Shown here: in pieces, positions 1 through 63,987 of the stretch | How the letters are laid out: each line of letters begins with the position of its first letter | Position numbering within the stretch: the first letter of the stretch is position 1 | IMG/VR virus record: IMGVR_UViG_3300032093_010543 | Location: 1 to 63,987 of that record | Strand: one strand, 5' to 3' | Source of the DNA: a virus | Length of the DNA stretch: 63,987 nt | Notes under the pieces: generated by a model | What the model was told of the DNA's origin: nothing | Database searches by the model: none | What the model saw: only the letters and a program-made list of their open reading frames with translations | Position numbers and translations under genes: made by a program

Positions 1-2005
1 CTTCTTTATTAGAAACAACAACCTCATCATTCTCAACCTTCAAGACATAGTCTTTATTTTCTTCAATCTCCATCATCAAGATTTTTTCAGAAATTAAATC
101 CTCAATTTTATCTTGGATTGCTCTTTTGATTGGTCGAGCTCCAAATGTTTCATCAAATCCCACTTTAGAAATGTAATCGATTAGATCTTGTTCATAAGTG
201 AAAATATATTTCTTTTCTAAGACTCTTTTTAGTAGTCTGTCAACCTCAAGTTTTGTAATTACATCAATATGTTTCTTTTCAAGTGAATTGAATATAACTA
301 CATCATCAATACGATTTAAGAATTCAGGGGCGAAGAATTTACTTAGTTCTTTTTTAAGAATTTCTCTTTTCTCTTCTTCTCTAACCGCCTCACTTTTACC
401 TGTTTTGAATCCAACACCAGCACCAAAATCTTGTAATCTTTTAACACCAATATTGGAAGTCATAATGATCAAACAATTTTTGAAGTTGATCTTACGACCT
501 AACGAATCCGTAATGTGACCATCATCTAACAACTGAAGAAGTGTTGAGAAAATGTCTTTGTGAGCTTTTTCAATCTCATCAAATAATACAACAGAGTAAG
601 GTTTGTTTTTAACTTGTTCTGTTAATTGACCTCCTTCATCATGACCAACATATCCTGGAGGTGATCCGATCAAACGAGAAATAGTATGTTTTTCTTGGTA
701 TTCACTCATGTCCACACGAATCATATTATCTTCACTTCCAAAGATTTCTTTTGCCAATTGTTTTGCCAAATATGTTTTACCAACACCTGTAGATCCTAAG
801 AAAATAAATGAACCGATTGGTTTATTTGGGTCTTTAATACCCATTCTATTTCTACGGATTGCTTTTGTAATTTTTAAAACCGCTTCTTCTTGACCAATTA
901 CTTTTGAACTCAAATTATCAGTCAAATTAATAAGATTATTCCTTTCATCAAGATTGATGTTTGAAATTGGGATTTTAGTCATGTTTGAAACAACCTCGTA
1001 AACTAATTCTTCAGGAATAGTTCTTTTACTACTTCTCAAATGTTCCTCAAATTTTTTCTTTTCTTCCTCAAGTTTTGCAATTACACCTCTTTCACGATCA
1101 CGGAGTTCTGCGGCTTGTTCGTAGTCTTGTCTTTTGATTACGTTTATTTTTTCTTGTTTAATTTTGTTAGCCTCATCTTTTAAGTTTTCAATAACTTCAG
1201 GAAGTTTTATGTCAATTTGCATTCTTGCACCAACCTCATCCAAGATATCAAAAGCCTTATCAGGAAACTCACGATCTGTAATATAACGGTCCGCTAACTC
1301 AACAAATGTCCATAACGTCTCATCATCATAAGTCACTTTATGGTGATCTTCATACTTTTCCTTACTTAATTTAAGGATTTCAAAAGTTTCATCTTTTGTT
1401 GCAGGATCCACAACTACCTTTTGGAATCTTCTTTCTAATGCTCCGTCCTTTTCAAAGTTAGTTCTATACTCATCTAAAGTAGTTGCACCAATACACTGAA
1501 TTTCACCTCGAGAAAGTGCAGGTTTGAAGATGTTAGATGCATCTAATGAACCTGAACTATTTCCCGCACCAACTATTGTATGAATCTCGTCAATAAACAA
1601 GATGATGTTTGGGGATGATTGAAGTTCTTCAATGATTACCTTCATTCTTTCTTCAAACTGACCACGGTATTTTGTTCCAGCAACCAAAGAATTCATGTCT
1701 AAAGAAACAATTCTTTTATCCATTAAATTCTTAGGACACTCACCATCATGAATCATCATGGCAAGACCCTCAACTATTGCAGTTTTTCCTGCACCTGGCT
1801 CACCAATAATAATTGGGTTATTTTTCTTTCTTCGAGAAAGTATCTGAGCAATCCTTAAGATTTCCTTCTTTCTACCAATTACAGGATCTAATTTACCTTC
1901 TTGAGCTAATTTGTTTAAATCCTTGCTAAAATTATCTAACACAGGTGTTCCTGAATCAGACTTTTTTTTCGCTTTATCATTTCCTTCATCCATAAATTCT
2001 AACAT
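1..2005 (-). CDS. clpC: ClpC-type AAA+ unfoldase lacking the N domain (3' end outside window)
   Basis: Reading leftwards from ATG at 2005 the frame stays open for 668 codons and runs off the window at position 1. An in-frame TAA lies just upstream of the ATG, so no longer N-terminus is possible. Seen: a first AAA+ module with Walker A GEPGAGKT at about residues 68-75, a short middle domain with the UVR-like DYEQAAELRDRE, and a second AAA+ module with Walker A GSTGVGKT. A VGF tripeptide at about residues 531-533 sits where ClpC and ClpA carry the ClpP-docking loop; ClpB lacks that loop. ClpC normally has a double-Clp-N domain of about 140 residues before the first Walker A, and here it is absent. 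Family role: ATP-driven unfolding and threading of proteins, usually into ClpP. Inference: the phage protein could dock on host ClpP without host adaptor control. Divergent from dnaK. Confidence 0.9.
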   Translation of the reverse strand, partial: MLEFMDEGNDKAKKKSDSGTPVLDNFSKDLNKLAQEGKLDPVIGRKKEILRIAQILSRRKKNNPIIIGEPGAGKTAIVEGLAMMIHDGECPKNLMDKRIVSLDMNSLVAGTKYRGQFEERMKVIIEELQSSPNIILFIDEIHTIVGAGNSSGSLDASNIFKPALSRGEIQCIGATTLDEYRTNFEKDGALERRFQKVVVDPATKDETFEILKLSKEKYEDHHKVTYDDETLWTFVELADRYITDREFPDKAFDILDEVGARMQIDIKLPEVIENLKDEANKIKQEKINVIKRQDYEQAAELRDRERGVIAKLEEEKKKFEEHLRSSKRTIPEELVYEVVSNMTKIPISNINLDERNNLINLTDNLSSKVIGQEEAVLKITKAIRRNRMGIKDPNKPIGSFIFLGSTGVGKTYLAKQLAKEIFGSEDNMIRVDMSEYQEKHTISRLIGSPPGYVGHDEGGQLTEQVKNKPYSVVLFDEIEKAHKDIFSTLLQLLDDGHITDSLGRKINFKNCLIIMTSNIGVKRLQDFGAGVGFKTGKSEAVREEEKREILKKELSKFFAPEFLNRIDDVVIFNSLEKKHIDVITKLEVDRLLKRVLEKKYIFTYEQDLIDYISKVGFDETFGARPIKRAIQDKIEDLISEKILMMEIEENKDYVLKVENDEVVVSNKE

Positions 2006-2025
2006 ACTTCTATTGTTTTACATTC

Positions 2026-2057
2026 AAAAACTAATAAATAAATTTAGAAAAGTCCAA
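2026..2057 (-). promoter_or_regulatory. Weak candidate Bacteroidota-type promoter for clpC
   Basis: On the minus strand TTG (2057-2055) is followed after 21 nt by TAGTTTTT (2033-2026). This is one mismatch from the Bacteroidota -7 element TAnnTTTG at an acceptable spacing. It would start transcription a few bases before the ATG at 2005. It overlaps the TATTTAT motif, and both may be used. Confidence 0.25.
2034..2040 (-). promoter_or_regulatory. TATTTAT late-type motif upstream of clpC
   Basis: TATTTAT on the clpC coding strand, 28 nt before its ATG. It is one member of the recurring motif found before many transcription units here. It is less certain at this site because the spacing is long and the local sequence is very AT-rich. 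Confidence 0.3.
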
Positions 2058-2069
2058 TATTGTTATTTT

Positions 2070-2094
2070 GTCAGTATAAAAAAAATATACTGAC
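2070..2094. promoter_or_regulatory. Perfect 9-bp inverted repeat between clpC and dnaK (operator-like)
   Basis: GTCAGTATA (2070-2078), seven A residues, then TATACTGAC (2086-2094) form a perfect dyad. It lies in the divergent spacer upstream of both chaperone genes, where a terminator would make no sense. It ends four bases before the TTG of the dnaK promoter. The arm length and position recall the CIRCE operator of HrcA, but the sequence differs (CIRCE arms are TTAGCACTC and GAGTGCTAA). Binding of a repressor or activator is inference. Confidence 0.55.
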
Positions 2095-2097
2095 ATA

Positions 2098-2128
2098 TTG
2101 ACAGGTTTTATGGAATGGCATATATTTG
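2098..2128 (+). promoter_or_regulatory. Bacteroidota-type promoter for dnaK
   Basis: TTG at 2098-2100 and TATATTTG at 2121-2128 are separated by 20 nt. This matches the housekeeping-sigma promoter of Bacteroidota (TTG, 19-21 nt, TAnnTTTG). The predicted leader to the dnaK ATG is about 40 nt. It supports a Bacteroidota host and expression of dnaK by unmodified host RNA polymerase. Confidence 0.65.
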
Positions 2129-2174
2129 GTAAAAAGTGTGGAAAAAATAAACATAAAAATAAAATGATAAAAAA

Positions 2175-4031
2175 ATGGGAAAAATAATTGGAATTGACTT
2201 GGGAACAACTAACTCGTGTGTTGCCGTAATGGAAGGCAAGGAACCTGTGGTTATTGCTAACAGTGAAGGAAAAAGAACAACACCATCAATTGTGGGGTTT
2301 ATTAAAGACGGTGAAAGAAAAATCGGAGATCCTGCAAAACGTCAAGCGGTAACAAACCCTGACAAAACAATTTACTCAATTAAAAGATTTATGGGATCAT
2401 CTTTTGATGAGGTTAAAAATGAAACAACAAAGGTCCCTTACAAAGTTATTAAAGAAAATAACTCACCAAAAGTTCAAATTAACGATAGAACTTATTCACC
2501 ACAAGAAATCTCAGCGGCCGTCCTTCAAAAAATGAAACAAACGGCAGAAGACTATTTAGGTCAATCTGTAACTGAAGCCGTAATCACAGTTCCTGCTTAT
2601 TTTAACGATGCTCAACGTCAAGCGACTAAAGAAGCTGGTGAAATTGCTGGTCTTACAGTAAAAAGAATTATCAATGAACCAACAGCCGCGGCTTTGGCTT
2701 ATGGTCTTGATAAAATGTCAAAAGACATGAAAATTGTAGTATTTGACTGTGGTGGTGGAACACATGACGTATCAGTATTGGAACTTGGTGACGGTGTATT
2801 TGAGGTGTTAGCAACTGACGGGGACACTCACTTAGGTGGGGATGACTTTGATCAGGCTTTAATTGACCACTTAGTTTCCGAATTCAAAAAAGAAAATGGT
2901 ATGGATATTTCAAAAGATCCTATGGCACTTCAGAGACTTCGTGAGGCGGCTGAAAAGGCTAAAATTGAGTTATCTTCTTCACCTCAAACTGAAATTAACT
3001 TACCATATGTAACTGCAGATGCAACAGGACCAAAACACTTAGTAATGACTATCACAAAATCTAAGTTTGATCAATTAACACAATCATTGGTTGATAGAAC
3101 AATTAAACCTTGTGAATCCGCTTTGAAAAATGCCAAACTAAAACCATCTGATATTGATGAGATTATTTTAGTTGGTGGATCTACTCGTATTCCTTCCATC
3201 CAAGAAGCAGTTAAAAAATTCTTTGGTAAAGAACCTTCAAAAGGGGTAAATCCTGATGAGGTTGTTGCTTTGGGAGCTGCAATCCAAGGAGGTGTTTTGG
3301 CTGGTGATGTAACAGACGTATTGTTGTTAGACGTAACACCACTTTCATTAGGTATTGAAACTATGGGAGGTGTATTTACAAAATTGATTGATGCGAACAC
3401 AACTATTCCAACAAAAAAATCAGAAACATTCTCAACAGCTGCAGATAATCAACCAACAGTAGAAATACATGTTTTACAAGGTGAAAGAGCAATGGCAAGA
3501 GATAACAGAACTATTGGTAAATTCCACCTTGATGGATTACCACCAGCAAGAAGAGGAACTCCTCAAATCGAGGTAACTTTTGATATCGATGCAAATGGTA
3601 TTATAAATGTATCTGCAGTTGATAAAGCAACTAACAAACAACAATCAATCCGAATTGAGTCATCTTCAGGTCTATCAAAAGAAGAAGTTGAGAGAATGAA
3701 ACAAGAAGCTGAAATGAATGCGGAAGCTGATAAAAAATTAAAAGAGGAAGTTGATACTTTAAACTCCGCTGACTCATTAATTTTTCAAGTCGGTAAATCT
3801 ATGGAAGATCTTGAAAGTAAAATTACTGAAGATGAAAAAACTGAAATTAATTCATCAATCGATAAATTAAAATCGGCTTACGACAAGAAAGACATTTCAG
3901 AAGTAAAAATTTTAATGGAAGAGGTTAATAAAAAATTCCAAACCATAAGTCAGAAGTTGTATGAACAAACAAACAACGCTGAAGCAACAGAAGAAGACTT
4001 TGCAAATGTAGAGTTCGAGGAAGTTAAATAA
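2175..4031 (+). CDS. dnaK: Hsp70 chaperone DnaK
   Basis: A 618-residue, full-length Hsp70. The N-terminal [16 protein letters not shown] phosphate loop, the [13 protein letters not shown] segment, the substrate-binding domain and a C-terminus ending FEEVK are all present. The EEVK ending and [20 protein letters not shown] resemble Bacteroidota DnaK, which suggests acquisition from a host. Odd feature: the second phosphate motif, normally DLGGGTFD, reads DCGGGTHD at about residues 191-198, with the Thr and final Asp kept. Role in the family: ATP-dependent folding with DnaJ and GrpE; no dnaJ or grpE is seen in this window. It has its own host-type promoter and is followed by a strong terminator, so it is probably a one-gene transcript. 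A role in phage assembly or in host stress buffering is inference. Confidence 0.97.
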
Positions 4032-4053
4032 TCTCTTAAATTTTAAAGTTAGA

Positions 4054-4080
4054 AATCCACCTTAGGGTGGATTTTTTTTT
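4054..4080 (+). terminator. Rho-independent terminator after dnaK
   Basis: AATCCACC (4054-4061), a TTAG loop, GGTGGATT (4066-4073), then a run of T. An 8-bp perfect stem with a U-tract, 22 bases after the dnaK stop. Confidence 0.9.
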
Positions 4081-4085
4081 ACTCA

Positions 4086-4092
4086 TATTTAT
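4086..4092 (+). promoter_or_regulatory. TATTTAT motif before the KTSC gene
   Basis: TATTTAT located 17 nt before the ATG at 4110, directly after the dnaK terminator, where a new transcription unit must begin. Candidate late promoter core. Confidence 0.5.
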
Positions 4093-4109
4093 TTTTAAAT
4101 AAAAAAATT

Positions 4110-4352
4110 ATGGCAATAACAAGTGAATTAATTAGTGGAACAACGATTTTGAATGAAATAGAATCATCAAATATTGTAAGAACTGAGTACGATACCCTTA
4201 CTAAAAAAATGATTGCAGAGTTTAAAAATGGTGCGAGATATGAGTATAGTGAAGTACCACATCAGAAATATACTCAGTTTAGAATGGCAGAATCTCAAGG
4301 AAACTTCTTTAACAAAAACATTTCCAAAGCACACACATATAAGAAACTATAA
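4110..4352 (+). CDS. KTSC-domain small protein
   Basis: An 80-residue protein made of one KTSC domain. The pattern SSNIVRTEYD, then FKNGARYEYSEVP, then a short helix and GNFFNKNI fits the family (YD...L.V.F.NG..Y.Y..VP...Y..F..A.S.G.FFN). The molecular role of KTSC domains is not well established; they occur in phage and bacterial proteins, some linked to nucleic acids or lysyl-tRNA synthetase. It starts a plus-strand series and is followed 19 bases later by a nucleotidyltransferase gene with its own motif. Confidence 0.75.
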   Translation: MAITSELISGTTILNEIESSNIVRTEYDTLTKKMIAEFKNGARYEYSEVPHQKYTQFRMAESQGNFFNKNISKAHTYKKL

Positions 4353-4360
4353 TTATAAAG

Positions 4361-4367
4361 TATTTAT
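4361..4367 (+). promoter_or_regulatory. TATTTAT motif 4 nt before the nucleotidyltransferase ATG
   Basis: TATTTAT with only four bases to the ATG at 4372. If this is a -10-like element, the transcript would be leaderless or nearly so. Confidence 0.5.
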
Positions 4368-4371
4368 CTAT

Positions 4372-5109
4372 ATGAATACTTCAGATATTATAAAAAGTTT
4401 TGAATCCCAAGAAAATCTAAATCCTAAAATTTGGGAGAAGGAAGGTAAGTCATATATGATGAGACCTGAAGTAAGAGAAAAACTTTTGGAAACTGCAAAC
4501 GTATTTATAGATTTTTTAGGTGTTGATGTGATTGTAACTGATATAATAATGATTGGTTCATTGGTAAATTATAACTGGTCTAAGTTTTCGGATATAGATT
4601 TACATATAGTTGTAAATTACAACCAATTCCCAAATAACTCACAAGAATTATATGTTGAATTTTTTGATTTAAAAAAAATAATATTTAACGATAGACATAA
4701 TATAAAATTATTTGGGTACGACGTTGAATGTTTTGTTCAAAGCGAAAGTGAAACAACATTTAGTAGTGGAATATATTCTGTTTTATATGATATGTGGGTT
4801 AATGAACCAAAAAAATCTGAAGATAAAAAAATTGATATAGATCTTCTAAAGGAAAAGGCCAATCAGTGGATGAGAATTATTGATGGTGTTGTTGATAATA
4901 TCAGTGATGAAGATCCCGATGAAATCAAACGTTTGGTAAAAAAATACAAAGAAAAATTAAAGAAATTCAGAAATTGCGGACTTGAAAAAAACGGAGAAAT
5001 GTCCTTAGAAAATTTAGTATTCAAATTACTGAGAAGAAATGGGTACATTGGGAAATTATACGAATTACCAACAGATCTTATAGACAAAAAATTGTCGATG
5101 AAACAATAA
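4372..5109 (+). CDS. Nucleotidyltransferase-fold protein
   Basis: 245 residues. The polymerase-beta-type nucleotidyltransferase signature is visible: GS at residues 62-63, then SDIDL with Asp74 and Asp76 as the metal-binding pair. The preceding MRPEVREKLLETANVFIDF helix and this motif recall proteins near the terminase of other T4-like marine phages. The family transfers a nucleotide to protein, RNA or a small molecule; the substrate is unknown. I chose ATG 4372 over an open frame starting at 4213, because the longer frame overlaps the KTSC gene and the upstream segment reads as its out-of-frame shadow. Probably late, judging by its TATTTAT motif. Confidence 0.75.
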   Translation: MNTSDIIKSFESQENLNPKIWEKEGKSYMMRPEVREKLLETANVFIDFLGVDVIVTDIIMIGSLVNYNWSKFSDIDLHIVVNYNQFPNNSQELYVEFFDLKKIIFNDRHNIKLFGYDVECFVQSESETTFSSGIYSVLYDMWVNEPKKSEDKKIDIDLLKEKANQWMRIIDGVVDNISDEDPDEIKRLVKKYKEKLKKFRNCGLEKNGEMSLENLVFKLLRRNGYIGKLYELPTDLIDKKLSMKQ

Positions 5110-5144
5110 AAATCGGTAATTAAAAATAATTACGTTTATCGATA

Positions 5145-5151
5145 TATTTAT
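5145..5151 (+). promoter_or_regulatory. TATTTAT motif before the acidic repeat protein
   Basis: TATTTAT 34 nt before the ATG at 5186, the longest spacing in this set. The leader is A-rich and lacks a Shine-Dalgarno sequence. Confidence 0.4.
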
Positions 5152-5185
5152 TAAGAAAAAATAATTTACATTAAATAACACAAAT

Positions 5186-6739
5186 ATGGCAGGACTTAGA
5201 CCTATTGGAAGTGAAAAACTTGAGGGAATGGATAAAATCAGACGAATAATGGAAATTGCTCGTTACAATGAAAATATTCCTCAATCAGTAAATGAGACAA
5301 AGTCATCCGAATATAGAATAAATTTGGCTGATGGTAACACATATGAAATTGCTAAAGAAAGACAAGGTTATATTATTAAAAAATCTATCAATGAATCTGA
5401 GTTCGACTATATTGAACCAATGAAAGGTAGAAAATATTATTCATCTTATTCTCAGGCTTTAAAACGTCTTAACTTGATAACAAAAGAAGTTAATACCCTT
5501 TTTGAAAACGAAGAAGGTACTCCCCTTATCGGAGAGCAAAAAAAAAAGTACGTACTAAAAACTAAAAAACCTAAAGCGGCTGCAGCTCCTGATGCAGGAG
5601 CAGAATTACCACCAGCACCTGATGCGGGCGCAGCTTTACCTCCAGCACCTGACGCAGGAGCAGAATTACCTCCAGCACCTGATGCGGGAGCAGAATTACC
5701 ACCGGCACCTGATGCGGGAGCAGAATTACCACCGGCACCTGATGCGGGAGCAGAATTACCACCGGCACCTGATGCGGGAGCAGAATTACCCCCAGCACCT
5801 GAAGAAGGAGGAGAAATGCCACCGGCACCTGAAGAAGGAGGAGAAATGCCACCGGCACCTGAAGGAGAAGAAGGCGAAGAGGAACTAGAAATCGACGTTG
5901 AAAAAAAACCAAAAGAAAAAAAAGTTTCAGACCTTAAAAGAATACAAATTCTTGTTGGTAAGTTAGCACAAAAAATTAGATCTTATGAGGAAGAAAAAGA
6001 ACTTTCTTCTCAAAACGTTAAATACGTAATCAATTCAATTTTATCCGCACTTGATGTTGACGTTTTAGATGAGGACGATATCGAAGAAATCATTTCAAAA
6101 TTAGAAGGTGGTGATGAAGATGAAGAAGGTGGTGATGAAGAAATGGATATGGAAGCTGAAGTTGAAGGTTATGAGGAAGAACAAGAAATGGTTCCCCCTC
6201 CACCGTCACCTGAAGGTGAAGAAGAAATACCATCACCTGAAATGGCCGAAGAATATGAAAGTTATGGCGACGCCTTTAGAGATTACTTACCAGCTGCTTA
6301 TGGTAATGCCGCAATGAAAGGTGTATCAGGTGAACAAACAGAAGATTATGAAGATGACTACGATGTTATTGATTTTGAAGAAATTGACGAAGAAGATTAT
6401 GCATCAAAAAACAGAAGAAAAAGACATTTTTATCCTGAAGTAGATGCTTTCACACACGGAACTTTTGGTGAATCTTCAGTAGATAAGGTTTTAAGTAAAT
6501 ATTTTACAATGTCAGAAGACGAAATAAAAAAACAAGATTTAAAATCTAATCAAAATTATCAATTGAATAAAAAGAATGTTATAAGACTTTCTGAAACAGT
6601 AGATCAAATGGATTCGGCTCTTGAATTTATTTCAGAAAACCCAAGAGTTAAACTTATGGGTTTATCAGAAAAGAAAAATTTGATTTTTAAACAAGGAATT
6701 AATGAAGTTAAAATAACAAGAACTGGAAATATTTTATGA
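5186..6739 (+). CDS. Acidic protein with PDAGAELPPA tandem repeats, possibly virion-associated
   Basis: 517 residues of unknown function. Residues 1-130 look folded (EKLEGMDKIRRIMEIARYNE at the start). Residues 135-224 are nine 10-residue repeats: seven of PDAGAELPPA type and two of PEEGGEMPPA. A helical segment with SDLKRIQILVGKLAQKIR follows, then a very acidic Glu/Asp-rich stretch and a folded C-terminus. The N-terminal IMEI at about residues 21-24 contains an I-x-E that could suit the prohead protease, but this is weak. Its position at the head of the terminase-portal block suggests a head or scaffold role. It overlaps the next gene by ATGA, implying translational coupling. Confidence 0.6.
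   Translation: MAGLRPIGSEKLEGMDKIRRIMEIARYNENIPQSVNETKSSEYRINLADGNTYEIAKERQGYIIKKSINESEFDYIEPMKGRKYYSSYSQALKRLNLITKEVNTLFENEEGTPLIGEQKKKYVLKTKKPKAAAAPDAGAELPPAPDAGAALPPAPDAGAELPPAPDAGAELPPAPDAGAELPPAPDAGAELPPAPDAGAELPPAPEEGGEMPPAPEEGGEMPPAPEGEEGEEELEIDVEKKPKEKKVSDLKRIQILVGKLAQKIRSYEEEKELSSQNVKYVINSILSALDVDVLDEDDIEEIISKLEGGDEDEEGGDEEMDMEAEVEGYEEEQEMVPPPPSPEGEEEIPSPEMAEEYESYGDAFRDYLPAAYGNAAMKGVSGEQTEDYEDDYDVIDFEEIDEEDYASKNRRKRHFYPEVDAFTHGTFGESSVDKVLSKYFTMSEDEIKKQDLKSNQNYQLNKKNVIRLSETVDQMDSALEFISENPRVKLMGLSEKKNLIFKQGINEVKITRTGNIL
5588..5857 (+). repeat. 30-bp tandem repeat, nine units, within the acidic protein gene
   Basis: Nine consecutive 30-bp units, each encoding ten residues. Units 4 to 7 are nearly identical at DNA level and the last two are diverged. 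The in-frame period keeps the protein open. The repeat also creates open shadow frames on both strands. Confidence 0.9.
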
Positions 6740-7143
6740 ATCAATTAATCTATATTAATGGTTTAGGACCCAATTATAAAGGGGACAACATTTATGAATT
6801 TATTTTTTCTGACACTTTAGAAGTATTTGGAGAAAATTGGGAATCTAAACCAGCAAATGGATATCCTTTACCACCTGATTTAGAGTATATTAAAAAAGTT
6901 GGTACTTTGATTAATGAAGAGGTATCATTTGAATTGGTTCAAGATTCTGATGTATTTTCAGTTATTGATTCTATGGACGGAGTAATTGCTTTGGGATGGG
7001 AAAAAGAAACTGATAATGTAGATTTTTCTATTGTTAAAAGATTGGTGTTTCAATTTGGAGAAACTGAAGAATCTGTTAAAAACAAACTATATGAAAGAGA
7101 TATAGTATTACAATTCGAAAAAGAAGTTGTATATGAAAACTAA
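6736..7143 (+). CDS. Conserved-looking hypothetical protein, 135 aa
   Basis: Not recognised. It begins with ATG overlapping the previous stop (ATGA), so it is translationally coupled. The sequence opens with MNQLIYINGLGPNYKG and alternates beta-like and charged segments without a known motif. It lies in the block leading to the terminase and is probably co-expressed with head genes. No signal peptide or membrane segment is visible. Confidence 0.6.
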   Translation: MNQLIYINGLGPNYKGDNIYEFIFSDTLEVFGENWESKPANGYPLPPDLEYIKKVGTLINEEVSFELVQDSDVFSVIDSMDGVIALGWEKETDNVDFSIVKRLVFQFGETEESVKNKLYERDIVLQFEKEVVYEN

Positions 7144-7993
7144 TAACAAAATAAAATTTTTAATAGAAAACGGTCTTTCATCAAAGACTGTATCAGTAAT
7201 GACTGAATCTCAAATAAATCTTCTTTTTGAGAAATTCAAAAAAATGAAAAAAGAAGAAAACAAAGAACAAGTCCAACAACAACAAACAACTAAAACTATT
7301 GTAGGTCCTAAAGGTGGTAACATTCCTTTAAAACCTGGACAAACTACTGTAAGTTTAAAACCTGTACCAAACGCACAACCAGGTACTGTTGAAGTTGTTG
7401 AAAAAGAATTATCTGAAGATGAAACCGATGGTGTTACTACATCAAATGCTCAAGGAAAAGTTAATTTACAAAAATATACAGGTCAAGAACCACCACATGA
7501 TGCAAATGATATGGCTGATGATGGTATGGGAGACGATTCTGGTGAAAATAGATCAATGATGGGTATGGCTGAATCGACAATTAATGAAAAGTTTGAGTCT
7601 AAAGCTCAACAAGGTTTATTTTGGGCTCGTTGTAACAAATGTTCAGATAAGAAATGTAAGTGGTGTAAAATGGCAAAAGAGTTTTCTGACTCAACGTCAA
7701 AAAAACAATATAAAAATATGCCAGAAAAAAAACACCCTGAAAAAACTGTCAAAAGTAAAAAGAAAGAAACAAAAGAGCAGTTTGAAAAATTTCTGGAAAA
7801 AAAAATATCAGAAATGGTAGATAATAATATCTCACCAAAAATGACTAAAAAAGATATTATTGAGACAGTAAAAAAAAAATCTAAAAAAATGAAGTCTATG
7901 ATAATTCGTAGACCAAAAAAAGTCACAATGTTTTCTGATGAGGCACCAATGGAACTACCTATAGGTAAAATGTTTTCTATCGGTAAAAAATAG
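7133..7993 (+). CDS. Hypothetical basic protein with Cys cluster, possible packaged protein
   Basis: 286 residues from ATG 7133, overlapping the previous gene by 11 bases. An upstream in-frame TTG at 7127 is less likely. The N-terminus MKTNNKIKFLIENGLSSK is a short basic helix ending LIE-N, which fits the T4 prohead protease rule (L or I, any residue, Glu). A Gln/Pro-rich linker follows, then a CNKCSDKKCKWCK cluster near residue 170, then a Lys-rich C-terminal half. The Cys spacing could bind zinc. Function unknown; a DNA-associated internal head protein would fit the charge and the N-terminus, but this is inference. Confidence 0.55.
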   Translation: MKTNNKIKFLIENGLSSKTVSVMTESQINLLFEKFKKMKKEENKEQVQQQQTTKTIVGPKGGNIPLKPGQTTVSLKPVPNAQPGTVEVVEKELSEDETDGVTTSNAQGKVNLQKYTGQEPPHDANDMADDGMGDDSGENRSMMGMAESTINEKFESKAQQGLFWARCNKCSDKKCKWCKMAKEFSDSTSKKQYKNMPEKKHPEKTVKSKKKETKEQFEKFLEKKISEMVDNNISPKMTKKDIIETVKKKSKKMKSMIIRRPKKVTMFSDEAPMELPIGKMFSIGKK

Positions 7994-8019
7994 TCTTTAC
8001 AACAAAATCCCTGAATTGA

Positions 8020-8026
8020 TATTTAT
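8020..8026 (+). promoter_or_regulatory. TATTTAT motif 5 nt before the terminase ATG
   Basis: TATTTAT in the spacer between the 7993 stop and the terminase ATG at 8032. The very short distance to the ATG suggests a near-leaderless mRNA if it is a -10 element. Confidence 0.55.
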
Positions 8027-8031
8027 GTAAT

Positions 8032-9810
8032 ATGGGATTAACTAAAGAACAAGTCTTAATTGAATACGCTAGGTGTATGAGTGATACTCCATATGCTCTG
8101 AGAACGTATTTACAAACCTACGATAATACAGTATCCAAATACGTTCCTTTGGAACTATTTCCTGATCAAGTATCTTTGTTAAATGATTACGAAAATTTTG
8201 AAGAAAATATTGCGTTAAAGTATCGTCAAGCCGGGGTATCAACAGTTACCGCAGCTTGGATATCAAAAAGATTGGTTTTTGCTAAAAAAACTCAACCTGA
8301 AAAAATTCTAATTATCGCCAACAAACTTGATACGTCAATGGAGATGGCAAATAAGATTAGAGCCTTTGTTGACCAATGGCCTAATTGGGTTGGTGCAGGT
8401 TTTGCGGCAGAAAAAAATTCACAAAGACACTACAAATTAAACAACGGATCAGAGGTAAAAGCGGTAGCAACCTCAAAAGATGCACTTCGTGGATTTACCC
8501 CGACAATTCTTGTATTTGACGAAGCGGCGTTTATCGAAGCCGATAGTGATTTCTGGGCGGCTTGTATGGCATCCTTATCCACAGGGGGTAAGGTAATTGT
8601 GGTTTCTACACCAAACGGATATGACCCAATTTATTATGAGATATATGATCAATCATTGAAAGGAATGAATAACTTCAAAATTTCTGAGATGTATTGGTAT
8701 AGAGATCCAAGATACGCCAAGGATCTTTATTTGGTACCAACTGATGACATTGTTCATTATCTTTTGAATCGTGAAGATTTTGATGAATCAAAAAATATTT
8801 CTTGGGCACATACTGACCCATTTAATAGGGATTATGATGAAATGAAACATTTCTTTAATCAAGGATACAAACCTTGTTCTTCTTGGTACGAAAAAATGGT
8901 TAAAAAACTTAAATACGATAAACGTAAAATTAACCAAGAGTTAAATTGTGAATTTTTAGGTTCGGGAGATAACGTATTTGATAACAAACAATTAGAATTT
9001 ATTAAAGAAAATACAATACAAGAACCACCTTCAAAACTTATGGGAAATTCTCTATGGATTTGGAAAGAACCGATCGAAGGTCACAAGTACATAATGGGTG
9101 TCGATGTTTCTCGAGGTGATAGTGAGGACTTTTCATCCATTCAAATAATTGATTTTGACGAAAGAGAACAAGTCTTAGAGTATGTAGGAAAAATTCCACC
9201 TGATACTTTGGCGGAAGTCGCATATAAGTGGGGTATGATGTATAATGCGTTTGTTGTTGTCGATATCACCGGTGGTATGGGTATAACGACAGTTAGAAAA
9301 ATGCAAGAGTTGGGTTATAAAAGTTTATATATTGATGGAGTTGATTCTATGAATATATGGGCGGTAAATAAAACTTCGGCGGATAAAATACCAGGTATTA
9401 ATTTTAACAATAAAAGAGTTCAGATTATTGCTGCATTTGAGGAAAGTGTAAGACATAAATTTGGTATTAGAAGCGTTCGTTTGTATAACGAGATGAACAC
9501 ATTTGTCTACATAAACGGTAGACCTGATCACCAAAAAGGACAACATGATGACCTTATTATGGGTATATCGATGGCGTTATATGTTGGGGAGTCATCATTT
9601 TCAAAATTAGAGAGAGCCACTGAACACACAAAAAATATGATTGAGTCTTGGGCTGTCGTAAATAATGATGCGGTCGCCAAAGAAGCACATTTTGATCCTG
9701 TAATACCCAATCAGAATGTACTTAGAGATAGAGCGGGATTACATAATAATGGTCCATCAAGAGACGACTATCAAACATATGGTTGGTTATTTGGTGGTTT
9801 AATGAAATAA
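8032..9810 (+). CDS. terL: Terminase large subunit (T4 gp17-like)
   Basis: 592 residues. ATPase: a terminase-type deviant Walker A, KYRQAGVST, at about 63-71, and Walker B ILVFDEAAF with Asp163-Glu164. C-terminal RNase-H-like nuclease: MGVDVSRGDSED (Asp358), VVVDITGGMG (Asp411) and HDDLIMG (Asp506-507). The protein drives DNA into the prohead and cuts the concatemer. The P-loop Lys of T4 gp17 is replaced by Val, which is common in RQxG-type terminases where an upstream Lys or Arg may compensate. Length and domain order match gp17. Portal follows 224 bases downstream; tail sheath and tube genes, which separate these two in T4, are not in this window. Confidence 0.95.
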   Translation: MGLTKEQVLIEYARCMSDTPYALRTYLQTYDNTVSKYVPLELFPDQVSLLNDYENFEENIALKYRQAGVSTVTAAWISKRLVFAKKTQPEKILIIANKLDTSMEMANKIRAFVDQWPNWVGAGFAAEKNSQRHYKLNNGSEVKAVATSKDALRGFTPTILVFDEAAFIEADSDFWAACMASLSTGGKVIVVSTPNGYDPIYYEIYDQSLKGMNNFKISEMYWYRDPRYAKDLYLVPTDDIVHYLLNREDFDESKNISWAHTDPFNRDYDEMKHFFNQGYKPCSSWYEKMVKKLKYDKRKINQELNCEFLGSGDNVFDNKQLEFIKENTIQEPPSKLMGNSLWIWKEPIEGHKYIMGVDVSRGDSEDFSSIQIIDFDEREQVLEYVGKIPPDTLAEVAYKWGMMYNAFVVVDITGGMGITTVRKMQELGYKSLYIDGVDSMNIWAVNKTSADKIPGINFNNKRVQIIAAFEESVRHKFGIRSVRLYNEMNTFVYINGRPDHQKGQHDDLIMGISMALYVGESSFSKLERATEHTKNMIESWAVVNNDAVAKEAHFDPVIPNQNVLRDRAGLHNNGPSRDDYQTYGWLFGGLMK

Positions 9811-9814
9811 AATT

Positions 9815-9997
9815 ATGGGACTAGATTTTAGAGCAAAAACAGGAAAAATAGCAAATGGATCAAGATTGGTTGTTTCAGGTGAAGTGACGACAGGACAAAA
9901 AGTATTTCCTGTAACTTTTAAAAAAACTAACCCTTACGATCTTACCCCAACACAAAAAGAAGCGTTACAATCTTTAAGTGGATCGACGACTAACTAA
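9815..9997 (+). CDS. Small hypothetical protein between terminase and portal
   Basis: 60 residues starting MGLDFRAKTGKIANGS, four bases after the terminase stop. It shares the A-rich start context of its neighbours. It has no recognised motif. Coding is supported by its position, its own start and a clean stop before the portal promoter motif. Confidence 0.55.
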   Translation: MGLDFRAKTGKIANGSRLVVSGEVTTGQKVFPVTFKKTNPYDLTPTQKEALQSLSGSTTN

Positions 9998-10006
9998 CTA
10001 TTGAAA

Positions 10007-10013
10007 TATTTAT
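10007..10013 (+). promoter_or_regulatory. TATTTATA motif before the portal gene
   Basis: TATTTAT followed by A, 21 nt before the portal ATG at 10035, in a 37-base spacer. Confidence 0.5.
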
Positions 10014-10034
10014 ATCTATAGTTAAACTTTTAAT

Positions 10035-11849
10035 ATGGAAAATAACAATAAAAATCTAACAGTTTGGCAAAGGTTAGCTACGACTTTTGGACCTGATTCT
10101 ACATTAGGTCAAGGTCAACCTGATTACAAGTTAGATAAAAAAGAAATTTTAAAAACTCAAGATAAAGCTGAATATGAAAGGGCAAAACTTCAAAATCAGC
10201 AATCTCTTTATTTAAGTGGCAATTGGGCTAAAGTAGAAAATAATTTATACACCCAAGCTGTATATTACGAACCAACAAGATTGGCGGCATTCTATGACTA
10301 TGAATCAATGGAATATACCCCTGAGATATCAACAGCTTTAGATATCTATGCCGAGGAATCGACAACACCTGATCAAAACGGTTATGTTTTACAGGTTTAC
10401 TCAGAATCCAAAAGAATAAAAAGTATATTAGTTGATTTATTTATCAATACTTTAGATATAAACACCAACTTACCTATGTGGATTAGAAACATGTGTAAGT
10501 ATGGTGATAATTTTGTTTATTTAAAATTGGACCCAGAAAAAGGGGTTACAGGATGTTTACAACTACCTAACATTGAAATTGAAAGATTAGAAAGAGGTGT
10601 TGACTCAAGAACATACCAAGCAACAATGAATTTAAATAGAAAGGCACTTAAGTTTTCGTGGAAAGCAAGAGATACTGAATTTAATACTTGGGAGGTTGCT
10701 CACTTTAGATTACTAGGTGATGATAGAAAACTTCCTTATGGAACATCGATGTTAGAAAAGGCTCGTCGTATTTGGAAACAGTTGGTATTGGCGGAAGACG
10801 CCATGTTAATTTATAGAACATCAAGAGCACCTGAAAGAAGAGTATTTAAAGTTTACGTTGGTAACATGGATGACAAAGATGTGGAACCATACGTACAAAG
10901 AGTTGCGAACAAATTTAAAAGAGATCAAGTTGTAGATAGAAAAACAGGAAATGTTGATTTACGTTTTAACCAAATGGCAGTGGATCAAGATTACTTTATT
11001 CCTGTACGTGATCCGGCACAAGCAAGTCCAATTGAGACTCTAGCAGGAGCTCAAAACTTATCTGAAATTGCAGATATCGAGTACATCCAAAAGAAATTAG
11101 TTACAGCACTTAGAATTCCTAAAGCTTATTTAGGATTTGAGGAACCTGTAGGTGATGGTAAAAACTTATCATTATTAGATATCCGTTTTGCAAGAACAAT
11201 CAATAGAATTCAAAAATCTGCAATTGCAGAAATGAACAAAATTGCAATCATCCACTTATTTTTAATGGGATTTGAGGATGAATTATCTAACTTTACATTA
11301 CAACTTACAAACCCATCAAAACAAGCCGACTTGTTAATGATTGATGTTTGGAAAGAGAAGGTAACACTATACAAAGATATGGTTAGTGAAATTCCAAAAT
11401 CAATTCAACCTGTTTCAGCCACTTGGGCGAAGAAACATATCTTTGGTTTCTCAGATGAAGAAATTAAACTTGAGTTACAACAAATTAGAATGGAGAGAGC
11501 GGTTTCTACTGAACTTGATAATACCGCAACAATTATCACAAAAACAGGTATTTTTGATACTGTAGATAGACTTTATAAACCTGTAACAGGTGGAACAATG
11601 ACACCTACAGCACCTGCGGCACCAGGGGCTGAGGCAGGAGCAGCACCAGGAGCCGAAGCAGCACCTGCAGAAGCAGCACCTGCAGAAGCAGCACCAACAG
11701 TTCCTGAAAGTATTAGAAAAGAAAAAAATAAATTGATATTAGAATCTAAAGATGATGATTTTGATGAAGATGAGTTTTTAGATTTCCAAAAGATGAATGG
11801 ATCTTTGGGTCTTATTGAGGAGGAATTAAATAAACTTCTTGGTGACTAA
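10035..11849 (+). CDS. 20: Portal protein (T4 gp20-like)
   Basis: 604 residues. The order ALDIYAEESTTPD, then MWIRNMCKYGDNFVYLKLD, then a wing and stem region with RIPKAYLGFEEPVGDGKNLS is typical of T4-type portal proteins. It forms the dodecameric ring at the head vertex, through which DNA enters and to which the neck attaches. The C-terminus has a 40-residue Ala/Pro/Glu-rich stretch (APAAPGAEAGAAPGAE and similar) near residue 520-555, then an acidic helix. T4 gp20 is 524 residues, so the extension accounts for the extra length. Its position between terminase and prohead protease fits. Confidence 0.93.
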   Translation: MENNNKNLTVWQRLATTFGPDSTLGQGQPDYKLDKKEILKTQDKAEYERAKLQNQQSLYLSGNWAKVENNLYTQAVYYEPTRLAAFYDYESMEYTPEISTALDIYAEESTTPDQNGYVLQVYSESKRIKSILVDLFINTLDINTNLPMWIRNMCKYGDNFVYLKLDPEKGVTGCLQLPNIEIERLERGVDSRTYQATMNLNRKALKFSWKARDTEFNTWEVAHFRLLGDDRKLPYGTSMLEKARRIWKQLVLAEDAMLIYRTSRAPERRVFKVYVGNMDDKDVEPYVQRVANKFKRDQVVDRKTGNVDLRFNQMAVDQDYFIPVRDPAQASPIETLAGAQNLSEIADIEYIQKKLVTALRIPKAYLGFEEPVGDGKNLSLLDIRFARTINRIQKSAIAEMNKIAIIHLFLMGFEDELSNFTLQLTNPSKQADLLMIDVWKEKVTLYKDMVSEIPKSIQPVSATWAKKHIFGFSDEEIKLELQQIRMERAVSTELDNTATIITKTGIFDTVDRLYKPVTGGTMTPTAPAAPGAEAGAAPGAEAAPAEAAPAEAAPTVPESIRKEKNKLILESKDDDFDEDEFLDFQKMNGSLGLIEEELNKLLGD

Positions 11850-11856
11850 TATTTAT
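11850..11856 (+). promoter_or_regulatory. TATTTAT motif 4 nt before the 11861 gene
   Basis: TATTTAT starts right at the portal stop and ends four bases before ATG 11861, another near-leaderless arrangement. Confidence 0.5.
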
Positions 11857-11860
11857 TATT

Positions 11861-12307
11861 ATGAGTAAATTAGAAAAACTACCACAAAAAAATCTTAAGT
11901 TCATTCTAAAAAAAATTAGTGAAGGTGTTTATGAGAAAGATTTGTTTTCACATGCCAATCAAAGACTAATAAGAAGAACTTTTGATGATATTGGAATAGA
12001 TATTAATAAAAAAGATATTGAGTTTGTTTTTGCACTTTATAGAGATAATCCAAATTTTTTAACTGAAGAGATTAAATTACCTAAAGTTCACGAATATGAA
12101 ATAGTAACAAAAAGATATGCTACTATTAGCATTAGAGAATATTGGAAAAACACACATGAAAGTTATTTAGATAATGAGAATGATGTTGAAGATTTTATTT
12201 CTTGGTTTGGTGGTGGTGATTGGTGGGATGGTGAAATGATTGACCGAGAGGAATTCGATGAAGAAACTTCTGAAACGGAAACAGATGAAATAAATAAACT
12301 TAGTTGA
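11861..12307 (+). CDS. Hypothetical protein, 148 aa, head region
   Basis: Not recognised. The sequence is basic at the N-terminus (MSKLEKLPQKNLKFILKK) and acidic at the C-terminus. Aromatic-rich WFGGGDWWDGE lies near residue 114-124. No signal peptide or membrane helix is seen. It sits between portal and prohead protease, where T4 encodes small prohead core proteins (gp67, gp68), but I see no clear similarity to these. It has its own TATTTAT motif. Confidence 0.6.
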   Translation: MSKLEKLPQKNLKFILKKISEGVYEKDLFSHANQRLIRRTFDDIGIDINKKDIEFVFALYRDNPNFLTEEIKLPKVHEYEIVTKRYATISIREYWKNTHESYLDNENDVEDFISWFGGGDWWDGEMIDREEFDEETSETETDEINKLS

Positions 12308-12314
12308 TATTTAT
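12308..12314 (+). promoter_or_regulatory. TATTTAT motif before the 12330 gene
   Basis: TATTTAT 15 nt before ATG 12330, immediately after the previous stop. Confidence 0.5.
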
Positions 12315-12329
12315 TAGAAAAAAACAAAA

Positions 12330-13040
12330 ATGTTCGGAGAATTAAAATCAAAAATAGAAACATACTTAACTGAATCTTATAAAAAAGGAACTTTAAAGGA
12401 TAACTTATTTGTATTTGAGGAGTTAGTGTTGAAAAACAAAAATATATCAAAAATATTTTTCTTGTACGACGAATTATCAAGTAATAAAGGGCTTCAAGAA
12501 AGTGTTGCTAATGAATTCATAAATGAGTCAATAACAGCATATGAAAACTTATATAATAAAGTTTCTCCTTTCAGTGTAAAAGAAATTAAAATGTGGGTTG
12601 GTCATGTTCAGTGTGAAAATACATACAAAGAAATTGATAATCTATTCTCAACAAATGTTTTAACTTTAGAAAACAAAATTAAGAGTAAAAAAGTTATTTT
12701 AGAAAATTTAAAAACTAAAGAACAAGAAAAGAAAGAGATAATTAACGTACCTTTAAAATCTATGGTGAATGTTGCAAACAAAACTGTAGAAAAATACATT
12801 CAGTCACTTTCTGAATCTGAAAGAAAAGAATTAAAGAAATTGTTATCCATCCCAAAAGAAACTTTAATTGAAAACTATAATAAATTAAAGTTGGATGTTT
12901 TTGAAAAATTAAACTCGCAAAAAGATACCTCAGACGAAGAAACGTCAAAGACTATAGATCAAGTTTTAAACAAATTGCAAAACGAATCGTTTAACGAATT
13001 GAATTACTATAAGTTAGGAAAACTAAACGAGGGACTTTAA
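12330..13040 (+). CDS. Hypothetical helical protein, possible prohead core component
   Basis: 236 residues, strongly charged and predicted mostly helical (Lys/Glu-rich with heptad-like stretches around residues 100-200). Function not recognised. The N-terminus MFGELKSKIETYLTESYKK holds L-T-E followed by Ser, a possible prohead protease site. The position between portal and protease and the helical nature would suit an internal core protein; this is inference. Its last 18 bases overlap the antisense bS21 gene. Confidence 0.6.
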   Translation: MFGELKSKIETYLTESYKKGTLKDNLFVFEELVLKNKNISKIFFLYDELSSNKGLQESVANEFINESITAYENLYNKVSPFSVKEIKMWVGHVQCENTYKEIDNLFSTNVLTLENKIKSKKVILENLKTKEQEKKEIINVPLKSMVNVANKTVEKYIQSLSESERKELKKLLSIPKETLIENYNKLKLDVFEKLNSQKDTSDEETSKTIDQVLNKLQNESFNELNYYKLGKLNEGL

Positions 13041-13208
13041 TTTTTGAATATAGGAAGCCTTAATGATTTGGGCTCTTTTCTTAACTGAAGGTTTCACAAA
13101 CTCTTTTCTCTCAAACAAAGCTGAGTTTTGTTTGGTTCTAATAACTTTTCCTTTCAGGTCTTTTAAGGCCTTCTCAATGTTTCCTTTTTTTACTTCTACT
13201 AATAACAT
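13023..13208 (-). CDS. rpsU: Ribosomal protein bS21 homologue
   Basis: 61 residues on the minus strand inside the plus-strand head module. It starts MLLVEVKKGNIEKALKDLKG and continues with ERKEFVKPSVKKRAQ, which matches bS21, especially the Bacteroidota form (short, ending in a basic helix with KPSVxKR). bS21 joins the 30S platform near the 3' end of 16S rRNA. In Bacteroidota ribosomes bS21 helps bS18 and bS6 hide the anti-Shine-Dalgarno sequence. Phage bS21 genes are known in other large phages. There is no Shine-Dalgarno sequence before this ATG. It overlaps the end of the opposite gene by 18 bases. Inference: replaces or supplements host bS21 to favour phage mRNAs. Confidence 0.85.
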   Translation of the reverse strand: MLLVEVKKGNIEKALKDLKGKVIRTKQNSALFERKEFVKPSVKKRAQIIKASYIQKLKSLV

Positions 13209-13227
13209 AAAATTTTTGGTTGTTGAT

Positions 13228-13240
13228 ATAAATATAAATA
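13228..13240 (-). promoter_or_regulatory. Two overlapping TATTTAT motifs upstream of bS21
   Basis: On the minus strand TATTTAT occurs at 13240-13234 and again at 13234-13228, sharing one base; the nearer copy is 19 nt from the bS21 ATG. Read on the plus strand the same bases contain TATAAATA, the classical T4 late core, so they could also serve the 13289 gene. Confidence 0.45.
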
Positions 13241-13288
13241 TTTGTTAGATTTAATCAAAAATAAACATTCAGAGCATGAAAAAATTCT

Positions 13289-13756
13289 ATGAAAAAAGGA
13301 AAAACCACAAAATTAAGTGGATATCGAACATTCAAAGCCCAATATGGGACTATTGATTCTCAAAACTTAAAATCAATTTACATCAACATCCAAACATGGG
13401 TAGAACCCAAAGAAGAAGTGGAAAACTGGAATAGAGTCGTTTTAAATATGACAAGATCAGTTAAACATTGTGTATTAGAAAACATAAACAAAGACACATT
13501 CGACACAAAATTTATTGTAGATTTAGACCTTAGAACAAGTGGACTACAATTAAAAAAGAAATCCTTTATGAATTTAGAAATAAATTTATTTGTGTTAGAA
13601 CCAATGGATTTCAAATCCCCCAAATTAAAAAAATCAGTTAAAAATTTAATCAAAGAAGTTTATAGTGACGTTTTTAGTAAACACAAATATTTTAAATGTT
13701 TCCTTACAAAAAACGGAAATCAAAAACTTGTCAAGAAAGAAACTGAAACTATTTAG
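13289..13756 (+). CDS. Hypothetical protein, 155 aa, head region
   Basis: Not recognised. It starts MKKGKTTKLSGYRTFKAQYG and alternates beta-like strands with basic segments (LKKKSFMNLEINLFVLEPMDF). An upstream ATG at 13276 is in another frame. It lies just before the prohead protease. A small beta-rich head or neck protein is possible, but nothing in the sequence proves it. Confidence 0.55.
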   Translation: MKKGKTTKLSGYRTFKAQYGTIDSQNLKSIYINIQTWVEPKEEVENWNRVVLNMTRSVKHCVLENINKDTFDTKFIVDLDLRTSGLQLKKKSFMNLEINLFVLEPMDFKSPKLKKSVKNLIKEVYSDVFSKHKYFKCFLTKNGNQKLVKKETETI

Positions 13757-13768
13757 TATTTATAAATA
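13757..13768 (+). promoter_or_regulatory. Palindromic TATTTATAAATA before the prohead protease
   Basis: TATTTATAAATA ends nine bases before ATG 13778. It contains TATTTAT and the T4 late core TATAAATA on the same strand. The same 12-mer occurs before the 20934 and 22426 starts. Confidence 0.6.
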
Positions 13769-13777
13769 AAATATTAA

Positions 13778-14506
13778 ATGAGCGATTTAAAAATATTAGG
13801 ACCAAGAGATTCAGGAAAAGGGATTCTTGTTGAGTATGACGCAGGATATATAGATCCAAATGAAAGAAGAAACTTATCTATGATTAGAGAGAATCGTGAT
13901 ATGTTAGATCATTCTAAACCATTTGAATTTTATGCGGTATTACAAAAATATAATACCCCTAATAGAAACGGGAGAGTTTATCCTGAAAAGATTCTCAAAA
14001 GAGAAGCTGAGAATTACAAAAAAATGATTCAAAAAGGAACTGCACTTTCTGAATTAAATCACCCTGAATCATCTCTAATAGATTTAGATCGAGTATCACA
14101 CGCCATTACCGATATATGGTGGGAAGGTCCTGTGTTATTAGGTAAATTGAAATTACTTACAAGTCCAGGTTTTCACGAAAGAGGTATTGTATCAACTAAA
14201 GGAGATTTGGCCGCTAACTACCTTCGTCAAGGAGTTACTTTAGGTATATCTTCTCGTGGGGTTGGATCTCTTAAAAAAGTTGGTGAACAAAATGAAGTAC
14301 AAGATGATTTTGAATTAATTTGTTTTGACTTAGTATCATCACCATCTACGCCAGGTGCATATCTTTTCAGAGACAAAGACGAAAGAATGAATTATGAGGA
14401 GAATTTGGATGAGGAGAAAAAAATGCAAGCAGAAAGACATATTGGTGAAACAGGATCAAAATCGCTTGACTTAATGAATAGATTGTCCGATTATTTGAAT
14501 AAATAA
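13778..14506 (+). CDS. 21: Prohead core protease (T4 gp21-like)
   Basis: 242 residues. Family hallmarks: FYAVLQKYNTPNRNGRVYPE near the start, SELNHPE with the likely catalytic His95, and LGISSRGVG with a Ser at about 158-159, spaced as in T4 gp21-type serine proteases. It digests the scaffold and trims capsid proteins during head maturation, cutting after (L or I)-x-E. The downstream order of scaffold then capsid is that of T4. The C-terminus is charged and may be removed by self-cleavage. Confidence 0.93.
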   Translation: MSDLKILGPRDSGKGILVEYDAGYIDPNERRNLSMIRENRDMLDHSKPFEFYAVLQKYNTPNRNGRVYPEKILKREAENYKKMIQKGTALSELNHPESSLIDLDRVSHAITDIWWEGPVLLGKLKLLTSPGFHERGIVSTKGDLAANYLRQGVTLGISSRGVGSLKKVGEQNEVQDDFELICFDLVSSPSTPGAYLFRDKDERMNYEENLDEEKKMQAERHIGETGSKSLDLMNRLSDYLNK

Positions 14507-14512
14507 TTAATT

Positions 14513-14725
14513 ATGGACGAAAAATATTTTGTAGCAAAAATCACCACTGATATGGTTGATGAGAACACAGGTAAGATTAAAAAACTAAGAGAAGAAAAAT
14601 TGGTTCGTGGGTACTCACCTACCGATGTTGAGGCTAAAGTTACCAAAGTTTACGAAAATTATTCTATGGATTGGAGAATCACTGCAATAGTTGAATCGAA
14701 AATTGATGAGGTTATAGAAGGTTAA
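14513..14725 (+). CDS. Small hypothetical protein, DUF4494-like
   Basis: 70 residues, six bases after the protease stop. The pattern YFVAKITTDMVDENTGK, then RGYSPTDVEAKVTKVYE, then an Ile-rich strand resembles short DUF4494 proteins, which are common in Bacteroidota; I hold this loosely. Role unknown. It ends the protease transcript, since a strong terminator follows. Confidence 0.55.
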   Translation: MDEKYFVAKITTDMVDENTGKIKKLREEKLVRGYSPTDVEAKVTKVYENYSMDWRITAIVESKIDEVIEG

Positions 14726-14745
14726 TAGTAACAAAAAATTAAAGG

Positions 14746-14784
14746 AATGGGAGTTGACAAAAATGTCTTCTCCCATTTTTTTTT
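14746..14784 (+). terminator. Rho-independent terminator after the protease unit
   Basis: AATGGGAG (14746-14753) pairs with CTCCCATT (14770-14777). An inner GACA-AAAA-TGTC stem sits in the loop, and a long T-run follows. Confidence 0.85.
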
Positions 14785-14826
14785 GTCTGAAACACCCAAG
14801 AAATAAATTTTTTTTAAAATCCATGA

Positions 14827-14833
14827 TATTTAT
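14827..14833 (+). promoter_or_regulatory. TATTTAT motif before the scaffold gene
   Basis: TATTTAT after the terminator and 10 nt before ATG 14844 (25 nt before the alternative ATG 14859). A promoter is required here, because the previous unit is terminated. Confidence 0.6.
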
Positions 14834-14843
14834 TTGATAATAA

Positions 14844-16370
14844 ATGAAAAATACAAATATGGCAAACAACCAAAATGTAGTAGAGGATGCTCTTTATCAA
14901 ATTAGAAATTTGGAAGAGACCTTACAAGAAAATGCAAAAGGAATACTTCAATCCACAATGAGCGAAGAAATCAAACAATTAGTAAAAGAATCTCTTAAAG
15001 AATCAAAAAAAGATGAGGAGATTGATGAGCAAGATGAACCCGTAACAGGTGGAGAAGCTGAAATGGACACAGAAACTGAAGTAGAAGATGAGGACATGGA
15101 CGATGATATGGAGGCTGATGCTGAAATGGAAATGGACACTGAAGATTCTGATATGGAAGGTGAAGACGAAGTCGAAGATGTGGACATGGAAGGAGACGAA
15201 ATGGAAGATGAAGAAACTATCGATATGACAGGAGCTTCTGACGCTGAAGTCTTAAGAGTTTTCAAAGCTATGGGTGATAATGATGGAATCGTCGTGAAAA
15301 AAGAAGGTGAGAATATTCACTTTACAGACGGTGATAATGAATACATGATCCATTTGGGTGAATCTGAAGAAGATATGAATGAAACAATTTACGAAATAGA
15401 AATGGACGAAGAAGACGACATGATGGAAATGGAAGATGACATGATGGAAATGGAAGATGACATGATGGAATATGACATGATGGAAATGGAAGATGACATG
15501 ATGGAAATGGAAGATGACATGATGGAAATGGATGACGAAATGATGGAAATGGAAAATGAATTTGACATGGACGGTATTATGGAGTCAATCAAAAAATCTG
15601 TTAAACCAAAAGGTGTTGGAATTGGAAAAGGTCCAAAATTTAGCTATGACAAAAAACCTAACATGGGTGGAGGTTTCAATGAAAAAAGAAAAGAAGCTTT
15701 TGGAAAAGGAACTAAAGCAATGGGTACAGGTAAAGCTAAATTTGAATACAAAGAAGAAAAAGAGTGGGGTGGTAACAAAGGTGACTACAAGAGAAGTAAA
15801 GGTCACAAAGTAGGTGATAAAGATGGTCACTATAAAGACTATGAAAAGAAAGAAACTAAAGAAGCTGTGAGAACTAATAGTTATCCTAGAGCTAACAAAG
15901 TTGGTAACAGAAAAGGTTCTAACCAAAATGTGAATAGACAAGAAATTAGAGTAAGACCTAACACAAGAGTTAACGAAGAAGTTCAATTATTGAAAAATAA
16001 AAATGATGAGTACAAAAAAGCACTTGACGTTTTTAGAACTAAATTGAACGAGGTTGCTGTGTTTAACTCAAATTTGGCGTACGCTACTCGTTTGTTTACT
16101 GAACACTCAACTACTAAACAAGAAAAAGTTAACATCTTAAGAAGATTTGATAATGTTGAATCTTTGAAAGAATCAAAAAATCTGTACAGAGTTATTAAAA
16201 ATGAGTTAAACTCAACTGGCTCTTCATCAGAACAAAAAATAACTGAATCAATTGAAAGAACTGTAAATAGAACTGTTGAAACAGGTTCAGCGGTAAACTT
16301 AATTGAATCAAAAACTTATGAAAATCCTCAATTCTTGAGAATGAAGGATTTAATGGGAAAAATAAAATAA
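14844..16370 (+). CDS. 22: Prohead scaffold / core protein (T4 gp22-like)
   Basis: 508 residues, or 503 if translation begins at the in-frame ATG 14859 (MANNQNVVED), which has an equally good A-rich context. Helical N-terminus, then a strongly acidic Met/Asp/Glu-rich region to about residue 245 with MMEMEDD repeats, then a basic Gly/Lys-rich middle (residues about 255-370), then a helical C-terminal third with LLKNKNDEYKKALDVFRTK. It lies between prohead protease and major capsid, the exact place of T4 gene 22, and its acidity fits a core that is digested on maturation. The basic middle region is not typical of T4 gp22, which is shorter (269 residues). Confidence 0.8.
   Translation: MKNTNMANNQNVVEDALYQIRNLEETLQENAKGILQSTMSEEIKQLVKESLKESKKDEEIDEQDEPVTGGEAEMDTETEVEDEDMDDDMEADAEMEMDTEDSDMEGEDEVEDVDMEGDEMEDEETIDMTGASDAEVLRVFKAMGDNDGIVVKKEGENIHFTDGDNEYMIHLGESEEDMNETIYEIEMDEEDDMMEMEDDMMEMEDDMMEYDMMEMEDDMMEMEDDMMEMDDEMMEMENEFDMDGIMESIKKSVKPKGVGIGKGPKFSYDKKPNMGGGFNEKRKEAFGKGTKAMGTGKAKFEYKEEKEWGGNKGDYKRSKGHKVGDKDGHYKDYEKKETKEAVRTNSYPRANKVGNRKGSNQNVNRQEIRVRPNTRVNEEVQLLKNKNDEYKKALDVFRTKLNEVAVFNSNLAYATRLFTEHSTTKQEKVNILRRFDNVESLKESKNLYRVIKNELNSTGSSSEQKITESIERTVNRTVETGSAVNLIESKTYENPQFLRMKDLMGKIK
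15417..15546 (+). repeat. 21-bp tandem repeat coding MMEMEDD units in the scaffold gene
   Basis: About six units built on gacatgatggaaatggaag, each seven codons, some shortened. In-frame and confined to the acidic region. Confidence 0.85.
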
Positions 16371-16400
16371 ACATAAACTAAAAATAAAAAACCTAAAAAA

Positions 16401-18347
16401 ATGGGAGCATTATTAGAATCAGGTCTTGTAGGTAACATCGGGTTGAAACACCTTAAAGTTATCAAAGAAGACACAATTAACAAGTGGGACAAATTAGGCT
16501 TTTTGGATGGTCTAAAAGGTCACTTAAAAGAAAACGTTGCACAATTATACGAAAACCAAGCATCTTACTTAATCAACGAAGCAACTTCTGACGGTCAATC
16601 AAACGGAGCGTTCGAAACAGTTGTTTTCCCAATCGTAAGAAGAGTTTTCTCTAAATTGTTAGCTAACGACATCGTATCAGTACAAGCAATGAACTTACCT
16701 ATTGGTAAATTGTTCTACTTTGTACCAAGAATCCAAGGATATGCAAACGCATCTTCTGAGTATGCTAACTTATATCCTAACTCGACACCTTCTAACAGTA
16801 CTGCTGGTGGTGACCACTACGCACCTATTGGATCTCCTGAAGCTGTTAACGCAGGATTAAATAACCCTAATCAAGGATACCCTGACAATGATTACTATTA
16901 CAAGAAAGATCTTTATGATTTATTCTATGAAGGTAATGAAGCGTCTTTAGATCCTCCAGGATTATTTGACTACTCTAAAGGTAAATGGACTGCAGTTACT
17001 GCAACTACATCTGTTCAAGCTTGGGCTGGATCAGCATTGGTTGACGCTAACATTGGAGCAGGAGAAATTATACCAGCTGGAAACTATAGAAAAGTAATCG
17101 TTAAACTTTGTGGATTTGCAAGTGCAGGAGCAGGTAAATTAATTGGTCCTGACGGTAACGAAATGGATACAGAATCATTCCTTTCTGACCTTAGATTGTA
17201 CGCAGCTAACGGGTTCTCTGCTAACACAAGTTCACCTTGTAGTGTGACAACAACTACTTACAACGGATCTACAGTATACGCACCTCTATTGTTTAGAGTT
17301 GTAACTCAAATCTATGGTAAAGGTATTGTTAAATACGGAACAAACCAAGGAACTACATTCAGAAATGCAGGTAACAACAATACTGTAGATTACACACCTC
17401 CAACAGGTAACGGTGGTAACTATAATGACATTTGTGATGCTAACGGATGTATTTGGTTAGAAGTTGACCTTTCTTGTCCTGTATGTGCTGACTGTGACGC
17501 AACATCTTTAGATGGTTACACAGGTACTACAATCGCATCAGGTGGATCAGCTACTTCATTTACTGCATGGTATAGAAGATATGCTAACCTTGAGTTCGAA
17601 GATCAAATTGGTGAGGTTTCTTTTGACCTTGAGTCAGTAACTGTATCTGTTACAGAAAGAAAACTAAGAGCACAATGGTCTCCTGAATTAGCTCAAGACG
17701 TTGCAGCATTCCATAACATCGACGCTGAAGCTGAGTTAACGGCATTGTTATCTGAGCAAGTAGCAGCTGAGATTGACCGTGAAATCTTACGTGACTTACG
17801 TAAAGGTGCAGCATGGCAATTACGTTGGGATTACAACGGATGGAGAAGAATCAACAACCAAGTATCTTACACTCAAAAAGACTGGAACCAAACTTTGATT
17901 ACAGCAATCAACCAATTGTCAGCACAAATCCACAAATCTACTTTGAGAGGTGGTGCTAACTGGATCGTTGTTTCATCTGAGGTTTCTGCTATCTTTGACG
18001 ATTTAGAATACTTCCACGTATCTAACGCAGCTCCTGAGCAAGATCAGTACAACATGGGTATTGAGAGAGTTGGTACATTATCTGGTAGATACCAAGTTTA
18101 CCGTGATCCTTACTTCCCGCCTAACCAAGTGTTAATCGGTCACAAAGGAACATCATTGTTAGACACAGGTTACATCTACGCACCGTATGTACCTCTACAA
18201 TTGACACCTACAATGTACAACCCATTCAACTTTACACCTATTAAAGGTATTATGACACGTTACGCTAAGAAAATGGTTAACAACCGTTTCTACGGACGTA
18301 TCACAGTTGATGGAGTTAGAACATTCGACTTGAGAGAATTGAGATAA
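16401..18347 (+). CDS. 23: Major capsid protein (T4 gp23-like)
   Basis: 648 residues, longer than T4 gp23 (521). The N-terminal segment GLVGNIGLKHLKVIKED and FETVVFPIVRRVFSKLLAND match gp23 proteins, as does the C-terminal PFNFTPIKGIMTRYAKKMVN. A likely maturation site is LINE-A after Glu60, fitting the T4 rule and close to the T4 position (Glu65). An insertion of roughly 250 residues (about 130-390) carries most of the extra length. It includes a Cys-rich strand, CDANGCIWLEVDLSCPVCAD, near residue 345-365. The codon choice here is visibly more selective (many AAC and GCA codons), as expected for the most abundant protein. No TATTTAT precedes it; it probably shares the scaffold transcript. 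Confidence 0.96.
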   Translation: MGALLESGLVGNIGLKHLKVIKEDTINKWDKLGFLDGLKGHLKENVAQLYENQASYLINEATSDGQSNGAFETVVFPIVRRVFSKLLANDIVSVQAMNLPIGKLFYFVPRIQGYANASSEYANLYPNSTPSNSTAGGDHYAPIGSPEAVNAGLNNPNQGYPDNDYYYKKDLYDLFYEGNEASLDPPGLFDYSKGKWTAVTATTSVQAWAGSALVDANIGAGEIIPAGNYRKVIVKLCGFASAGAGKLIGPDGNEMDTESFLSDLRLYAANGFSANTSSPCSVTTTTYNGSTVYAPLLFRVVTQIYGKGIVKYGTNQGTTFRNAGNNNTVDYTPPTGNGGNYNDICDANGCIWLEVDLSCPVCADCDATSLDGYTGTTIASGGSATSFTAWYRRYANLEFEDQIGEVSFDLESVTVSVTERKLRAQWSPELAQDVAAFHNIDAEAELTALLSEQVAAEIDREILRDLRKGAAWQLRWDYNGWRRINNQVSYTQKDWNQTLITAINQLSAQIHKSTLRGGANWIVVSSEVSAIFDDLEYFHVSNAAPEQDQYNMGIERVGTLSGRYQVYRDPYFPPNQVLIGHKGTSLLDTGYIYAPYVPLQLTPTMYNPFNFTPIKGIMTRYAKKMVNNRFYGRITVDGVRTFDLRELR

Positions 18348-18366
18348 TCAATTAAAACCGAATAAG

Positions 18367-18396
18367 AAAAAGGTCAGAGAAATCTGACCTTTTTTA
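18367..18396. terminator. Bidirectional terminator after the capsid gene
   Basis: AGGTCAGA (18371-18378), GAAA tetraloop (a GNRA loop), TCTGACCT (18383-18390). It is flanked by A-run on the left and T-run on the right, so it can end both the capsid transcript and the opposing 18394-18603 gene. Confidence 0.9.
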
Positions 18397-18603
18397 TTTT
18401 ATTAAAGTTCTAATAGATTTAGAGATTACTTCAGATTCACCAATTGTAAACACACCCTTAGAGTGTGCTGATTTAACAGATTCAATTAAATAATAAAGTG
18501 CGTGTTCTTTATCCATCGTACTTAATATAAGTTCTAAATGATCTTCACTTAACAAGTTAATAGACCCAAATAAATTACCATAGATTTTGTTTTCTTCTTC
18601 CAT
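18394..18603 (-). CDS. Small hypothetical protein, 69 aa
   Basis: Starts at ATG 18603 (MEEENKIYGNLFG); a TTG two codons upstream is less likely. Predicted helical and acidic, with no known motif. It is convergent with the capsid gene and shares its terminator. It is divergent from the 18638 gene across a 34-base spacer. Confidence 0.55.
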   Translation of the reverse strand: MEEENKIYGNLFGSINLLSEDHLELILSTMDKEHALYYLIESVKSAHSKGVFTIGESEVISKSIRTLIK

Positions 18604-18618
18604 ATTCAAAAAGTGAGA

Positions 18619-18625
18619 TATTTAT
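18619..18625 (+). promoter_or_regulatory. TATTTATA motif in the 18603/18638 divergent spacer
   Basis: TATTTAT plus A, 12 nt before ATG 18638. On the other strand the same site reads TATAAATA, 15 nt from ATG 18603, so one site could serve both genes. Confidence 0.5.
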
Positions 18626-18637
18626 AATTATAATAAA

Positions 18638-19582
18638 ATGGATAGACTAAATCAAATAATTAAAAAAGTTATTAAAGAAGCCACTTCACAAAGAGGAGGT
18701 GCTGCAGGTGCGTATGTCACACCAGTACAACCAGGTTTCAGACCTTTTAATGATGATAGTTTAGCACCATTTAATGTACCTGTTTCTAAATACGATAGTC
18801 CATTAGTCCAATATGATAGTTTAGACCATAAAATGGATTTGAGAAGGGATCAAATAGTGAAATTAGAAAAAGAGGCAAATAAAATAACTAATTTTATAAA
18901 AAAACATCCCGATTTGGCAACAGGAGATGATGATGGTGGGGTTATTAATCAATATATGTACGATCACAAAATACCTAAAGGGGATAGCCCGATGAGACCA
19001 TTTACAAATAAAGTAAAATTCAATGAATGGGTTGATTTATCTTATGATAATTTATTGAACGAAATTAGTTCCACTGTTACAGCTGGACCATATAATGCTC
19101 CATTAGAAATTGGAAGTTTGGAGTGGAAAAAAAATGAATTAGATCCATTTACTGTAAAAGTACCAACAGATTTTAATAAAAAATCATTGAAAAATACCTT
19201 GAAAAATAATATTAAAAGAAATGTTGGTGTTTGGGAAAAAAATAAAGATGGTTCTTATAAAAGAGATATTGATTATCCTGAAACAATTAATGAAGACTTA
19301 GCTGTTTGGTTTGGTAAAAAGAAGAAACCTAAGGGATCTTCTCAACCAAAAGGTCCTTGGGTTAATATTTGTAGAAAAGTCGACGGAAAACACCCTCCCT
19401 GTGGACGACACGACACTTCTAAAGGTTCATACCCAAAATGTCGTGCCGCAGGAGTTGCCGGTAAAATGTCAGATTCGGCTAAAAGAGCCGCTTGTCAACA
19501 AAAAAGAGCCGCGGAGAAAAAAGACACTCAAACGGGTAAAGGACAAAAACCTGTTATGACTTCTTACAAACCAAGAAAATAA
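18638..19582 (+). CDS. Probable packaged or structural protein with C-terminal Cys-containing basic module
   Basis: 314 residues. The N-terminus MDRLNQIIKKVIKEATSQ is a short amphipathic basic helix followed by IKE-A, the same E-ATS junction as the predicted capsid cleavage site. It looks like a T4-style capsid-targeting sequence. The middle has Pro/Asp-rich loops and a helical part. The C-terminal 75 residues form a distinct basic module (WVNICRKVDGKHPPCGRHD, then CRAAGVAGKMSDSAKRAAC) with five Cys. I believe this module recurs in T4-like marine phages, but I cannot name its function. Adjacent to the capsid gene and with its own late motif. Its stop abuts the stop of the opposing 19583 gene. 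Confidence 0.65.
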   Translation: MDRLNQIIKKVIKEATSQRGGAAGAYVTPVQPGFRPFNDDSLAPFNVPVSKYDSPLVQYDSLDHKMDLRRDQIVKLEKEANKITNFIKKHPDLATGDDDGGVINQYMYDHKIPKGDSPMRPFTNKVKFNEWVDLSYDNLLNEISSTVTAGPYNAPLEIGSLEWKKNELDPFTVKVPTDFNKKSLKNTLKNNIKRNVGVWEKNKDGSYKRDIDYPETINEDLAVWFGKKKKPKGSSQPKGPWVNICRKVDGKHPPCGRHDTSKGSYPKCRAAGVAGKMSDSAKRAACQQKRAAEKKDTQTGKGQKPVMTSYKPRK

Positions 19583-19996
19583 CTATTGTTCAGATATTTT
19601 ATTGTAAACCTTAACTAAAGAATTTTTAATATTTGATTTTACTTCAGCTTCAGTTAGGTTTCTTCTTTTTTCAGTTTCAGTATCGTATAAGTAGGTAACA
19701 CGTTCAAAATCTCTACTACTCATTTTTACATCATAATGAAATACGTGATTAGTAATCTCAACTCTTCCAAAATCAATAAGGACGAAAAGACCTAATTCTT
19801 CATTTATAATGTACCTTTTGTTAGACATAGGTGCAATCATAAAATCAGATTTTTTATGTGATATCATTTTCACAACAATCTTGAATGCGGTTTTTTCATA
19901 AGGTTCTATTTCTTCATGAGTTGGCATAGATTTTCTCATTCTTTTTGCCATTTTGACCTTAAATCTTTTGTAGAGTCTTTTAAAAAAGTTTTTCAT
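19583..19996 (-). CDS. Hypothetical protein, 137 aa, with host-type promoter
   Basis: Starts with a strongly basic helix (MKNFFKRLYKRFKVKMAKRM), followed by a beta-rich domain with YIINEELGLFVLIDFGRVEI. Function not recognised. The basic amphipathic start could bind nucleic acid or membrane. Unlike its structural neighbours it has a Bacteroidota-type promoter and no nearby TATTTAT, so early or middle expression is likely. Its stop directly abuts that of the convergent 18638 gene. Confidence 0.6.
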   Translation of the reverse strand: MKNFFKRLYKRFKVKMAKRMRKSMPTHEEIEPYEKTAFKIVVKMISHKKSDFMIAPMSNKRYIINEELGLFVLIDFGRVEITNHVFHYDVKMSSRDFERVTYLYDTETEKRRNLTEAEVKSNIKNSLVKVYNKISEQ

Positions 19997-20020
19997 AGTT
20001 AGTGTTTATGTTTCTAACTA

Positions 20021-20050
20021 CAAATATATAAAAAAAATATTGATTAACAA
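20021..20050 (-). promoter_or_regulatory. Bacteroidota-type promoter for the 19996 gene
   Basis: On the minus strand TTG (20050-20048), 19 nt, TATATTTG (20028-20021). This is a full match to the Bacteroidota consensus, with the ATG 24 nt past the -7 element. Confidence 0.6.
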
Positions 20051-20068
20051 AAAGGAAGTTAAAAAAAT

Positions 20069-20542
20069 TTAACAATATGCTCCTGAGCATCTCTTTTTAC
20101 CGTCCAATCCAGGTTTGGTCCCTTTACATACCTGAACTGCGTATCCGTTGGCGTACGCCGAAGGGTAAACGTCAAACTTAGCTTTAGCTGCTGATTTACC
20201 TCTAGCACAAAGTTTCGTTCCTGTTTTTTTTCTACCTTCCATCATCACATTATCTTTCATCTCAGCATCAAATTCAGAATTTGTTTCATTCATTAAAAAA
20301 TCAAAAACTTGATCTAAATTGTTTTTTGCCTCGGCAATATGATCCTGAGCCCAATCATGACCTTGATCTAATATTTCCTCGATCATATTATGATCGATTT
20401 CCAAAAGAAGATCACATTGTCTTTTCATTTGTTCCAAATTTGAAAAGAACATATATCTTGAAGATTCCATTTCTTGTTTTGATGGTTTATCTCCTATATT
20501 TTCTTGAATAACTTTTCTGATGATTTTATCTAAAACATTCAT
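20069..20542 (-). CDS. Possible packaged protein with YPSAYANGYAVQVCKG C-terminal module
   Basis: 157 residues from ATG 20542, two bases after the stop of the upstream gene; a TTG at 20548 would overlap that stop. The N-terminus MNVLDKIIRKVIQENIGDK resembles that of the 18638 product and holds IQE-N, a prohead-protease-like site. The middle is an acidic helical domain. The C-terminus is a basic Cys-containing module (TKLCARGKSAAKAKFDVYPS, then YAVQVCKG and CSGAYC), a type that I believe recurs in T4-like marine phages. Function unknown; internal virion protein is inference. Last gene of a minus-strand late group. Confidence 0.6.
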   Translation of the reverse strand: MNVLDKIIRKVIQENIGDKPSKQEMESSRYMFFSNLEQMKRQCDLLLEIDHNMIEEILDQGHDWAQDHIAEAKNNLDQVFDFLMNETNSEFDAEMKDNVMMEGRKKTGTKLCARGKSAAKAKFDVYPSAYANGYAVQVCKGTKPGLDGKKRCSGAYC

Positions 20543-20544
20543 AA

Positions 20545-20934
20545 TCAAGCGTATAATCCGTTCATTCCTCCTAATTCAACCGCATTTGCTTGAACAACTA
20601 CTTGTCCATTTAAACCTGTCCATGTAGGATGAGGGGTTGATACTGAATTAACAGTCGAACCTGTACCACAAGGGCAACATATAACACAAGCTTCATATGG
20701 TGTTCCTGCAGTAAAAAACTCAAGTGTTGCGTTTAAACATTCTCCACATCCATCATAAAGGGTTACTGCAGAATAGTTTGGAACCCCAGCAGCTGCCGCA
20801 ACAACTGTACCACATATAATTTGTCCATTAGCACCACTGAAAGCCCAAGTTTCACCGGCATTTAGAGTTTCTTCTCCCGATTCACCAAGAACGTATTGTT
20901 CATCAGTACATAAAAGTATTTGAAATGTTGACAT
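20545..20934 (-). CDS. Small Cys-rich beta protein, probably virion surface or tail
   Basis: 129 residues, beta-rich, with Gly/Ala/Thr content and paired Cys (YDGCGECLNATLEF and CVICCPCGTGS). It has no signal peptide. It is not recognised as a family. It directly follows a palindromic TATTTATAAATA motif and precedes the 20542 gene by two bases, so it is late. The composition suits a small decoration, tail or fibre protein; this is inference. Confidence 0.6.
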   Translation of the reverse strand: MSTFQILLCTDEQYVLGESGEETLNAGETWAFSGANGQIICGTVVAAAAGVPNYSAVTLYDGCGECLNATLEFFTAGTPYEACVICCPCGTGSTVNSVSTPHPTWTGLNGQVVVQANAVELGGMNGLYA

Positions 20935-20947
20935 GTCTTTTTTATTT

Positions 20948-20954
20948 ATAAATA
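20948..20954 (-). promoter_or_regulatory. TATTTAT (palindromic 12-mer) before the 20934 gene
   Basis: On the minus strand TATTTATAAATA begins at 20954; TATTTAT ends 13 nt before the ATG. The spacing is identical to that of the 22426 gene. Confidence 0.6.
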
Positions 20955-20959
20955 CTTCT

Positions 20960-22426
20960 TTATTCTACTTTCTCATTTACGATTTGGAAATTTATTTGTT
21001 GTTTGTAAACATTAACCTGTCCAGATGTTGTAACTTTCAGATCGACAAAATATTCATTAGGTATTTTATCTCTCATATCAAAAATAAAATAGTATTCATT
21101 AGGTGTCCTATTTAAGTTAGTCCAATCCTGAACTATAACTTCAGTTTGACCTTCTCTAACATAAACTCTGTATTGTCCATCGACATTTGGAAGCTGTTTA
21201 TTTGTTGTATATGCCTGTTTAATAATGACACCAACTTTTCTAATTTCAGAGTTTAAAATCTTTTCGTTTTGTTTCAATCCATAATAAGTAAACCCATATT
21301 GTGCGGGATCGTTTGTATTTGTACCAATTTGTACAGATCTTTTAGTTGGGTAGATAGTAAATTCATTTATCTCATTTGGTAATGAAAAACCATTTAATTT
21401 TATATTTGACCAAGTATCTGTAAATAAACATGGGGTCTTGTATCCTATAAGGGGTGGTATTGTTATTTCATAAACCCCTTTAGTTCTTTGACAAGATGGT
21501 AAATTAATTAACCCTGTAACAGGTGTTCCTGAAGAATCTGAAATTGTCACTAATGGTGGAGTATCTAAATTTTTAAAATCACCATCTTCATAAACATATA
21601 GATATAATTTGTTTACAGTTCCTAATGTAAAATTATTTCTATCATCTTCGATTAGATCATTATATGTTGTTTGAAGGTATGGTTCATAAAATGTTTGTGT
21701 ATGTCTTGTAAAGAAACCTACAGAATAAGCACCTGTGGTACCCATCAAATTCTCAACTTCAGGTAAATAAGCAATACCCCAACCTGATGGATTCACAATC
21801 CCCCCAATTAATAAATCATTTATTTCGTCGGTCATATCAAATTCAATATCTTCATTACCAAATTCAAAATGTTGTATATCTACTATCGTTAATCCTGAAA
21901 ATGGCATTGGTCCCAAGTTCATATTATTGTAGATTCCTGCTTGTTCCCAATTATCAATAGTTGTTGTTTGATACCAATTTGACGGTCTATTTGAATAAGC
22001 CCTATTAGGACCTAATCCATCAGGAATATCGTAAAAATCGTAACCAACACCCTCATCCCAATATTGTGGTTGATTAGGGTCTAAATCTCTTGGGGGTATT
22101 CTAAATAAAATTAAATCAAATGATGTTGCTCTTAGACTACCATCAGGCATAGATGTATTTAATAAATCTTCACTAAATGAAGAAGTGTTAGTCATTTTAA
22201 GTATATGTCTCATGTTATCAGTACATCCAGTTGAAATTACTCCTGACGCTAATTTCTCTCTTAAAAGAGTTAGATCCAAGTCAAAAATGAAACGAGAATA
22301 TCCTATAGGATTTACTAAACCACCATCTCCGTAGTATAGTTGCATAACAGGATTTCTTCCCGTGTTTACATAACTATTAAAAACTATAGTATTGTTTCTA
22401 TTGAAATAAGAATTATTAATTGACAT
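20960..22426 (-). CDS. Structural protein, tail or fibre-type, 488 aa
   Basis: The first 270 residues resemble DNRLRE-type beta-sandwich modules: FIFDLDLTLLREKL early on, then FFTRHTQTFYEPYLQTTYND, where such domains have a Pro-x-Leu-x-x-x-Tyr strand. The C-terminal half is beta-rich with Ig-like spacing (ends QINFQIVNEKVE). No enzymatic motif is seen. It lies next to the baseplate gene and is preceded by a strong late motif. Likely role: peripheral tail or neck component; the exact part is unknown. Confidence 0.6.
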   Translation of the reverse strand: MSINNSYFNRNNTIVFNSYVNTGRNPVMQLYYGDGGLVNPIGYSRFIFDLDLTLLREKLASGVISTGCTDNMRHILKMTNTSSFSEDLLNTSMPDGSLRATSFDLILFRIPPRDLDPNQPQYWDEGVGYDFYDIPDGLGPNRAYSNRPSNWYQTTTIDNWEQAGIYNNMNLGPMPFSGLTIVDIQHFEFGNEDIEFDMTDEINDLLIGGIVNPSGWGIAYLPEVENLMGTTGAYSVGFFTRHTQTFYEPYLQTTYNDLIEDDRNNFTLGTVNKLYLYVYEDGDFKNLDTPPLVTISDSSGTPVTGLINLPSCQRTKGVYEITIPPLIGYKTPCLFTDTWSNIKLNGFSLPNEINEFTIYPTKRSVQIGTNTNDPAQYGFTYYGLKQNEKILNSEIRKVGVIIKQAYTTNKQLPNVDGQYRVYVREGQTEVIVQDWTNLNRTPNEYYFIFDMRDKIPNEYFVDLKVTTSGQVNVYKQQINFQIVNEKVE

Positions 22427-22439
22427 TTATCTTTTATTT

Positions 22440-22446
22440 ATAAATA
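22440..22446 (-). promoter_or_regulatory. TATTTAT (palindromic 12-mer) before the 22426 gene
   Basis: TATTTATAAATA on the minus strand, with TATTTAT 13 nt from the ATG. It begins directly after the stop of the baseplate gene. Confidence 0.6.
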
Positions 22447-23997
22447 TCAATTAATTCGAATATTTTGATTTAGTATTGAATTGTCAGCGTCCTGTAGAAT
22501 TTTGTAGATCTCTTCCAACTTAGTTCCATCAACTCCAATTGGAATCGGAGCCTCATTTATATTATGGACATGTGCTCCTAAAAAATCTACGATCAACTTT
22601 AATAATTTCATCAACTCATTTCCTCTAACCATTGGGTCAGTATTTTGTAGAATGTTTTCGGTAAAATATGGTTGTGGTATACCGTATAAAGTTTCTTTAG
22701 GTTCCAACATAATTTTTCTTTTTGAAGGTATGTCGGATTTATGTGATAATAAATATAAAAAGTCTGCTGCAACTGTTCCGTAAGAAACAGGATTAGGATT
22801 ATAGGTGTTCTGTCTTAATGTTGAAGTTTCAGGTGTTAGTTGTTGACCAACAACATTTTTAGACCAAACTAAAACACTACCAAATTGTCTATCTGAGGGT
22901 AATAATTTAACTTTAGTAAAAAAGTTGTTGACCATATTGAAATCTGTTGATCCTGTTGAACTTAATTTATCAATATTATTTTTGGTTGGTCTGAAATAGA
23001 ATGGAAACTGATTTGATATTTTAAGATCATTATCAAAAGGGAATTGATCATACCCTTGAATATTAATCTTTCCTTGATTTAATCCGTTTATAAATTGGTT
23101 TATAATTTTTACCCCTTCATCTAAAGTTTTTCCTGTAAATACTAAAGTATATTCAGGTCCACTTTTAAATTGATCTAACGGGGTATCCATATATATTTCG
23201 TTAGTTTTAGTTTTGTCTTTAGGTAGTAAGGAGTATAGACTTATATTACCATTATAAAACGTAGATCCTGTAACACCACCACCTGAAGTATTTCCAGTAA
23301 TAGTTACTTGATTGGTAACCTCCCACTCAATTAGTTTCTTCACTAACTGAGGTTTATTTTTTAGAATAGTTTTTTTAATTGGGTCTTTCTCAACTCTTTC
23401 TAAATCAAAATTTGAAATTTGTAAAAATCCTCGATTTAGTCTTGGTGTTGGTAGATTAAATCCTGCGGTTTGGGTTGGTATGTTCTTACCTGCTCTTACT
23501 AAAACCTCATCTTGTTTTACAATAACGTCTGCGGTTCCTCTACCTAATAAGGCATTATCACCAGGTTCGGGATAAATACCTTTTGCTTGACCTTTGATTT
23601 CAAAACTTATAGGATCTTTAATATTGTTAGCTTGTTTTAAAAATACACCACTTGCTAACATTGACTCGGAATTATGCCAATTTTCGTAAAAATTGTTCTG
23701 AGGTCTTGTTATAGGACCCTGAATGTAGAATTTAGTGTTATCTACAACATAATCTTTATTATAGTAGAAAATGTGAATATACTCCTCAACCTTAGGTACT
23801 TGACTCACATAGTAAGGTAACAAAGGTAAATAAATCAATGGATCTCTTTCAGTCCAAATATCCTTTTCAGGGTTCCAATTAGTTGGTAATACATCGGCCT
23901 CAACTTGATCAATTGGTAACGCTCTAATTCTTCCTAACATTAAAGGATCTTGGTTATTAATTACATAACCTTGAAATATTATCTTTTGTTCATTCAT
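22447..23997 (-). CDS. Baseplate hub protein with gp5-type OB fold
   Basis: 516 residues. The start IIFQGYVINNQDPLMLGRIR fits the OB-fold of T4 gp5-like baseplate hub proteins (short strand, DP-x-x-x-GR-[VI]-[RK]). There is no lysozyme domain and no obvious beta-helix spike. A long insertion rich in Gln/Asn/Pro follows, and the end has HVHNINEAPIP, like the C-terminal part of other hub OB proteins. It would lie at the tail tip. Its start overlaps the previous stop by TAATG, implying coupling. Confidence 0.7.
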   Translation of the reverse strand: MNEQKIIFQGYVINNQDPLMLGRIRALPIDQVEADVLPTNWNPEKDIWTERDPLIYLPLLPYYVSQVPKVEEYIHIFYYNKDYVVDNTKFYIQGPITRPQNNFYENWHNSESMLASGVFLKQANNIKDPISFEIKGQAKGIYPEPGDNALLGRGTADVIVKQDEVLVRAGKNIPTQTAGFNLPTPRLNRGFLQISNFDLERVEKDPIKKTILKNKPQLVKKLIEWEVTNQVTITGNTSGGGVTGSTFYNGNISLYSLLPKDKTKTNEIYMDTPLDQFKSGPEYTLVFTGKTLDEGVKIINQFINGLNQGKINIQGYDQFPFDNDLKISNQFPFYFRPTKNNIDKLSSTGSTDFNMVNNFFTKVKLLPSDRQFGSVLVWSKNVVGQQLTPETSTLRQNTYNPNPVSYGTVAADFLYLLSHKSDIPSKRKIMLEPKETLYGIPQPYFTENILQNTDPMVRGNELMKLLKLIVDFLGAHVHNINEAPIPIGVDGTKLEEIYKILQDADNSILNQNIRIN

Positions 23998-24230
23998 TAG
24001 ATTTTAGTTCTTTCAGTATATTCTTTATGTAATACATTATAGGTGTTTTCTAAAGCATCTAAATGGTGTGTAAGTTTGATTATAGAATCTTTTGTTACTT
24101 TGTGGTCTTCATTAATAAATTCCATTGCAATTTGAAGATCTCTATTTGATCTTTCTTTATGTTCTTTAATTATCAATAAAACTTCGTTAGCCTTAATTCT
24201 TTTTTCGTCAATTTTAAATGAACTTTCCAT
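23997..24230 (-). CDS. Small helical protein, 77 aa, in baseplate block
   Basis: Predicted helical and charged throughout (ESSFKIDEKRIKANEVLLII at the start), with heptad-like Leu/Ile spacing that would suit a coiled coil. No family recognised. It overlaps the upstream structural gene by 17 bases and the hub gene by one (TAATG), so all three are translated together. Perhaps an assembly chaperone or small wedge component. Confidence 0.6.
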   Translation of the reverse strand: MESSFKIDEKRIKANEVLLIIKEHKERSNRDLQIAMEFINEDHKVTKDSIIKLTHHLDALENTYNVLHKEYTERTKI

Positions 24231-26133
24231 ATGCGTCTTTTGGGATTGTTACACCAGCCGGTGTTATAGTTAATGGACCAATACCGATAGCGACTTTTCC
24301 ATTCTCCTCAACTTCTTGTGCATTACCATCAATCATCGCTTTAATTGATGCTAAAAATTTATTTGGACTCCCGTCAGGCATAGGACCTGTTGGAACACCT
24401 ATTTCTTGTAAATTTTGAACAGTATTCAGAAAAGATCTTGTCGGTGAATATCCGTCTAATAATTTTGCAGATAATAAAAGTGGTAATGGTAAATCCCCTC
24501 CTTTTTCTTTCAATTTATCTAACCTTTTTTTGATACCAATATTAAGTAATTGAAGTAGTTCGTCTAATACACTTTTACAATCTCTAAAATCTTTAGTAAT
24601 TACCGCCAATCCTGGTATTATCGCAACAATTGCTAAAACCATTCTGTAACGTTTTTTTATTTTTTCTTCACTGATGTCTTGGAGTAATAATTTAACTAAA
24701 GCTTTAACCTCTTTTTTCAATTCATTGAAAACTTCTTTTGTAAAAATTGCAACAACCTTGGTCATAAATTCATTAAAAAATGTTCTGAATTTTTTTTGAA
24801 AATCCTCAATGTTTGAGATCTGTTTATAAAATGGTTGGTCAAACATTGCAGCTATTGTCATAATTGGTAAAACATTTTTTGGTGATAAAACAGTATTGAC
24901 TAAAGCTTTTAAAAATTGCTCGAAAAAGCCTTCATCCAAAGATAGTTTAAATCCGTCATCTAGCGTTGGGTAAATTATTCCTGATGCCGCCTCAATTTCA
25001 TTTAAATCTGAAGTGTCTTCATTAAATTCTAAATTATCTAAAGCCGTAAGGGTTGCCTCTAAATTTAAAGAGATTTTCAAATTTTCACATTCTTCAAATT
25101 CGATAACACCTAATTTAATGTCTGAAATACTTTGTTCTATAATTCTTAAATCAATATCATTAAATTCATAAAATGACTCATCAACATTATCAACTTCAGA
25201 TACTTTAGATGATGCACCCACATTAATTTCTTTATTAGAGTCAGAACAAAGACCAAGTATTCTTTGCATTATTAATAAAGTTTTTTGGATTGTTTGTAAT
25301 TTCAAAAATCCATCACCCCTACCAAATGAAATAACACCTGTAACGTAATCAGTTAGATTTGTGAAGAACTGTTTATAATCCAAAATATCTATTGATTCAT
25401 AATAATCCGCTAAAAAAATGTCAACCGCTGGTACACCAACTCTTGTACTTATGTCAACTTTAAATGTTGGCTCGTTTACAACTAGTAGGGTTATTGGATC
25501 CGTATATGTTTCTATATATGTAACATTAAATAAATTTTGGTTTGATTTACCTCTATATGGGGATCCCGCAACTGCCTGATAAGGTTGATTTAAATTTTGA
25601 GTTCTTTGGTAAAGTTCTCTATTCATTGAAAATGGAAAATCATTATACTGAATAGGTTTTTTTTCGTAGAAAAATTTACCAATTTTATCGTCAGGACCCA
25701 ATTCAAAAGACCCAAACAAATCGACACACCTTACTGGAACATAGTATGTTGATGGTATTGTAGTCATCGTATTACTACAACCCAAAGCTTTTATTGCTTC
25801 CTCAATTAAAATTGTTTTAAGTTGGGGTTTAATCTTCTTCAAAGAATTTAAAAATATTCTTTTGATCAATTTATCGGTCTCAACACCAGAACCTTTAGTT
25901 TCTTTTAGTTGTTTGATTAATTCTTGTAAGAAACTTTTGGCGTTTGAGGTATGTTTTTTTCTCCACTTTTTATAATCTGTAAGTGGTTGAGATAGAAATT
26001 TATTTGCGGTTTCTTGAGAACTACCCGCTTTCTTTTTTAAGCTTTCGTAACTTTTTTTGTATTCTTTATAAGTTTTATAAACACCTGTTTTGTTACTTGC
26101 TTTTTTTAATTCTTCATTTATATCGACAGCCAT
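24214..26133 (-). CDS. Large structural protein of the baseplate block, 639 aa
   Basis: Not assigned to a family. The N-terminal 110 residues are Lys-rich and helical; a central beta-rich region includes YVPVRCVDLFGSFELGPDDK; from about residue 380 on there is a long helical stretch, with a hydrophobic segment MVLAIVAIIPGLAVIT near residue 490-505 that could be buried or membrane-active. The C-terminus ITPAGVTIPKDAYGKFI is compact. It has no tape-measure-like length. Neighbour genes make a baseplate or hub function likely. Confidence 0.6.
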   Translation of the reverse strand: MAVDINEELKKASNKTGVYKTYKEYKKSYESLKKKAGSSQETANKFLSQPLTDYKKWRKKHTSNAKSFLQELIKQLKETKGSGVETDKLIKRIFLNSLKKIKPQLKTILIEEAIKALGCSNTMTTIPSTYYVPVRCVDLFGSFELGPDDKIGKFFYEKKPIQYNDFPFSMNRELYQRTQNLNQPYQAVAGSPYRGKSNQNLFNVTYIETYTDPITLLVVNEPTFKVDISTRVGVPAVDIFLADYYESIDILDYKQFFTNLTDYVTGVISFGRGDGFLKLQTIQKTLLIMQRILGLCSDSNKEINVGASSKVSEVDNVDESFYEFNDIDLRIIEQSISDIKLGVIEFEECENLKISLNLEATLTALDNLEFNEDTSDLNEIEAASGIIYPTLDDGFKLSLDEGFFEQFLKALVNTVLSPKNVLPIMTIAAMFDQPFYKQISNIEDFQKKFRTFFNEFMTKVVAIFTKEVFNELKKEVKALVKLLLQDISEEKIKKRYRMVLAIVAIIPGLAVITKDFRDCKSVLDELLQLLNIGIKKRLDKLKEKGGDLPLPLLLSAKLLDGYSPTRSFLNTVQNLQEIGVPTGPMPDGSPNKFLASIKAMIDGNAQEVEENGKVAIGIGPLTITPAGVTIPKDAYGKFI

Positions 26134-26140
26134 ATAAAAA

Positions 26141-26512
26141 TTATTTTTTCATTTTATAGGTTCCATCATTGTTGATGTCTTTTTGAAGTAGGCTTTGAAT
26201 TGCAACATCATCCATATCTAAATCAGAAAGAGTAAAGTCCTGTTCTTTATCGGTTGATTTTTGCCACATTGTTGATTGTAATTTAGAAAGTGTTAATTTT
26301 TTTTCAACACAATCATTAATTATTTTTTGTTGCTTTTCAATTACAGGGCCAATAAGAGTCATATCTTCAGGTTCCTTCATCATTGTCAACATTTTATTTT
26401 GAATTCTAATTGCGGTGTTTCTTTGTTCTACTAATTCATTGTAGATTTCTTGCATCAAAGATAACATTGACTCTTTTGATAAATTTATCTCTTTTTTTGG
26501 TGGTCTTGGCAT
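26141..26512 (-). CDS. Hypothetical protein next to the late sigma factor
   Basis: 123 residues from ATG 26512 (MPRPPKKEINLSKES); an in-frame TTG at 26527 overlaps the sigma gene's stop and is less likely. Helical, with KMLTMMKEPEDMTLIGPVIE in the middle. Function not recognised. In T4 the late sigma gp55 works with a small co-activator, gp33; this neighbour has a suitable size, but I see no sequence evidence for that identity. It is preceded by TATTTAC, one base off the late motif. Confidence 0.55.
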   Translation of the reverse strand: MPRPPKKEINLSKESMLSLMQEIYNELVEQRNTAIRIQNKMLTMMKEPEDMTLIGPVIEKQQKIINDCVEKKLTLSKLQSTMWQKSTDKEQDFTLSDLDMDDVAIQSLLQKDINNDGTYKMKK

Positions 26513-26516
26513 ACTA

Positions 26517-26523
26517 GTAAATA
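26517..26523 (-). promoter_or_regulatory. TATTTAC, near-match to the late motif, 4 nt before ATG 26512
   Basis: One mismatch to TATTTAT at the same 4-nt distance seen for the 4372 and 11861 genes. It could begin a late sub-transcript running into the baseplate genes. Confidence 0.35.
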
Positions 26524-27267
26524 TCAATCTTTCAGTAATTCTTGAACTAAATCAAAATATAACTTTTTATATTTTTTAATAGAATTTCTTATTTCTTTAG
26601 TGGATAGATTAGTCATTTCCCTCAATTCAAAAAGAATAAGATTCTTATTAAACTTGTTGTTACTTGACTCGTGAAAAATTTGATTATAGTTTTCAAATAA
26701 GTCATAAATCGCAGAACCTAATTTGTGTTCTTGATCATTTGTCTCATTATTATCTAAATTATCTTTCAGTCTTTCAAGAAACTTTTTTATAATTGTTTCA
26801 GAACTTAATTCGTCATTATCAATGAAATATGACATTTCAGCTCTATTGGAAAGATCAGATGAAATATCTTCATAAGATATTTTTCTATTCATTTCTTTTT
26901 GATCTTTCATTATTTGACCCATCAAATAATTTTTACAGATCGTACCAAAGTAAGAATATGCTTTCTTTTCTTTAGAAGGCTTAAACTTCTCAATTTTTGT
27001 CATAAGAAAAGAATGTGTGTCTACGTGTATTTCTTCGTAGTTCATATCCTTCCTGTACAATTTATATCTTCTAATAATTGAAGATATCATTTTATCTAAA
27101 GGGTCTCTCAAAAATTCATTATATATTTTGTTTCTTTCTTCATAAGTTTCGGCGATTAAAAACATTTTAACCGCCGTCTCTTCCCGTTCATCAAAATAAT
27201 TATTAGCTTTTGGTTTTCTTCCTTTCTTCTTCTTTTCTATTGAAATTTCAGTTTCATTGTTTACCAT
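26524..27267 (-). CDS. 55: Late-transcription sigma factor (T4 gp55-like)
   Basis: 247 residues from ATG 27267; a TTG one codon earlier is possible. The segment YEEIHVDTHSFLMTKIEKFK, then AYSYFGTICKNYLMGQIMKD, matches the sigma region 2 core seen in T4 gp55-type factors. The basic start KKKKGRKPK and a C-terminal TNLSTKEIRNSIKKYKKLYF helix pair complete it. It would direct host RNA polymerase to late promoters, and the TATTTAT sites here are the natural candidates. The start overlaps the upstream stop (TGATG), so it is made from the glycosyltransferase operon and present before late genes fire. Confidence 0.8.
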   Translation of the reverse strand: MVNNETEISIEKKKKGRKPKANNYFDEREETAVKMFLIAETYEERNKIYNEFLRDPLDKMISSIIRRYKLYRKDMNYEEIHVDTHSFLMTKIEKFKPSKEKKAYSYFGTICKNYLMGQIMKDQKEMNRKISYEDISSDLSNRAEMSYFIDNDELSSETIIKKFLERLKDNLDNNETNDQEHKLGSAIYDLFENYNQIFHESSNNKFNKNLILFELREMTNLSTKEIRNSIKKYKKLYFDLVQELLKD

Positions 27268-28073
27268 CAAATATTTTGTGGTTCATAATTTATATCTCTT
27301 TCGTTTTTGAAAAAATATTCTTTTTTTGCTGACTCAATCCAAAATCTTGCTTCATCCTGATCTAATCTATCATCACCATTTTTGTAATTCCAAAATATAG
27401 ATCCTTCTCTTAAATTCATGTGTTTATAACCAATACGAGGTATTGTCATAATTTTTACTGAGTTGTGTGTTAGTCTTAAAAATAATTCATATCCGAAAGT
27501 AAGTTTAATGTTAGACTTAATACCACCAACTTCTTGGTATTTTTCTTTCTTGAAAACCATACCTGATGTTTGGAAATTTTGATATGTTTGTAATGTTTCA
27601 TTTGTCAAAATTCCCATATCTGTTGATACGTTTGCTGCAAAAGTAGCTTCGTTAGTAAAACCAGCGAAAACCAACTTATCATCAACGTCAACAACGATTG
27701 GTAAAAAAGCATCTACATCTTTATAAATATCCATATATTTAGTTGCGTTTTTGAACCAAATATTTGAATATTCATCGTCAAACTCTGCAATTGAACACCA
27801 TTCAGATGTTGATAACTCAACACCTCTATTAACTTGTTTTGCAAAATTAGGAGATTCTGACCAAACTTCTCTTACAACTGTCAAACCACTAAATTCATAC
27901 TCATCTAAGAAGTTAGTTAAAAAATCTTCAGAACCATGAACAATAATTAGTTCATTTAAATATTCACCTTGATTTCTTATTGATTGGATACACTTATCAA
28001 AGAACTCTTTGAAGTCTATTGCTTTACCTGATTTAATAGGTAAAATAACTGATATTTTATTTTCGATACTCAT
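27267..28073 (-). CDS. Glycosyltransferase family 2 (GT-A)
   Basis: 268 residues. N-terminal ISVILPIKSGKAIDFKEFFD is the GT2 nucleotide-binding strand. CSIAEFDDEYS supplies the metal-binding D-D pair near residue 98. A QTSGMVFKKEKYQEVGGI segment matches the acceptor side. It transfers a sugar from a nucleotide donor; donor and acceptor are unknown. Tight spacing (two bases) to the next glycosyltransferase upstream. Confidence 0.85.
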   Translation of the reverse strand: MSIENKISVILPIKSGKAIDFKEFFDKCIQSIRNQGEYLNELIIVHGSEDFLTNFLDEYEFSGLTVVREVWSESPNFAKQVNRGVELSTSEWCSIAEFDDEYSNIWFKNATKYMDIYKDVDAFLPIVVDVDDKLVFAGFTNEATFAANVSTDMGILTNETLQTYQNFQTSGMVFKKEKYQEVGGIKSNIKLTFGYELFLRLTHNSVKIMTIPRIGYKHMNLREGSIFWNYKNGDDRLDQDEARFWIESAKKEYFFKNERDINYEPQNI

Positions 28074-28075
28074 AA

Positions 28076-29134
28076 TTATACTGTTTCAATTTTAGTTAGT
28101 TGATCTTCAAAAGAAGCGATTCTACTCTCGAACATTTTACCAAATAATTCTAATGTTTCAGATTGGAATTTTTCAAAATTACTTATTGATTCAATTGTTG
28201 AATCCATATTAGAAAACAACTCAGGGTTTAAATTGTCTTCTAACCAATTCTGAATAAAATCTGATAATACGTCAACAATAATCGTTTTATTATTTACCCA
28301 CAGACCATTATCTTCATTCATCCATGACGGTACATAGTCAGGAACTAAACCTAACACTGGTATACCCATTTTCATAGACTCTAATGGGAAAGTCCCAAAA
28401 GAACTTGTTTGGTCAATCCAAACTGAAATAAAACTATCTTTCATGGCTTCGCTAAATTCTTCTTCAGACAAACCTCTTAAATCTCTAAATGTAATCCATC
28501 TATATTGTGGGAATTTAGCATAGAATGATTTAATCAAGTTAGTAGTATCTCTATGATCTCTTGTGTGGATGTTCACAATAGTTTTAGGTGGGAAAATATT
28601 TTTTTGGAAAGTATCCGAAATATATGGTGAAATAACATCAGTATATACATTTCTCATAACTGACTCAATAAGTTCTTTTTGTTTGTTAGAAGTTGTAATA
28701 CATTTGTAGAATCCTAATTGACTCCAAGTTTGACCTGGTTGTAAAGTCTCAAATATATGATCAAATGCTTGACAAAGAACAATTTTGCCACAAGGTAATT
28801 TAGTAATTTGGTCCATAATAAAACCATAGATTTCGGGAATGATAATTAGATCATCAGGTGAAATTTCCAAGCTAGTACCTTCAATTGCTCTGTGTTCTAA
28901 TTCAGTCATATATTCTTCTCCTAACCAAGAATCAACACCGTAGTATTCAGGTTTTTCATGAAGGATGATTGAGTTATATCCATTTCTCTTCAATGTTAAT
29001 GCCATTTGGTAAATGTATCTAACAGATGCCTTAGCGTTTCCTTTGGTGTCTTGTACTATGAAATAAATTCTAGACAACTTCTCTTTCATGTTGTTGATAG
29101 AATTTTCCAATTTTGTGATTTGTTCTGTATTCAT
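28076..29134 (-). CDS. Glycosyltransferase, GT-B type (GT4-like)
   Basis: 352 residues. Two Rossmann-like halves: RIYFIVQDTKGNAKASVRYI at the start, and a C-terminal FGTFPLESMKMGIPVLGLVP segment, which is the donor-binding E-x7-type motif of GT4 enzymes. Lacks a signal peptide. Located in the minus-strand glycosylation operon; substrates cannot be told from sequence. Confidence 0.8.
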   Translation of the reverse strand: MNTEQITKLENSINNMKEKLSRIYFIVQDTKGNAKASVRYIYQMALTLKRNGYNSIILHEKPEYYGVDSWLGEEYMTELEHRAIEGTSLEISPDDLIIIPEIYGFIMDQITKLPCGKIVLCQAFDHIFETLQPGQTWSQLGFYKCITTSNKQKELIESVMRNVYTDVISPYISDTFQKNIFPPKTIVNIHTRDHRDTTNLIKSFYAKFPQYRWITFRDLRGLSEEEFSEAMKDSFISVWIDQTSSFGTFPLESMKMGIPVLGLVPDYVPSWMNEDNGLWVNNKTIIVDVLSDFIQNWLEDNLNPELFSNMDSTIESISNFEKFQSETLELFGKMFESRIASFEDQLTKIETV

Positions 29135-29139
29135 ATCTA

Positions 29140-29394
29140 TTATAATTTATTTATTATTTTTTTCATCAGTAATGTGTTGAAAGAAATTTTGAAAGGGATG
29201 GAAACTTCATTAGTTTTAAATCCCATTTTTTCATCAACTATTTCGTCTTCTGTAAGAACGGTTTCTACCATATTTTTTATCATTTCGTATTTAACTAAAT
29301 GAATTTGCGATTCCCCGCTTGTACCTACTAAAGCAACCTCGTCTTCAATTTTGTCTAAGTCGATATAGTAATGTTCATCAAAAATATTAAACAT
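29140..29394 (-). CDS. Small hypothetical protein, 84 aa
   Basis: I take ATG 29394 (MFNIFDEHYYIDLDKIEDEV), which overlaps the stop of the upstream HAD-like gene by eight bases. A longer open frame to 29496 lies wholly inside that gene. No motif recognised; acidic start, Lys/Ile-rich end. Part of the operon by spacing. Confidence 0.55.
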   Translation of the reverse strand: MFNIFDEHYYIDLDKIEDEVALVGTSGESQIHLVKYEMIKNMVETVLTEDEIVDEKMGFKTNEVSIPFKISFNTLLMKKIINKL

Positions 29395-30052
29395 TTTGTT
29401 TAAGGTTTTGTATAATTTGCTCAAACTCAGAAAGTGAAGAAATTTCATAATCTGATTTGATTTGTTTATTGTAGGAAGTGTTAAACTTAACAACAATTTT
29501 ACCTACAGGTTTTTCTAATAATAGAATAGGATCCGCAGTAAGTAAAATGTCTATTTGGTCCCACATATTTTTTTTTGTTATTTCACTAAAAAAAATAACT
29601 TTTTCCAACAAGCATCCAAATTTTGATAAGAAAAACAATGAAGATGGTTTTGATTTACCTATTTCTCCTGAAACAACTACTAATTCATTCTTATCTCTTA
29701 AATTAAAATAAATTTCATTAAGTATATTAAATGTCGTCATTTCTGTAGATGGAGCGTGACCAAATAATTCCATCGCATATTCTTCGTACATAAAATTAAA
29801 TAACTCATCCTTACTTCTAAAAGAAAAATGTTTGTCCAACTCTAAAGAATCTACATCAGATATTTTTTTATATTCGAATTTTTCTAAAGTTTCTGTTATT
29901 GGTGTTGTATTACCTGACATATCAAGTTCATAGGTTGTTTGGGTGACCTCTTCATTTTCATTACTCTCGATCAAATGTTTTTCATATAGTTGAGTAAATT
30001 TACCAACCGTATCTCTCAATACACCATTAATATCAATCCCTATCTTCATCAT
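29387..30052 (-). CDS. HAD-like hydrolase, possibly degenerate
   Basis: 221 residues. Opens MMKIGIDINGVLRDT, the HAD motif I position (DxDGxL). The nucleophile Asp7 is present, but the second Asp is Asn9. A Ser/Thr and Lys of motifs II and III may lie in ELVVVSGEIGKS and the following segment; a DPIL near 174 could be the final acidic motif. Phage HAD proteins of this size are often nucleotidases or polynucleotide phosphatases. The Asn suggests reduced or altered activity. Overlaps phoH by 20 bases. Confidence 0.6.
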   Translation of the reverse strand: MMKIGIDINGVLRDTVGKFTQLYEKHLIESNENEEVTQTTYELDMSGNTTPITETLEKFEYKKISDVDSLELDKHFSFRSKDELFNFMYEEYAMELFGHAPSTEMTTFNILNEIYFNLRDKNELVVVSGEIGKSKPSSLFFLSKFGCLLEKVIFFSEITKKNMWDQIDILLTADPILLLEKPVGKIVVKFNTSYNKQIKSDYEISSLSEFEQIIQNLKQNV

Positions 30053-30764
30053 ATTTTTGTAATATTTTAGTAATTATTGGATTTCTTACACCATCTTTAT
30101 CGCCAAACTCAAAAATCCCAATTCCGTTTATACCATTAAATCTTGTTATCGCATCATAAAGACCTGAGTGTTTTTTATCTTTATATCTATCGGTTTGCTC
30201 AATGTCGCCAGAGATAAAGAATTTAGTGTTGGTACCGATTCTTGTCAATAGTAATTTCATTTGTTTTGGTGTTGCATTTTGTGCTTCCTCAAAAATTAAA
30301 ATTGAATTGTCTATTGTCATACCTCTCATATATGCCAAAGCAAAAACCTCAATTACTTCTGCATCTTTTAATTTTTCTCTAGCCTCTTTACCAATAATTT
30401 TATTTAACAAATAGTAAGATGGGAAAATATATGGATCTAATTTTTCTTCTAAATTACCAGGTAAAGCCCCTAATTTTTCTTCTGCCTCAACCGCTGGTCT
30501 TACAATTATGATTTTATCATATCCATTACCATCATCTAATAAAAGATCTACCGCTGTTTTCATGGCAATAAAACTTTTACCAACACCCGCAGGACCTGAA
30601 CAGATTGTAATTTGATTATTTAATAATGTTTCGTAATATATTTTTTGATTTTCGGTAAGAAATTTACTTTTTTGTTTTTTCTTAACTACTTGGGAGATTA
30701 CATCTCTTTTAGAATTCAAAGGTACATAAGGTTCCTCTGTTGGTTGTGGTTTTCTTCTTGTCAT
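30033..30764 (-). CDS. phoH: PhoH-like ATPase
   Basis: 243 residues. Walker A GPAGVGKS at 57-64, the family signature IIVRPAVEAEEKLGALPGNL, Walker B ILIFEEAQN and FFISGDIEQTDR are all present. PhoH proteins are P-loop ATPases with a proposed role in RNA metabolism; they are frequent in marine phages and their job there is not settled. It sits between the nucleotide-sugar genes and the late sigma factor in the same operon. Confidence 0.93.
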   Translation of the reverse strand: MTRRKPQPTEEPYVPLNSKRDVISQVVKKKQKSKFLTENQKIYYETLLNNQITICSGPAGVGKSFIAMKTAVDLLLDDGNGYDKIIIVRPAVEAEEKLGALPGNLEEKLDPYIFPSYYLLNKIIGKEAREKLKDAEVIEVFALAYMRGMTIDNSILIFEEAQNATPKQMKLLLTRIGTNTKFFISGDIEQTDRYKDKKHSGLYDAITRFNGINGIGIFEFGDKDGVRNPIITKILQKYDEDRD

Positions 30765-30788
30765 ATTTTAATTTTACTCTACGATGTT

Positions 30789-31784
30789 TTATTTGTCAAC
30801 ATCAAGGTTTATTGAGTTTATTATGGAATCTATACTGTTTGAAATGTTATTTTTTGGTTCCCAATTTAAGATCTTTTTGGACTTACTTATATCGGCCCAT
30901 ATTTTTTCTATATCTCCGGTTCTTTTTGGATATATTTTATAGGGTACATCATAACCTTTATTTTTAAATGTGTTGATAATTTCCATAACACTATACCCAT
31001 TTCCAGTACCAACATTGATTATTTCATGTGTTATATCGTTGACAATATTTAATGATTTTACGTGAGCATTTGCTAAATCATTAACGTCTATATAATCTCG
31101 TATTGCAGTACCATCTTTTGTATTGTAGTCGTTACCAAAGACTCTCAAATATTCATATTCTCCTTTTATAACACCTATTAAGTATGGCATTAAATTTTCA
31201 GGGACACCATTTGGTTTTTCGTAAATAATTCCTGTTTTATGATTACCGATAGGGTTAAAGTATCTTAAGCAAACACATCTGATATCTGTGATATCTTCTA
31301 TTATTGTTTCACAAATACTTTTAGTTAGTCCGTAAGTTGTTTTGGGTTTTTTTACTGGTGTATATTCGTTTACTGGATAGTTATCAGGTTCACCATACAC
31401 GGTACAAGAAGATGAAAAAATTAAATTTTTAACGTTAAACTTTTTCATCATTTCTAATAATGTAATTGTACCAACAACATTATTTTCATAATATTCTAAT
31501 GGTTTAATTGTAGATTCATATACAGATTTTAATGCCGCAAAATGAATTACGTCAGTTATTATATTCTCACTCAAAATTTTATTAAGTAAGTCTTTATCCC
31601 TTATGTCACCGATATATAGTTTTGGTTTTTTATTGGTAATAACCTCAATCTTATCTAACATGGTTAGATCTGAGTTAGACAAATTATCTAAAATTATAAC
31701 ATTGTAGTTATTTTCTATTAATTGGACAACAGTGTGGCTACCAATATATCCTAAACCACCTGTTACTAGTATGTTTCTTATCAT
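30789..31784 (-). CDS. galE: UDP-glucose 4-epimerase
   Basis: 331 residues, full length. NAD-binding TGGLGYIGSHTVVQL at the start, catalytic Ser in FSSSCTVYGEPDNYP, YGLTK with the Tyr-x3-Lys pair, and LRYFNPIGNHKTG as in GalE. It interconverts UDP-glucose and UDP-galactose (or the N-acetyl forms), supplying a galactose-type donor to the glycosyltransferases nearby. Three bases separate it from the next gene. Confidence 0.93.
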   Translation of the reverse strand: MIRNILVTGGLGYIGSHTVVQLIENNYNVIILDNLSNSDLTMLDKIEVITNKKPKLYIGDIRDKDLLNKILSENIITDVIHFAALKSVYESTIKPLEYYENNVVGTITLLEMMKKFNVKNLIFSSSCTVYGEPDNYPVNEYTPVKKPKTTYGLTKSICETIIEDITDIRCVCLRYFNPIGNHKTGIIYEKPNGVPENLMPYLIGVIKGEYEYLRVFGNDYNTKDGTAIRDYIDVNDLANAHVKSLNIVNDITHEIINVGTGNGYSVMEIINTFKNKGYDVPYKIYPKRTGDIEKIWADISKSKKILNWEPKNNISNSIDSIINSINLDVDK

Positions 31785-31787
31785 ATA

Positions 31788-32699
31788 TTATTTTCTAATT
31801 TTATTATAGTTACTCTCAAAAAAATGTATAGTTTCTTTCAAACCTTCGTAAATTGGGGTAAATTCAAAATTAGGTAAATAATGTTTTATTTTGAAATTGT
31901 CTGACGGTTTTCTAAATTGACCGTCAGGTTTTGATGAGTCATATATTACCTCACCTTTAAAATTCATTAATTCAACAATTATACTTACGACATCCATTAT
32001 TTGTACTTCTTCTGAAGTTGACAATATAATTGGTTCATTTTCATTATAATTGTGTAAAACCCATTCAGTTAGTTTTGCAACATCCCTACTAAAAATAAAC
32101 TCTCTCAATGGTTTTCCAGAACCCCATATTTTAAGTGGGGTTTTATTTTCTCTTGCTAAATAACATTTATGTATAAGAGATGGTATTACGTGTCCATTAA
32201 CTACATCGTAGTTATCGTTTGGACCATAAATGTTACAAGGTATGACAGATTTATAATTTAATCCGTATTGTTCTTTATACGATCTGATTTGAATATCTGT
32301 CATTCTTTTTGAATATGCATAAGCGTCGTTAGAGAAATGAGGTGGTCCTAAATGAATTTTTTTCTCAGTTAGAGGATAATCAACTTGGTCAGGAAAGACG
32401 CATGTTGATAAAAAAGCCACTAAATTTTTAACTTTAGATAATCTAGCACCCTCAATCACATTCGTATTCATCATTATATTATCGTAAAAAAATTCACCTT
32501 TGTGATTCATATTACCACCAACACCACCTACTTTACCTGCACAATGTATGACACCATCAAAATGTTTAACCATTAATCTATTAGTGTCTTCTGTTTTTCT
32601 TAGATCATATTCTTTTGATGTAGGTTTGAAATATTGTTCACCGACAAACTCAGAACCAACTAAACCATATCCGCCTGTTATTAATATTTTATTTTCCAT
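31788..32699 (-). CDS. fcl: GDP-fucose synthase-like epimerase/reductase (Fcl or ColC role)
   Basis: 303 residues of the extended SDR family. TGGYGLVGSEFV, STCVFPDQVDYPL, AYAYSKR (Tyr-x3-Lys), NIYGPNDNYD, GHVIPSLIHK and WGSGKPLREFIFS are the marks of GDP-4-keto-6-deoxy-mannose 3,5-epimerase/4-reductase. With Gmd it would make GDP-L-fucose. ColC, which makes GDP-L-colitose from the ColD product, belongs to the same family, and sequence alone does not separate them. The ColD-like gene two places upstream makes the ColC role attractive. Overlaps gmd by 11 bases. Confidence 0.88.
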   Translation of the reverse strand: MENKILITGGYGLVGSEFVGEQYFKPTSKEYDLRKTEDTNRLMVKHFDGVIHCAGKVGGVGGNMNHKGEFFYDNIMMNTNVIEGARLSKVKNLVAFLSTCVFPDQVDYPLTEKKIHLGPPHFSNDAYAYSKRMTDIQIRSYKEQYGLNYKSVIPCNIYGPNDNYDVVNGHVIPSLIHKCYLARENKTPLKIWGSGKPLREFIFSRDVAKLTEWVLHNYNENEPIILSTSEEVQIMDVVSIIVELMNFKGEVIYDSSKPDGQFRKPSDNFKIKHYLPNFEFTPIYEGLKETIHFFESNYNKIRK

Positions 32700-33666
32700 A
32701 ATAATCTAACCAATATTCAACCATCTCATCTATCATAGATTCAAATGTGTATTTAGGTTCCCAAGACAAAGCTTTTCTCATTTTAGTTGAGTCTCCTTTT
32801 AAATTTTCTAACTCTTCAGGTCTGAAATGTTTTTCGTCAACAATAACATAGTTGTTAAAATCTAAACCTAATTTTGAGAATGTATATTTACATAGATCCC
32901 TCACAGAGTGAGATATACCAGTGGCACATACATAATCATCAGGTTTATCAGTTTGTAACATTAACCACATTGCTTCAACGTAATCTTTTGCATGTCCCCA
33001 ATCTCTCGTTGCTTCAAGATTCCCCAAATGTAATTTATCTTGTAATCCCAAACTAATTCTTACTGCCGCTTTTACAACTTTATTAGTTACAAAGTTTGTC
33101 CCTCTTCTAGGTGATTCATGATTAAATAAAATACCATTCCATATTTTCATACCATAAGAATTTCTATAATTTCTACAAATATTATATGAAAATACTTTTG
33201 CACACCCATAAGGTGACACAGGATTCATTGGTGTTGTTTCTCTTTGATAACCATCGTTGTCAATACTATTACCAAACATTTCAGAAGAAGATGCTTGATA
33301 TATTTTTGAATGTGGTGAAACCAACCTAACCGCTTCTAATAAATTTAATGTACCAACACCTGTAACATTTGCTGTGTATATTGGTTGGTCAAAACTAATT
33401 CTTACGTGAGATTGTGCTGCTAAATTATAAACCTCATCAGGTTGTACTTTACTTAAAACACGAACTAGTGAAGCCATGTCAGACAAATCAGCATATTCAA
33501 GATTTACTGAATTACTATCTCTAAGATTTTCAATTCTTGATGATTGAGTTTCAGAAACGGAGTTTCTTTTTACTGTTCCCCAAACTTCATAACCTTTTTC
33601 TAATAAAAGTTCCGCCAAGTAAGAACCATCCTGACCGTTAATACCTGTTATCAACGCTTTTTTCAT
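32689..33666 (-). CDS. gmd: GDP-mannose 4,6-dehydratase
   Basis: 325 residues. TGINGQDGSYLAELLLEKGY, LFNHESPRRGTNFVTNK and LGNLEATRDWGHAKDYVEAM are diagnostic for Gmd; the catalytic Tyr-x3-Lys is YGCAK. It converts GDP-D-mannose into GDP-4-keto-6-deoxy-D-mannose, the common substrate of both fucose and colitose branches encoded next to it. The GDP-mannose must come from the host, as no mannose-1-phosphate guanylyltransferase is seen here. Four-base overlap with the aminotransferase-fold gene. Confidence 0.96.
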   Translation of the reverse strand: MKKALITGINGQDGSYLAELLLEKGYEVWGTVKRNSVSETQSSRIENLRDSNSVNLEYADLSDMASLVRVLSKVQPDEVYNLAAQSHVRISFDQPIYTANVTGVGTLNLLEAVRLVSPHSKIYQASSSEMFGNSIDNDGYQRETTPMNPVSPYGCAKVFSYNICRNYRNSYGMKIWNGILFNHESPRRGTNFVTNKVVKAAVRISLGLQDKLHLGNLEATRDWGHAKDYVEAMWLMLQTDKPDDYVCATGISHSVRDLCKYTFSKLGLDFNNYVIVDEKHFRPEELENLKGDSTKMRKALSWEPKYTFESMIDEMVEYWLDYYGK

Positions 33667-34814
33667 ATATTTTCGTTTACAATTTTTATAACTTTATTTA
33701 ATTCTTCATCTGTCATTTGATGATTGTTTGGTAAATACAATCCGTACTCATGTACTAATTTTGAATTTGGTAATTCTTGTTTACCATATCTTTCATACCA
33801 AAACGGATGTTCATTAATTGAACCACAAATTAATGGTCTACACTCAACATCATTTTCATTTAATTTTTCAATTAATTTATCAATATTTTTTGTAATTATT
33901 GGGAATGAAAAATTTGACACGTATGATCCTTTTGGTTCTGAAACATTCCAAAAATCATTTTTTATTTCATTTTTATATTTCAAATAATTTTTATGTCTGT
34001 TTTCAACAATTTGATCTATTTTTTTTAACTGACCTAATCCTAAAAATGCTTGTAGGTCTGTTGATCTAAGATTGAAACCTGGATAATAGAACGTATATAG
34101 AGCCCTAAAATTATTTATATTATATTTTTCCCTCAATTTAATTTGAGTTTCTTTTGGTAAATCTCTATCCCAACCATGTGATCTAACTGATAGTAAAATA
34201 TGGTATAATTCTTCATCATTTGTAGATATCATACCACCTTCTATAGTTGAGATATGGTGACCAAAATAAAAAGAAAATGTTGACATCTTACCAAAAGTAC
34301 CAACCATTTTATCGTTATATTTTGAACCAATAGACTCACAAGTGTCCTCAACTAACAAAATATTATTTTCATTACATAGTTCGACAATTTCATCCATATT
34401 ATTAGGAATCCCTAAAACATGAACTAAAATAATTGCAGATGGGTCGTCTTTTTTAATAATTTCTTTCAAATGATTTATATCTAAACCTAAATTATCCACA
34501 TCACATTCACACATTATTGGTTCTAAACCAAGTTGTATTGCGGGTGTTACGGTAGTAACCCAAGAAACGGCGGGTACCACAATTTTTTTATTTCTCATTC
34601 TATTTGACAACATAAGAGAATATATTGCCGCTAAATTTGCAGAAGAACCTGAATTAACAAATACCGAATATTTAACTCCTAACCACTTAGACCAAGCCTT
34701 CTCAAATTCGATTGTAAGATCTCCTTTTGTTAATCTTGGGTTTGTTTTTAACCACTCAATTAATAATGATACATCATCAAAATCAATGGTGTCTTTAACT
34801 AACTTTATACTCAT
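33663..34814 (-). CDS. colD: GDP-4-keto-6-deoxymannose 3-dehydratase-like (ColD-type DegT fold)
   Basis: 383 residues of the DegT/DnrJ/EryC1/StrS PLP family. The active-site segment reads SFYFGHHISTIEGG; His186 stands where aminotransferases have the Schiff-base lysine. ColD of the colitose pathway has exactly this Lys-to-His change, plus a similar RxHGWxRxLPK segment (here RSHGWDRDLPK) and ECRPLICG near the end. ColD removes the C3 hydroxyl of GDP-4-keto-6-deoxymannose, the product of the adjacent Gmd. An ordinary aminotransferase such as perosamine synthase would need the lysine. Substrate assignment is by family and context; confidence in the His change is high. Confidence 0.85.
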   Translation of the reverse strand: MSIKLVKDTIDFDDVSLLIEWLKTNPRLTKGDLTIEFEKAWSKWLGVKYSVFVNSGSSANLAAIYSLMLSNRMRNKKIVVPAVSWVTTVTPAIQLGLEPIMCECDVDNLGLDINHLKEIIKKDDPSAIILVHVLGIPNNMDEIVELCNENNILLVEDTCESIGSKYNDKMVGTFGKMSTFSFYFGHHISTIEGGMISTNDEELYHILLSVRSHGWDRDLPKETQIKLREKYNINNFRALYTFYYPGFNLRSTDLQAFLGLGQLKKIDQIVENRHKNYLKYKNEIKNDFWNVSEPKGSYVSNFSFPIITKNIDKLIEKLNENDVECRPLICGSINEHPFWYERYGKQELPNSKLVHEYGLYLPNNHQMTDEELNKVIKIVNENI

Positions 34815-35580
34815 ATATGTCTTTTATTGAAAGATTTAATAGGTCATTATAGTTAGAATATTTTTTACAACTATAGTAACCATTTCGTTTATTATTTAAA
34901 TTGTTCTTATTATCAGTTAAAATATATTCATCTAAATTTTTATTGTATAGTGTAAAGATATCCTTGATAAAGTTTTTTACATTATATAACTCACCTGACC
35001 CTACTAATATGTCCTCATTAGTTTTTATTGATTCATTCACAATTACACTTGGGTGAATTAAATCTCTTTCAAAATCTACGTTACCAATTGAAATTTTTTC
35101 GTCATTCAAAATTGATTTGAATATTTTACCAAACAAGAATCCCTCTTTTCTGTGGACTGAGTTAAAATTAAATGGGTAAATAATAATCACATTACTATAG
35201 TTTTCTCGATTGTTATTTATGTGATTACATAAATGTTCTTTAGATGTGATATATGATGTTGGGTTATAATTATATGGATCATTTACCGACACACAGCCAT
35301 CGTATTTATTCCACAATTCAGAAGTAGAATAAATTACAATTTTATTACATACGTCTTTTAACTCGTCTATTACTTTCAATGTGTAATTAAAATTAACTTC
35401 TTTAAAAAAATCTAAAGTTTCATTTAAGAATGTTCTTTGTTCCGCAAATAAAAGATATATCCTATTATATTTTTTTTCTTTTATTTTATTAAAATCTAAA
35501 TTTCTTGAGGAAATCTTTTCGTAATCTTTTGGGAAATAATAACTTAATTGTGAAGTATTCCCAATTACTAAATTATTCAT
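34795..35580 (-). CDS. SDR-family nucleotide-sugar epimerase/reductase, divergent
   Basis: 261 residues. The Rossmann start is weak (MNNLVIGNTSQLSYYF) but STSELWNKYDG and YITSKEHL give the Ser and the Tyr-x3-Lys of extended SDRs. VDFERDLIHPSVIV resembles the post-catalytic strand. Shorter than Fcl or Gmd and with a reduced cofactor glycine motif. It overlaps the ColD-like gene by 20 bases and is probably a partner in the same sugar pathway; it may supply a reductase or epimerase step, or be a regulator-like relic. Confidence 0.65.
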   Translation of the reverse strand: MNNLVIGNTSQLSYYFPKDYEKISSRNLDFNKIKEKKYNRIYLLFAEQRTFLNETLDFFKEVNFNYTLKVIDELKDVCNKIVIYSTSELWNKYDGCVSVNDPYNYNPTSYITSKEHLCNHINNNRENYSNVIIIYPFNFNSVHRKEGFLFGKIFKSILNDEKISIGNVDFERDLIHPSVIVNESIKTNEDILVGSGELYNVKNFIKDIFTLYNKNLDEYILTDNKNNLNNKRNGYYSCKKYSNYNDLLNLSIKDIYEYKVS

Positions 35581-35920
35581 TTACCCCTTTGTATAATTTA
35601 ACAGAATCCTCAACTAAAGACTTATTATTTACTATAGAATTTTCAACCATTCTATTAATTGCTTGGACGTATTTAGGTCTTTTAATTTTAAAACAAATAT
35701 CTATTTTTCTTTTCAATTCCGCAATTTCATTATCAGACTTTGCGTCACTAATGGCATCTTCTAAATACCACATTCTACAATGTAAAATTGATAATTTTTC
35801 AATTACTTCACCTAAATTATCTGTCTCAATGATATCTTCAGGTAATTCGACATTTTTACCTTCGTTTAAAAGTTTTTGTGTCTTGTTTTTAATCAAATCT
35901 TCTATTTTTTCTCCGATCAT
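35573..35920 (-). CDS. Small helical protein, DUF4254-like
   Basis: 115 residues. The segment LHCRMWYLEDAISDAKSDNE, then IAELKRKIDICFKIKR and an Asn-Arg-x-Val-Glu helix resembles DUF4254, a helical family encoded beside heptosyltransferase-type genes in Bacteroidota. The match is by eye. Its overlap with the SDR gene and its neighbour at 35924 (GT9-like) fit that association. Molecular role not known. Confidence 0.55.
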   Translation of the reverse strand: MIGEKIEDLIKNKTQKLLNEGKNVELPEDIIETDNLGEVIEKLSILHCRMWYLEDAISDAKSDNEIAELKRKIDICFKIKRPKYVQAINRMVENSIVNNKSLVEDSVKLYKGVNE

Positions 35921-35923
35921 TAT

Positions 35924-36604
35924 TTAATTAATTTTTATAAATTTATTGTGTCCTTCTGTGTTGTAACTATCTGGGTAATCCCTAACATAAGTATGATAAT
36001 AGAATAAAGGTTTATCAAGTCTAAATGAGTTGATAAAATCTTTGAATGATGATTGCATTATATGAACTTCATTAGCATTCTCAATAATCCCTAACATATG
36101 GAATAAATTATATTTAACATCATTTTCAATTATTTTTAAATCTTTTCTAATTTTATTCCTGTCAATTGAAAATCCCCTTGTTTTGTCGTCGTGAATAAAT
36201 ATATAATCCTCCCCTGTTGGGTTCAACTCATTCATGATTTGTTTTTCTAATTCATAGTCCCTTTCAAACTTAAACTTTGTGAATCTGTACTCAAATGGTA
36301 TATTTGCCGTATTATAAAAACCAATATCAAATGTTTTGGGATTACCAATCCAAAGACTATCAAAACCAACTTTTATTAAATCATTATGTAGTTTATTACG
36401 ATTTATATAATTAATAACTTCGTTATCATCTTTTAACGGTATTATTTTTATTCTATCGTCATCTCTGAACATACATGATACATTTTCATAATTGTTTGTT
36501 TTACAAAATATAGAAATTCCATCATGTAAATCACAAAAATGTCTTACAAGTCCGTTACATATTATATGGTCACCTAAACCTAAATGGTGGTAAATATATT
36601 TCAT
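35924..36604 (-). CDS. Probable GT-B glycosyltransferase, heptosyltransferase (GT9)-like
   Basis: 226 residues. MKYIYHHLGLGDHIICNGLV is the Gly-x-Gly-Asp start of GT9-like enzymes; GEDYIFIHDD and a C-terminal ANEVHIMQSSFKDFINSF with an S-x-F/H-like donor site follow. Shorter than typical GT9 enzymes (about 320-350). No membrane segments. Acceptor unknown. Confidence 0.65.
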   Translation of the reverse strand: MKYIYHHLGLGDHIICNGLVRHFCDLHDGISIFCKTNNYENVSCMFRDDDRIKIIPLKDDNEVINYINRNKLHNDLIKVGFDSLWIGNPKTFDIGFYNTANIPFEYRFTKFKFERDYELEKQIMNELNPTGEDYIFIHDDKTRGFSIDRNKIRKDLKIIENDVKYNLFHMLGIIENANEVHIMQSSFKDFINSFRLDKPLFYYHTYVRDYPDSYNTEGHNKFIKIN

Positions 36605-36615
36605 AAATTATAAAA

Positions 36616-37335
36616 TTAACAAGCCCAAGAAGCATCACCCGTTTTATTATACCAAATTAACGTTGAGTCAATTGCCATAGATTTATTAAATTTAAATAAT
36701 ACATCCATACAAAAATCGTAATCATATGATAGGATTCTATTTTCATTCCACTTAATATGATCCAAAACACTTCTATGAATTGTTGTTGGTCCACCACAAA
36801 CCCAAAAACCTACACAACAACCATAAGCTCTATTATTTGGGTCAGGAAAATAGTTTAAAGGTCTTTCAGTATAATTCCCATCCCCAAAATGATCACTATA
36901 CAATTTTTTTGAATCCGCAATTTTTATGTCTTCAATTTTTATTTCATCAAATCCCGTTTCATATTTATAAGAATGATTCAAATGTAGTATGTCATAATTT
37001 TTAAAAAAATGTTTTATAATTTCTATTCTTTGTGGATGAGGTATATCGTCTGAATCGTGATAAGTTATATATTCACATGTGGTATGTTCAGACCCAATAC
37101 CTCTGTTAGGACCCTCCATAACTTGCCTGTTGTTTAACACAAATTCTAATCGACCAAAAGAATTACTATATTTAGATTTTAATTCTTCAATAAGTTGAGA
37201 ATTAATTCTGTTTCCTTCTGATACGGATATAATTACTTCATCAGGTTTTTCAGTTCCATTTTCGTAATTTTTTAATATACAATCTATATAACGAAAGTGA
37301 TTTGGTGTTGATGGGATTACTAAGCTAATTTTCAT
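36616..37335 (-). CDS. Glycosyltransferase family 2-like
   Basis: 239 residues. MKISLVIPSTPNHFRYID gives the first strand and CEYITYHDSDDIPHPQR the DxD-type motif near residue 90. A CCVGFWVCGGPTTIHRS stretch matches the acceptor-domain position. Donor and acceptor are unknown. It has its own 11-base gap to each neighbour in the operon. Confidence 0.8.
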   Translation of the reverse strand: MKISLVIPSTPNHFRYIDCILKNYENGTEKPDEVIISVSEGNRINSQLIEELKSKYSNSFGRLEFVLNNRQVMEGPNRGIGSEHTTCEYITYHDSDDIPHPQRIEIIKHFFKNYDILHLNHSYKYETGFDEIKIEDIKIADSKKLYSDHFGDGNYTERPLNYFPDPNNRAYGCCVGFWVCGGPTTIHRSVLDHIKWNENRILSYDYDFCMDVLFKFNKSMAIDSTLIWYNKTGDASWAC

Positions 37336-37346
37336 TTGTTTATAGT

Positions 37347-38102
37347 TTATTGGTAATTTATTGTTATTGGATAGTGTAAGTTTTTAAGAATATGATCCTT
37401 ATATTTTAAGGTAAGGGGGTGAAAAATATTACCATTTATTACCGCCCATCTTATTGGGTAATTAGACATCTGCCCTGTATTTGGATTTATATGGTCTTTA
37501 GAATCTCTACCCCAAGAAGATGGATTTTTTTTAAGATCCTCTAAATATCCATCCATCTTTTCGTTTAATCCATTCCACCAATCTCTTGTAAATGGTGTAT
37601 TTTTTTTACATATAAATGCACCATTACCAATCAAATGAAACCATTCTCTTACTATGTGTGATGAACTCCATTTGGTACCATCTTCATTTGTTGTAAAATC
37701 CAAACAATATTTTGACTTAGTTGGGTCTAAATCACAGTTTTCTAATCTTGCAACATGACCAGGTTCCTTTTCACCATAACCTATAGCATATAAATTTTCA
37801 TTATTATTTAATTGATTAAAAAAAGGGATCCAAGAACCTAAAGTTTTTTTTATGTCAGAATAACCACCACCATAATGATGCATAAAATAACATTTAAGAT
37901 AATCCCCTTTTTGTATTTCAGACAAATATTGATACCCTTCGTGTAGAGGATAGTCAGGTAAAATATAATCTTTAAGATTATCTTTAGTTATAAAAATAAC
38001 TTCACAATTAGATTTGTTTCTTAAATCGTTCAACGAGACATGTCTATTCTGTGACATATCTTCATTATTTAACCACCAACAATATATTTTATGTTCTAAC
38101 AT
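37347..38102 (-). CDS. Glycosyltransferase, GT32-like
   Basis: 251 residues. The order KIYCWWLNNEDMSQNRH, then YLSEIQKGDYLKCYFMHHYG, GGYSDIK fits GT32 or capsular-type sugar transferases, in which a Gly-Gly-x-Tyr-x-D-x-D motif binds the metal. The second Asp is Lys here (SDIK), seen in some relatives. A late His-rich HIVREWFHLIGNGAF segment supports the fold. Ends one base before the next gene's start. Confidence 0.75.
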   Translation of the reverse strand: MLEHKIYCWWLNNEDMSQNRHVSLNDLRNKSNCEVIFITKDNLKDYILPDYPLHEGYQYLSEIQKGDYLKCYFMHHYGGGYSDIKKTLGSWIPFFNQLNNNENLYAIGYGEKEPGHVARLENCDLDPTKSKYCLDFTTNEDGTKWSSSHIVREWFHLIGNGAFICKKNTPFTRDWWNGLNEKMDGYLEDLKKNPSSWGRDSKDHINPNTGQMSNYPIRWAVINGNIFHPLTLKYKDHILKNLHYPITINYQ

Positions 38103-38749
38103 TATATTAAATTAATATGTTCAGGATGTAATAATTCATCTTTATCATTGAAGGCTTGACCTACAAATCTTTTTGGTTCTCTTTTTGTTGGAAAAGGTTT
38201 TTTGTCAAAAAACTCATCGTGTACTAAAGAGTTATTTTTTACTGTCGGGTAGATTACATCTCTTAAAAAATTTTGGTCAACTTGCCAAAAATTACCTTTA
38301 ACGTAATTTTCTATTTGTTGTTTAATGTTTGGAGTTACTCCTTTTTTTGAACCCCACATACCACCAAGTATTGCGGTTGTGTGCCAAGGGTGGTCCCTCA
38401 TTATATGAAATCCTTTATCCGAATTTAACCATTCATTAACAGCTTCTTTTTCTCTATTGTTTAATCTTGAATCGCAGTCCCTGACAATAACAACATCAAC
38501 ATCATCTTCACCGGCGGGGTAAAATCTCCAAAACATTCCAGTCCAATCTCCCTCATTATCCATTTCAATAACTTCAGTATTATCAAAATTTCTCAAACTT
38601 TCAATAATATTATTTGGTGTTGATTTACCAATATAATATCTACAAACCCAATCAGAATAAATTTCTTTTGCCAATTCGGCATTTCTAATTGCTCCCTGAG
38701 TGTAAACTGGATTGTCACCCCATAAACTAAAAGAAATTATTTTTTTCAT
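38102..38749 (-). CDS. Glycosyltransferase-like protein, 215 aa
   Basis: MKKIISFSLWGDNPVYTQGA opens the Rossmann-like fold and VVIVRDCDSRLNNRE provides a DxD motif near residue 90-93. An HIMRDHPWHTTAILGGMWGS segment follows, which I associate with small phage-type glycosyltransferases. No family number is offered. It is coupled to its neighbours by one- and four-base overlaps. Confidence 0.7.
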   Translation of the reverse strand: MKKIISFSLWGDNPVYTQGAIRNAELAKEIYSDWVCRYYIGKSTPNNIIESLRNFDNTEVIEMDNEGDWTGMFWRFYPAGEDDVDVVIVRDCDSRLNNREKEAVNEWLNSDKGFHIMRDHPWHTTAILGGMWGSKKGVTPNIKQQIENYVKGNFWQVDQNFLRDVIYPTVKNNSLVHDEFFDKKPFPTKREPKRFVGQAFNDKDELLHPEHINLI

Positions 38750-39405
38750 AAATCAAAATTATTTTTTTGTCGTCTCATAAAAACTCCCATATCGTGATTA
38801 TTATTATTTACGTTTAATTTATGAATTTGATCTCCACCACCATAACCCCAGTCTGGATGTTCGTGGTGAATAATTACTTGATCGATGAATGTCTGTTTTT
38901 TCAAAATGTTACCAACCACCATAAATTCATTATCCGCCCATAAAGATTTATAATCAGGGTGGTATATGTAGTTGAATCTTTTATAATATTCTCTACCTAA
39001 AATACATAAAGTGTTAAGGTCTTTTCGGTTTCCATCATGAAACCATAAAATACCGTCAGTATCAGGATAGATATCTTTCATTTTTGTTCTAATAATGTCA
39101 TCATAACCTTTTATTTTTGGTATCATGTCATCTGATGCCAACAATATTATGTCCCAATCACCAACAACTATATCCCTATTTACGGCATGTATTTTGTTTA
39201 CACTCTCACCTATTGAGTATTTTAAGTTTTTGTATGTTGAGAATTTATGAATAACTTCATCGTTATTCATTGAATGGTCGTCTGAATCTATAGAAATTTG
39301 AAATTCAATTAAATCTAAATTGTTGGCAAAGGAATAATACATATCCAAAACCTTAAAAAATTTTTCTTGTCTACCTCTAGTTGGAAATTTGATTAGTATT
39401 TTCAT
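38746..39405 (-). CDS. Glycosyltransferase family 2-like, 219 aa
   Basis: MKILIKFPTRGRQEKFFKVL and IEFQISIDSDDHSMNN fit a GT2 N-terminal half; DIILLASDDMIPK supplies a second D-D motif near residue 90, and HHEHPDWGYGGGDQIH a C-terminal His-rich site. It starts with TAATG overlap on the upstream gene. Substrate unknown. Confidence 0.75.
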   Translation of the reverse strand: MKILIKFPTRGRQEKFFKVLDMYYSFANNLDLIEFQISIDSDDHSMNNDEVIHKFSTYKNLKYSIGESVNKIHAVNRDIVVGDWDIILLASDDMIPKIKGYDDIIRTKMKDIYPDTDGILWFHDGNRKDLNTLCILGREYYKRFNYIYHPDYKSLWADNEFMVVGNILKKQTFIDQVIIHHEHPDWGYGGGDQIHKLNVNNNNHDMGVFMRRQKNNFDL

Positions 39406-39965
39406 TAGTGTCTTACATTATAATATATTTCAGGGGTTATGACCCAATTATTTGTTAAACCTTTTAATTTCATTAAAAAATCAAAGTCTTCACCATCACG
39501 ATTAACATCAAATAAAATTGTACCTAAACTTCTTTTAAAACAGAAAGATATACCTACCCTAGAGAATCTCAGGTCGTTTTCGGTAAGGCCAGGTAAAACT
39601 AACCCATTTAAATATTTCATTCTCCAAACAACAAAATCATTTTTTTGATATTTCTCTGAAAGTGTTTGTACATAATTTGGATGTATAGTGTCATCATCGT
39701 CTAAAAATCCAATCCATTCGGTGTCTGCAATTTTAATCCCTTCATTTCTTACCAAACCAGATTGACCGTTGTTTGGTCCCATCAATCCTTTTTTTGGTAA
39801 TCGGATAGTTTTAATTTTTTCATTATTAAATTCAGTCCCGTCAACTCCATCATAAAGTATAATTGCTTTCCAATTTGAATTAGTTTGATTCAATAATGAA
39901 TCTACTGTTCTTAAAATTGTTGGTCTATTTAAAGACGGGATTATAAAAGTTATAATTGATTCCAT
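39405..39965 (-). CDS. Glycosyltransferase family 2, short
   Basis: 186 residues. ITFIIPSLNRPTILRTVDSL, RNEGIKIADTEWIGFLDDDD with the DxD site near residue 90. It lacks the longer C-terminal part common in GT2 enzymes. One base separates it from the two-domain enzyme upstream. Confidence 0.85.
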   Translation of the reverse strand: MESIITFIIPSLNRPTILRTVDSLLNQTNSNWKAIILYDGVDGTEFNNEKIKTIRLPKKGLMGPNNGQSGLVRNEGIKIADTEWIGFLDDDDTIHPNYVQTLSEKYQKNDFVVWRMKYLNGLVLPGLTENDLRFSRVGISFCFKRSLGTILFDVNRDGEDFDFLMKLKGLTNNWVITPEIYYNVRH

Positions 39966-39966
39966 A

Positions 39967-41469
39967 TTAATTTGATATTATAGCGTATTTTTTAAATTTA
40001 TCAAAATTTTCCCTTATGTATGGAGACATTATTTGGTCAAATTCATCAATATATTCTTTTTTAGATTCATCAATATTTCTTGTTAATGATTCGTAATGAT
40101 ATGCAACACACTCACCACAACAATAATTAAGATATCCATTTTTTATTATTTGTAAATTTAAATATGCATCCTCAAAACAATGTGTAAATTTCTCATTAAA
40201 ACCACCTAAAGAATCAAACATTTTTTTTCTGATCATCATTAATGCTGCGGTATTACCTCCGACTTCTTGAGTTTCGGTTATAAATTTATAATATGTTTCT
40301 TTTGTCAAATGATCAACAAGTATAGTCTTAGAGGTTTGTTTCATTATTATTGAAATTCCGTCGTGTTGAACTGTATTGTTTGGGTAGTGCAGTCTAGCAC
40401 CAACAGTACCTACTTTGGTTTTTGTTTTAAAAGTTTTTAACATTCCGTAAATGATATTATTTAATAACTCAACATCATTATTACAAAATAACAAAAACTC
40501 ATAATCATTAGTAATGTGATTTTTAACAACATCATTATTTATCTTACCAAAATTGTAGTAATCATATTCTATTAAATTTATATTACTAATATTTTCTTTG
40601 ACCCATTTTTTTTCTTCTTCTGAAGATCCTGTATCGGCAACAAAAATATCATATAGATTTTCATCACAATTTTTACGAAAAGAGTCAACACATTTTTTTA
40701 GGATTTCAACTTTTCCCTTAGTTGGGATTATAACCGCTACTTTACCAACATTTTTTATTGGTTTAATTTTAATTTGTGGAACATAGACTTCAGATGGTTT
40801 CAAATCTAATGGTAGATTACTTCCCCATTTCTCAAGAAATTTTTCTTTACTATCAAAAAATTCTTTATTTGGTTGACCCACGGATTCATGAATAATCTCA
40901 AAAGATGAGGTGACCCCAATTTTTACACCATCTAAATAATTTGGTAAACAAAACAAATGATCATAGAAGTGAAATTTACCAATTGTTTCATCAAATTTGT
41001 GTTTAATTTTGTTTTTATCAAAAGAAATAAAAAGACCATCAATTGTTACAACAGGAATTAAAAATGGTAATTTTGAAGAATATTTATTTAACCATTTTTT
41101 TTGACCTTCGGGGTGGTGGTAAACTTGACCTACCATTGTATAATGCATCCTATCCCAATAAACTCCTGTTTCAGGAAAATAACATGATCCCGCTTTTCCA
41201 ATTATACCAAAACTATTATTATTTGAAAAATCCTCCAATAATTTTTTACCCCAATTTTTCTCTAATTTAATATCATTATGACAACAAACCACAATATTAT
41301 AAATAGATTGTGTAATACCACTATTATAAACTTGTGAAAGAGAATATTGATTGTGATTTACAAACTCTAAAATTTGAACATCTTTTAAACCAACAGTTTG
41401 TAATAAGTGTTGTTTAAATTTGTTATTATAGTTTTCGTCTTTATGTGTTGAATAAACTATTGTAATCAT
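39967..41469 (-). CDS. Two-domain glycosyltransferase (GT2-type tandem)
   Basis: 500 residues. The N-terminal half, ITIVYSTHKDENYNNKFKQH with VVCCHNDIKLEKNWGK, resembles the GT2-like domain found in tandem enzymes. The C-terminal half is a canonical GT2: VAVIIPTKGKVEILKKCVDS, then LLFCNNDVELLN and GFNEKFTHCFEDAYLNLQI. It may add two sugars or be processive. It overlaps dut by ATGA. Confidence 0.85.
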   Translation of the reverse strand: MITIVYSTHKDENYNNKFKQHLLQTVGLKDVQILEFVNHNQYSLSQVYNSGITQSIYNIVVCCHNDIKLEKNWGKKLLEDFSNNNSFGIIGKAGSCYFPETGVYWDRMHYTMVGQVYHHPEGQKKWLNKYSSKLPFLIPVVTIDGLFISFDKNKIKHKFDETIGKFHFYDHLFCLPNYLDGVKIGVTSSFEIIHESVGQPNKEFFDSKEKFLEKWGSNLPLDLKPSEVYVPQIKIKPIKNVGKVAVIIPTKGKVEILKKCVDSFRKNCDENLYDIFVADTGSSEEEKKWVKENISNINLIEYDYYNFGKINNDVVKNHITNDYEFLLFCNNDVELLNNIIYGMLKTFKTKTKVGTVGARLHYPNNTVQHDGISIIMKQTSKTILVDHLTKETYYKFITETQEVGGNTAALMMIRKKMFDSLGGFNEKFTHCFEDAYLNLQIIKNGYLNYCCGECVAYHYESLTRNIDESKKEYIDEFDQIMSPYIRENFDKFKKYAIISN

Positions 41470-42074
41470 ACCCCTGTTGATCCGAAACCGTTATCGTTTC
41501 TATCTTTATTTTCTAATTTATTTTTTTCAATAAATTCAACCCATTTTCCCGATACAACAGGACAAAGGACTGCTTGAGCAATTTTTTGACCCTTTTCGAT
41601 TTTTACTTTTTGATTTGTCGTATTAAATAATATGACTTGAATTTCACCTAAATACCCTTGATCTACAGTACCTGGCGAGTTTAAAACCATAAGACCTTGT
41701 TTAAGTGCTAAACCGCTTTTAGATCTTACTTGTATTTCATATCCTTCAGGAATGTCAAGGATCAAACCAGTGTTAATTAATTTTCTATCAAATGCGTGTA
41801 CCCAACATTCCTCAATTGAATACAAATCAAATCCTGAATCAGATTCATAATTATACGATGGAAAAACCGCATCTTCATTTGATTTTACAACCCCCATTTC
41901 AATTTTAGGGACGTACTCTTCCATTTCCTTTTCTAATTCCTCAATGTCAATTCCAAAAGAATCCATAATTGCATTGTAATCAATATCATCGGATTCATCT
42001 ACTTCAATTTCATCAAGTAGTTTCATTAACATGTTTATTTCTTCCTCGTTAATGTTATCTAATTCTTCACTCAT
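41466..42074 (-). CDS. dut: dUTP diphosphatase, trimeric type
   Basis: 202 residues. All five motifs are present: SDSGFDLYS (79-86), RSKSGLAL (117-124), GTVDQGYLGEIQV (135-147), KGQKIAQ (161-167) and RNDNGFGSTG (192-201). It hydrolyses dUTP to dUMP and diphosphate, keeping uracil out of phage DNA and feeding dTMP synthesis. An acidic extension of about 65 residues precedes motif 1; its role is unknown. Located inside the glycosylation operon, so expressed before late genes. Confidence 0.95.
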   Translation of the reverse strand: MSEELDNINEEEINMLMKLLDEIEVDESDDIDYNAIMDSFGIDIEELEKEMEEYVPKIEMGVVKSNEDAVFPSYNYESDSGFDLYSIEECWVHAFDRKLINTGLILDIPEGYEIQVRSKSGLALKQGLMVLNSPGTVDQGYLGEIQVILFNTTNQKVKIEKGQKIAQAVLCPVVSGKWVEFIEKNKLENKDRNDNGFGSTGV

Positions 42075-42799
42075 TATTTTAAACTTTTTAATTTCATTAT
42101 TGCGTCAATTAATACCTCAACATCTCTTTCGCAATATTCAGATATTTCTTTCAATCTGTTGTGTCCCCAATATGCTTCGTGAACCATTCCCCCGTTTACC
42201 TCACCATCTTTTGGTGTTGGAATATCTAAACATGCACACATCAAATCTAATGAACCAATAGCAGTGTACGCACCATATTGCCAAATTTCTTTAGTATCAA
42301 TTGCCTTTACTTCCCATGGTTTTGTATCATATGAAGGAAGAATCTTTGATGGCATAATTCCATTCACAATCATTCTTTTCGCTAACATTGGAATGTCAAA
42401 GTTTTTAAGGTTATGACCACAAAGATAAAAATCCAATTTATGACATCTATTTAACAAATCCCTAACCTCTAAAAGTAATTTGTATTCATCATCTCCCGAA
42501 AAAGTTTGTTTTTTTGTTTCACCATTGTCTAAAACAAACGCCATAGAAACACACACAATTTTTGCAAATTCAGGAACAAGTGCTGATCTTTTTTTAAAAA
42601 CAATGTCCATATGTTCTTCTGTTGTTCTATCTTCTCCCCATTCTTTGTCTTCAGGAAATCTTTTTAGAAACCAATCAAAATATTTGTCAAATTGTTCTGC
42701 AACTCTTGGGTTTGATTGAAGACATGTTTGGTAATCGGCACATCCGCCAACAGTTTCTATATCTAAAAATAAAATTTTTGTTATTGGGATATTAATCAT
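42074..42799 (-). CDS. DEDDy 3'-5' exonuclease (DnaQ-like)
   Basis: 241 residues. ILFLDIETVGG carries Asp13 and Glu15, CGHNLKNFD carries Asp135, and ISEYCERDVEVL carries Tyr222 and Asp226. This is the full DEDDy set. There is no polymerase domain, so it is a stand-alone 3'-5' exonuclease related to the proofreading part of family-B polymerases. Probable role in DNA repair, proofreading or nucleotide scavenging. Its ends overlap or nearly touch dut and the GT4 gene. Confidence 0.88.
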   Translation of the reverse strand: MINIPITKILFLDIETVGGCADYQTCLQSNPRVAEQFDKYFDWFLKRFPEDKEWGEDRTTEEHMDIVFKKRSALVPEFAKIVCVSMAFVLDNGETKKQTFSGDDEYKLLLEVRDLLNRCHKLDFYLCGHNLKNFDIPMLAKRMIVNGIMPSKILPSYDTKPWEVKAIDTKEIWQYGAYTAIGSLDLMCACLDIPTPKDGEVNGGMVHEAYWGHNRLKEISEYCERDVEVLIDAIMKLKSLK

Positions 42800-42801
42800 G
42801 A

Positions 42802-44013
42802 TTATTTAATTAAAGATTTGTAAAATGATGCTCTTTCACGTGACACATTGTTTATATCATATTTGTCTTTTACGGTTTCGTATAACCTTTCACCAAGATC
42901 TACAATCATATTCGGGTTTTCAACAAGTTTTTTAATATTTTTTACCCAATCACTATGATTTTTTGACTCATCAACTAATAATGCATTTCCATCGACAAAC
43001 TGACCATTTTTTAATGAATGTTTCAAATCAATTGTGTAAGGACCTATATTGGAGGCTATGAGAGCTTTTTTGTAAAATCCGGCCTCAATAACTTTCAATT
43101 GAGATTTCATTCTATTAAAAATGTGATTTTTAATTGGTGCTAATGAAATGTCAAATTTAGCGTAATTTCTTGCGTATGAATCAGTAGGTCTAGTCCAAAC
43201 TCTAACATAGTTTTCAGTTTTGATTGCGGGATATTCTTCCTCTTTAAATCTATCTAAAAACAATTTGTATTCAGGTGAAATAATTTTATAGTTGTCTGTA
43301 AAAATATGTTCATACATCGACCAAACCGTTTCTTGAGGCTTAATCGGTCTTTGTCTTTTTTCTCCAGTATCTTTGTTAATTTCTGTAACACTTCCTCTTG
43401 TGTCAAAACCACAAAGATAGTATTGTAATTTTTCTTGTAGAGGAGAAAGTTTATTAACCATACCATCTAACAACTTTAAATCATGTAAATGTGATGATCC
43501 ACCTAACCAACCAACACGAACTTTATCAGAAGGAAGTGTTGGTTCTGTAAACTGACCTTCTTTTGGATCAATTGCGTTAGGGAAAACAATAACATTTTTG
43601 TTAAATTTTCTAATTTCGTTAGCAAAAATTTCTGTAGTTGTTGTTACATAATCTGACGCCTTTAGATTTTCTACAATCTTAAGGTGCATTTTATCATTAA
43701 TAATTAGGTTGTGAATTGGGTGTTCTTTTGTAGGTAACCAATAATCGTCAATATCTGCAATTACAATAATACCCAAACTCCTCAAAGACTTAATTATTGT
43801 TGGACATTGATCCAAATCACCAAAATTTCTATGAAAATGAACTATTTGATAATTTTGCCAATAATTCAAATCATTAATTCTTGGTTTATAATCAATATCA
43901 ATGTGGAAATCATTAGGATATAAATTTTGTAGATTGATGTGTGGATCTACTGAACGATATTTACCAACACCACTTGTGTCGGAAGGTAATACTAATACTT
44001 TAATTTTAGACAT
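42802..44013 (-). CDS. Glycosyltransferase, GT4-like, first gene of the operon
   Basis: 403 residues from ATG 44013 (MSKIKVLVLPSDTSGVGKYR); an upstream ATG at 44058 would add a basic 15-residue leader but lies before the predicted promoter -7 box. C-terminal VWTRPTDSYARNYAKFDISL and FNRMKSQLKVIEAGFYKKAL match the GT4 donor site. The N-half has VHFHRNFGDLDQCP. As the first gene after a promoter it leads the 17-kb minus-strand operon. Confidence 0.8.
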   Translation of the reverse strand: MSKIKVLVLPSDTSGVGKYRSVDPHINLQNLYPNDFHIDIDYKPRINDLNYWQNYQIVHFHRNFGDLDQCPTIIKSLRSLGIIVIADIDDYWLPTKEHPIHNLIINDKMHLKIVENLKASDYVTTTTEIFANEIRKFNKNVIVFPNAIDPKEGQFTEPTLPSDKVRVGWLGGSSHLHDLKLLDGMVNKLSPLQEKLQYYLCGFDTRGSVTEINKDTGEKRQRPIKPQETVWSMYEHIFTDNYKIISPEYKLFLDRFKEEEYPAIKTENYVRVWTRPTDSYARNYAKFDISLAPIKNHIFNRMKSQLKVIEAGFYKKALIASNIGPYTIDLKHSLKNGQFVDGNALLVDESKNHSDWVKNIKKLVENPNMIVDLGERLYETVKDKYDINNVSRERASFYKSLIK

Positions 44014-44027
44014 AAATTTCTTTTGTA

Positions 44028-44058
44028 GAAATCTAAGAATTTTACACACAATAATCAA
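44028..44058 (-). promoter_or_regulatory. Candidate Bacteroidota-type promoter of the glycosylation operon
   Basis: Minus strand: TTG (44058-44056), 20 nt, TAGATTTC (44035-44028). One mismatch to TAnnTTTG at ideal spacing, just after the terminator of the preceding unit and 14 nt before ATG 44013. No TATTTAT is near, so early or middle expression is likely. Confidence 0.45.
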
Positions 44059-44062
44059 TAAT

Positions 44063-44092
44063 AAAAAAAAATACCCATCATAAGATGAGTAT
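44063..44092 (-). terminator. Terminator of the 46768-44118 minus-strand unit
   Basis: On the minus strand ATACTCATC (44092-44084), a TTAT loop, GATGGGTAT (44079-44071) with one G-T pair, then eight T (44070-44063). It lies 26 bases after the 44118 stop. Confidence 0.8.
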
Positions 44093-44117
44093 TTATTTCA
44101 CGCCTGAAAAGTATTTT

Positions 44118-44735
44118 TTATTTTGCGATTTTTTTAACTTTTAAAACTTTACCTTCAAATAAATGTTGACCAACTCTAAATTTAAACATTTCCCCACTAT
44201 TTGACTCAGATTCAACCAAAAGACCGTTTTCTTTTAAAACGTCTTGGACTGTTTCTCTAACAATTTCTCTTATTTGATTTGCCGATAATGAACTTGATGT
44301 TTGTACTTGTTGTGTTTGTTGTCTTTGTTTACCTTCAATAATTTGATCTCCTTTAGCATTTGTATTCATTAACCTTGAAGCTTTTTCTACTAAATCATTA
44401 CTTAAAACCGCTCCTGATGACATACCCATTGTAGGTTGTTGGATGGGGTGTTCCATCATTAGTCTTTTAATTTCGTCAGGTAATTTAGAACTTGCAATTC
44501 TATCTTCCATAGGTATATTTGATTGTCTTGGTTGTGATACAGGTCTTGATTCTTCTAAAATATCTGCAGGTAAATTGTATTTTGCAACAGGAGCGTCATA
44601 ACTTTCAACCATTGGACTTGAGTAATCATTTCCCATGTTTATGTTACGAGCTTGACCTCTACCCATATCATTATGTTTTTCCATGATCTTTTTTGAGACC
44701 ATTAATTTTTGTAGTAATTCTGCTTCTGAATTCAT
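44118..44735 (-). CDS. Hypothetical late protein, 205 aa
   Basis: Gln/Met/Ser-rich and probably largely disordered in the middle (residues about 25-140), with a helical N-terminus MNSEAELLQKLMVSKKIMEK and a conserved-looking end: IREIVRETVQDVLKENGLLV, then a small beta unit FKFRVGQHLFEGKVLKVKK. IME-K near residue 19 might be a prohead protease site. No function recognised. Last gene of the late unit, one base after the WYL-like gene. Confidence 0.6.
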   Translation of the reverse strand: MNSEAELLQKLMVSKKIMEKHNDMGRGQARNINMGNDYSSPMVESYDAPVAKYNLPADILEESRPVSQPRQSNIPMEDRIASSKLPDEIKRLMMEHPIQQPTMGMSSGAVLSNDLVEKASRLMNTNAKGDQIIEGKQRQQTQQVQTSSSLSANQIREIVRETVQDVLKENGLLVESESNSGEMFKFRVGQHLFEGKVLKVKKIAK

Positions 44736-44736
44736 A

Positions 44737-45135
44737 TTATGTTATATTTTCGTTTCCAAATACTGCGTTAATTATCATTCTTTCCATACTTCTGTCCCCT
44801 GTAGGATTGTAACCTGGTCGAGGCGTATCAAAAATTTCTTGAGTAGGTCTAATAAATTCCATTTTATCTACTCTAAAAAATCTCCAACTCGGAAGAGGTT
44901 TTTTTCCTAAAAAAGCTCTATGAGAAGATCCTTCTCTATCCCAAGCTCTTAATACAGGGTTACCTTTTTTACTATAACCGTAAGCTACAGGTTCAATAAC
45001 TCTTAAACCTTTACCTCCAGGTTCATCACCGTTGTAATAAATAACACATACTTTTTTATTTCTTATAGCATCAGTTATTTGATCAGCTGTTGCTACCTCT
45101 AAAATAAGTTTATTTAATGTGTTGTAAAGTTTCAT
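44737..45135 (-). CDS. Stand-alone WYL-like domain protein
   Basis: 132 residues. KKVCVIYYNGDEPGGKGLRV, IEPVAYGYSKKGNPVLRAWD, then SWRFFRVDKM follow the WYL pattern (short hydrophobic strand, R-x-I-x-P, G-x-x-x-L-x-A-x-D, R-x-F-R-x-D-K/R). WYL domains usually bind nucleic acid or other ligands in regulators; there is no helix-turn-helix attached here. The N-terminus MKLYNTLNKLILEVATADQ is a short amphipathic helix with ILE-V, resembling the possible capsid-targeting starts at 18638 and 20542. Expressed with late genes; TAATG overlap with the upstream gene. Confidence 0.7.
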   Translation of the reverse strand: MKLYNTLNKLILEVATADQITDAIRNKKVCVIYYNGDEPGGKGLRVIEPVAYGYSKKGNPVLRAWDREGSSHRAFLGKKPLPSWRFFRVDKMEFIRPTQEIFDTPRPGYNPTGDRSMERMIINAVFGNENIT

Positions 45136-45419
45136 TATGCTGATGGAGTCGTATATGGTTTGTTTGGTTGGTATTCATTGATTTTTATTTCATTTTTTCT
45201 TTCAATAATATCAATTGATGAACCACCATTGATTGTATCTAAGAAAATTCCTGTACCTTTACCTGACTCATCTCCATCTGACAAAGCATCAGGGTTAACC
45301 GCAGAATAAGGATTTACCGTTTTGTAATCGTTTTTTACAAGAAGGCTCTTTCTTTGGATGTCAGCAACTGCAGTCAAATCATTTGCTGGTTGGCTAAAAT
45401 CTAATCTTTCTGTTTGCAT
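45135..45419 (-). CDS. Hypothetical protein, 94 aa
   Basis: Unrecognised. It starts MQTERLDFSQPANDLTAVAD, and its Gly/Ser/Asp-rich middle (DGDESGKGTGIFLDTINGG) suggests little fold. Located between two other small genes of the late unit, with one-base couplings on either side. Confidence 0.55.
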   Translation of the reverse strand: MQTERLDFSQPANDLTAVADIQRKSLLVKNDYKTVNPYSAVNPDALSDGDESGKGTGIFLDTINGGSSIDIIERKNEIKINEYQPNKPYTTPSA

Positions 45420-45420
45420 T

Positions 45421-45891
45421 TTAAATTATTTGTTTCATTATTTGGTTTATTCTGTCAAGGTCTTCTTTAATTCTAACATCTTGTGAAAAAGTGCTATGTT
45501 CTTTAGAAGGTCTTAACATATCCGCAATAGGTCCTAAATCTTTAATTAATTTATCATCTATTTCATCCGGCATATAATCGTTTTGTACTTGATTTGAAAA
45601 ATTATCATTTTTTCTTAGTCCTTGAATTGTATTCTCAACCCAATTTCTCATGTAGTCGGCACCATTTAAAATAAAAGGAGCGTCCGTACCATCACCCTCA
45701 TAATTGTCAAACCAATTCTTTATTCTACCAAGTTGTTGGTACGTAACATATCCGGTATCTCTTAATTCTTCATTTCTTTTGTGGCCCTCAATTGTAGGGT
45801 CTGAATTAGGAATATGATCAAAACATACTTGAAGATACTCGACTACTTCTTTTGGTAGTTCAATAGTTTTATTATATAAATTACTATTCAC
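45421..45891 (-). CDS. Hypothetical protein, 156 aa, GTG start
   Basis: The frame begins with GTG at 45891, overlapping the upstream TAG by eight bases; no ATG lies within the first 70 codons, so GTG is the likely start. Helical, with TYQQLGRIKNWFDNYEGDGT and DAPFILNGADYMRNW in the middle. Function not recognised; a small structural or assembly protein by context. Confidence 0.6.
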   Translation of the reverse strand: MNSNLYNKTIELPKEVVEYLQVCFDHIPNSDPTIEGHKRNEELRDTGYVTYQQLGRIKNWFDNYEGDGTDAPFILNGADYMRNWVENTIQGLRKNDNFSNQVQNDYMPDEIDDKLIKDLGPIADMLRPSKEHSTFSQDVRIKEDLDRINQIMKQII

Positions 45892-46768
45892 CCTGTTTTA
45901 AATGTTTTACCAATTTATCAATACTAATACCTTCTTTATCTGCAAGTCTTTTAATTGCTTCAATATTTCTTATTAAAATTTTAGAAACTGGTTTAGATAA
46001 TTTATCATCTTCTTTTGTTTTCTTTACAACTTCTTTGTCTTTAGTTTTTTTTGATAGTAATATTTCATCAATTAAACTTTCCATTTTTTCTTTTTCTAAT
46101 TCAGACAATCTTCTTTTTGTAAAACAATTTTTACATTTACCTTGTTTCTTTTCGTTTTTTAATTCTTTATCTAAGTTTCTATCAAAACCCAATCTTTTTA
46201 ATCTCTCATCCCTTTCAATGGGATCCTCAACTTCCATCTTTTTCAATATTTTATTTGCGACATCATAAGTAGGCGCAAATTCGGTTTCCTCAAAACCAAA
46301 AGACTCTGATTGATCAACTTCACTTAATGTGTTATTTTTTACATCTTCAGATTCACCATAGTAGACACGGATAAAAGGCCATTGTTGTGCTCTAGTCATA
46401 CGAACCGTTTGGTCCATAGTCTTTTTAGCTAAGTTTCTTTGATTTAGGACAGGGATATTAGAACTTATTAAAGATCCGTCAGGATCAACTAACTCATCAA
46501 TTTCACCATCTTTAGTTTCTTTTTTAGTTTTAGAATCAATTAATTTATGAACTTGCTGTTTTGTTAATTTTTTACCCGATTTTAAAATTTTTGAAATTAC
46601 ATCTTGGATTTCTTCAAATACTGATTTATCAACTTCAATAAATTCATCTTCTTTCCTAGATTCAGATAATGTTTCAGATACAGAATAATATACACCAACT
46701 TTACTTCCTTTATCTTTCAAAAAGAAATAATAAGGTTTTTCAAAATATTCTTTATTCAATTCTATCAT
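45884..46768 (-). CDS. Hypothetical Lys/Glu-rich protein with CxxC, 294 aa
   Basis: Starts MIELNKEYFEKPYYFFLKDK. Charged and mostly helical. A single GKCKNCFTKRRLSELEKEKM unit near residue 210 could be a half zinc site or redox pair. The C-terminal RNIEAIKRLADKEGISIDKL resembles a small DNA-binding or SAP-like helix pair, but this is weak. First gene of the late minus-strand unit, preceded by a TATTTAT motif. Confidence 0.6.
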   Translation of the reverse strand: MIELNKEYFEKPYYFFLKDKGSKVGVYYSVSETLSESRKEDEFIEVDKSVFEEIQDVISKILKSGKKLTKQQVHKLIDSKTKKETKDGEIDELVDPDGSLISSNIPVLNQRNLAKKTMDQTVRMTRAQQWPFIRVYYGESEDVKNNTLSEVDQSESFGFEETEFAPTYDVANKILKKMEVEDPIERDERLKRLGFDRNLDKELKNEKKQGKCKNCFTKRRLSELEKEKMESLIDEILLSKKTKDKEVVKKTKEDDKLSKPVSKILIRNIEAIKRLADKEGISIDKLVKHLKQGE

Positions 46769-46783
46769 GATATAGTTTTTACA

Positions 46784-46790
46784 ATAAATA
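46784..46790 (-). promoter_or_regulatory. TATTTAT motif before the 46768 gene
   Basis: Minus-strand TATTTAT, 15 nt before the ATG. Together with 46804-46810 it forms a divergent late promoter pair. Confidence 0.55.
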
Positions 46791-46803
46791 CTTTCATTTG
46801 TTG

Positions 46804-46810
46804 TATTTAT
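46804..46810 (+). promoter_or_regulatory. TATTTATA motif before the 46822 gene
   Basis: TATTTAT plus A, 11 nt before ATG 46822. The spacing is the same as for the 49117 gene. Confidence 0.55.
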
Positions 46811-46821
46811 AAGTAAAACTC

Positions 46822-49068
46822 ATGGCATACCAAAATATAAATCAATATAACTACCCAAAGTTAAAGTTACAACTCATTTATGATGGGCAAGATATGTCTT
46901 TGGCGTCTGATGAGGTAGACTTTAATCAAGAGGTAGTTTTTTCTCCATATATAATAGGTGCCGACAATGGTGAGAAATTACCTGTGAATGTTGATTTGAA
47001 TAGTCCATTATCAACTCAAAACTTAAAATTAACCTATGGTGTATATAACCCTAATAATGTTGTAATCTCAGAATCATTTTATGAACCTAAGGATTTACGA
47101 ATTGATTGTTTTACCGCAGGTACAACTTGTGATATTGGTTTAACGGGAATAGATAATGGTTTAGTTGACAATATTGTTGGTGAAACTTTAAACTATACAA
47201 ATGGTTTATTCACAGACGCTGTTAAGTTTGATAGAATGTTTTATGATAGACGAATGAAGTTTATTCAAACAACTACAAATGTCCCACAAAATAATAAATT
47301 TTCAGGAATACCAAAATATACGGCTTATGAAATGGTATCTAAAAATAATCCACAAGTGGGTAGATACGTTGAATTATATGGTGGGTTTTATCAAGGATTT
47401 TATAAATTATTTGGTTATGATTATGAAATCTTACCTGAAAGAATGAAAAAAGGTTGGTCTGTAGAAATGATCTTAAAACCTAGACTGATTAATGAATACA
47501 TCCCAAAACCTGGATACGAAACATTAAATCAAATTTACCCAAATAATAAAAATACTTTATTTTATTTAGGAACAAGAGCTGAGAATAAATTTTATCATTA
47601 TGCGGACGGTTCACCAAAATGTGATCCTAATTATGTTAGGGTTACTTCAGAATTAGCAGGATGCTTTCAAACATGTGCGTGTTGCAATTATGAAGTAAAG
47701 AATAGTAGATGTATATACGTATACCCACCAAGACCAATTGGCGGTGTCTACGATCCACATTTTAATTATGGTTGTAATCTTTGTCATGGAAATTATGAAA
47801 CCAAACTTACTTGTGGTTGTGGTTGTGATTTAGATCCTTGTCTTACTTGTGGTTGGATGTGTTTTGAACATAAATGTAATACAATTATAGTACCTTCTCC
47901 TACGCCAACGCCGACACCAACGCCGACACCTCCTTGTGATACATACCCAACACAAGTTGCATGTCCACCAAAACCTTGTTGTACAACATGTGTTAGTTGT
48001 GGGTGTGATAGTTGTGGTTGTCCACCCGCATATCCATCTGACACATTTTCATCAATTGAGGATACATGTGAAAAAGATCCTAAGTTTGATGCACTATCAA
48101 ACAATTTTTCAATCAGATTATGTGGTGACCCAAAAAATCCCGGAATTGGTATTAGAGTTTTAAAAATAACGGGAGATTGTGAGACCACAGGAACATGTGT
48201 AACAGGACAAACATATGTAACTGGTTACACAATACAAGATATTTGTACACCACCAATTTATCCTTTTTGTTTACAAACTAATCCCGCTTGGTTGGAGTAC
48301 GAGCATTGGTTCCAACTAGATGTTGTATTTGAAAGATACACTTTTATTGATTATTGTGATTTAAGATGGTTTGGAGGTTTAGATCAGATAACAAGACTTG
48401 AGTATTTGGCATCACTTGCAAATAACACAGTTTCTTTGATTGAACCACCAGTTACAAACGGGTATGAAATTCCAAAACAAGTTGAAATAGTACAACTAAA
48501 TCAAACATGGTTGGATGAGACAAAATTTAGAAGAGGAAGATTAAGAATTTTTATAAATGGTAGAATATTTTTTACAATTGAGGATTTTGAAGAAGTAATA
48601 CCAAGAGCTTTGGATACCGATAAAGAAAAACAAGTTGCGGTTCCATTTAACATGTCTTGGGGTGGAGGAACTCAAGGTTTACATGAAAATCTAACATTAT
48701 CTGCTTGTACGGCAACAACAATTGGTGATTATATACAAGATCCTGAATGTTTTCCTGAAAATATTTTAAGTGCAACAACCTTAAATAAACTTAAAACTCA
48801 CATTCTTTTAGAAGAAAATTTTGCAGGAACTTTTGAAGGTGGTATATCTCAATTTAGATTTTATACAGAACCTTTATCGGCACCTGAAGTCAAACATAAT
48901 TTTAAATTATTGAAAGATAAATTCATGATGTTTGATCCTGATTGTCCTGTTTGTAATACTGAAACATGTGCTCCTAATGATTATACATATATCATTTCTA
49001 ATGATGTGACAACAACAACTACAACAACAACGGGGTCAACAGGTAGAGTTTCTTTTACTTTAGGTTAA
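46822..49068 (+). CDS. Tail adhesin-like protein with LamG-type fold and Cys-rich insertion
   Basis: 748 residues. An early WSVEMILKPRL strand (about residue 215) and the late GRLRIFINGRIFFTIEDFEE and GTFEGGISQFRFYTEPLSAP segments fit a concanavalin/LamG-like sandwich. Between them, residues about 266-420 form an insert with more than 25 Cys (CACCNYEVKNSRC, CGCGCDLDPCLTCGWMC, CCTTCVSCGCDSCGC), interrupted by a short Pro-Thr repeat at about 357-370. Ends with a Thr run. The Cys density suggests disulfides or metal. Probable receptor-binding or fibre-associated virion protein; no enzymatic motif. Upstream of two further fibre-type genes in the same direction. Confidence 0.65.
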   Translation: MAYQNINQYNYPKLKLQLIYDGQDMSLASDEVDFNQEVVFSPYIIGADNGEKLPVNVDLNSPLSTQNLKLTYGVYNPNNVVISESFYEPKDLRIDCFTAGTTCDIGLTGIDNGLVDNIVGETLNYTNGLFTDAVKFDRMFYDRRMKFIQTTTNVPQNNKFSGIPKYTAYEMVSKNNPQVGRYVELYGGFYQGFYKLFGYDYEILPERMKKGWSVEMILKPRLINEYIPKPGYETLNQIYPNNKNTLFYLGTRAENKFYHYADGSPKCDPNYVRVTSELAGCFQTCACCNYEVKNSRCIYVYPPRPIGGVYDPHFNYGCNLCHGNYETKLTCGCGCDLDPCLTCGWMCFEHKCNTIIVPSPTPTPTPTPTPPCDTYPTQVACPPKPCCTTCVSCGCDSCGCPPAYPSDTFSSIEDTCEKDPKFDALSNNFSIRLCGDPKNPGIGIRVLKITGDCETTGTCVTGQTYVTGYTIQDICTPPIYPFCLQTNPAWLEYEHWFQLDVVFERYTFIDYCDLRWFGGLDQITRLEYLASLANNTVSLIEPPVTNGYEIPKQVEIVQLNQTWLDETKFRRGRLRIFINGRIFFTIEDFEEVIPRALDTDKEKQVAVPFNMSWGGGTQGLHENLTLSACTATTIGDYIQDPECFPENILSATTLNKLKTHILLEENFAGTFEGGISQFRFYTEPLSAPEVKHNFKLLKDKFMMFDPDCPVCNTETCAPNDYTYIISNDVTTTTTTTTGSTGRVSFTLG

Positions 49069-49098
49069 ATCAAAAAGATATAAATAAGGTTATGGTTG

Positions 49099-49105
49099 TA
49101 TTTAT
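49099..49105 (+). promoter_or_regulatory. TATTTAT motif before the 49117 gene
   Basis: TATTTAT 11 nt before ATG 49117, in the 48-base gap after the adhesin gene. Confidence 0.55.
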
Positions 49106-49116
49106 TGAGAAATACA

Positions 49117-50142
49117 ATGAGTCAAATTATTACAATAAATAGTATCAATCACGACGGTGAACTAGCCAATGTTTTGTTCACGCCTGATAATGATCCTGTT
49201 GTAATAAATTTGGGTGATGTAACATTACCTTTGGTTTTTGAACCTTCGTTATTAATCCCACCAAGAGAAGTTTACGGAACATACACAATTTATACATATG
49301 AAGACAAATGTACTAACATATTACAAGTACCACGTCCTACACCAACACCAACACCTACAGTAACACCGACAAGAACTGCGACTCCTACACCAACACCAAC
49401 ACCTACAGTAACACCAACATACGAACCTTGTGCTTCTGCAACACCTGCACCAACACAAAACCCAACTCCAACACCAACAAGGACTCCAAGACCTACACCT
49501 ACACCAACGACTACTCTTCCTCCTTGTTTGTCACAAACACCGACGCCGACGCCAACGCCGACGCCAACTACACCTCCAAACTATTTCGCATACTTGTTTA
49601 TAGAACCTGTTTCAGGATCATCCGCAATTGGATCTTATATGTACGCAAATGGTTCTAACTTCTTTGGATTTACTAATGCTTCTCAACCAACACAAAGTCA
49701 GACACAATTCAATATAGATATGAATTTATATATGAATTATGCTTCATGGACTAATGGACAATTCCCAAGTATAGTCGTTCAATCTGTTCCACAGACTACA
49801 GGTGGTGATGATGCATTTGGAAATCCAATTAGTAAATATAATTTCTTCACAACAGAAATTAAATCAGGTACAGTACTTTCAAAAGCGTGGTACACTTGGT
49901 TTATTCCTGTAATTGCAACAAACAATGAAATACAAACTGAAATCTACATAAATGCAATGGGTAACCCAACTCAACAAGAATCTGTTGGAACTGAACCTAC
50001 AATTAATAGTTATTTAGTTAATTACACAGGATCAACAATTCCTTCAGGAACTTATCGAGTTTATACGACATTCCCTAACCAAATATTTAGATTAAACAAT
50101 AATAACAATATTTATTTTAGAGGTAGTGATACCCAACCATAA
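49117..50142 (+). CDS. Fibre-type protein with Pro-Thr stalk
   Basis: 341 residues from ATG 49117 (MSQIITINSINHDGELANVL); an in-frame TTG at 49096 falls before the late motif. A beta-rich domain of about 70 residues, a Pro-Thr stalk (about residues 71-153, with TPTPTPTVTPTRTATPTPTP and similar), then a beta-rich domain of about 185 residues starting NYFAYLFIEPVSGSSAIGSY. The stalk is Thr-dense and would be a good O-glycosylation target. It shares its direction and probably its transcript with the giant fibre gene 12 bases downstream. Confidence 0.65.
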   Translation: MSQIITINSINHDGELANVLFTPDNDPVVINLGDVTLPLVFEPSLLIPPREVYGTYTIYTYEDKCTNILQVPRPTPTPTPTVTPTRTATPTPTPTPTVTPTYEPCASATPAPTQNPTPTPTRTPRPTPTPTTTLPPCLSQTPTPTPTPTPTTPPNYFAYLFIEPVSGSSAIGSYMYANGSNFFGFTNASQPTQSQTQFNIDMNLYMNYASWTNGQFPSIVVQSVPQTTGGDDAFGNPISKYNFFTTEIKSGTVLSKAWYTWFIPVIATNNEIQTEIYINAMGNPTQQESVGTEPTINSYLVNYTGSTIPSGTYRVYTTFPNQIFRLNNNNNIYFRGSDTQP

Positions 50143-50154
50143 AAATAGTATATA

Positions 50155-53100
50155 ATGGCAAATCCGTATAAAAATCCACAAACACCTTTATTATCGGTTG
50201 GAACTTTTTCAGTTCAACCAAGTCAAACATTTGGTACTAATTTTAGTATATATGGTGTTGGTGGTTATGTAGAAGTTTATGAACTTCAGGATTTAATATA
50301 CACCATACCATCAGGTTCACAAGGAGATATAGAATTTTCAGGTAATACAATTCCAATACAATTTCAAAAAGGTAGCGGATCAGTTTTTTCACCCGATGTT
50401 TTGACATTAAATTCAGATAACATTTCATCGGGTCGTAGAAGACTTGGTATGTTAGCATATGTGTATTCAACACAAGAGATATTTCAATATAACATCCCAA
50501 ATTATACAACACTTTGGAATAATGCGTTAGCATCCTCAGGACCTGGAGGACCAACGGTGGTACAATCAAAGTTTGGAACTACAGTTAAAAGTAATTCAGT
50601 GGCAGGAAAGGCACTAATTAGTGCTTGGACGGGGTCAACTATTCAAGGACACAGTGGTGGAACTGCGAATTCTAATTGGAGATTGTTAGATACAGGTGGT
50701 TGTTGTATTACAGGATTTACATATAATAACGATAATAGTTTTACAATATACGATGATAACGGTGGTGTGTTTACTGCATCATTTGATGTTGTTACAGGTT
50801 TAACAGTATCAGGAGGAACTTTAATTGTTAATGGTGTTAATATAACAGGAGACACTTATACAACAGGCGGAACATATTTTAGTGCGTCGAGTACGATTGA
50901 TTTATATGATAATCAAGGTGGAATTATAAGTATTACAGGTGTTACGGCAACTGGTGCTGCAGGTTCAAGTGGTACATCTGGTTCAAGTGGTACATCAGGG
51001 ACTAATGGTTCAAGCGGAACCAACGGGACTTCAGGTACAAATGGAACAAACGGTTCGAGCGGAACCAACGGGACTTCAGGTACTAATGGTACGGATGGGA
51101 CTTCAGGTACTAATGGTACGGATGGGACTTCAGGTACTAATGGTACGGATGGTACTTCAGGCACAAACGGAAGTAATGGTACAAGCGGGTTATCAGGGGT
51201 AAATGGTACTTCAGGTACAAACGGAACTTCGGGAACTAATGGTACAAACGGAACTTCGGGAACTAATGGTACAGATGGTAGTTCAGGCACTAACGGAACA
51301 GATGGTAGTTCAGGTACAAATGGAACTAACGGAACTAATGGTACAGATGGTAGTTCAGGAACTAACGGAACAGATGGTAGTTCAGGTACAAATGGAACTA
51401 GCGGAACTAATGGAACTTCAGGAACCAATGGAACCTCAGGAACCAATGGAACAAATGGAACTAGCGGTACAAATGGAACTAATGGCACCTCAGGAACAAA
51501 TGGTACTAATGGAACATCGGGAACCAATGGAACTTCAGGTACAAATGGAACCAATGGTACTAGCGGAACAAACGGAACATCAGGCACTAACGGAACTAAT
51601 GGAACATCAGGCACTAACGGAACTAATGGTTCAAGTGGTACCAATGGTACATCAGGTACTAACGGAACTAACGGAACATCAGGAACTAACGGAACTAACG
51701 GAACATCAGGTACTAACGGAACATCAGGTACTAACGGAACTAATGGGACAAGCGGTACTAATGGGACAAGCGGTACTAATGGAACTTCAGGAACTAATGG
51801 AACTAATGGTACAAGCGGTACTAATGGAACAAACGGCACAAACGGTTCAAGTGGTACCAACGGTACTAGCGGAACTAATGGAACTAATGGAACATCAGGA
51901 ACCAATGGAACGAATGGTACATCGGCCACAAATGGAACTAGCGGGACTAATGGTTCAAGTGGAACGAATGGTACAAGTGGTTTATCAGGTGTAAATGGTA
52001 CATCAGGAACTAATGGAACTTCAGGAACTAATGGTACAAACGGTACTAGCGGAACCAACGGAACATCTGCCACTAACGGAACTTCAGGTACAAATGGAAC
52101 TTCAGGTACAAATGGAACTTCAGGTACAAATGGAACCAATGGTACTAGCGGAACGAATGGAACCTCAGGGACTAATGGTACCTCAGGAACTAATGGAACG
52201 AATGGTACAAATGGAACTAGCGGAACAAATGGTACTAATGGGACTTCTGGTACGAATGGAACAAACGGAACTAGTGGAACAAACGGAACTAGTGGAACAA
52301 ATGGAACAAACGGTACTTCAGGTACAAATGGTACGAATGGAACTAGCGGAACTAATGGTACTTCAGGCACTAACGGAACGAACGGTACTTCAGGTACAAA
52401 CGGAACTTCAGGTACAAATGGAACAAACGGTACTTCAGGTACAAATGGTACAAATGGAACTAGCGGAACGAATGGAACATCAGGCACTAACGGAACTAAT
52501 GGTACCAACGGTACTAGTGGAACAAATGGAACAAATGGAACATCAGGCACTAACGGAACTAATGGTTCAAGTGGTACCAACGGTACTAATGGCACCTCAG
52601 GAACAAATGGTACTAATGGAACATCGGGAACAAATGGTACTAATGGAACATCGGGAACCAATGGAACTTCAGGTACAAATGGAACTAATGGGACTAGCGG
52701 TACAAATGGTACTGATGGAACTAGCGGTACAAATGGTACTAGTGGAACCAATGGGACAAACGGAACATCAGGTACTAACGGAACGAATGGTACTAGCGGA
52801 ACAAATGGTACCTCAGGTACTAACGGAACTAATGGAACCTCAGGAACCAATGGAACAGATGGATCTTCAGGTACAAATGGTACAAATGGAACTAGTGGAA
52901 CGAACGGAACATCAGGAACAAACGGTACTAATGGAACATCGGGAACAAACGGAACATCAGGTACTAACGGAACCTCAGGAACAGATGGAACATCAGGTAC
53001 AAATGGAACATCAGGCACCAATGGAACATCTGGTACTAACGGAACTAATGGAACCAACGGAACTTCAGGTACAAATGGAACATCAGGCACTAACGGAACT

Positions 53101-56100
53101 AACGGGACTTCAGGTACTAACGGAACAAACGGAACAAACGGTACAAGTGGAACAAATGGAACTAGCGGAACTAATGGTACTAATGGAACAAGTGGGTTAT
53201 CGGGTGTAAATGGTACTAGTGGGACAAATGGAACTAATGGAACATCAGGTACAAATGGTACTAGTGGGACAAATGGAACTAATGGTACATCAGGGACTAA
53301 TGGTACTAATGGGACTTCGGGAACAAATGGATCAAGTGGAACTAACGGTACTAATGGGACATCAGGTACAAATGGTACTAGCGGAACTAATGGAACTAAT
53401 GGAACTTCAGGAACAAATGGTACCAATGGGACTTCTGGCACGAACGGAACTAGCGGTACAAACGGAACTAATGGATCATCAGGTACTAATGGAACGAATG
53501 GTACAAGTGGTACAAATGGTACGAACGGAACTAATGGAACGAATGGTACAAGCGGTACAAATGGAACTAGCGGAACAAATGGAACCTCAGGAACAAACGG
53601 TACTAATGGAACATCGGGAACAAACGGAACATCAGGTACTGATGGAACAAATGGTACGAACGGAACTTCAGGTACTAATGGTACAAATGGAACCTCAGGT
53701 ACTAATGGTACTAGCGGAACAAATGGAACTTCAGGTACAAATGGGACAAATGGTACAAACGGTACATCAGGTACGAATGGAAGTAGCGGGACCAATGGTA
53801 CTAATGGAACGAATGGTTCAAGTGGAACTAATGGAACGAATGGTACTGACGGTACTAGTGGGACAAATGGAACTAGCGGTACAAATGGTACAAATGGTAC
53901 TAGCGGAACTAATGGTACAAACGGTACTAGTGGAACCAATGGAACTAGCGGAACAAATGGTACAAACGGATCTTCAGGTACTAACGGTACAAGTGGAACC
54001 AATGGGACAAACGGAACATCAGGTACTGATGGGACTAACGGAACCAACGGTTCTTCAGGTACTAATGGAACTAATGGTACTAATGGTACAAGCGGAACAA
54101 ATGGTACTAACGGAACCTCAGGAACAAATGGAACGTCAGGGACTAATGGTACTAATGGTAGTTCAGGTACAAACGGAACGAATGGAACATCGGGCACTAA
54201 CGGAACTTCAGGAACAAATGGTACTAGCGGGACCAACGGTACAAATGGTACTAGCGGGACCAACGGGACTAGTGGAACAAACGGCACTTCGGGTACAAAT
54301 GGTACTAATGGTACTAATGGTACGTCAGGTACTGATGGAAGTAGTGGAACAAACGGTACTAATGGTACTTCAGGTACGAATGGTACAAACGGAACTTCAG
54401 GAACAAATGGTACCAATGGAACTAGCGGAACGAATGGTACTAGTGGAACAAACGGTACTAATGGTACTTCAGGTACGAATGGTACAAACGGAACTTCAGG
54501 AACAAATGGTACTAATGGTACTTCAGGTACAAACGGAACTTCAGGAACAAATGGTACCAATGGAACTAGCGGAACGAATGGTACTAGTGGAACAAATGGT
54601 ACTTCAGGTACAAACGGAACTTCAGGAACAAATGGTACCAATGGAACTAGCGGAACAAATGGTACCAATGGAACTAGCGGAACGAATGGTACTAGTGGAA
54701 CAAATGGTACTAATGGTACTTCAGGTACAAACGGAACTTCAGGAACAAATGGTACCAATGGAACTTCAGGAACCAACGGAACAAATGGAACTAACGGTAC
54801 AAGTGGGACAAATGGTACCTCAGGTACGAACGGTACAAATGGAACCTCAGGAACAAACGGAACTAATGGTACGTCAGGCACTGATGGAAGTAGTGGAACA
54901 AATGGTACAAACGGGACTTCTGGTACGAATGGTACAAATGGTACTTCAGGAACTAATGGAACATCAGGTACGAACGGTACAAACGGAACTTCAGGAACTA
55001 ATGGAACATCAGGTACGAACGGTACAAATGGGACTTCTGGAACCAATGGTACTAATGGTACGAGCGGGACCAATGGTACTAACGGTACAAACGGAACTTC
55101 AGGTACGAATGGGACAAATGGTTCAAGCGGTACTAACGGTACGTCAGGTACGAATGGGACAAATGGTTCAAGCGGTACTAACGGTACGTCAGGTACAAAT
55201 GGAACTAATGGAACTAATGGTACAAGCGGAACAAATGGTACAGATGGTACTTCAGGAACAAATGGTACAAACGGCACTTCAGGTACGAATGGGACATCAG
55301 GAACTAATGGTACAAATGGAACTAGTGGAACGAACGGAACTAACGGATCATCAGGTACTAATGGAACGAATGGTACTTCAGGAACTAACGGAACTTCAGG
55401 AACAAACGGTACTAATGGAACAGATGGTACTAGCGGGACCAACGGTACAAATGGTACTAGTGGAACGAATGGAACAAACGGTACTTCGGGTACAAATGGG
55501 ACTAGTGGAACAAATGGTTCAAGTGGAACTAACGGAACGAATGGTACATCAGGTACAAACGGAACTAATGGTACGTCAGGTACTGATGGAACTAGTGGAA
55601 CAAATGGTACCAATGGGACAAGTGGAACGAACGGAACTTCAGGAACCAACGGTACAAACGGATCATCAGGTACTAATGGAACTAATGGAACTAATGGTAC
55701 ATCTGGTACTAATGGAACAAATGGAACTAGCGGTACGAATGGTACTAGCGGAACAAATGGTACAAACGGCACTTCAGGTACAAATGGTACTAACGGTACA
55801 AGTGGAACAAATGGTACCTCAGGTACGAATGGGACAAATGGAACATCAGGTACAAACGGGACTTCTGGTACAAATGGAACTAGCGGTACGAATGGCACTT
55901 CAGGTACAAATGGAACAAATGGTACAAGTGGAACAAATGGTACAAGTGGAACAAATGGTACCTCAGGTACAAATGGTACAAATGGAACTTCAGGAACTAA
56001 CGGAACTTCAGGTACAAACGGCACTAGCGGAACAAATGGAACAAATGGAACCTCAGGTACAAATGGAACATCAGGAACTAATGGGACTTCGGGAACTAAT

Positions 56101-59100
56101 GGTACTAGTGGAACGAATGGAACATCGGGAACAAACGGAACTAATGGTACTAGTGGAACGAATGGTACTAACGGAACTAGCGGAACAAATGGTACTTCAG
56201 GAACTAACGGTACTAACGGCACAAGTGGAACAAATGGTACTAACGGAACTAGCGGAACAAATGGTACTTCAGGAACTAACGGTACTAACGGCACAAGTGG
56301 AACAAATGGTACTAATGGAACATCGGGAACAAACGGAACTAATGGAACAAATGGAACTAGCGGTACTAATGGTACATCAGGAACTAACGGAACTAATGGT
56401 ACTAGTGGAACAAATGGAACATCGGGAACAAACGGAACTAATGGTACTAGTGGAACGAATGGTACTAACGGAACCAATGGAACTTCAGGGACTAATGGGA
56501 CTTCTGGCACTAATGGAACAAATGGAACTAGCGGTACGAATGGAACAAATGGAACTTCAGGTACTAATGGTACCTCAGGTACAAATGGAACTAGCGGTAC
56601 GAATGGAACAAATGGAACTTCAGGTACTAATGGGACCTCAGGTACAAATGGAACATCAGGAACTAACGGTACTAATGGTACATCAGGAACTAATGGCACA
56701 TCAGGTACTAACGGTACTAACGGTACATCAGGAACTAATGGAACATCAGGTACTAATGGGACTAGTGGAACAAATGGAACAAATGGTTCAAGCGGTACAA
56801 ATGGAACTAGCGGAACGAATGGTACAAATGGAACTAGCGGAACGAATGGTACAAATGGAACTAACGGTACATCAGGTACAAATGGTACTAATGGGACTTC
56901 GGGAACCAATGGTAGTAGTGGAACTAATGGTACAAACGGCACTTCAGGTACGAATGGAACATCAGGAACAAATGGCACTAACGGTACAAGTGGGACAAAT
57001 GGAACTTCAGGAACTAACGGTACTAATGGTACATCAGGAACTAACGGAACTAGCGGAACCAATGGTACAAATGGAACTAACGGAACTAGCGGAACCAATG
57101 GTACAAATGGAACTTCAGGAACTAACGGTACTAATGGTACATCAGGAACTAACGGAACTAGCGGAACCAATGGTACAAATGGAACATCAGGTACAAACGG
57201 AACTAATGGTACTAGTGGAACGAATGGTACTAGCGGTACAAATGGTACAAATGGAACTTCAGGTACTAATGGTACTAGCGGAACAAATGGAACTAATGGA
57301 TCTTCAGGCACAAATGGAACATCGGGAACAAACGGAACTAATGGCACTAGTGGAACGAATGGTACTTCAGGTACCAATGGAACTAGCGGGACCAATGGAA
57401 CATCAGGAACAAATGGTACAAATGGTACGAGCGGGACCAATGGAACTAGCGGTACTAATGGGACATCAGGGACTAACGGAACGTCAGGAACAAACGGAAC
57501 GAGCGGTACAAATGGTACTAACGGAACTAGTGGTACAAATGGTACAAGTGGAACAAACGGTACAAACGGCACTAGCGGAACAAATGGAACGTCAGGGACT
57601 AATGGTACAAATGGAACTTCAGGGACTAATGGTACAAATGGAACTAATGGTACATCAGGTACAAATGGAACGTCAGGGACTAATGGTACAAACGGCACTT
57701 CAGGAACCAACGGGACTAATGGAACTAGCGGAACAAATGGTACTAATGGAACATCAGGAACTAATGGAACTAGCGGAACAAATGGTACAAACGGGACTTC
57801 GGGGACTAATGGAACAAACGGAACTTCAGGAACCAACGGGACTAATGGAACTAGCGGAACAAATGGTACTAATGGAACATCAGGAACTAATGGAACTAGC
57901 GGAACAAATGGTACAAACGGGACTTCGGGGACTAATGGAACAAACGGAACTTCAGGAACCAACGGGACTAATGGAACTAGCGGAACAAATGGTACTAATG
58001 GAACATCAGGAACTAATGGAACTAGCGGAACAAATGGTACAAACGGGACCTCAGGTACGAATGGAACAAATGGAACATCGGGTACTAACGGAACTAATGG
58101 TACAAACGGAACATCAGGTACTAACGGAACTAGTGGTACAAACGGAACTTCAGGTACGAATGGGACAAATGGTTCAAGCGGTACCAATGGTACTAGCGGT
58201 ACAAATGGAACAAACGGTACTAGTGGAACAAATGGAACCTCAGGAACGAATGGTACTAATGGAACATCGGGAACCAATGGAACTAGCGGAACTAATGGTA
58301 CGAACGGTACAAGCGGTACCAATGGTACTAGCGGTACTAATGGAACTAGCGGTACTAATGGAACAAATGGAACCTCAGGAACGAATGGTACTAATGGAAC
58401 ATCGGGAACCAATGGAACTAGCGGAACTAATGGTACGAACGGTACAAGCGGTACCAATGGTACTAGCGGTACTAATGGAACTAGCGGTACTAATGGGACA
58501 AATGGTACGAGCGGGACTAATGGAACATCGGGAACCAATGGAACTAGCGGAACTAATGGTACGAACGGTACAAGTGGAACAAATGGAACTAGCGGTACTA
58601 ATGGAACTAGCGGTACTAATGGGACAAATGGTACGAGCGGGACCAATGGAACATCAGGAACAAATGGTACAAATGGTTCAAGTGGTACCAACGGAACTAG
58701 CGGAACAAATGGTACGAATGGTACCAACGGTACTAGCGGAACAAATGGTTCAAGCGGTACTAATGGTACTTCAGGAACTAACGGAACTAATGGTACTAGC
58801 GGAACAAATGGTTCAAGCGGTACTAATGGTACTTCAGGAACTAACGGAACTAATGGATCTTCAGGTACTAATGGTACATCTGGTACTAATGGAACCAACG
58901 GAACTAGCGGAACAAATGGTACTTCAGGAACCAACGGTACTAGTGGAACAAACGGAACAAATGGAACTAGTGGAACAAATGGTTCTTCAGGTACAAACGG
59001 AACAAATGGTTCGAGTGGTACCAACGGAACTAGCGGGACCAATGGAACTTCAGGAACTAATGGAACAAATGGTACAAGTGGTACTAATGGAACATCAGGA

Positions 59101-62100
59101 ACTAATGGATCTTCGGGAACTAATGGTACTAGCGGTACTAACGGAACATCAGGAACGAATGGTACTAGCGGAACAAACGGAACTTCAGGAACCAACGGGA
59201 CTAATGGAACATCAGGTACAAATGGAACGTCAGGGACTAACGGTACAAATGGGTCAAGTGGTACAAACGGAACGTCAGGTACTAATGGGACTTCGGGAAC
59301 AAATGGAACCAACGGTACAAATGGGTCAAGTGGTACAAACGGAACAAACGGTACAAGTGGAACCAACGGAACATCGGGAACTAATGGTTCTAGCGGTACG
59401 AATGGTACTTCAGGAACTAATGGTACGAATGGATCTTCGGGAACTAATGGTACTAGCGGTACTAACGGAACTAATGGATCTTCAGGTACAAATGGAACAT
59501 CAGGTACTAACGGAACTAATGGATCTTCAGGTACAAATGGAACATCAGGTACTAACGGAACTAATGGATCTTCAGGTACAAATGGAACGTCAGGAACTAA
59601 TGGAACTTCAGGTACAAACGGAACAAACGGTAGTTCGGGAACAAATGGAACTAGCGGTACAAATGGGACTAATGGCTCTTCAGGAACAAATGGAACTTCA
59701 GGAACCAACGGAACAAACGGTACTTCAGGAACCAACGGAACATCGGGTACTAACGGAACTAGTGGGACAAATGGTACTAACGGGTCTTCAGGTACAAATG
59801 GAACGTCAGGAACTAATGGAACTTCAGGTACAAACGGAACAAACGGTAGTTCGGGAACAAATGGAACTAGCGGTACAAATGGGACTAATGGATCTTCAGG
59901 TACTAACGGGACAAATGGTTCAAGCGGTACCAACGGAACTTCAGGAACTAACGGAACATCCGGTACTAATGGAACAAATGGTTCAAGTGGTACCAACGGA
60001 ACTAGTGGTACTAACGGAACAAATGGATCGAGCGGTACAAATGGAACAAACGGTTCAAGTGGAACAAACGGAACATCAGGAACTAATGGTACAAGTGGAA
60101 CCAACGGAACATCAGGAACTAATGGAACCAATGGTACAAGTGGGGTTTCTCCTACAGTACCTGGAGCTAATAATGAAGTACTAACTTCAGATGGTGCGGG
60201 CGGCATAGTTGCTGAATCACTTTTAACTTTTGATGGTACAATCACATCACCTTACTTGAATATTAATTCAGTAAAGGTAGGTAGAGGGAATAACAATGTT
60301 GCAACTAACATTTCAATTGGATGTACGGTTGCATTTGCTAATACCGCAACGGGACCATTAAACATTGCAATTGGTGGATTTTCTTTAAAATGTAATACTA
60401 CAGGATGTAGGAATGTTGGTATTGGACCGAACAGCCTTTACACGAATACTTCAGGAAATAGAAATATTGGTATTGGATATAGGTCTTTACTGTTGAACTC
60501 GAATGGTGCAGAAAACGTCGCAATAGGGGGACAATCTACTTTATCTTCAAATACCTCGGGAAGTAATAATGTTGGTATTGGTAGCTACGCTTTGAGATAT
60601 ACAACAACAGGAAATTACAACTTTGCGATTGGTAGTAGAGTATTAAATTGTAATACAACGGGAAGTTGTAATATTGGTATTGGTCGATTATCATTATATT
60701 GTAACACAACTGGTTGTCACAACACGGCATTTGGATTTTGTTCATTACGTAGTAATACTACAGGTTCACAAAATAATGCAATGGGTCAATACGCATTGAG
60801 AAGTAACACTACAGGTTCACAAAATAATGCATTTGGGCGTAATGCTTTACGAAGCAATGTTAGTGGTGTCAATAACGTCGCAATTGGTGATGGTACTTTA
60901 TTTAATAATACAATTGGTAGTGGTAATTTAGCAGTTGGGTATCGATCTATGTCTTCAAACATAAATGGGGGTAATAATACCGCAATTGGTAGATACTCTT
61001 TACAATCTAACACACAGGGAACCTATAATAACGCGATAGGATTATCTTCATTACGTAATAACACATTAGGTTGTCATAATACGGCAATTGGTAGGTATTC
61101 ATTGTTAAATAACAATACAGGTAACTTTAATACCGCAATTGGTCAATATGCTTTAAGAAATAATACGTCGGGTCTTCATAACATAGCAATTGGTTGTCAA
61201 TCCTTACGTTATAATACAACAGGGTGTGATAATGTTTCGTTTGGACGAGACGCATTACGTTTCTCTACAACAGGCAGTAATAATATTGGAATTGGTAGAG
61301 AAACTCTATACGCATTTGGGGCTAAATATGACAACGTTGCGATAGGGTATCGATCTTTAAAATGCGTAACAACAGGATGTTGTAATATAGCAATTGGTAG
61401 ACGAGCATCATATAATAATACAACTGGTAATAATAATGTTTCTATTGGATCGGGAGTATTATTTCAAAATACAACGGGTTGTCAAAATATTGGAATAGGA
61501 ATATCTAATTTAGATAATAATACGACAGGTTATCAGAATATCTCCATAGGTGCGTCCGCTTCACTTGCCAATACAACTGGATCACGAAACCTTTCAATTG
61601 GGTACAGAGCATTATTTTCAAATGTTGGGGGTTGTTATAATATTGCAATAGGTCACTTTAGTTTATATTGTAGTAATACACTAAGTCACGAAATTGCAAT
61701 TGGTTCGGAAGCTATGAGATATAGAGCCCCTTTCAATTTACCTGGACCTGCAAATATTGCTATTGGTCTGTTCGCCCTAAGGGGGTGTAACTATACGTAT
61801 AAACAATGTGGATATGGAAACATTGCAATTGGCGGTTGTTCTCAAAGATATAACTCTACAGGACATTACAATATAGGTATAGGTAGTAACACATTAACTT
61901 TAAATAAAACTGGACGGCAAAATGTTGCTATTGGTGCAAATGCACTTAGAAATACAACAGCTTACAATCCATCCGTAGCGGTAGGTTTTTTAGCCTTATG
62001 TACCCAAACAACAGGTTATAATAATACTGCAGTAGGTACGAGAGCTTTACAATCAAATTCAACTGGTATTAGAAATACCGCAGTTGGTCATTTCGCATTA

Positions 62101-63429
62101 ATATATAATACTGGAAATGACAATACTGGAGTGGGTTACAATACTCAAAATAATGGAGGAACTGCATATGCAAATAGTTCCTTAGGAAGTAAAACATTAG
62201 AGTCCAACATAGCAGGTTTTCATAATGTTGCTATGGGATATAGAGCATTAGCAAAAAATTTGACTGGTTTTAAAAATACTGGTTTAGGTTCTCGTTCAAT
62301 AGAAAATAATACTTATGGTCATAATAATATTGGAATTGGTTATCAATCTCTATATAACAATAACACAGGATATCAAAACATTGCAATAGGTACTTGTAGT
62401 TTACTAAATAATACATACGGTCAATTTAATATTGCTCAAGGATATAGAGCCATGTATAATAACACGTATGGATGTTTTAACGTTGCAATTGGTAGATGTG
62501 TACTTGAAAATAATACAACCGCAAATGAAAACATTGCTATCGGTAGAAAACCTTTATTCTCAAACACTACAGGTACTCAAAACATCGCTTTAGGTAGAAA
62601 CGCACTTATCTGTAACTCAACAGGAAATTACAACATTGCAATGGGTAGAACTGCACTATATGAAAATACAACTGGTGTAGGAAACGTTTCAATTGGTATT
62701 CGAACAATGGCATATAACAAATCAGGATCTTGTAATGTTGTTTTAGGTTATAGAGCAAATTATAATGGTTATCAGTCGTGTTTTAATGTGTTTATAGGTA
62801 CTAAAGCAGGTTGTAATCATTCTTGTTATTGTACTAATGCTAATGTTGCAATAGGATTTCAAGCTTTATTCTCAAGTGTTGCAACTTCAGAAAACGTTGC
62901 TATTGGTACTGAAACATTATATGGTAATACTTCGGGTGGTGTAAACGTTGCAATAGGGGAAAGATCTCAAAGAAATTTAACTACAGGTCAAAGAAACGTA
63001 AGTGTTGGTTCGCGAGCCATGTATTATGCAACCACAACTAGATATAGTATTGGTGTAGGTGCTTGGGCGGGGTCTAAATTAACTACAGGTTATGATAATA
63101 TTGCAATCGGTAGATGTGCATCTTATAATCAACCAACAACATCTAAGAATAATATTGCCATAGGTAGAGAAGCAAACTGTGCAACAACTTATCAAGGTGA
63201 TAATAATATATTTTTGGGTTACAGAACTGGTATGCCGACTGGTAACTACACCGCTTCAGTTGCGATAGGTGGTTATACAGACATACAAGCTAGTAATTAT
63301 ATACACTTTGGTTCTGCAGTAGGAGGATTCAATTTGGGGGTTGTTAGTTCAGGTATTGGATGTACGGTTAGTGATATTTGGCCTGTTTATATCAATGGAG
63401 TGTTGAGAAAAATAATGTTATCTTGTTAA
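50155..63429 (+). CDS. Giant collagen-like tail fibre with YadA-head-like C-terminus
   Basis: 4,424 residues from one uninterrupted frame (one fifth of the window). Residues 1-266: a beta-rich attachment domain. Residues 267-3330: about 1,021 Gly-X-Y triplets, X almost always Thr and Y Asn, Ser or Asp, with no Pro. Three GLSGVNG variants (near 51190, 51980, 53195) are the main interruptions of the pattern, though Gly periodicity is kept. Residues about 3386-4372: about 57 beta-roll repeats of 17-24 residues with the core N-x-A/G-I-G, then S-L-x-x-N-T-T-G, like YadA-head or hep_Hag repeats, many with Cys. The last 45 residues are a small end domain without an S74 chaperone signature. Trimeric assembly is expected from both repeat types. 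No TATTTAT directly precedes it; it may share the 49117 transcript. Confidence 0.9.
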   Translation: MANPYKNPQTPLLSVGTFSVQPSQTFGTNFSIYGVGGYVEVYELQDLIYTIPSGSQGDIEFSGNTIPIQFQKGSGSVFSPDVLTLNSDNISSGRRRLGMLAYVYSTQEIFQYNIPNYTTLWNNALASSGPGGPTVVQSKFGTTVKSNSVAGKALISAWTGSTIQGHSGGTANSNWRLLDTGGCCITGFTYNNDNSFTIYDDNGGVFTASFDVVTGLTVSGGTLIVNGVNITGDTYTTGGTYFSASSTIDLYDNQGGIISITGVTATGAAGSSGTSGSSGTSGTNGSSGTNGTSGTNGTNGSSGTNGTSGTNGTDGTSGTNGTDGTSGTNGTDGTSGTNGSNGTSGLSGVNGTSGTNGTSGTNGTNGTSGTNGTDGSSGTNGTDGSSGTNGTNGTNGTDGSSGTNGTDGSSGTNGTSGTNGTSGTNGTSGTNGTNGTSGTNGTNGTSGTNGTNGTSGTNGTSGTNGTNGTSGTNGTSGTNGTNGTSGTNGTNGSSGTNGTSGTNGTNGTSGTNGTNGTSGTNGTSGTNGTNGTSGTNGTSGTNGTSGTNGTNGTSGTNGTNGTNGSSGTNGTSGTNGTNGTSGTNGTNGTSATNGTSGTNGSSGTNGTSGLSGVNGTSGTNGTSGTNGTNGTSGTNGTSATNGTSGTNGTSGTNGTSGTNGTNGTSGTNGTSGTNGTSGTNGTNGTNGTSGTNGTNGTSGTNGTNGTSGTNGTSGTNGTNGTSGTNGTNGTSGTNGTSGTNGTNGTSGTNGTSGTNGTNGTSGTNGTNGTSGTNGTSGTNGTNGTNGTSGTNGTNGTSGTNGTNGSSGTNGTNGTSGTNGTNGTSGTNGTNGTSGTNGTSGTNGTNGTSGTNGTDGTSGTNGTSGTNGTNGTSGTNGTNGTSGTNGTSGTNGTNGTSGTNGTDGSSGTNGTNGTSGTNGTSGTNGTNGTSGTNGTSGTNGTSGTDGTSGTNGTSGTNGTSGTNGTNGTNGTSGTNGTSGTNGTNGTSGTNGTNGTNGTSGTNGTSGTNGTNGTSGLSGVNGTSGTNGTNGTSGTNGTSGTNGTNGTSGTNGTNGTSGTNGSSGTNGTNGTSGTNGTSGTNGTNGTSGTNGTNGTSGTNGTSGTNGTNGSSGTNGTNGTSGTNGTNGTNGTNGTSGTNGTSGTNGTSGTNGTNGTSGTNGTSGTDGTNGTNGTSGTNGTNGTSGTNGTSGTNGTSGTNGTNGTNGTSGTNGSSGTNGTNGTNGSSGTNGTNGTDGTSGTNGTSGTNGTNGTSGTNGTNGTSGTNGTSGTNGTNGSSGTNGTSGTNGTNGTSGTDGTNGTNGSSGTNGTNGTNGTSGTNGTNGTSGTNGTSGTNGTNGSSGTNGTNGTSGTNGTSGTNGTSGTNGTNGTSGTNGTSGTNGTSGTNGTNGTNGTSGTDGSSGTNGTNGTSGTNGTNGTSGTNGTNGTSGTNGTSGTNGTNGTSGTNGTNGTSGTNGTNGTSGTNGTSGTNGTNGTSGTNGTSGTNGTSGTNGTSGTNGTNGTSGTNGTNGTSGTNGTSGTNGTNGTSGTNGTSGTNGTNGTSGTNGTNGTNGTSGTNGTSGTNGTNGTSGTNGTNGTSGTDGSSGTNGTNGTSGTNGTNGTSGTNGTSGTNGTNGTSGTNGTSGTNGTNGTSGTNGTNGTSGTNGTNGTNGTSGTNGTNGSSGTNGTSGTNGTNGSSGTNGTSGTNGTNGTNGTSGTNGTDGTSGTNGTNGTSGTNGTSGTNGTNGTSGTNGTNGSSGTNGTNGTSGTNGTSGTNGTNGTDGTSGTNGTNGTSGTNGTNGTSGTNGTSGTNGSSGTNGTNGTSGTNGTNGTSGTDGTSGTNGTNGTSGTNGTSGTNGTNGSSGTNGTNGTNGTSGTNGTNGTSGTNGTSGTNGTNGTSGTNGTNGTSGTNGTSGTNGTNGTSGTNGTSGTNGTSGTNGTSGTNGTNGTSGTNGTSGTNGTSGTNGTNGTSGTNGTSGTNGTSGTNGTNGTSGTNGTSGTNGTSGTNGTSGTNGTSGTNGTNGTSGTNGTNGTSGTNGTSGTNGTNGTSGTNGTNGTSGTNGTSGTNGTNGTSGTNGTNGTSGTNGTNGTNGTSGTNGTSGTNGTNGTSGTNGTSGTNGTNGTSGTNGTNGTNGTSGTNGTSGTNGTNGTSGTNGTNGTSGTNGTSGTNGTSGTNGTNGTSGTNGTSGTNGTSGTNGTNGTSGTNGTSGTNGTNGTSGTNGTSGTNGTSGTNGTNGSSGTNGTSGTNGTNGTSGTNGTNGTNGTSGTNGTNGTSGTNGSSGTNGTNGTSGTNGTSGTNGTNGTSGTNGTSGTNGTNGTSGTNGTSGTNGTNGTNGTSGTNGTNGTSGTNGTNGTSGTNGTSGTNGTNGTSGTNGTNGTSGTNGTSGTNGTNGTSGTNGTSGTNGTNGSSGTNGTSGTNGTNGTSGTNGTSGTNGTSGTNGTSGTNGTNGTSGTNGTSGTNGTSGTNGTSGTNGTSGTNGTNGTSGTNGTSGTNGTNGTSGTNGTSGTNGTNGTSGTNGTNGTNGTSGTNGTSGTNGTNGTSGTNGTNGTSGTNGTNGTSGTNGTSGTNGTNGTSGTNGTNGTSGTNGTNGTSGTNGTNGTSGTNGTSGTNGTNGTSGTNGTNGTSGTNGTNGTSGTNGTNGTSGTNGTSGTNGTNGTSGTNGTNGTSGTNGTNGTNGTSGTNGTSGTNGTSGTNGTNGSSGTNGTSGTNGTNGTSGTNGTSGTNGTNGTSGTNGTSGTNGTNGTSGTNGTSGTNGTSGTNGTNGTSGTNGTNGTSGTNGTSGTNGTNGTSGTNGTSGTNGTSGTNGTNGTSGTNGTSGTNGTSGTNGTNGTSGTNGTSGTNGTSGTNGTNGTSGTNGTSGTNGTNGSSGTNGTSGTNGTNGTNGTSGTNGSSGTNGTSGTNGTNGTSGTNGSSGTNGTSGTNGTNGSSGTNGTSGTNGTNGTSGTNGTSGTNGTSGTNGTNGTSGTNGSSGTNGTNGSSGTNGTSGTNGTSGTNGTNGTSGTNGTSGTNGSSGTNGTSGTNGTSGTNGTSGTNGTSGTNGTNGTSGTNGTSGTNGTNGSSGTNGTSGTNGTSGTNGTNGTNGSSGTNGTNGTSGTNGTSGTNGSSGTNGTSGTNGTNGSSGTNGTSGTNGTNGSSGTNGTSGTNGTNGSSGTNGTSGTNGTNGSSGTNGTSGTNGTSGTNGTNGSSGTNGTSGTNGTNGSSGTNGTSGTNGTNGTSGTNGTSGTNGTSGTNGTNGSSGTNGTSGTNGTSGTNGTNGSSGTNGTSGTNGTNGSSGTNGTNGSSGTNGTSGTNGTSGTNGTNGSSGTNGTSGTNGTNGSSGTNGTNGSSGTNGTSGTNGTSGTNGTSGTNGTNGTSGVSPTVPGANNEVLTSDGAGGIVAESLLTFDGTITSPYLNINSVKVGRGNNNVATNISIGCTVAFANTATGPLNIAIGGFSLKCNTTGCRNVGIGPNSLYTNTSGNRNIGIGYRSLLLNSNGAENVAIGGQSTLSSNTSGSNNVGIGSYALRYTTTGNYNFAIGSRVLNCNTTGSCNIGIGRLSLYCNTTGCHNTAFGFCSLRSNTTGSQNNAMGQYALRSNTTGSQNNAFGRNALRSNVSGVNNVAIGDGTLFNNTIGSGNLAVGYRSMSSNINGGNNTAIGRYSLQSNTQGTYNNAIGLSSLRNNTLGCHNTAIGRYSLLNNNTGNFNTAIGQYALRNNTSGLHNIAIGCQSLRYNTTGCDNVSFGRDALRFSTTGSNNIGIGRETLYAFGAKYDNVAIGYRSLKCVTTGCCNIAIGRRASYNNTTGNNNVSIGSGVLFQNTTGCQNIGIGISNLDNNTTGYQNISIGASASLANTTGSRNLSIGYRALFSNVGGCYNIAIGHFSLYCSNTLSHEIAIGSEAMRYRAPFNLPGPANIAIGLFALRGCNYTYKQCGYGNIAIGGCSQRYNSTGHYNIGIGSNTLTLNKTGRQNVAIGANALRNTTAYNPSVAVGFLALCTQTTGYNNTAVGTRALQSNSTGIRNTAVGHFALIYNTGNDNTGVGYNTQNNGGTAYANSSLGSKTLESNIAGFHNVAMGYRALAKNLTGFKNTGLGSRSIENNTYGHNNIGIGYQSLYNNNTGYQNIAIGTCSLLNNTYGQFNIAQGYRAMYNNTYGCFNVAIGRCVLENNTTANENIAIGRKPLFSNTTGTQNIALGRNALICNSTGNYNIAMGRTALYENTTGVGNVSIGIRTMAYNKSGSCNVVLGYRANYNGYQSCFNVFIGTKAGCNHSCYCTNANVAIGFQALFSSVATSENVAIGTETLYGNTSGGVNVAIGERSQRNLTTGQRNVSVGSRAMYYATTTRYSIGVGAWAGSKLTTGYDNIAIGRCASYNQPTTSKNNIAIGREANCATTYQGDNNIFLGYRTGMPTGNYTASVAIGGYTDIQASNYIHFGSAVGGFNLGVVSSGIGCTVSDIWPVYINGVLRKIMLSC
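57701..58050 (+). repeat. 126-bp tandem duplication within the fibre repeat
   Basis: The same 126-bp sequence (42 codons) begins at 57701, 57827 and 57953, the last copy being incomplete. A similar 135-bp then 126-bp spaced block follows between 58241 and about 58600. Near-identity at synonymous sites means recent duplication. Confidence 0.75.
59461..59589 (+). repeat. 45-bp tandem repeat within the fibre gene
   Basis: The block starting ggatcttcaggtacaaatgg begins at 59476, 59521 and 59566, period 45 bp (15 codons), the third copy diverging after 24 bases. Confidence 0.8.
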
Positions 63430-63475
63430 AAAACATAGACATTTTTATTAACTATAGTATTTTTTAAAATAAAAA

Positions 63476-63987
63476 ATGGTACAAAAAATATTTTATAACA
63501 CATCACTCCCAAGAGCAGGGTCTACATTACTTCAAAACATTTTGATGCAAAATCCTGAATTTTATTCAACACCAACTTCTGGCCTTGCTGATTTATTGAT
63601 GACTGCAAGGAGTGTTTATTCAACAGGAGACGCATTTAGAGCTCAAGATCCTGAGGAAATGAAAAATGGAATGAAAAATTTCTATAAACAAGGTTTGTAT
63701 GGGTTTTATAATGCAATTACAAATAGACCGTATGTTTTTGAAAAAAGTAGGGCTTGGATCGGTAATTATGGATTTTTGGAGTTTTTTGAAGAAGATATCA
63801 AAATGGTTTGTATGGTTAGAGACTTACGTTCTATTTTTTCATCAATGGAAAAAAACTTTAGAAAAAATCAACACAAAGATCCTATGATTGTCAATGGAGT
63901 TGAATTGAAAAATATGACAACAGTTGCAAGAATTGATCACTTCTCAACAACTCCACCTGTTGGTCCGTCAATTGAATGGTTATTTGA
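63476..63987 (+). CDS. Sulfotransferase-family protein (3' end outside window)
   Basis: 170 codons visible from ATG 63476 with no stop before the edge. NTSLPRAGSTLLQNILMQNP is the 5'-phosphosulfate-binding loop and MVCMVRDLRSIFSSMEKNFR the 3'-phosphate site of PAPS-dependent sulfotransferases. Family reaction: transfer of a sulfo group from PAPS to a hydroxyl on carbohydrate or tyrosine. It follows the giant fibre gene by 46 bases with no terminator between, so it may be co-transcribed. The acceptor could be virion glycans or host surface sugars; this is inference. No PAPS synthesis genes are in the window. Confidence 0.85.
   Translation, partial: MVQKIFYNTSLPRAGSTLLQNILMQNPEFYSTPTSGLADLLMTARSVYSTGDAFRAQDPEEMKNGMKNFYKQGLYGFYNAITNRPYVFEKSRAWIGNYGFLEFFEEDIKMVCMVRDLRSIFSSMEKNFRKNQHKDPMIVNGVELKNMTTVARIDHFSTTPPVGPSIEWLF

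Follow-up and report, generated by a model that had tools for sequence, protein, structure and literature searches.

bS21 Gene within a T4-like Head Module

The DNA analysed here, referred to below as the window, is the whole 63,987-nucleotide stretch of IMG/VR virus record IMGVR_UViG_3300032093_010543. It contains a T4-like head module in which a short gene is placed, on the opposite strand, between the portal and prohead protease genes. The features of this region are as follows:

8032–9810, plus strand: terminase large subunit, TerL (phrog_5989, E = 4e-25)
10035–11849, plus strand: T4-like portal, gp20 (PF07230, 264 bits)
12330–13040, plus strand: convergent neighbour of bS21, 236 aa, all-helical in the predicted model, with an 18-bp 3′ overlap with bS21
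13023–13208, minus strand: bS21 (rpsU-like) gene, 61 aa, ATG start (PF01165 and TIGR00030)
13209–13288, no strand: divergent intergenic region, 80 bp, aligned with those of relatives
13228–13240, minus strand: overlapping TATTTAT pair, 26 and 32 nt before the bS21 start, a candidate late promoter
13259–13266, plus strand: AAATAAAC motif before the divergent gene; a motif of the same type precedes the major capsid protein gene (16401)
13289–13756, plus strand: divergent neighbour of bS21, 155 aa, 78–98% identical across most of the clade
13778–14506, plus strand: prohead protease, gp21, S77 (PF03420, 80.5 bits)
14844–16370, plus strand: 508-aa gene at the gp22 scaffold position in the interval between the protease and capsid genes, without a family match
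16401–18347, plus strand: major capsid protein, MCP, gp23 (PF07068, 247 bits)

The product of the minus-strand open reading frame running from 13208 to 13023, MLLVEVKKGNIEKALKDLKGKVIRTKQNSALFERKEFVKPSVKKRAQIIKASYIQKLKSLV, scored 38.5 bits (E = 9e-10) with the Pfam profile PF01165, whose curated cut-off is 27 bits, and 29.5 bits with the NCBIfam profile TIGR00030 (cut-off 28.95). Its closest solved structure is F. johnsoniae bS21 (7jil_z, E = 9e-10), and its identity as bS21 can be regarded as practically certain. An initial annotation of this DNA had proposed a Bacteroidota-type bS21, with which both the best solved relative and the presence of an equivalent of Tyr54 agree. The same annotation described a lone minus-strand gene among plus-strand head genes, overlapping one of them by 18 bases; the open reading frame, the profiles and the neighbours bear this out, and bS21 and the convergent gene share exactly 18 bp (13023–13040). 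The word “antisense” that it used is apt as far as the opposite strand and the 3′ overlap are concerned, but the gene is convergent with 12330–13040, divergent from 13289–13756 and nested in no gene.

A search for σ70-type promoters around bS21 returned 3 promoter-like sites against 1.9 expected, no intrinsic terminators were found around the gene, and an Rfam search of the whole window gave no match. Family searches with both neighbours of bS21 yielded no credible match, and a fold search with the convergent gene product found no significant match in the PDB. The divergent 155-aa protein has a confidently predicted fold (pLDDT 87); its PDB match is weak, with no close solved relative, and only A0A8S5L9A5, an uncharacterised protein of Myoviridae, matches its fold strongly.

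Comparison with Published Phages

Chen et al. described in 2022 a set of 47 genomes of Bacteroidetes phages in which bS21 lies “on the reverse strand” in the TerL/portal/protease/MCP region (PMC9723584). Metatranscriptomes showed that bS21 is expressed together with structural genes, and the authors proposed that phage bS21 enters ribosomes late in infection, a takeover hypothesis (PMC9723584). The layout of this lineage, a reversed bS21 gene flanked by two conserved hypothetical genes within the TerL/portal/protease/MCP region, is present in the window, which also shares with the bS21 myophages of their clades a–e an aromatic residue 54, a diverged N-terminal helix and sugar and LPS-type genes elsewhere. 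The convergent 236-aa gene and the divergent 155-aa gene are the two candidates for what Chen et al. call bS21_CN. Genomes of that lineage are 293–331 kb long with 5–25 tRNA genes, a figure with which the window, a 64-kb fragment that has 0 tRNA genes and carries no completeness estimate, is not comparable. Since the arrangement, the late expression and the takeover hypothesis are all described in that work, the novelty of the window locus is limited, and the central idea of the initial annotation was already published (PMC9723584). In the main text of Chen et al., we found neither a Shine–Dalgarno (SD) comparison nor a motif analysis of the kind made here.

Two cultured T4-like phages can be compared with the window. 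Microcystis phage Mel-JY01 (PP395634), whose portal shows 42% identity over 69% of the query, has an RpsU annotated in its head module; however, this RpsU (L324:9557–9784) has 75 aa and lies on the same strand, between the protease and capsid-side genes. Flavobacterium phage immuto (MW353176) has the T4-like TerL–portal–protease–MCP order and a portal 37.5% identical, but no bS21 is annotated between its portal and MCP genes and no bS21 match was found there.

Conservation of the Arrangement in Relatives

Scanning IMG/VR with the window bS21 protein gave 144 relatives, from which 80 loci were kept. Since many IMG/VR loci are near-copies, counts of distinct sequences are used below where possible. 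bS21 was recovered in 77 of the 80 loci and was reversed in all 77; in each of these, every detectable neighbour (portal, convergent, divergent, protease and MCP genes) was on the opposite strand, in unchanged order. A search that started from the divergent gene found bS21 in 76/80 loci, reversed in 76/76 complete ones; in the remaining four, bS21 is not visible because the divergent gene starts 11–110 bases from the contig end. A sister clade (clade B; the clade of the window is clade A) was found through the portal of locus L062. There, bS21 was reversed in all bS21-bearing loci (69/69), and nearly all others end before the place of bS21. One sister-clade relative, L302, has both neighbours and lacks bS21, so the gene is not indispensable there, which counts against the role that we favour below. 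At the bS21 place of this relative (L302:3517–3654), a terminator-like hairpin, AAGTGTTTTT...AAAAACACTT, is followed by a T run.

The overlap between bS21 and the convergent gene was always 4, 9, 15 or 18 bp (76 loci). Pairwise dN/dS of bS21 had a median of 0.14 (0.16 for pairs with dS<0.8) and a maximum of 0.37. Synteny, fixed orientation and low dN/dS thus indicate a genuine feature on whose protein product selection acts; the arrangement, being kept by purifying selection and in conserved synteny, is not due to chance.

Residues and Ancestry of the Phage bS21

A residue table was compiled from 36 distinct phage bS21 proteins and 74 distinct cellular ones plus that of F. johnsoniae. In F. 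johnsoniae, Tyr54 locks the anti-Shine–Dalgarno (ASD) tail in a pocket formed by bS21, bS18 and bS6. This tyrosine is present in 74/74 host proteins and in 35/36 distinct phage proteins, the exception having His; Y53 of the window bS21 aligns with it. The C-terminal half of phage bS21 thus retains residues that do not vary among the host proteins; besides Tyr54, phage and host proteins have in common there F38, K40, S42, V43, R46, K51, A52 and Q56. Fixed or disjoint differences lie in the N-terminal part, at positions 4, 5, 8, 10 (deleted), 13, 14, 18, 19, 21, 23, 24, 28, 29 and 33, and the window bS21 carries every one of them. Chen et al. reported that phage bS21 diverges at Arg21, Phe23, Asp25 and Thr28 and retains an aromatic residue 54 (PMC9723584); the window protein has G, V, I and Q in place of R, F, D and T at 21, 23, about 24–25 and 28. 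It also has both marks of a Bacteroidia-type, ASD-sequestering bS21, an aromatic residue at 54 and the C-terminal half that binds the 16S 3′ tail. The comparison with host bS21, which the initial annotation had suggested, thus shows that the half predicted to close the ASD is kept, while the putative mRNA-facing N-terminal helix has diverged. Compared with F. johnsoniae rpsU (PMC9976891; 7jil), the fold and the ASD-pocket residues including Tyr54 are the same, whereas residue 10 is deleted, the N-terminal helix is changed and the phage gene is without an extended SD.

In a tree built on 64 columns, phage bS21 sequences formed one group (100/100) on a long stem, drawn among Flavobacteriaceae sequences; support for the point of attachment is weak, and the cellular sequences had been selected for their similarity to phage bS21. 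The simplest reading would be a single old acquisition from a Flavobacteriaceae-like host.

Upstream Motifs and Expression Timing

The initial annotation had pointed out the overlapping TATTTAT pair before bS21 as fitting late expression. The pair is indeed there (13240–13228 when read in the sense of bS21), is conserved and is common to head genes. In the window clade, TATATTTATAT was found on the bS21 strand in 29/29 distinct upstream sequences, 24–28 nt before the start. Within the window, a sense TATTTAT lies no more than 60 nt upstream of 14 of the 48 genes (shuffle mean 1.6), a count that 0 of 1000 shuffles reached. In the two clades, the motif precedes the portal gene in 26/26 and 48/48 distinct sequences, the protease gene in 38/38 and 42/42, the gene at the scaffold position in 5/5 and 35/35 and the convergent gene in 10/10 and 42/42; for TerL, it was found in 14/16. 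We found no earlier report of a conserved TATTTAT on the bS21 strand shared with the TerL, portal, protease and scaffold genes.

Judging from position and orientation, we infer that the TATTTAT-type motifs are promoters. Should transcripts start a few bases downstream of the motif, the leaders would be short, and for genes with the motif 11–12 nt from the start (8032 and 11861), a leaderless mRNA is possible.

No TATTTAT was found upstream of the MCP gene and the divergent gene in the relatives examined. In the window clade, these genes are preceded by AAATAAAC (29/29 distinct upstream sequences for the divergent gene and 28/29 for MCP), pointing to a second class of promoter or to a leader element. 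The sharing of promoters is not universal either, for bS21 of clade B (L061, L062, L072 and L242–L321) lacks TATTTAT and has another conserved element, TTGTCAAAA...GATATTTGTA(A)TAT, which abuts the start codon, and this counts against the explanation that we prefer. The element, which can also be written as TTGTCA...GATATTTGTA or, up to the start codon, as TTGTCAAAA...GATATTTGTAATAT, resembles a promoter that would yield a nearly leaderless mRNA.

Shine–Dalgarno Comparison

McNutt et al. showed in 2023 that bS21 of F. johnsoniae is subject to autoregulation: in ribosomes that lack it, the ASD is free, and these ribosomes translate rpsU via an extended SD (PMC9976891). Lack of bS21 made initiation faster on rpsU mRNA but slower on mRNAs without an SD (PMC9976891). 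The authors speculate on phages, and no phage SD analysis was found in their paper (PMC9976891).

We calculated the duplex energy of the 25 nt before each start codon with an assumed Flavobacterium-type 16S tail and counted pairing energies below −13 kcal/mol as an extended SD. Flavobacteriaceae-type cellular rpsU genes were below this value in 80 of 80 cases, with a median of −19.2; these 80 genes were picked by similarity to phage bS21, are biased towards Flavobacteriaceae and may differ from that of the true host. In the clade of the window, 0/29 distinct upstream sequences of bS21 were below −13 (median −2.0, minimum −4.6 kcal/mol), and in the sister clade, 0/49 (median −1.6, minimum −6.4 kcal/mol; for one member, L248, the energy was measured slightly inside the gene). 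The window gene itself, at −2.0 kcal/mol, is without the extended SD of autoregulated Bacteroidota rpsU. As controls, other host genes had a median of −2.8 kcal/mol with 0.4% below −13, and other phage genes a median of −2.4 kcal/mol. That the phage genes lack SD signals, as had been claimed initially, was confirmed by the window as a whole: none of 55 called gene starts has AGGA, GGAG or GAGG just upstream (shuffle mean 2.1). We found no earlier report of phage bS21 genes without an extended SD against sampled host rpsU genes that all have one.

Independent bS21 genes of huge phages vary, with energies of −12.1 (LR756501), −5.1, +0.4 and −2.4, the last at an uncertain start; SD loss is therefore a property of the window lineage and not of every phage bS21. 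This variation, like the bias of the cellular set, counts against the explanation preferred below. The bS21 of LR756501 keeps a strong SD and may stay under host-type control. This gene (L323:6001; the LR756501 genome has 735 kb) encodes a protein 56% identical to that of the window and adjoins a thymidylate-synthase-like open reading frame.

Possible Role of the Phage bS21

bS21 is the commonest ribosomal protein in phages, and Bacteroidota are, to our knowledge, the one setting where it has a defined switch function, namely ASD closing and rpsU autoregulation. We consider it somewhat better than an even chance that the phage gene makes a functional late bS21 that replaces bS21 on host 30S subunits and escapes the host feedback loop. 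The protein would be made late, from a TATTTAT-type promoter common to head genes, and would occupy the bS21 place on the host 30S. Ribosomes lacking bS21 would do most of the translation of host rpsU, by way of its extended SD, and output of the host gene should therefore stop once ribosomes are replete; having no SD, the phage gene would be driven by late transcription regardless of the bS21 supply. As phage bS21 fills the 30S subunits, the ASD would stay closed, which would sustain initiation on late phage mRNAs that have no SD (initiation falls without bS21) and keep host rpsU shut off. Incorporation, repression of host rpsU and any preference for phage mRNAs are deduced steps. On this reading, the phage would produce bS21 in quantity late in infection, free of the host brake.

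According to the initial annotation, a phage whose genes lack SD signals would benefit from controlling bS21 late. The SD-less genes and the late-type motif uphold this in part; host mRNAs are SD-less too (median −2.8 kcal/mol, as above), so this property alone cannot tell phage from host mRNAs. SD-lessness was accordingly rejected as a sufficient basis for phage-mRNA selection. Since an extended SD precedes host rpsU and is missing from the phage gene, the likely advantage lies less in the choice of SD-less mRNAs than in an escape from autoregulation. More tentatively, and with a probability that we put a little under one half, phage bS21 over-made from late promoters may saturate the 30S and silence host rpsU, turning a specialised-ribosome loop into a takeover switch. 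This would have lasted throughout a phage lineage in which bS21 was apparently acquired once and has two upstream layouts (TATTTAT in clade A and TTGTCA...GATATTTGTA in clade B).

Selection among mRNAs could instead lie in the changed N-terminal helix, which would read phage late leaders, so that substituted ribosomes would prefer phage over host SD-less mRNAs. This is a strong form of the published hypothesis (PMC9723584), and it accords with the concentration of changes in the helix over the mRNA path (residue table; PMC9723584) and with the short AT-rich forms that late leaders share. It nevertheless appears unlikely, with perhaps one chance in five: no common leader element was found beyond the promoter-like motifs, and host mRNAs are likewise SD-less and A-rich.

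Rather less probable still is a host shut-off in which phage bS21 acts as a ribosome poison that impairs host initiation generally, with late phage mRNAs using some other feature or factor. Mizuno et al. reported in 2019 that bS21 of Pelagiphage HTVC008M enters E. coli ribosomes and that in vitro translation falls to about 5% (PMC6375957). The entry into ribosomes speaks for the replacement that we favour; the fall in translation also fits poisoning of host ribosomes and counts against that replacement, and the strong change of the mRNA-facing helix in the present lineage points the same way. However, the assay used a mismatched host, co-expression with structural genes late in infection would be a poor time to lower translation (PMC9723584), and the retained ASD-closing half suits a working part. 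The Pelagiphage protein is, like that of the window, phage-borne; it differs in being of the Alphaproteobacterial type, for which the ASD stays exposed, and in representing a separate acquisition.

A role in overcoming defence, in which phage bS21 restores initiation after removal or degradation of host bS21 (by the host or another phage product) or after defensive stalling of phage protein synthesis, has been proposed (PMC9723584; PMC9976891), and a gene without an SD would stay outside the host feedback loop; we regard it as quite improbable, because no protease or other bS21-directed factor was identified and conserved late expression in unstressed phages suffices without such a role. Antisense RNA acting on the convergent head gene, with the protein incidental, was rejected as the main role and is highly improbable despite the convergent 4–18 bp overlap and the orientation fixed in relatives, since the overlap is short and confined to 3′ ends, the full bS21 domain is conserved and dN/dS is 0.14.

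If the replacement of host bS21 by the late phage protein is the right reading, phage bS21 of this lineage would provide an actual example of specialised ribosomes made by a virus. Because host and phage genes differ in an all-or-none manner in their SD, the idea of a takeover, so far vague, becomes one that a simple reporter can address.

Other Features of the Window

A long minus-strand block at 19583–46768 of the window contains nucleotide-sugar epimerase, aminotransferase and glycosyltransferase genes, which resemble those reported for published bS21 phages. At 50155–63429, there is an open reading frame of 4424 aa, with an open frame of 3110 aa on the opposite strand (50913–60245); the former probably encodes a repetitive giant structural protein.

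What the first reader, a model, noticed from the sequence alone, without database searches (positions are those of the whole stretch)
50155..63429. Collagen-like fibre with about 1,021 Gly-X-Y triplets
Residues 267-3330 keep Gly at every third place without a visible break. At about 0.29 nm per residue a full triple helix would be near 0.9 micrometre, several times longer than a T4-like particle. X-Y is nearly only Thr-Asn or Thr-Ser, with no proline, so an unmodified triple helix should be unstable. Either modification stabilises it or the region is a flexible tether.
Basis: partly seen in the sequence, partly recalled or inferred. Interest (0 to 1): 0.85.

Follow-up and report, generated by a model that had tools for sequence, protein, structure and literature searches.

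The report
Giant phage stalk with paired glycosyltransferase
A large freshwater phage encodes a tail-fibre-like protein with a stalk of 1,022 proline-free Gly-Thr-Asn/Ser repeats (about 0.9 micrometre if fully extended), and the same virus carries, just past the stalk gene, an enzyme related to bacterial adhesin-glycosylating enzymes that repeatedly sits next to such repeats in other phages and in methane-eating bacteria, so the stalk is probably sugar-coated by its own virus.

Summary
In detail: one open ORF (50155-63429, 4,424 aa) with 1,022 in-register triplets, 1,020 beginning with Gly. There is no proline. Contigs from other samples tile the whole stalk with identical DNA; only the copy number of one 126-bp exact tandem is uncertain. 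About 55 virus contigs carry such stalks, complete ones up to 1,104 triplets, so it is not a one-off artefact. Synonymous sites are randomised while the protein pattern is kept.

The key new result lies outside the window. On the contig that continues this virus, 3.8 kb past the stalk gene and pointing towards it, is a 969-aa enzyme with a TibC/AAH-type protein O-glycosyltransferase domain (TIGR04414; catalytic Asp and four iron-finger Cys kept). Relatives lie within 10 kb of Gly-Thr/Ser-X stalks in 55/80 loci, against 17/80 and 15/80 for two control genes. The closest cellular relatives (methanotrophs, a Polaromonas MAG) also sit beside small Gly-Thr/Ser-X-type repeat proteins; canonical TibC-type enzymes do not.

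Best reading: a modular tail-fibre-like stalk, O-glycosylated by the phage's own enzyme. Triple helix or mucin-like tether is not settled.

The parts
50155..63429 (+). Giant stalk-fibre gene, 4,424 aa
   Evidence: open ATG-to-stop frame; PF01391 1,298 bits; tiled by other contigs with 0 mismatches
50155..50952 (+). N-terminal region (residues 1-266), presumed virion anchor
   Evidence: 94-99% identical in L007/L008/L009 and 53-61% (best tblastn segment) in L018/L024/L066, in front of stalks of different length and tips; structure model uninformative, pLDDT 33
50953..60150 (+). Gly-X-Y stalk, 1,022 in-register triplets (residues 267-3332)
   Evidence: synonymous sites randomised, Ser-Y triplets almost never adjacent (6 seen, 150 expected)
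51925..51927 (+). Register break 1: Gly to Ala at residue 591
   Evidence: conserved in L008
52069..52071 (+). Register break 2: Gly to Ala at residue 639
   Evidence: conserved in L008
57697..58049 (+). Exact tandem repeat in the stalk, period 126 bp (227-bp exact match)
   Evidence: contigs of other samples end or shift here
60151..63429 (+). C-terminal tip, 1,092 aa, many 17-aa NxAIGxxSLxxNTTGxx repeats
   Evidence: PHROG 6002, 23837 (virion structural) and 4636 (tail spike), E 1e-134 or lower; all-beta model, pLDDT 66; no Foldseek match in PDB
63476..63987 (+). Start of sulfotransferase gene (cut by the contig end; 272 aa on the continuing contig)
   Evidence: PF13469; next to stalk genes also in the 343-373-kb phages, 50% identical
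49096..50142 (+). Gene directly upstream, 348 aa, conserved beside stalk genes
46822..49068 (+). Second upstream gene, 748 aa, conserved beside stalk genes
   Evidence: 58-100% identity in stalk loci
39967..41469 (-). Two-domain GT2 glycosyltransferase, 500 aa
   Evidence: PF13712 + PF00535; 62-99% identical copies or more distant relatives in 22 of the other 48 stalk records searched
26524..44058 (-). Glycan cluster: GDP-mannose-dehydratase/epimerase-type genes, DegT aminotransferase, several glycosyltransferases
50913..60245 (-). 3,110-aa antisense ORF: shadow of the stalk, not a gene
   Evidence: the reverse complement of GGN-ACN-AAY/Ser codons holds no stop in this frame (direct reading)
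8032..18347 (+). T4-like head genes: terminase, portal, prohead protease, major capsid protein
   Evidence: PHROG and Pfam hits; capsid protein related to gp23 of T4-like phages

Best explanation
The ORF is one chain of a long modular tail fibre (or similar virion fibre): an N-terminal anchor, a 1,022-triplet Gly-Thr-Asn/Ser stalk used as a spacer, and a beta-repeat tip with many 17-aa repeats. The stalk is O-glycosylated in the infected cell by a phage-encoded TibC-like enzyme encoded 3.8 kb downstream, possibly further sulfated and methylated by neighbouring genes. The sugars make a proline-free chain stable, stiff or soluble enough to hold the tip far from the particle. SHOWN: the sequence, its length, constraint on the protein, modularity, existence of the enzyme and its tight linkage to Gly-Thr/Ser-X repeats in phages and bacteria. 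INFERRED: that the stalk is the substrate, that glycosylation stabilises it, that it sits on the tail, that it trimerises, and that it extends to about 0.9 micrometre.
For: (1) The 969-aa enzyme on the continuing contig has GT1, TibC/AAH and FkbM-methyltransferase parts: TIGR04414 287.9 bits (cut-off 200), PDB TibC 4RAP E 1.8e-68. TibC's catalytic base D110, T226, K230, W305 and iron Cys 339/342/358/370 are invariant in six phage copies. (2) Linkage: Gly-Thr/Ser-X stalk within 10 kb in 55/80 enzyme loci (34/46 clusters at 90% identity) against 17/80 (3/23) for an exonuclease and 15/80 (5/27) for a GlcNAc transferase of the same phages; Fisher p about 2e-6 and 7e-6 on clusters. (3) Nearest cellular relatives: of seven on methanotroph or Polaromonas contigs, six adjoin a small, mostly signal-peptide-bearing protein with Gly-Thr/Ser-X repeats and the seventh (L397) a shorter GSN/GSS protein; sampled canonical homologues have none (0/16), and where neighbours were read several sit beside large adhesin-like ORFs. 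A tree separates the two groups at 100/100. (4) Constraint: stalk indels against L008 are all multiples of 9 nt, with no Gly change. (5) Sulfotransferase and APS-kinase-like genes follow the stalk, also in distant 343-373-kb phages. (6) Same anchor on 94-triplet and 1,022-triplet stalks; tips differ.
Against: No protein data: neither glycosylation, trimer, helix nor virion location is shown. TibC and AAH modify Ser, not Thr, in their known substrates, while Thr fills 94% of the X positions here; Ser at Y (397 sites) or the tip repeats could be the real acceptors. TibC's sugar-contact Arg286 is Val and Pro300 is Gly in the phage family, so the donor may differ. Three phage branches with the enzyme (L373, L376, L382) have Pro-Thr-rich repeat fibres instead of Gly-X-Y. 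Stalks under about 210 triplets in several other contigs lack the enzyme on the contig. Control genes came from a narrower clade than the enzyme. By general host-guest peptide knowledge (not tested here) Thr at X and Asn at Y are poor triple-helix formers.
Confidence: 0.62

Rival explanations
1. The stalk is glycosylated but not a collagen helix: a flexible, brush-like (mucin-like) tether whose length gives reach by entropy rather than rigidity.
For: No Pro; polar, low-complexity chain; related enzymes in some phages sit beside Pro-Thr-rich mucin-like fibres; Ser/Thr-rich stalks of both kinds recur in these phages.
Against: Gly is kept at 1,020 of 1,022 third positions with randomised synonymous sites, and indels keep the 9-nt register, which a mere tether should not need.
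Confidence: 0.3
2. A plain, unmodified collagen-like triple helix; the TibC-like enzyme acts on another target (tip repeats, the small second fibre, or a host surface molecule).
For: Phage collagen-like tail fibres without modification are known and stable (E. coli prophage EPcl proteins, PMC3368898); TibC modifies Ser in beta-solenoid repeats and the tip is beta-rich.
Against: In the methanotroph/Polaromonas pairs the only repeat protein found beside the enzyme has Gly-Thr/Ser-X-type repeats, with no phage tip; stalk composition is a poor helix former (general knowledge).
Confidence: 0.17
3. Assembly artefact: repeats inflated, or two stalk genes joined.
For: A 126-bp exact tandem at 57697-58049 where other assemblies stop or shift; sister loci have two separate genes (anchor gene plus a gene with the beta tip).
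Against: Identical sequence tiled by contigs of other samples; outside the tandem few exact repeats exceed 100 bp; other contigs hold complete stalks of 566-1,104 triplets.
Confidence: 0.06
4. The coding strand is the antisense 3,110-aa ORF and the Gly-X-Y frame is its shadow.
For: The antisense frame is open; in the deposited Mel-JY01 record two minus-strand genes were annotated over a Gly-X-Y frame.
Against: Selection pattern, homologous anchor and tip, and neighbours all fit the + frame.
Confidence: 0.01

Closest known systems
Collagen-like phage tail fibres (EPclA/EPclB of E. coli prophages; 'bacteriophage collagen')
   Same: Gly-X-Y stretch between conserved non-collagen domains of a presumed trimeric tail fibre (PMC3368898)
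   Different: those have much shorter collagen domains by general knowledge; here no Pro at all and 1,022 triplets, with a linked glycosyltransferase
BclA and other bacterial collagen-like glycoproteins
   Same: Thr-rich collagen-like region, glycosylated (PMC8968730)
   Different: BclA-type proteins use Pro at X and Thr at Y; here Thr is at X and Asn/Ser at Y, and the linked enzyme is of TibC type
TibC/AAH bacterial autotransporter heptosyltransferases (BAHT)
   Same: TIGR04414 family, catalytic Asp, iron finger, gene beside its presumed substrate
   Different: fused to GT1 and FkbM-methyltransferase parts; Arg286 and Pro300 replaced; partner is a Gly-Thr/Ser-X repeat protein, not an autotransporter; separate clade
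Mimivirus collagen with virus-encoded collagen glycosyltransferase
   Same: a virus that encodes both a collagen-like protein and its glycosylation (cited in PMC8968730)
   Different: eukaryotic virus, hydroxylysine-linked sugars, unrelated enzyme type (general knowledge; not compared here)

Membership tests
Collagen-like protein (PF01391) | Gly at every third residue over a long run | tested here: met
   1,020 of 1,022
Collagen-like protein (PF01391) | Profile score above the gathering cut-off | tested here: met
   1,298 bits against 27.2
Collagen-like protein (PF01391) | Imino-acid or hydroxyproline content that stabilises the helix | tested here: not met
   no Pro in the stalk
Collagen-like protein (PF01391) | Triple-helical fold (CD, melting, diffraction) | not testable with these tools
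   no protein available; monomer prediction is not informative
Phage tail fibre / tail spike | Tip related to virion structural or tail-spike families | tested here: met
   PHROG 4636, 6002, 23837, E 1e-134 or lower
Phage tail fibre / tail spike | Encoded by a tailed phage | tested here: met
   T4-like terminase, portal, capsid and prohead protease in the window; tail sheath on the continuing contig
Phage tail fibre / tail spike | Present in virions | not testable with these tools
   metagenome contigs only
YadA-like left-handed beta-roll head | Fold match of the tip to a solved beta-roll | tested here: inconclusive
   all-beta model, pLDDT 66; best Foldseek E 0.8
TibC/AAH heptosyltransferase (the linked enzyme) | TIGR04414 above curated cut-off | tested here: met
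   287.9 against 200 bits
TibC/AAH heptosyltransferase (the linked enzyme) | Catalytic Asp110 and four iron-finger Cys | tested here: met
   invariant in six phage copies
TibC/AAH heptosyltransferase (the linked enzyme) | Sugar-pocket residues Arg286 and Pro300 | tested here: not met
   Val and Gly in all six
TibC/AAH heptosyltransferase (the linked enzyme) | Gene next to an autotransporter substrate | tested here: not met
   next to Gly-Thr/Ser-X repeat proteins instead
TibC/AAH heptosyltransferase (the linked enzyme) | Heptosyl transfer activity | not testable with these tools
   needs an enzyme assay

The most novel reading that the evidence does not exclude
A distinct TibC-like subfamily, shared by large phages and methanotrophs, is dedicated to glycosylating proline-free Gly-Thr/Ser-X repeat proteins; phages use it to build micrometre-long glycan-stabilised collagen-like (or mucin-like) fibres, an alternative to proline hydroxylation for making stable Gly-X-Y stalks.
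Probability: 0.5. Interest if true: 0.85.

Novelty: new variant of a known kind. Interest (0 to 1): 0.74.

Why it matters
If true, it answers how Gly-X-Y stalks without proline can be stable, gives phages some of the longest single-gene fibres known, identifies a probable cognate enzyme, and supplies simple two-gene test pairs (enzyme plus repeat protein) in cultured methanotrophs and in an isolated Microcystis phage. It would also offer a genetically encoded route to glycosylated collagen-like materials. The stalk genes break many metagenome assemblies, so such fibres are probably under-counted, and they can be mis-annotated on the antisense strand, as in Mel-JY01.

Tried and rejected
Polypeptide GlcNAc transferase PF11397, found next to the small second fibre, first looked like the stalk enzyme; its relatives are no closer to Gly-X-Y stalks (15/80) than an exonuclease control (17/80), so it was dropped as specific evidence. 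The two-domain GT2 enzyme (39967-41469) recurs in stalk contigs, but most of them belong to one capsid clade, so its presence is not independent evidence; it is also absent from the 373-kb stalk phages searched. Anchor structure prediction failed (pLDDT 33). Fold search of the tip gave no significant match. Sequence search of the stalk against PDB finds only composition matches to collagens. A search for mosaic origin of the stalk by DNA similarity gave only about 70% repeat-to-repeat matches. The rule 'Ser triplets never adjacent' holds for Asn-rich stalks but not for Ser-rich ones, so it is not a universal code. No paper on GTSGTNG repeats; the search for phage-borne autotransporter heptosyltransferases returned two reviews, of which one was opened and did not describe any.

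Full report
WHAT IS THERE. The ORF 50155-63429 (+, 4,424 aa) is intact. Residues 267-3332 are 1,022 in-register triplets; 1,020 begin with Gly and two with Ala, at residues 591 and 639. X is Thr in 959 and Ser in 55; Y is Asn in 606, Ser in 397, Asp in 18; there is no Pro, Lys or Arg. A minus-strand ORF of 3,110 aa covering the stalk is its shadow. The record is a linear IMG/VR fragment.

IS IT REAL DNA. Few exact DNA repeats inside the stalk exceed 100 bp outside one 126-bp tandem (227-bp exact match) at 57697-58049. Contigs from other samples match window 40155-58234 and 57797-63987 without a mismatch and together span the whole stalk. Several other contigs end or shift by 126-135 bp near the tandem, so the exact count can be off by some tens of triplets. 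A DNA-pattern scan gave about 55 virus contigs with Gly-Thr-Asn/Ser stalks; stitched neighbouring pieces show complete ORFs with 1,104, 701, 696, 677, 644 and 566 triplets, and many contigs, including 373-kb ones, end inside a stalk.

SELECTION ON THE PROTEIN. Equal triplets share third-codon bases no more than composition predicts (about 0.43 against 0.44), so synonymous sites are randomised, while Gly and the X/Y classes are kept. Neighbouring triplets reuse the same codon less than shuffles do (Thr z = -5), and the trend recurs in most other stalks, a natural codon scrambling that limits DNA repeats. In Asn-rich stalks two Ser-Y triplets are rarely adjacent (6 seen, 150 expected). Against relative L008, whose anchor codons are 97% identical, stalk indels are all multiples of 9 nt, no Gly is changed, and replacements are mostly Asn/Ser swaps; 162 synonymous and 60 replacement codons were counted, subject to the difficulty of aligning repeats.

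MODULARITY. The same anchor carries 94 triplets and another tip in L009 (complete, 1,005 aa) and 1,022 triplets here. In L009 the beta-repeat tip is a separate 713-aa gene with its own start; L024 has two stalk genes, the second with an N-terminus like that gene. The window gene may therefore be a fusion of two neighbouring stalk genes; this is an inference. The tip has tail-spike PHROG matches and an all-beta model without a PDB match.

THE VIRUS. Terminase, portal, T4-type prohead protease and gp23-like capsid protein are in the window. Contig 3300032116_000032 (136 kb) begins in the same stalk with 0 mismatches over the 4,890-bp overlap and adds DNA polymerase and tail sheath, so the genome is at least about 195 kb. 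The host is unknown; the nearest named capsid relatives are an uncultured 484-kb phage, Microcystis phage Mel-JY01 and Flavobacterium phages, all below 47% identity.

THE ENZYME. On that contig the stalk gene is followed by a sulfotransferase, an APS-kinase-like gene (below its equivalog cut-off), a nucleotidyltransferase-like gene and, convergent with the stalk gene, a 969-aa enzyme. Its middle is a TibC/AAH-type protein O-glycosyltransferase: TIGR04414 at 287.9 bits (cut-off 200) and TibC 4RAP at E 1.8e-68. D110, T226, K230, W305 and the four iron cysteines named in the TibC paper (PMC4358343) are invariant in six phage copies; Arg286 is Val and Pro300 is Gly, so the donor sugar is open.

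LINKAGE TEST. Relatives of the enzyme have a Gly-Thr/Ser-X stalk within 10 kb in 55 of 80 loci, usually just downstream and convergent. Two control genes of the same phages give 17/80 (exonuclease) and 15/80 (GlcNAc transferase). Counted as clusters at 90% identity: 34/46 against 3/23 and 5/27, p about 2e-6 and 7e-6; at 80% identity the controls collapse to 2-3 clusters and the contrast over all loci is no longer significant. Controls span a narrower clade than the enzyme, a limitation. In reverse, 24 of 46 stalk records hold TIGR04414 above cut-off; by my reading, the records with stalks of 300 triplets or more that lack it are cut off at or shortly after the stalk.

INDEPENDENT SUPPORT FROM BACTERIA. 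In a scan of bacterial and archaeal genomes, the eight nearest relatives (L393-L400) are one contig binned as Bacteroidetes, which may be phage DNA and has 58 Gly-Thr/Ser-X triplets within 10 kb, and seven contigs of methanotrophs or Polaromonas. Of the seven, six have beside the enzyme a small, mostly signal-peptide-bearing protein with Gly-Thr/Ser-X repeats (for example Methylobacter luteus L394 and Methylobacter sp. BlB1 L395, the latter containing GTNGTSG); the seventh (L397) has a shorter GSN/GSS-containing one. More distant homologues (for example L402, L436, L439) are followed by large adhesin-like ORFs, the canonical arrangement. A tree puts phage and methanotroph enzymes together against the canonical group at 100/100; none of the 16 canonical rows has such repeats within 10 kb. 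Three phage rows without Gly-X-Y stand beside Pro-Thr-rich repeat fibres, so the shared feature may be Thr/Ser-rich stalks. Signal peptides were judged by eye, not by a predictor.

HOW IT MOST LIKELY WORKS. The phage makes a long fibre chain, its TibC-like enzyme adds sugars to Ser and/or Thr of the stalk before assembly, and the sugars keep the chain extended and soluble. TibC and AAH are reported to modify Ser, not Thr; here 397 Ser-Y sites are available. Helix or tether is left open. No experiment on this protein exists; membership of the collagen fold is not shown.

ISOLATE FOR TESTING. Microcystis phage Mel-JY01 (PP395634) encodes an unannotated Gly-X-Y frame (record 2-3050, 203 triplets, cut at the record start), partly covered by minus-strand annotated genes, followed by a TibC-like 1,226-aa enzyme at 4750-8430.

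Noticed in passing
PP395634 (Mel-JY01), L390 2-3050: A 203-triplet Gly-X-Y frame is not annotated; two minus-strand hypothetical proteins are annotated over much of it.
   Followed up: partly
L127 13431-14765: Same virus encodes a second, small collagen-like fibre (444 aa, 41 triplets) directly before the PF11397 GlcNAc transferase.
   Followed up: partly
L131, L132, L135 (343-373-kb phages and a related contig): Sulfotransferase, APS-kinase-like, nucleotidyltransferase and TibC-like genes form a shared cassette near the stalk although the capsid proteins are hardly related.
   Followed up: partly
L373, L375, L376, L377, L379, L380, L382: TibC-like enzymes beside Pro-Thr-rich (TPTETPTQT)n fibre genes with Cys-containing domains.
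   Followed up: no
L150, L149, L183 and others near PF11397 genes: Very Ser/Thr(Pro)-rich ORFs, up to 1,542 aa and 42-45% Ser+Thr.
   Followed up: no
window 50953-60150: 606 Asn-Gly pairs, each followed by Thr or Ser: deamidation-prone and formally N-X-S/T sequons.
   Followed up: no
window 50953-60150: Stalk G+C is 44% against 33% for the contig.
   Followed up: no
window stalk and most other stalks: Neighbouring triplets avoid the same synonymous codon (natural codon scrambling).
   Followed up: partly
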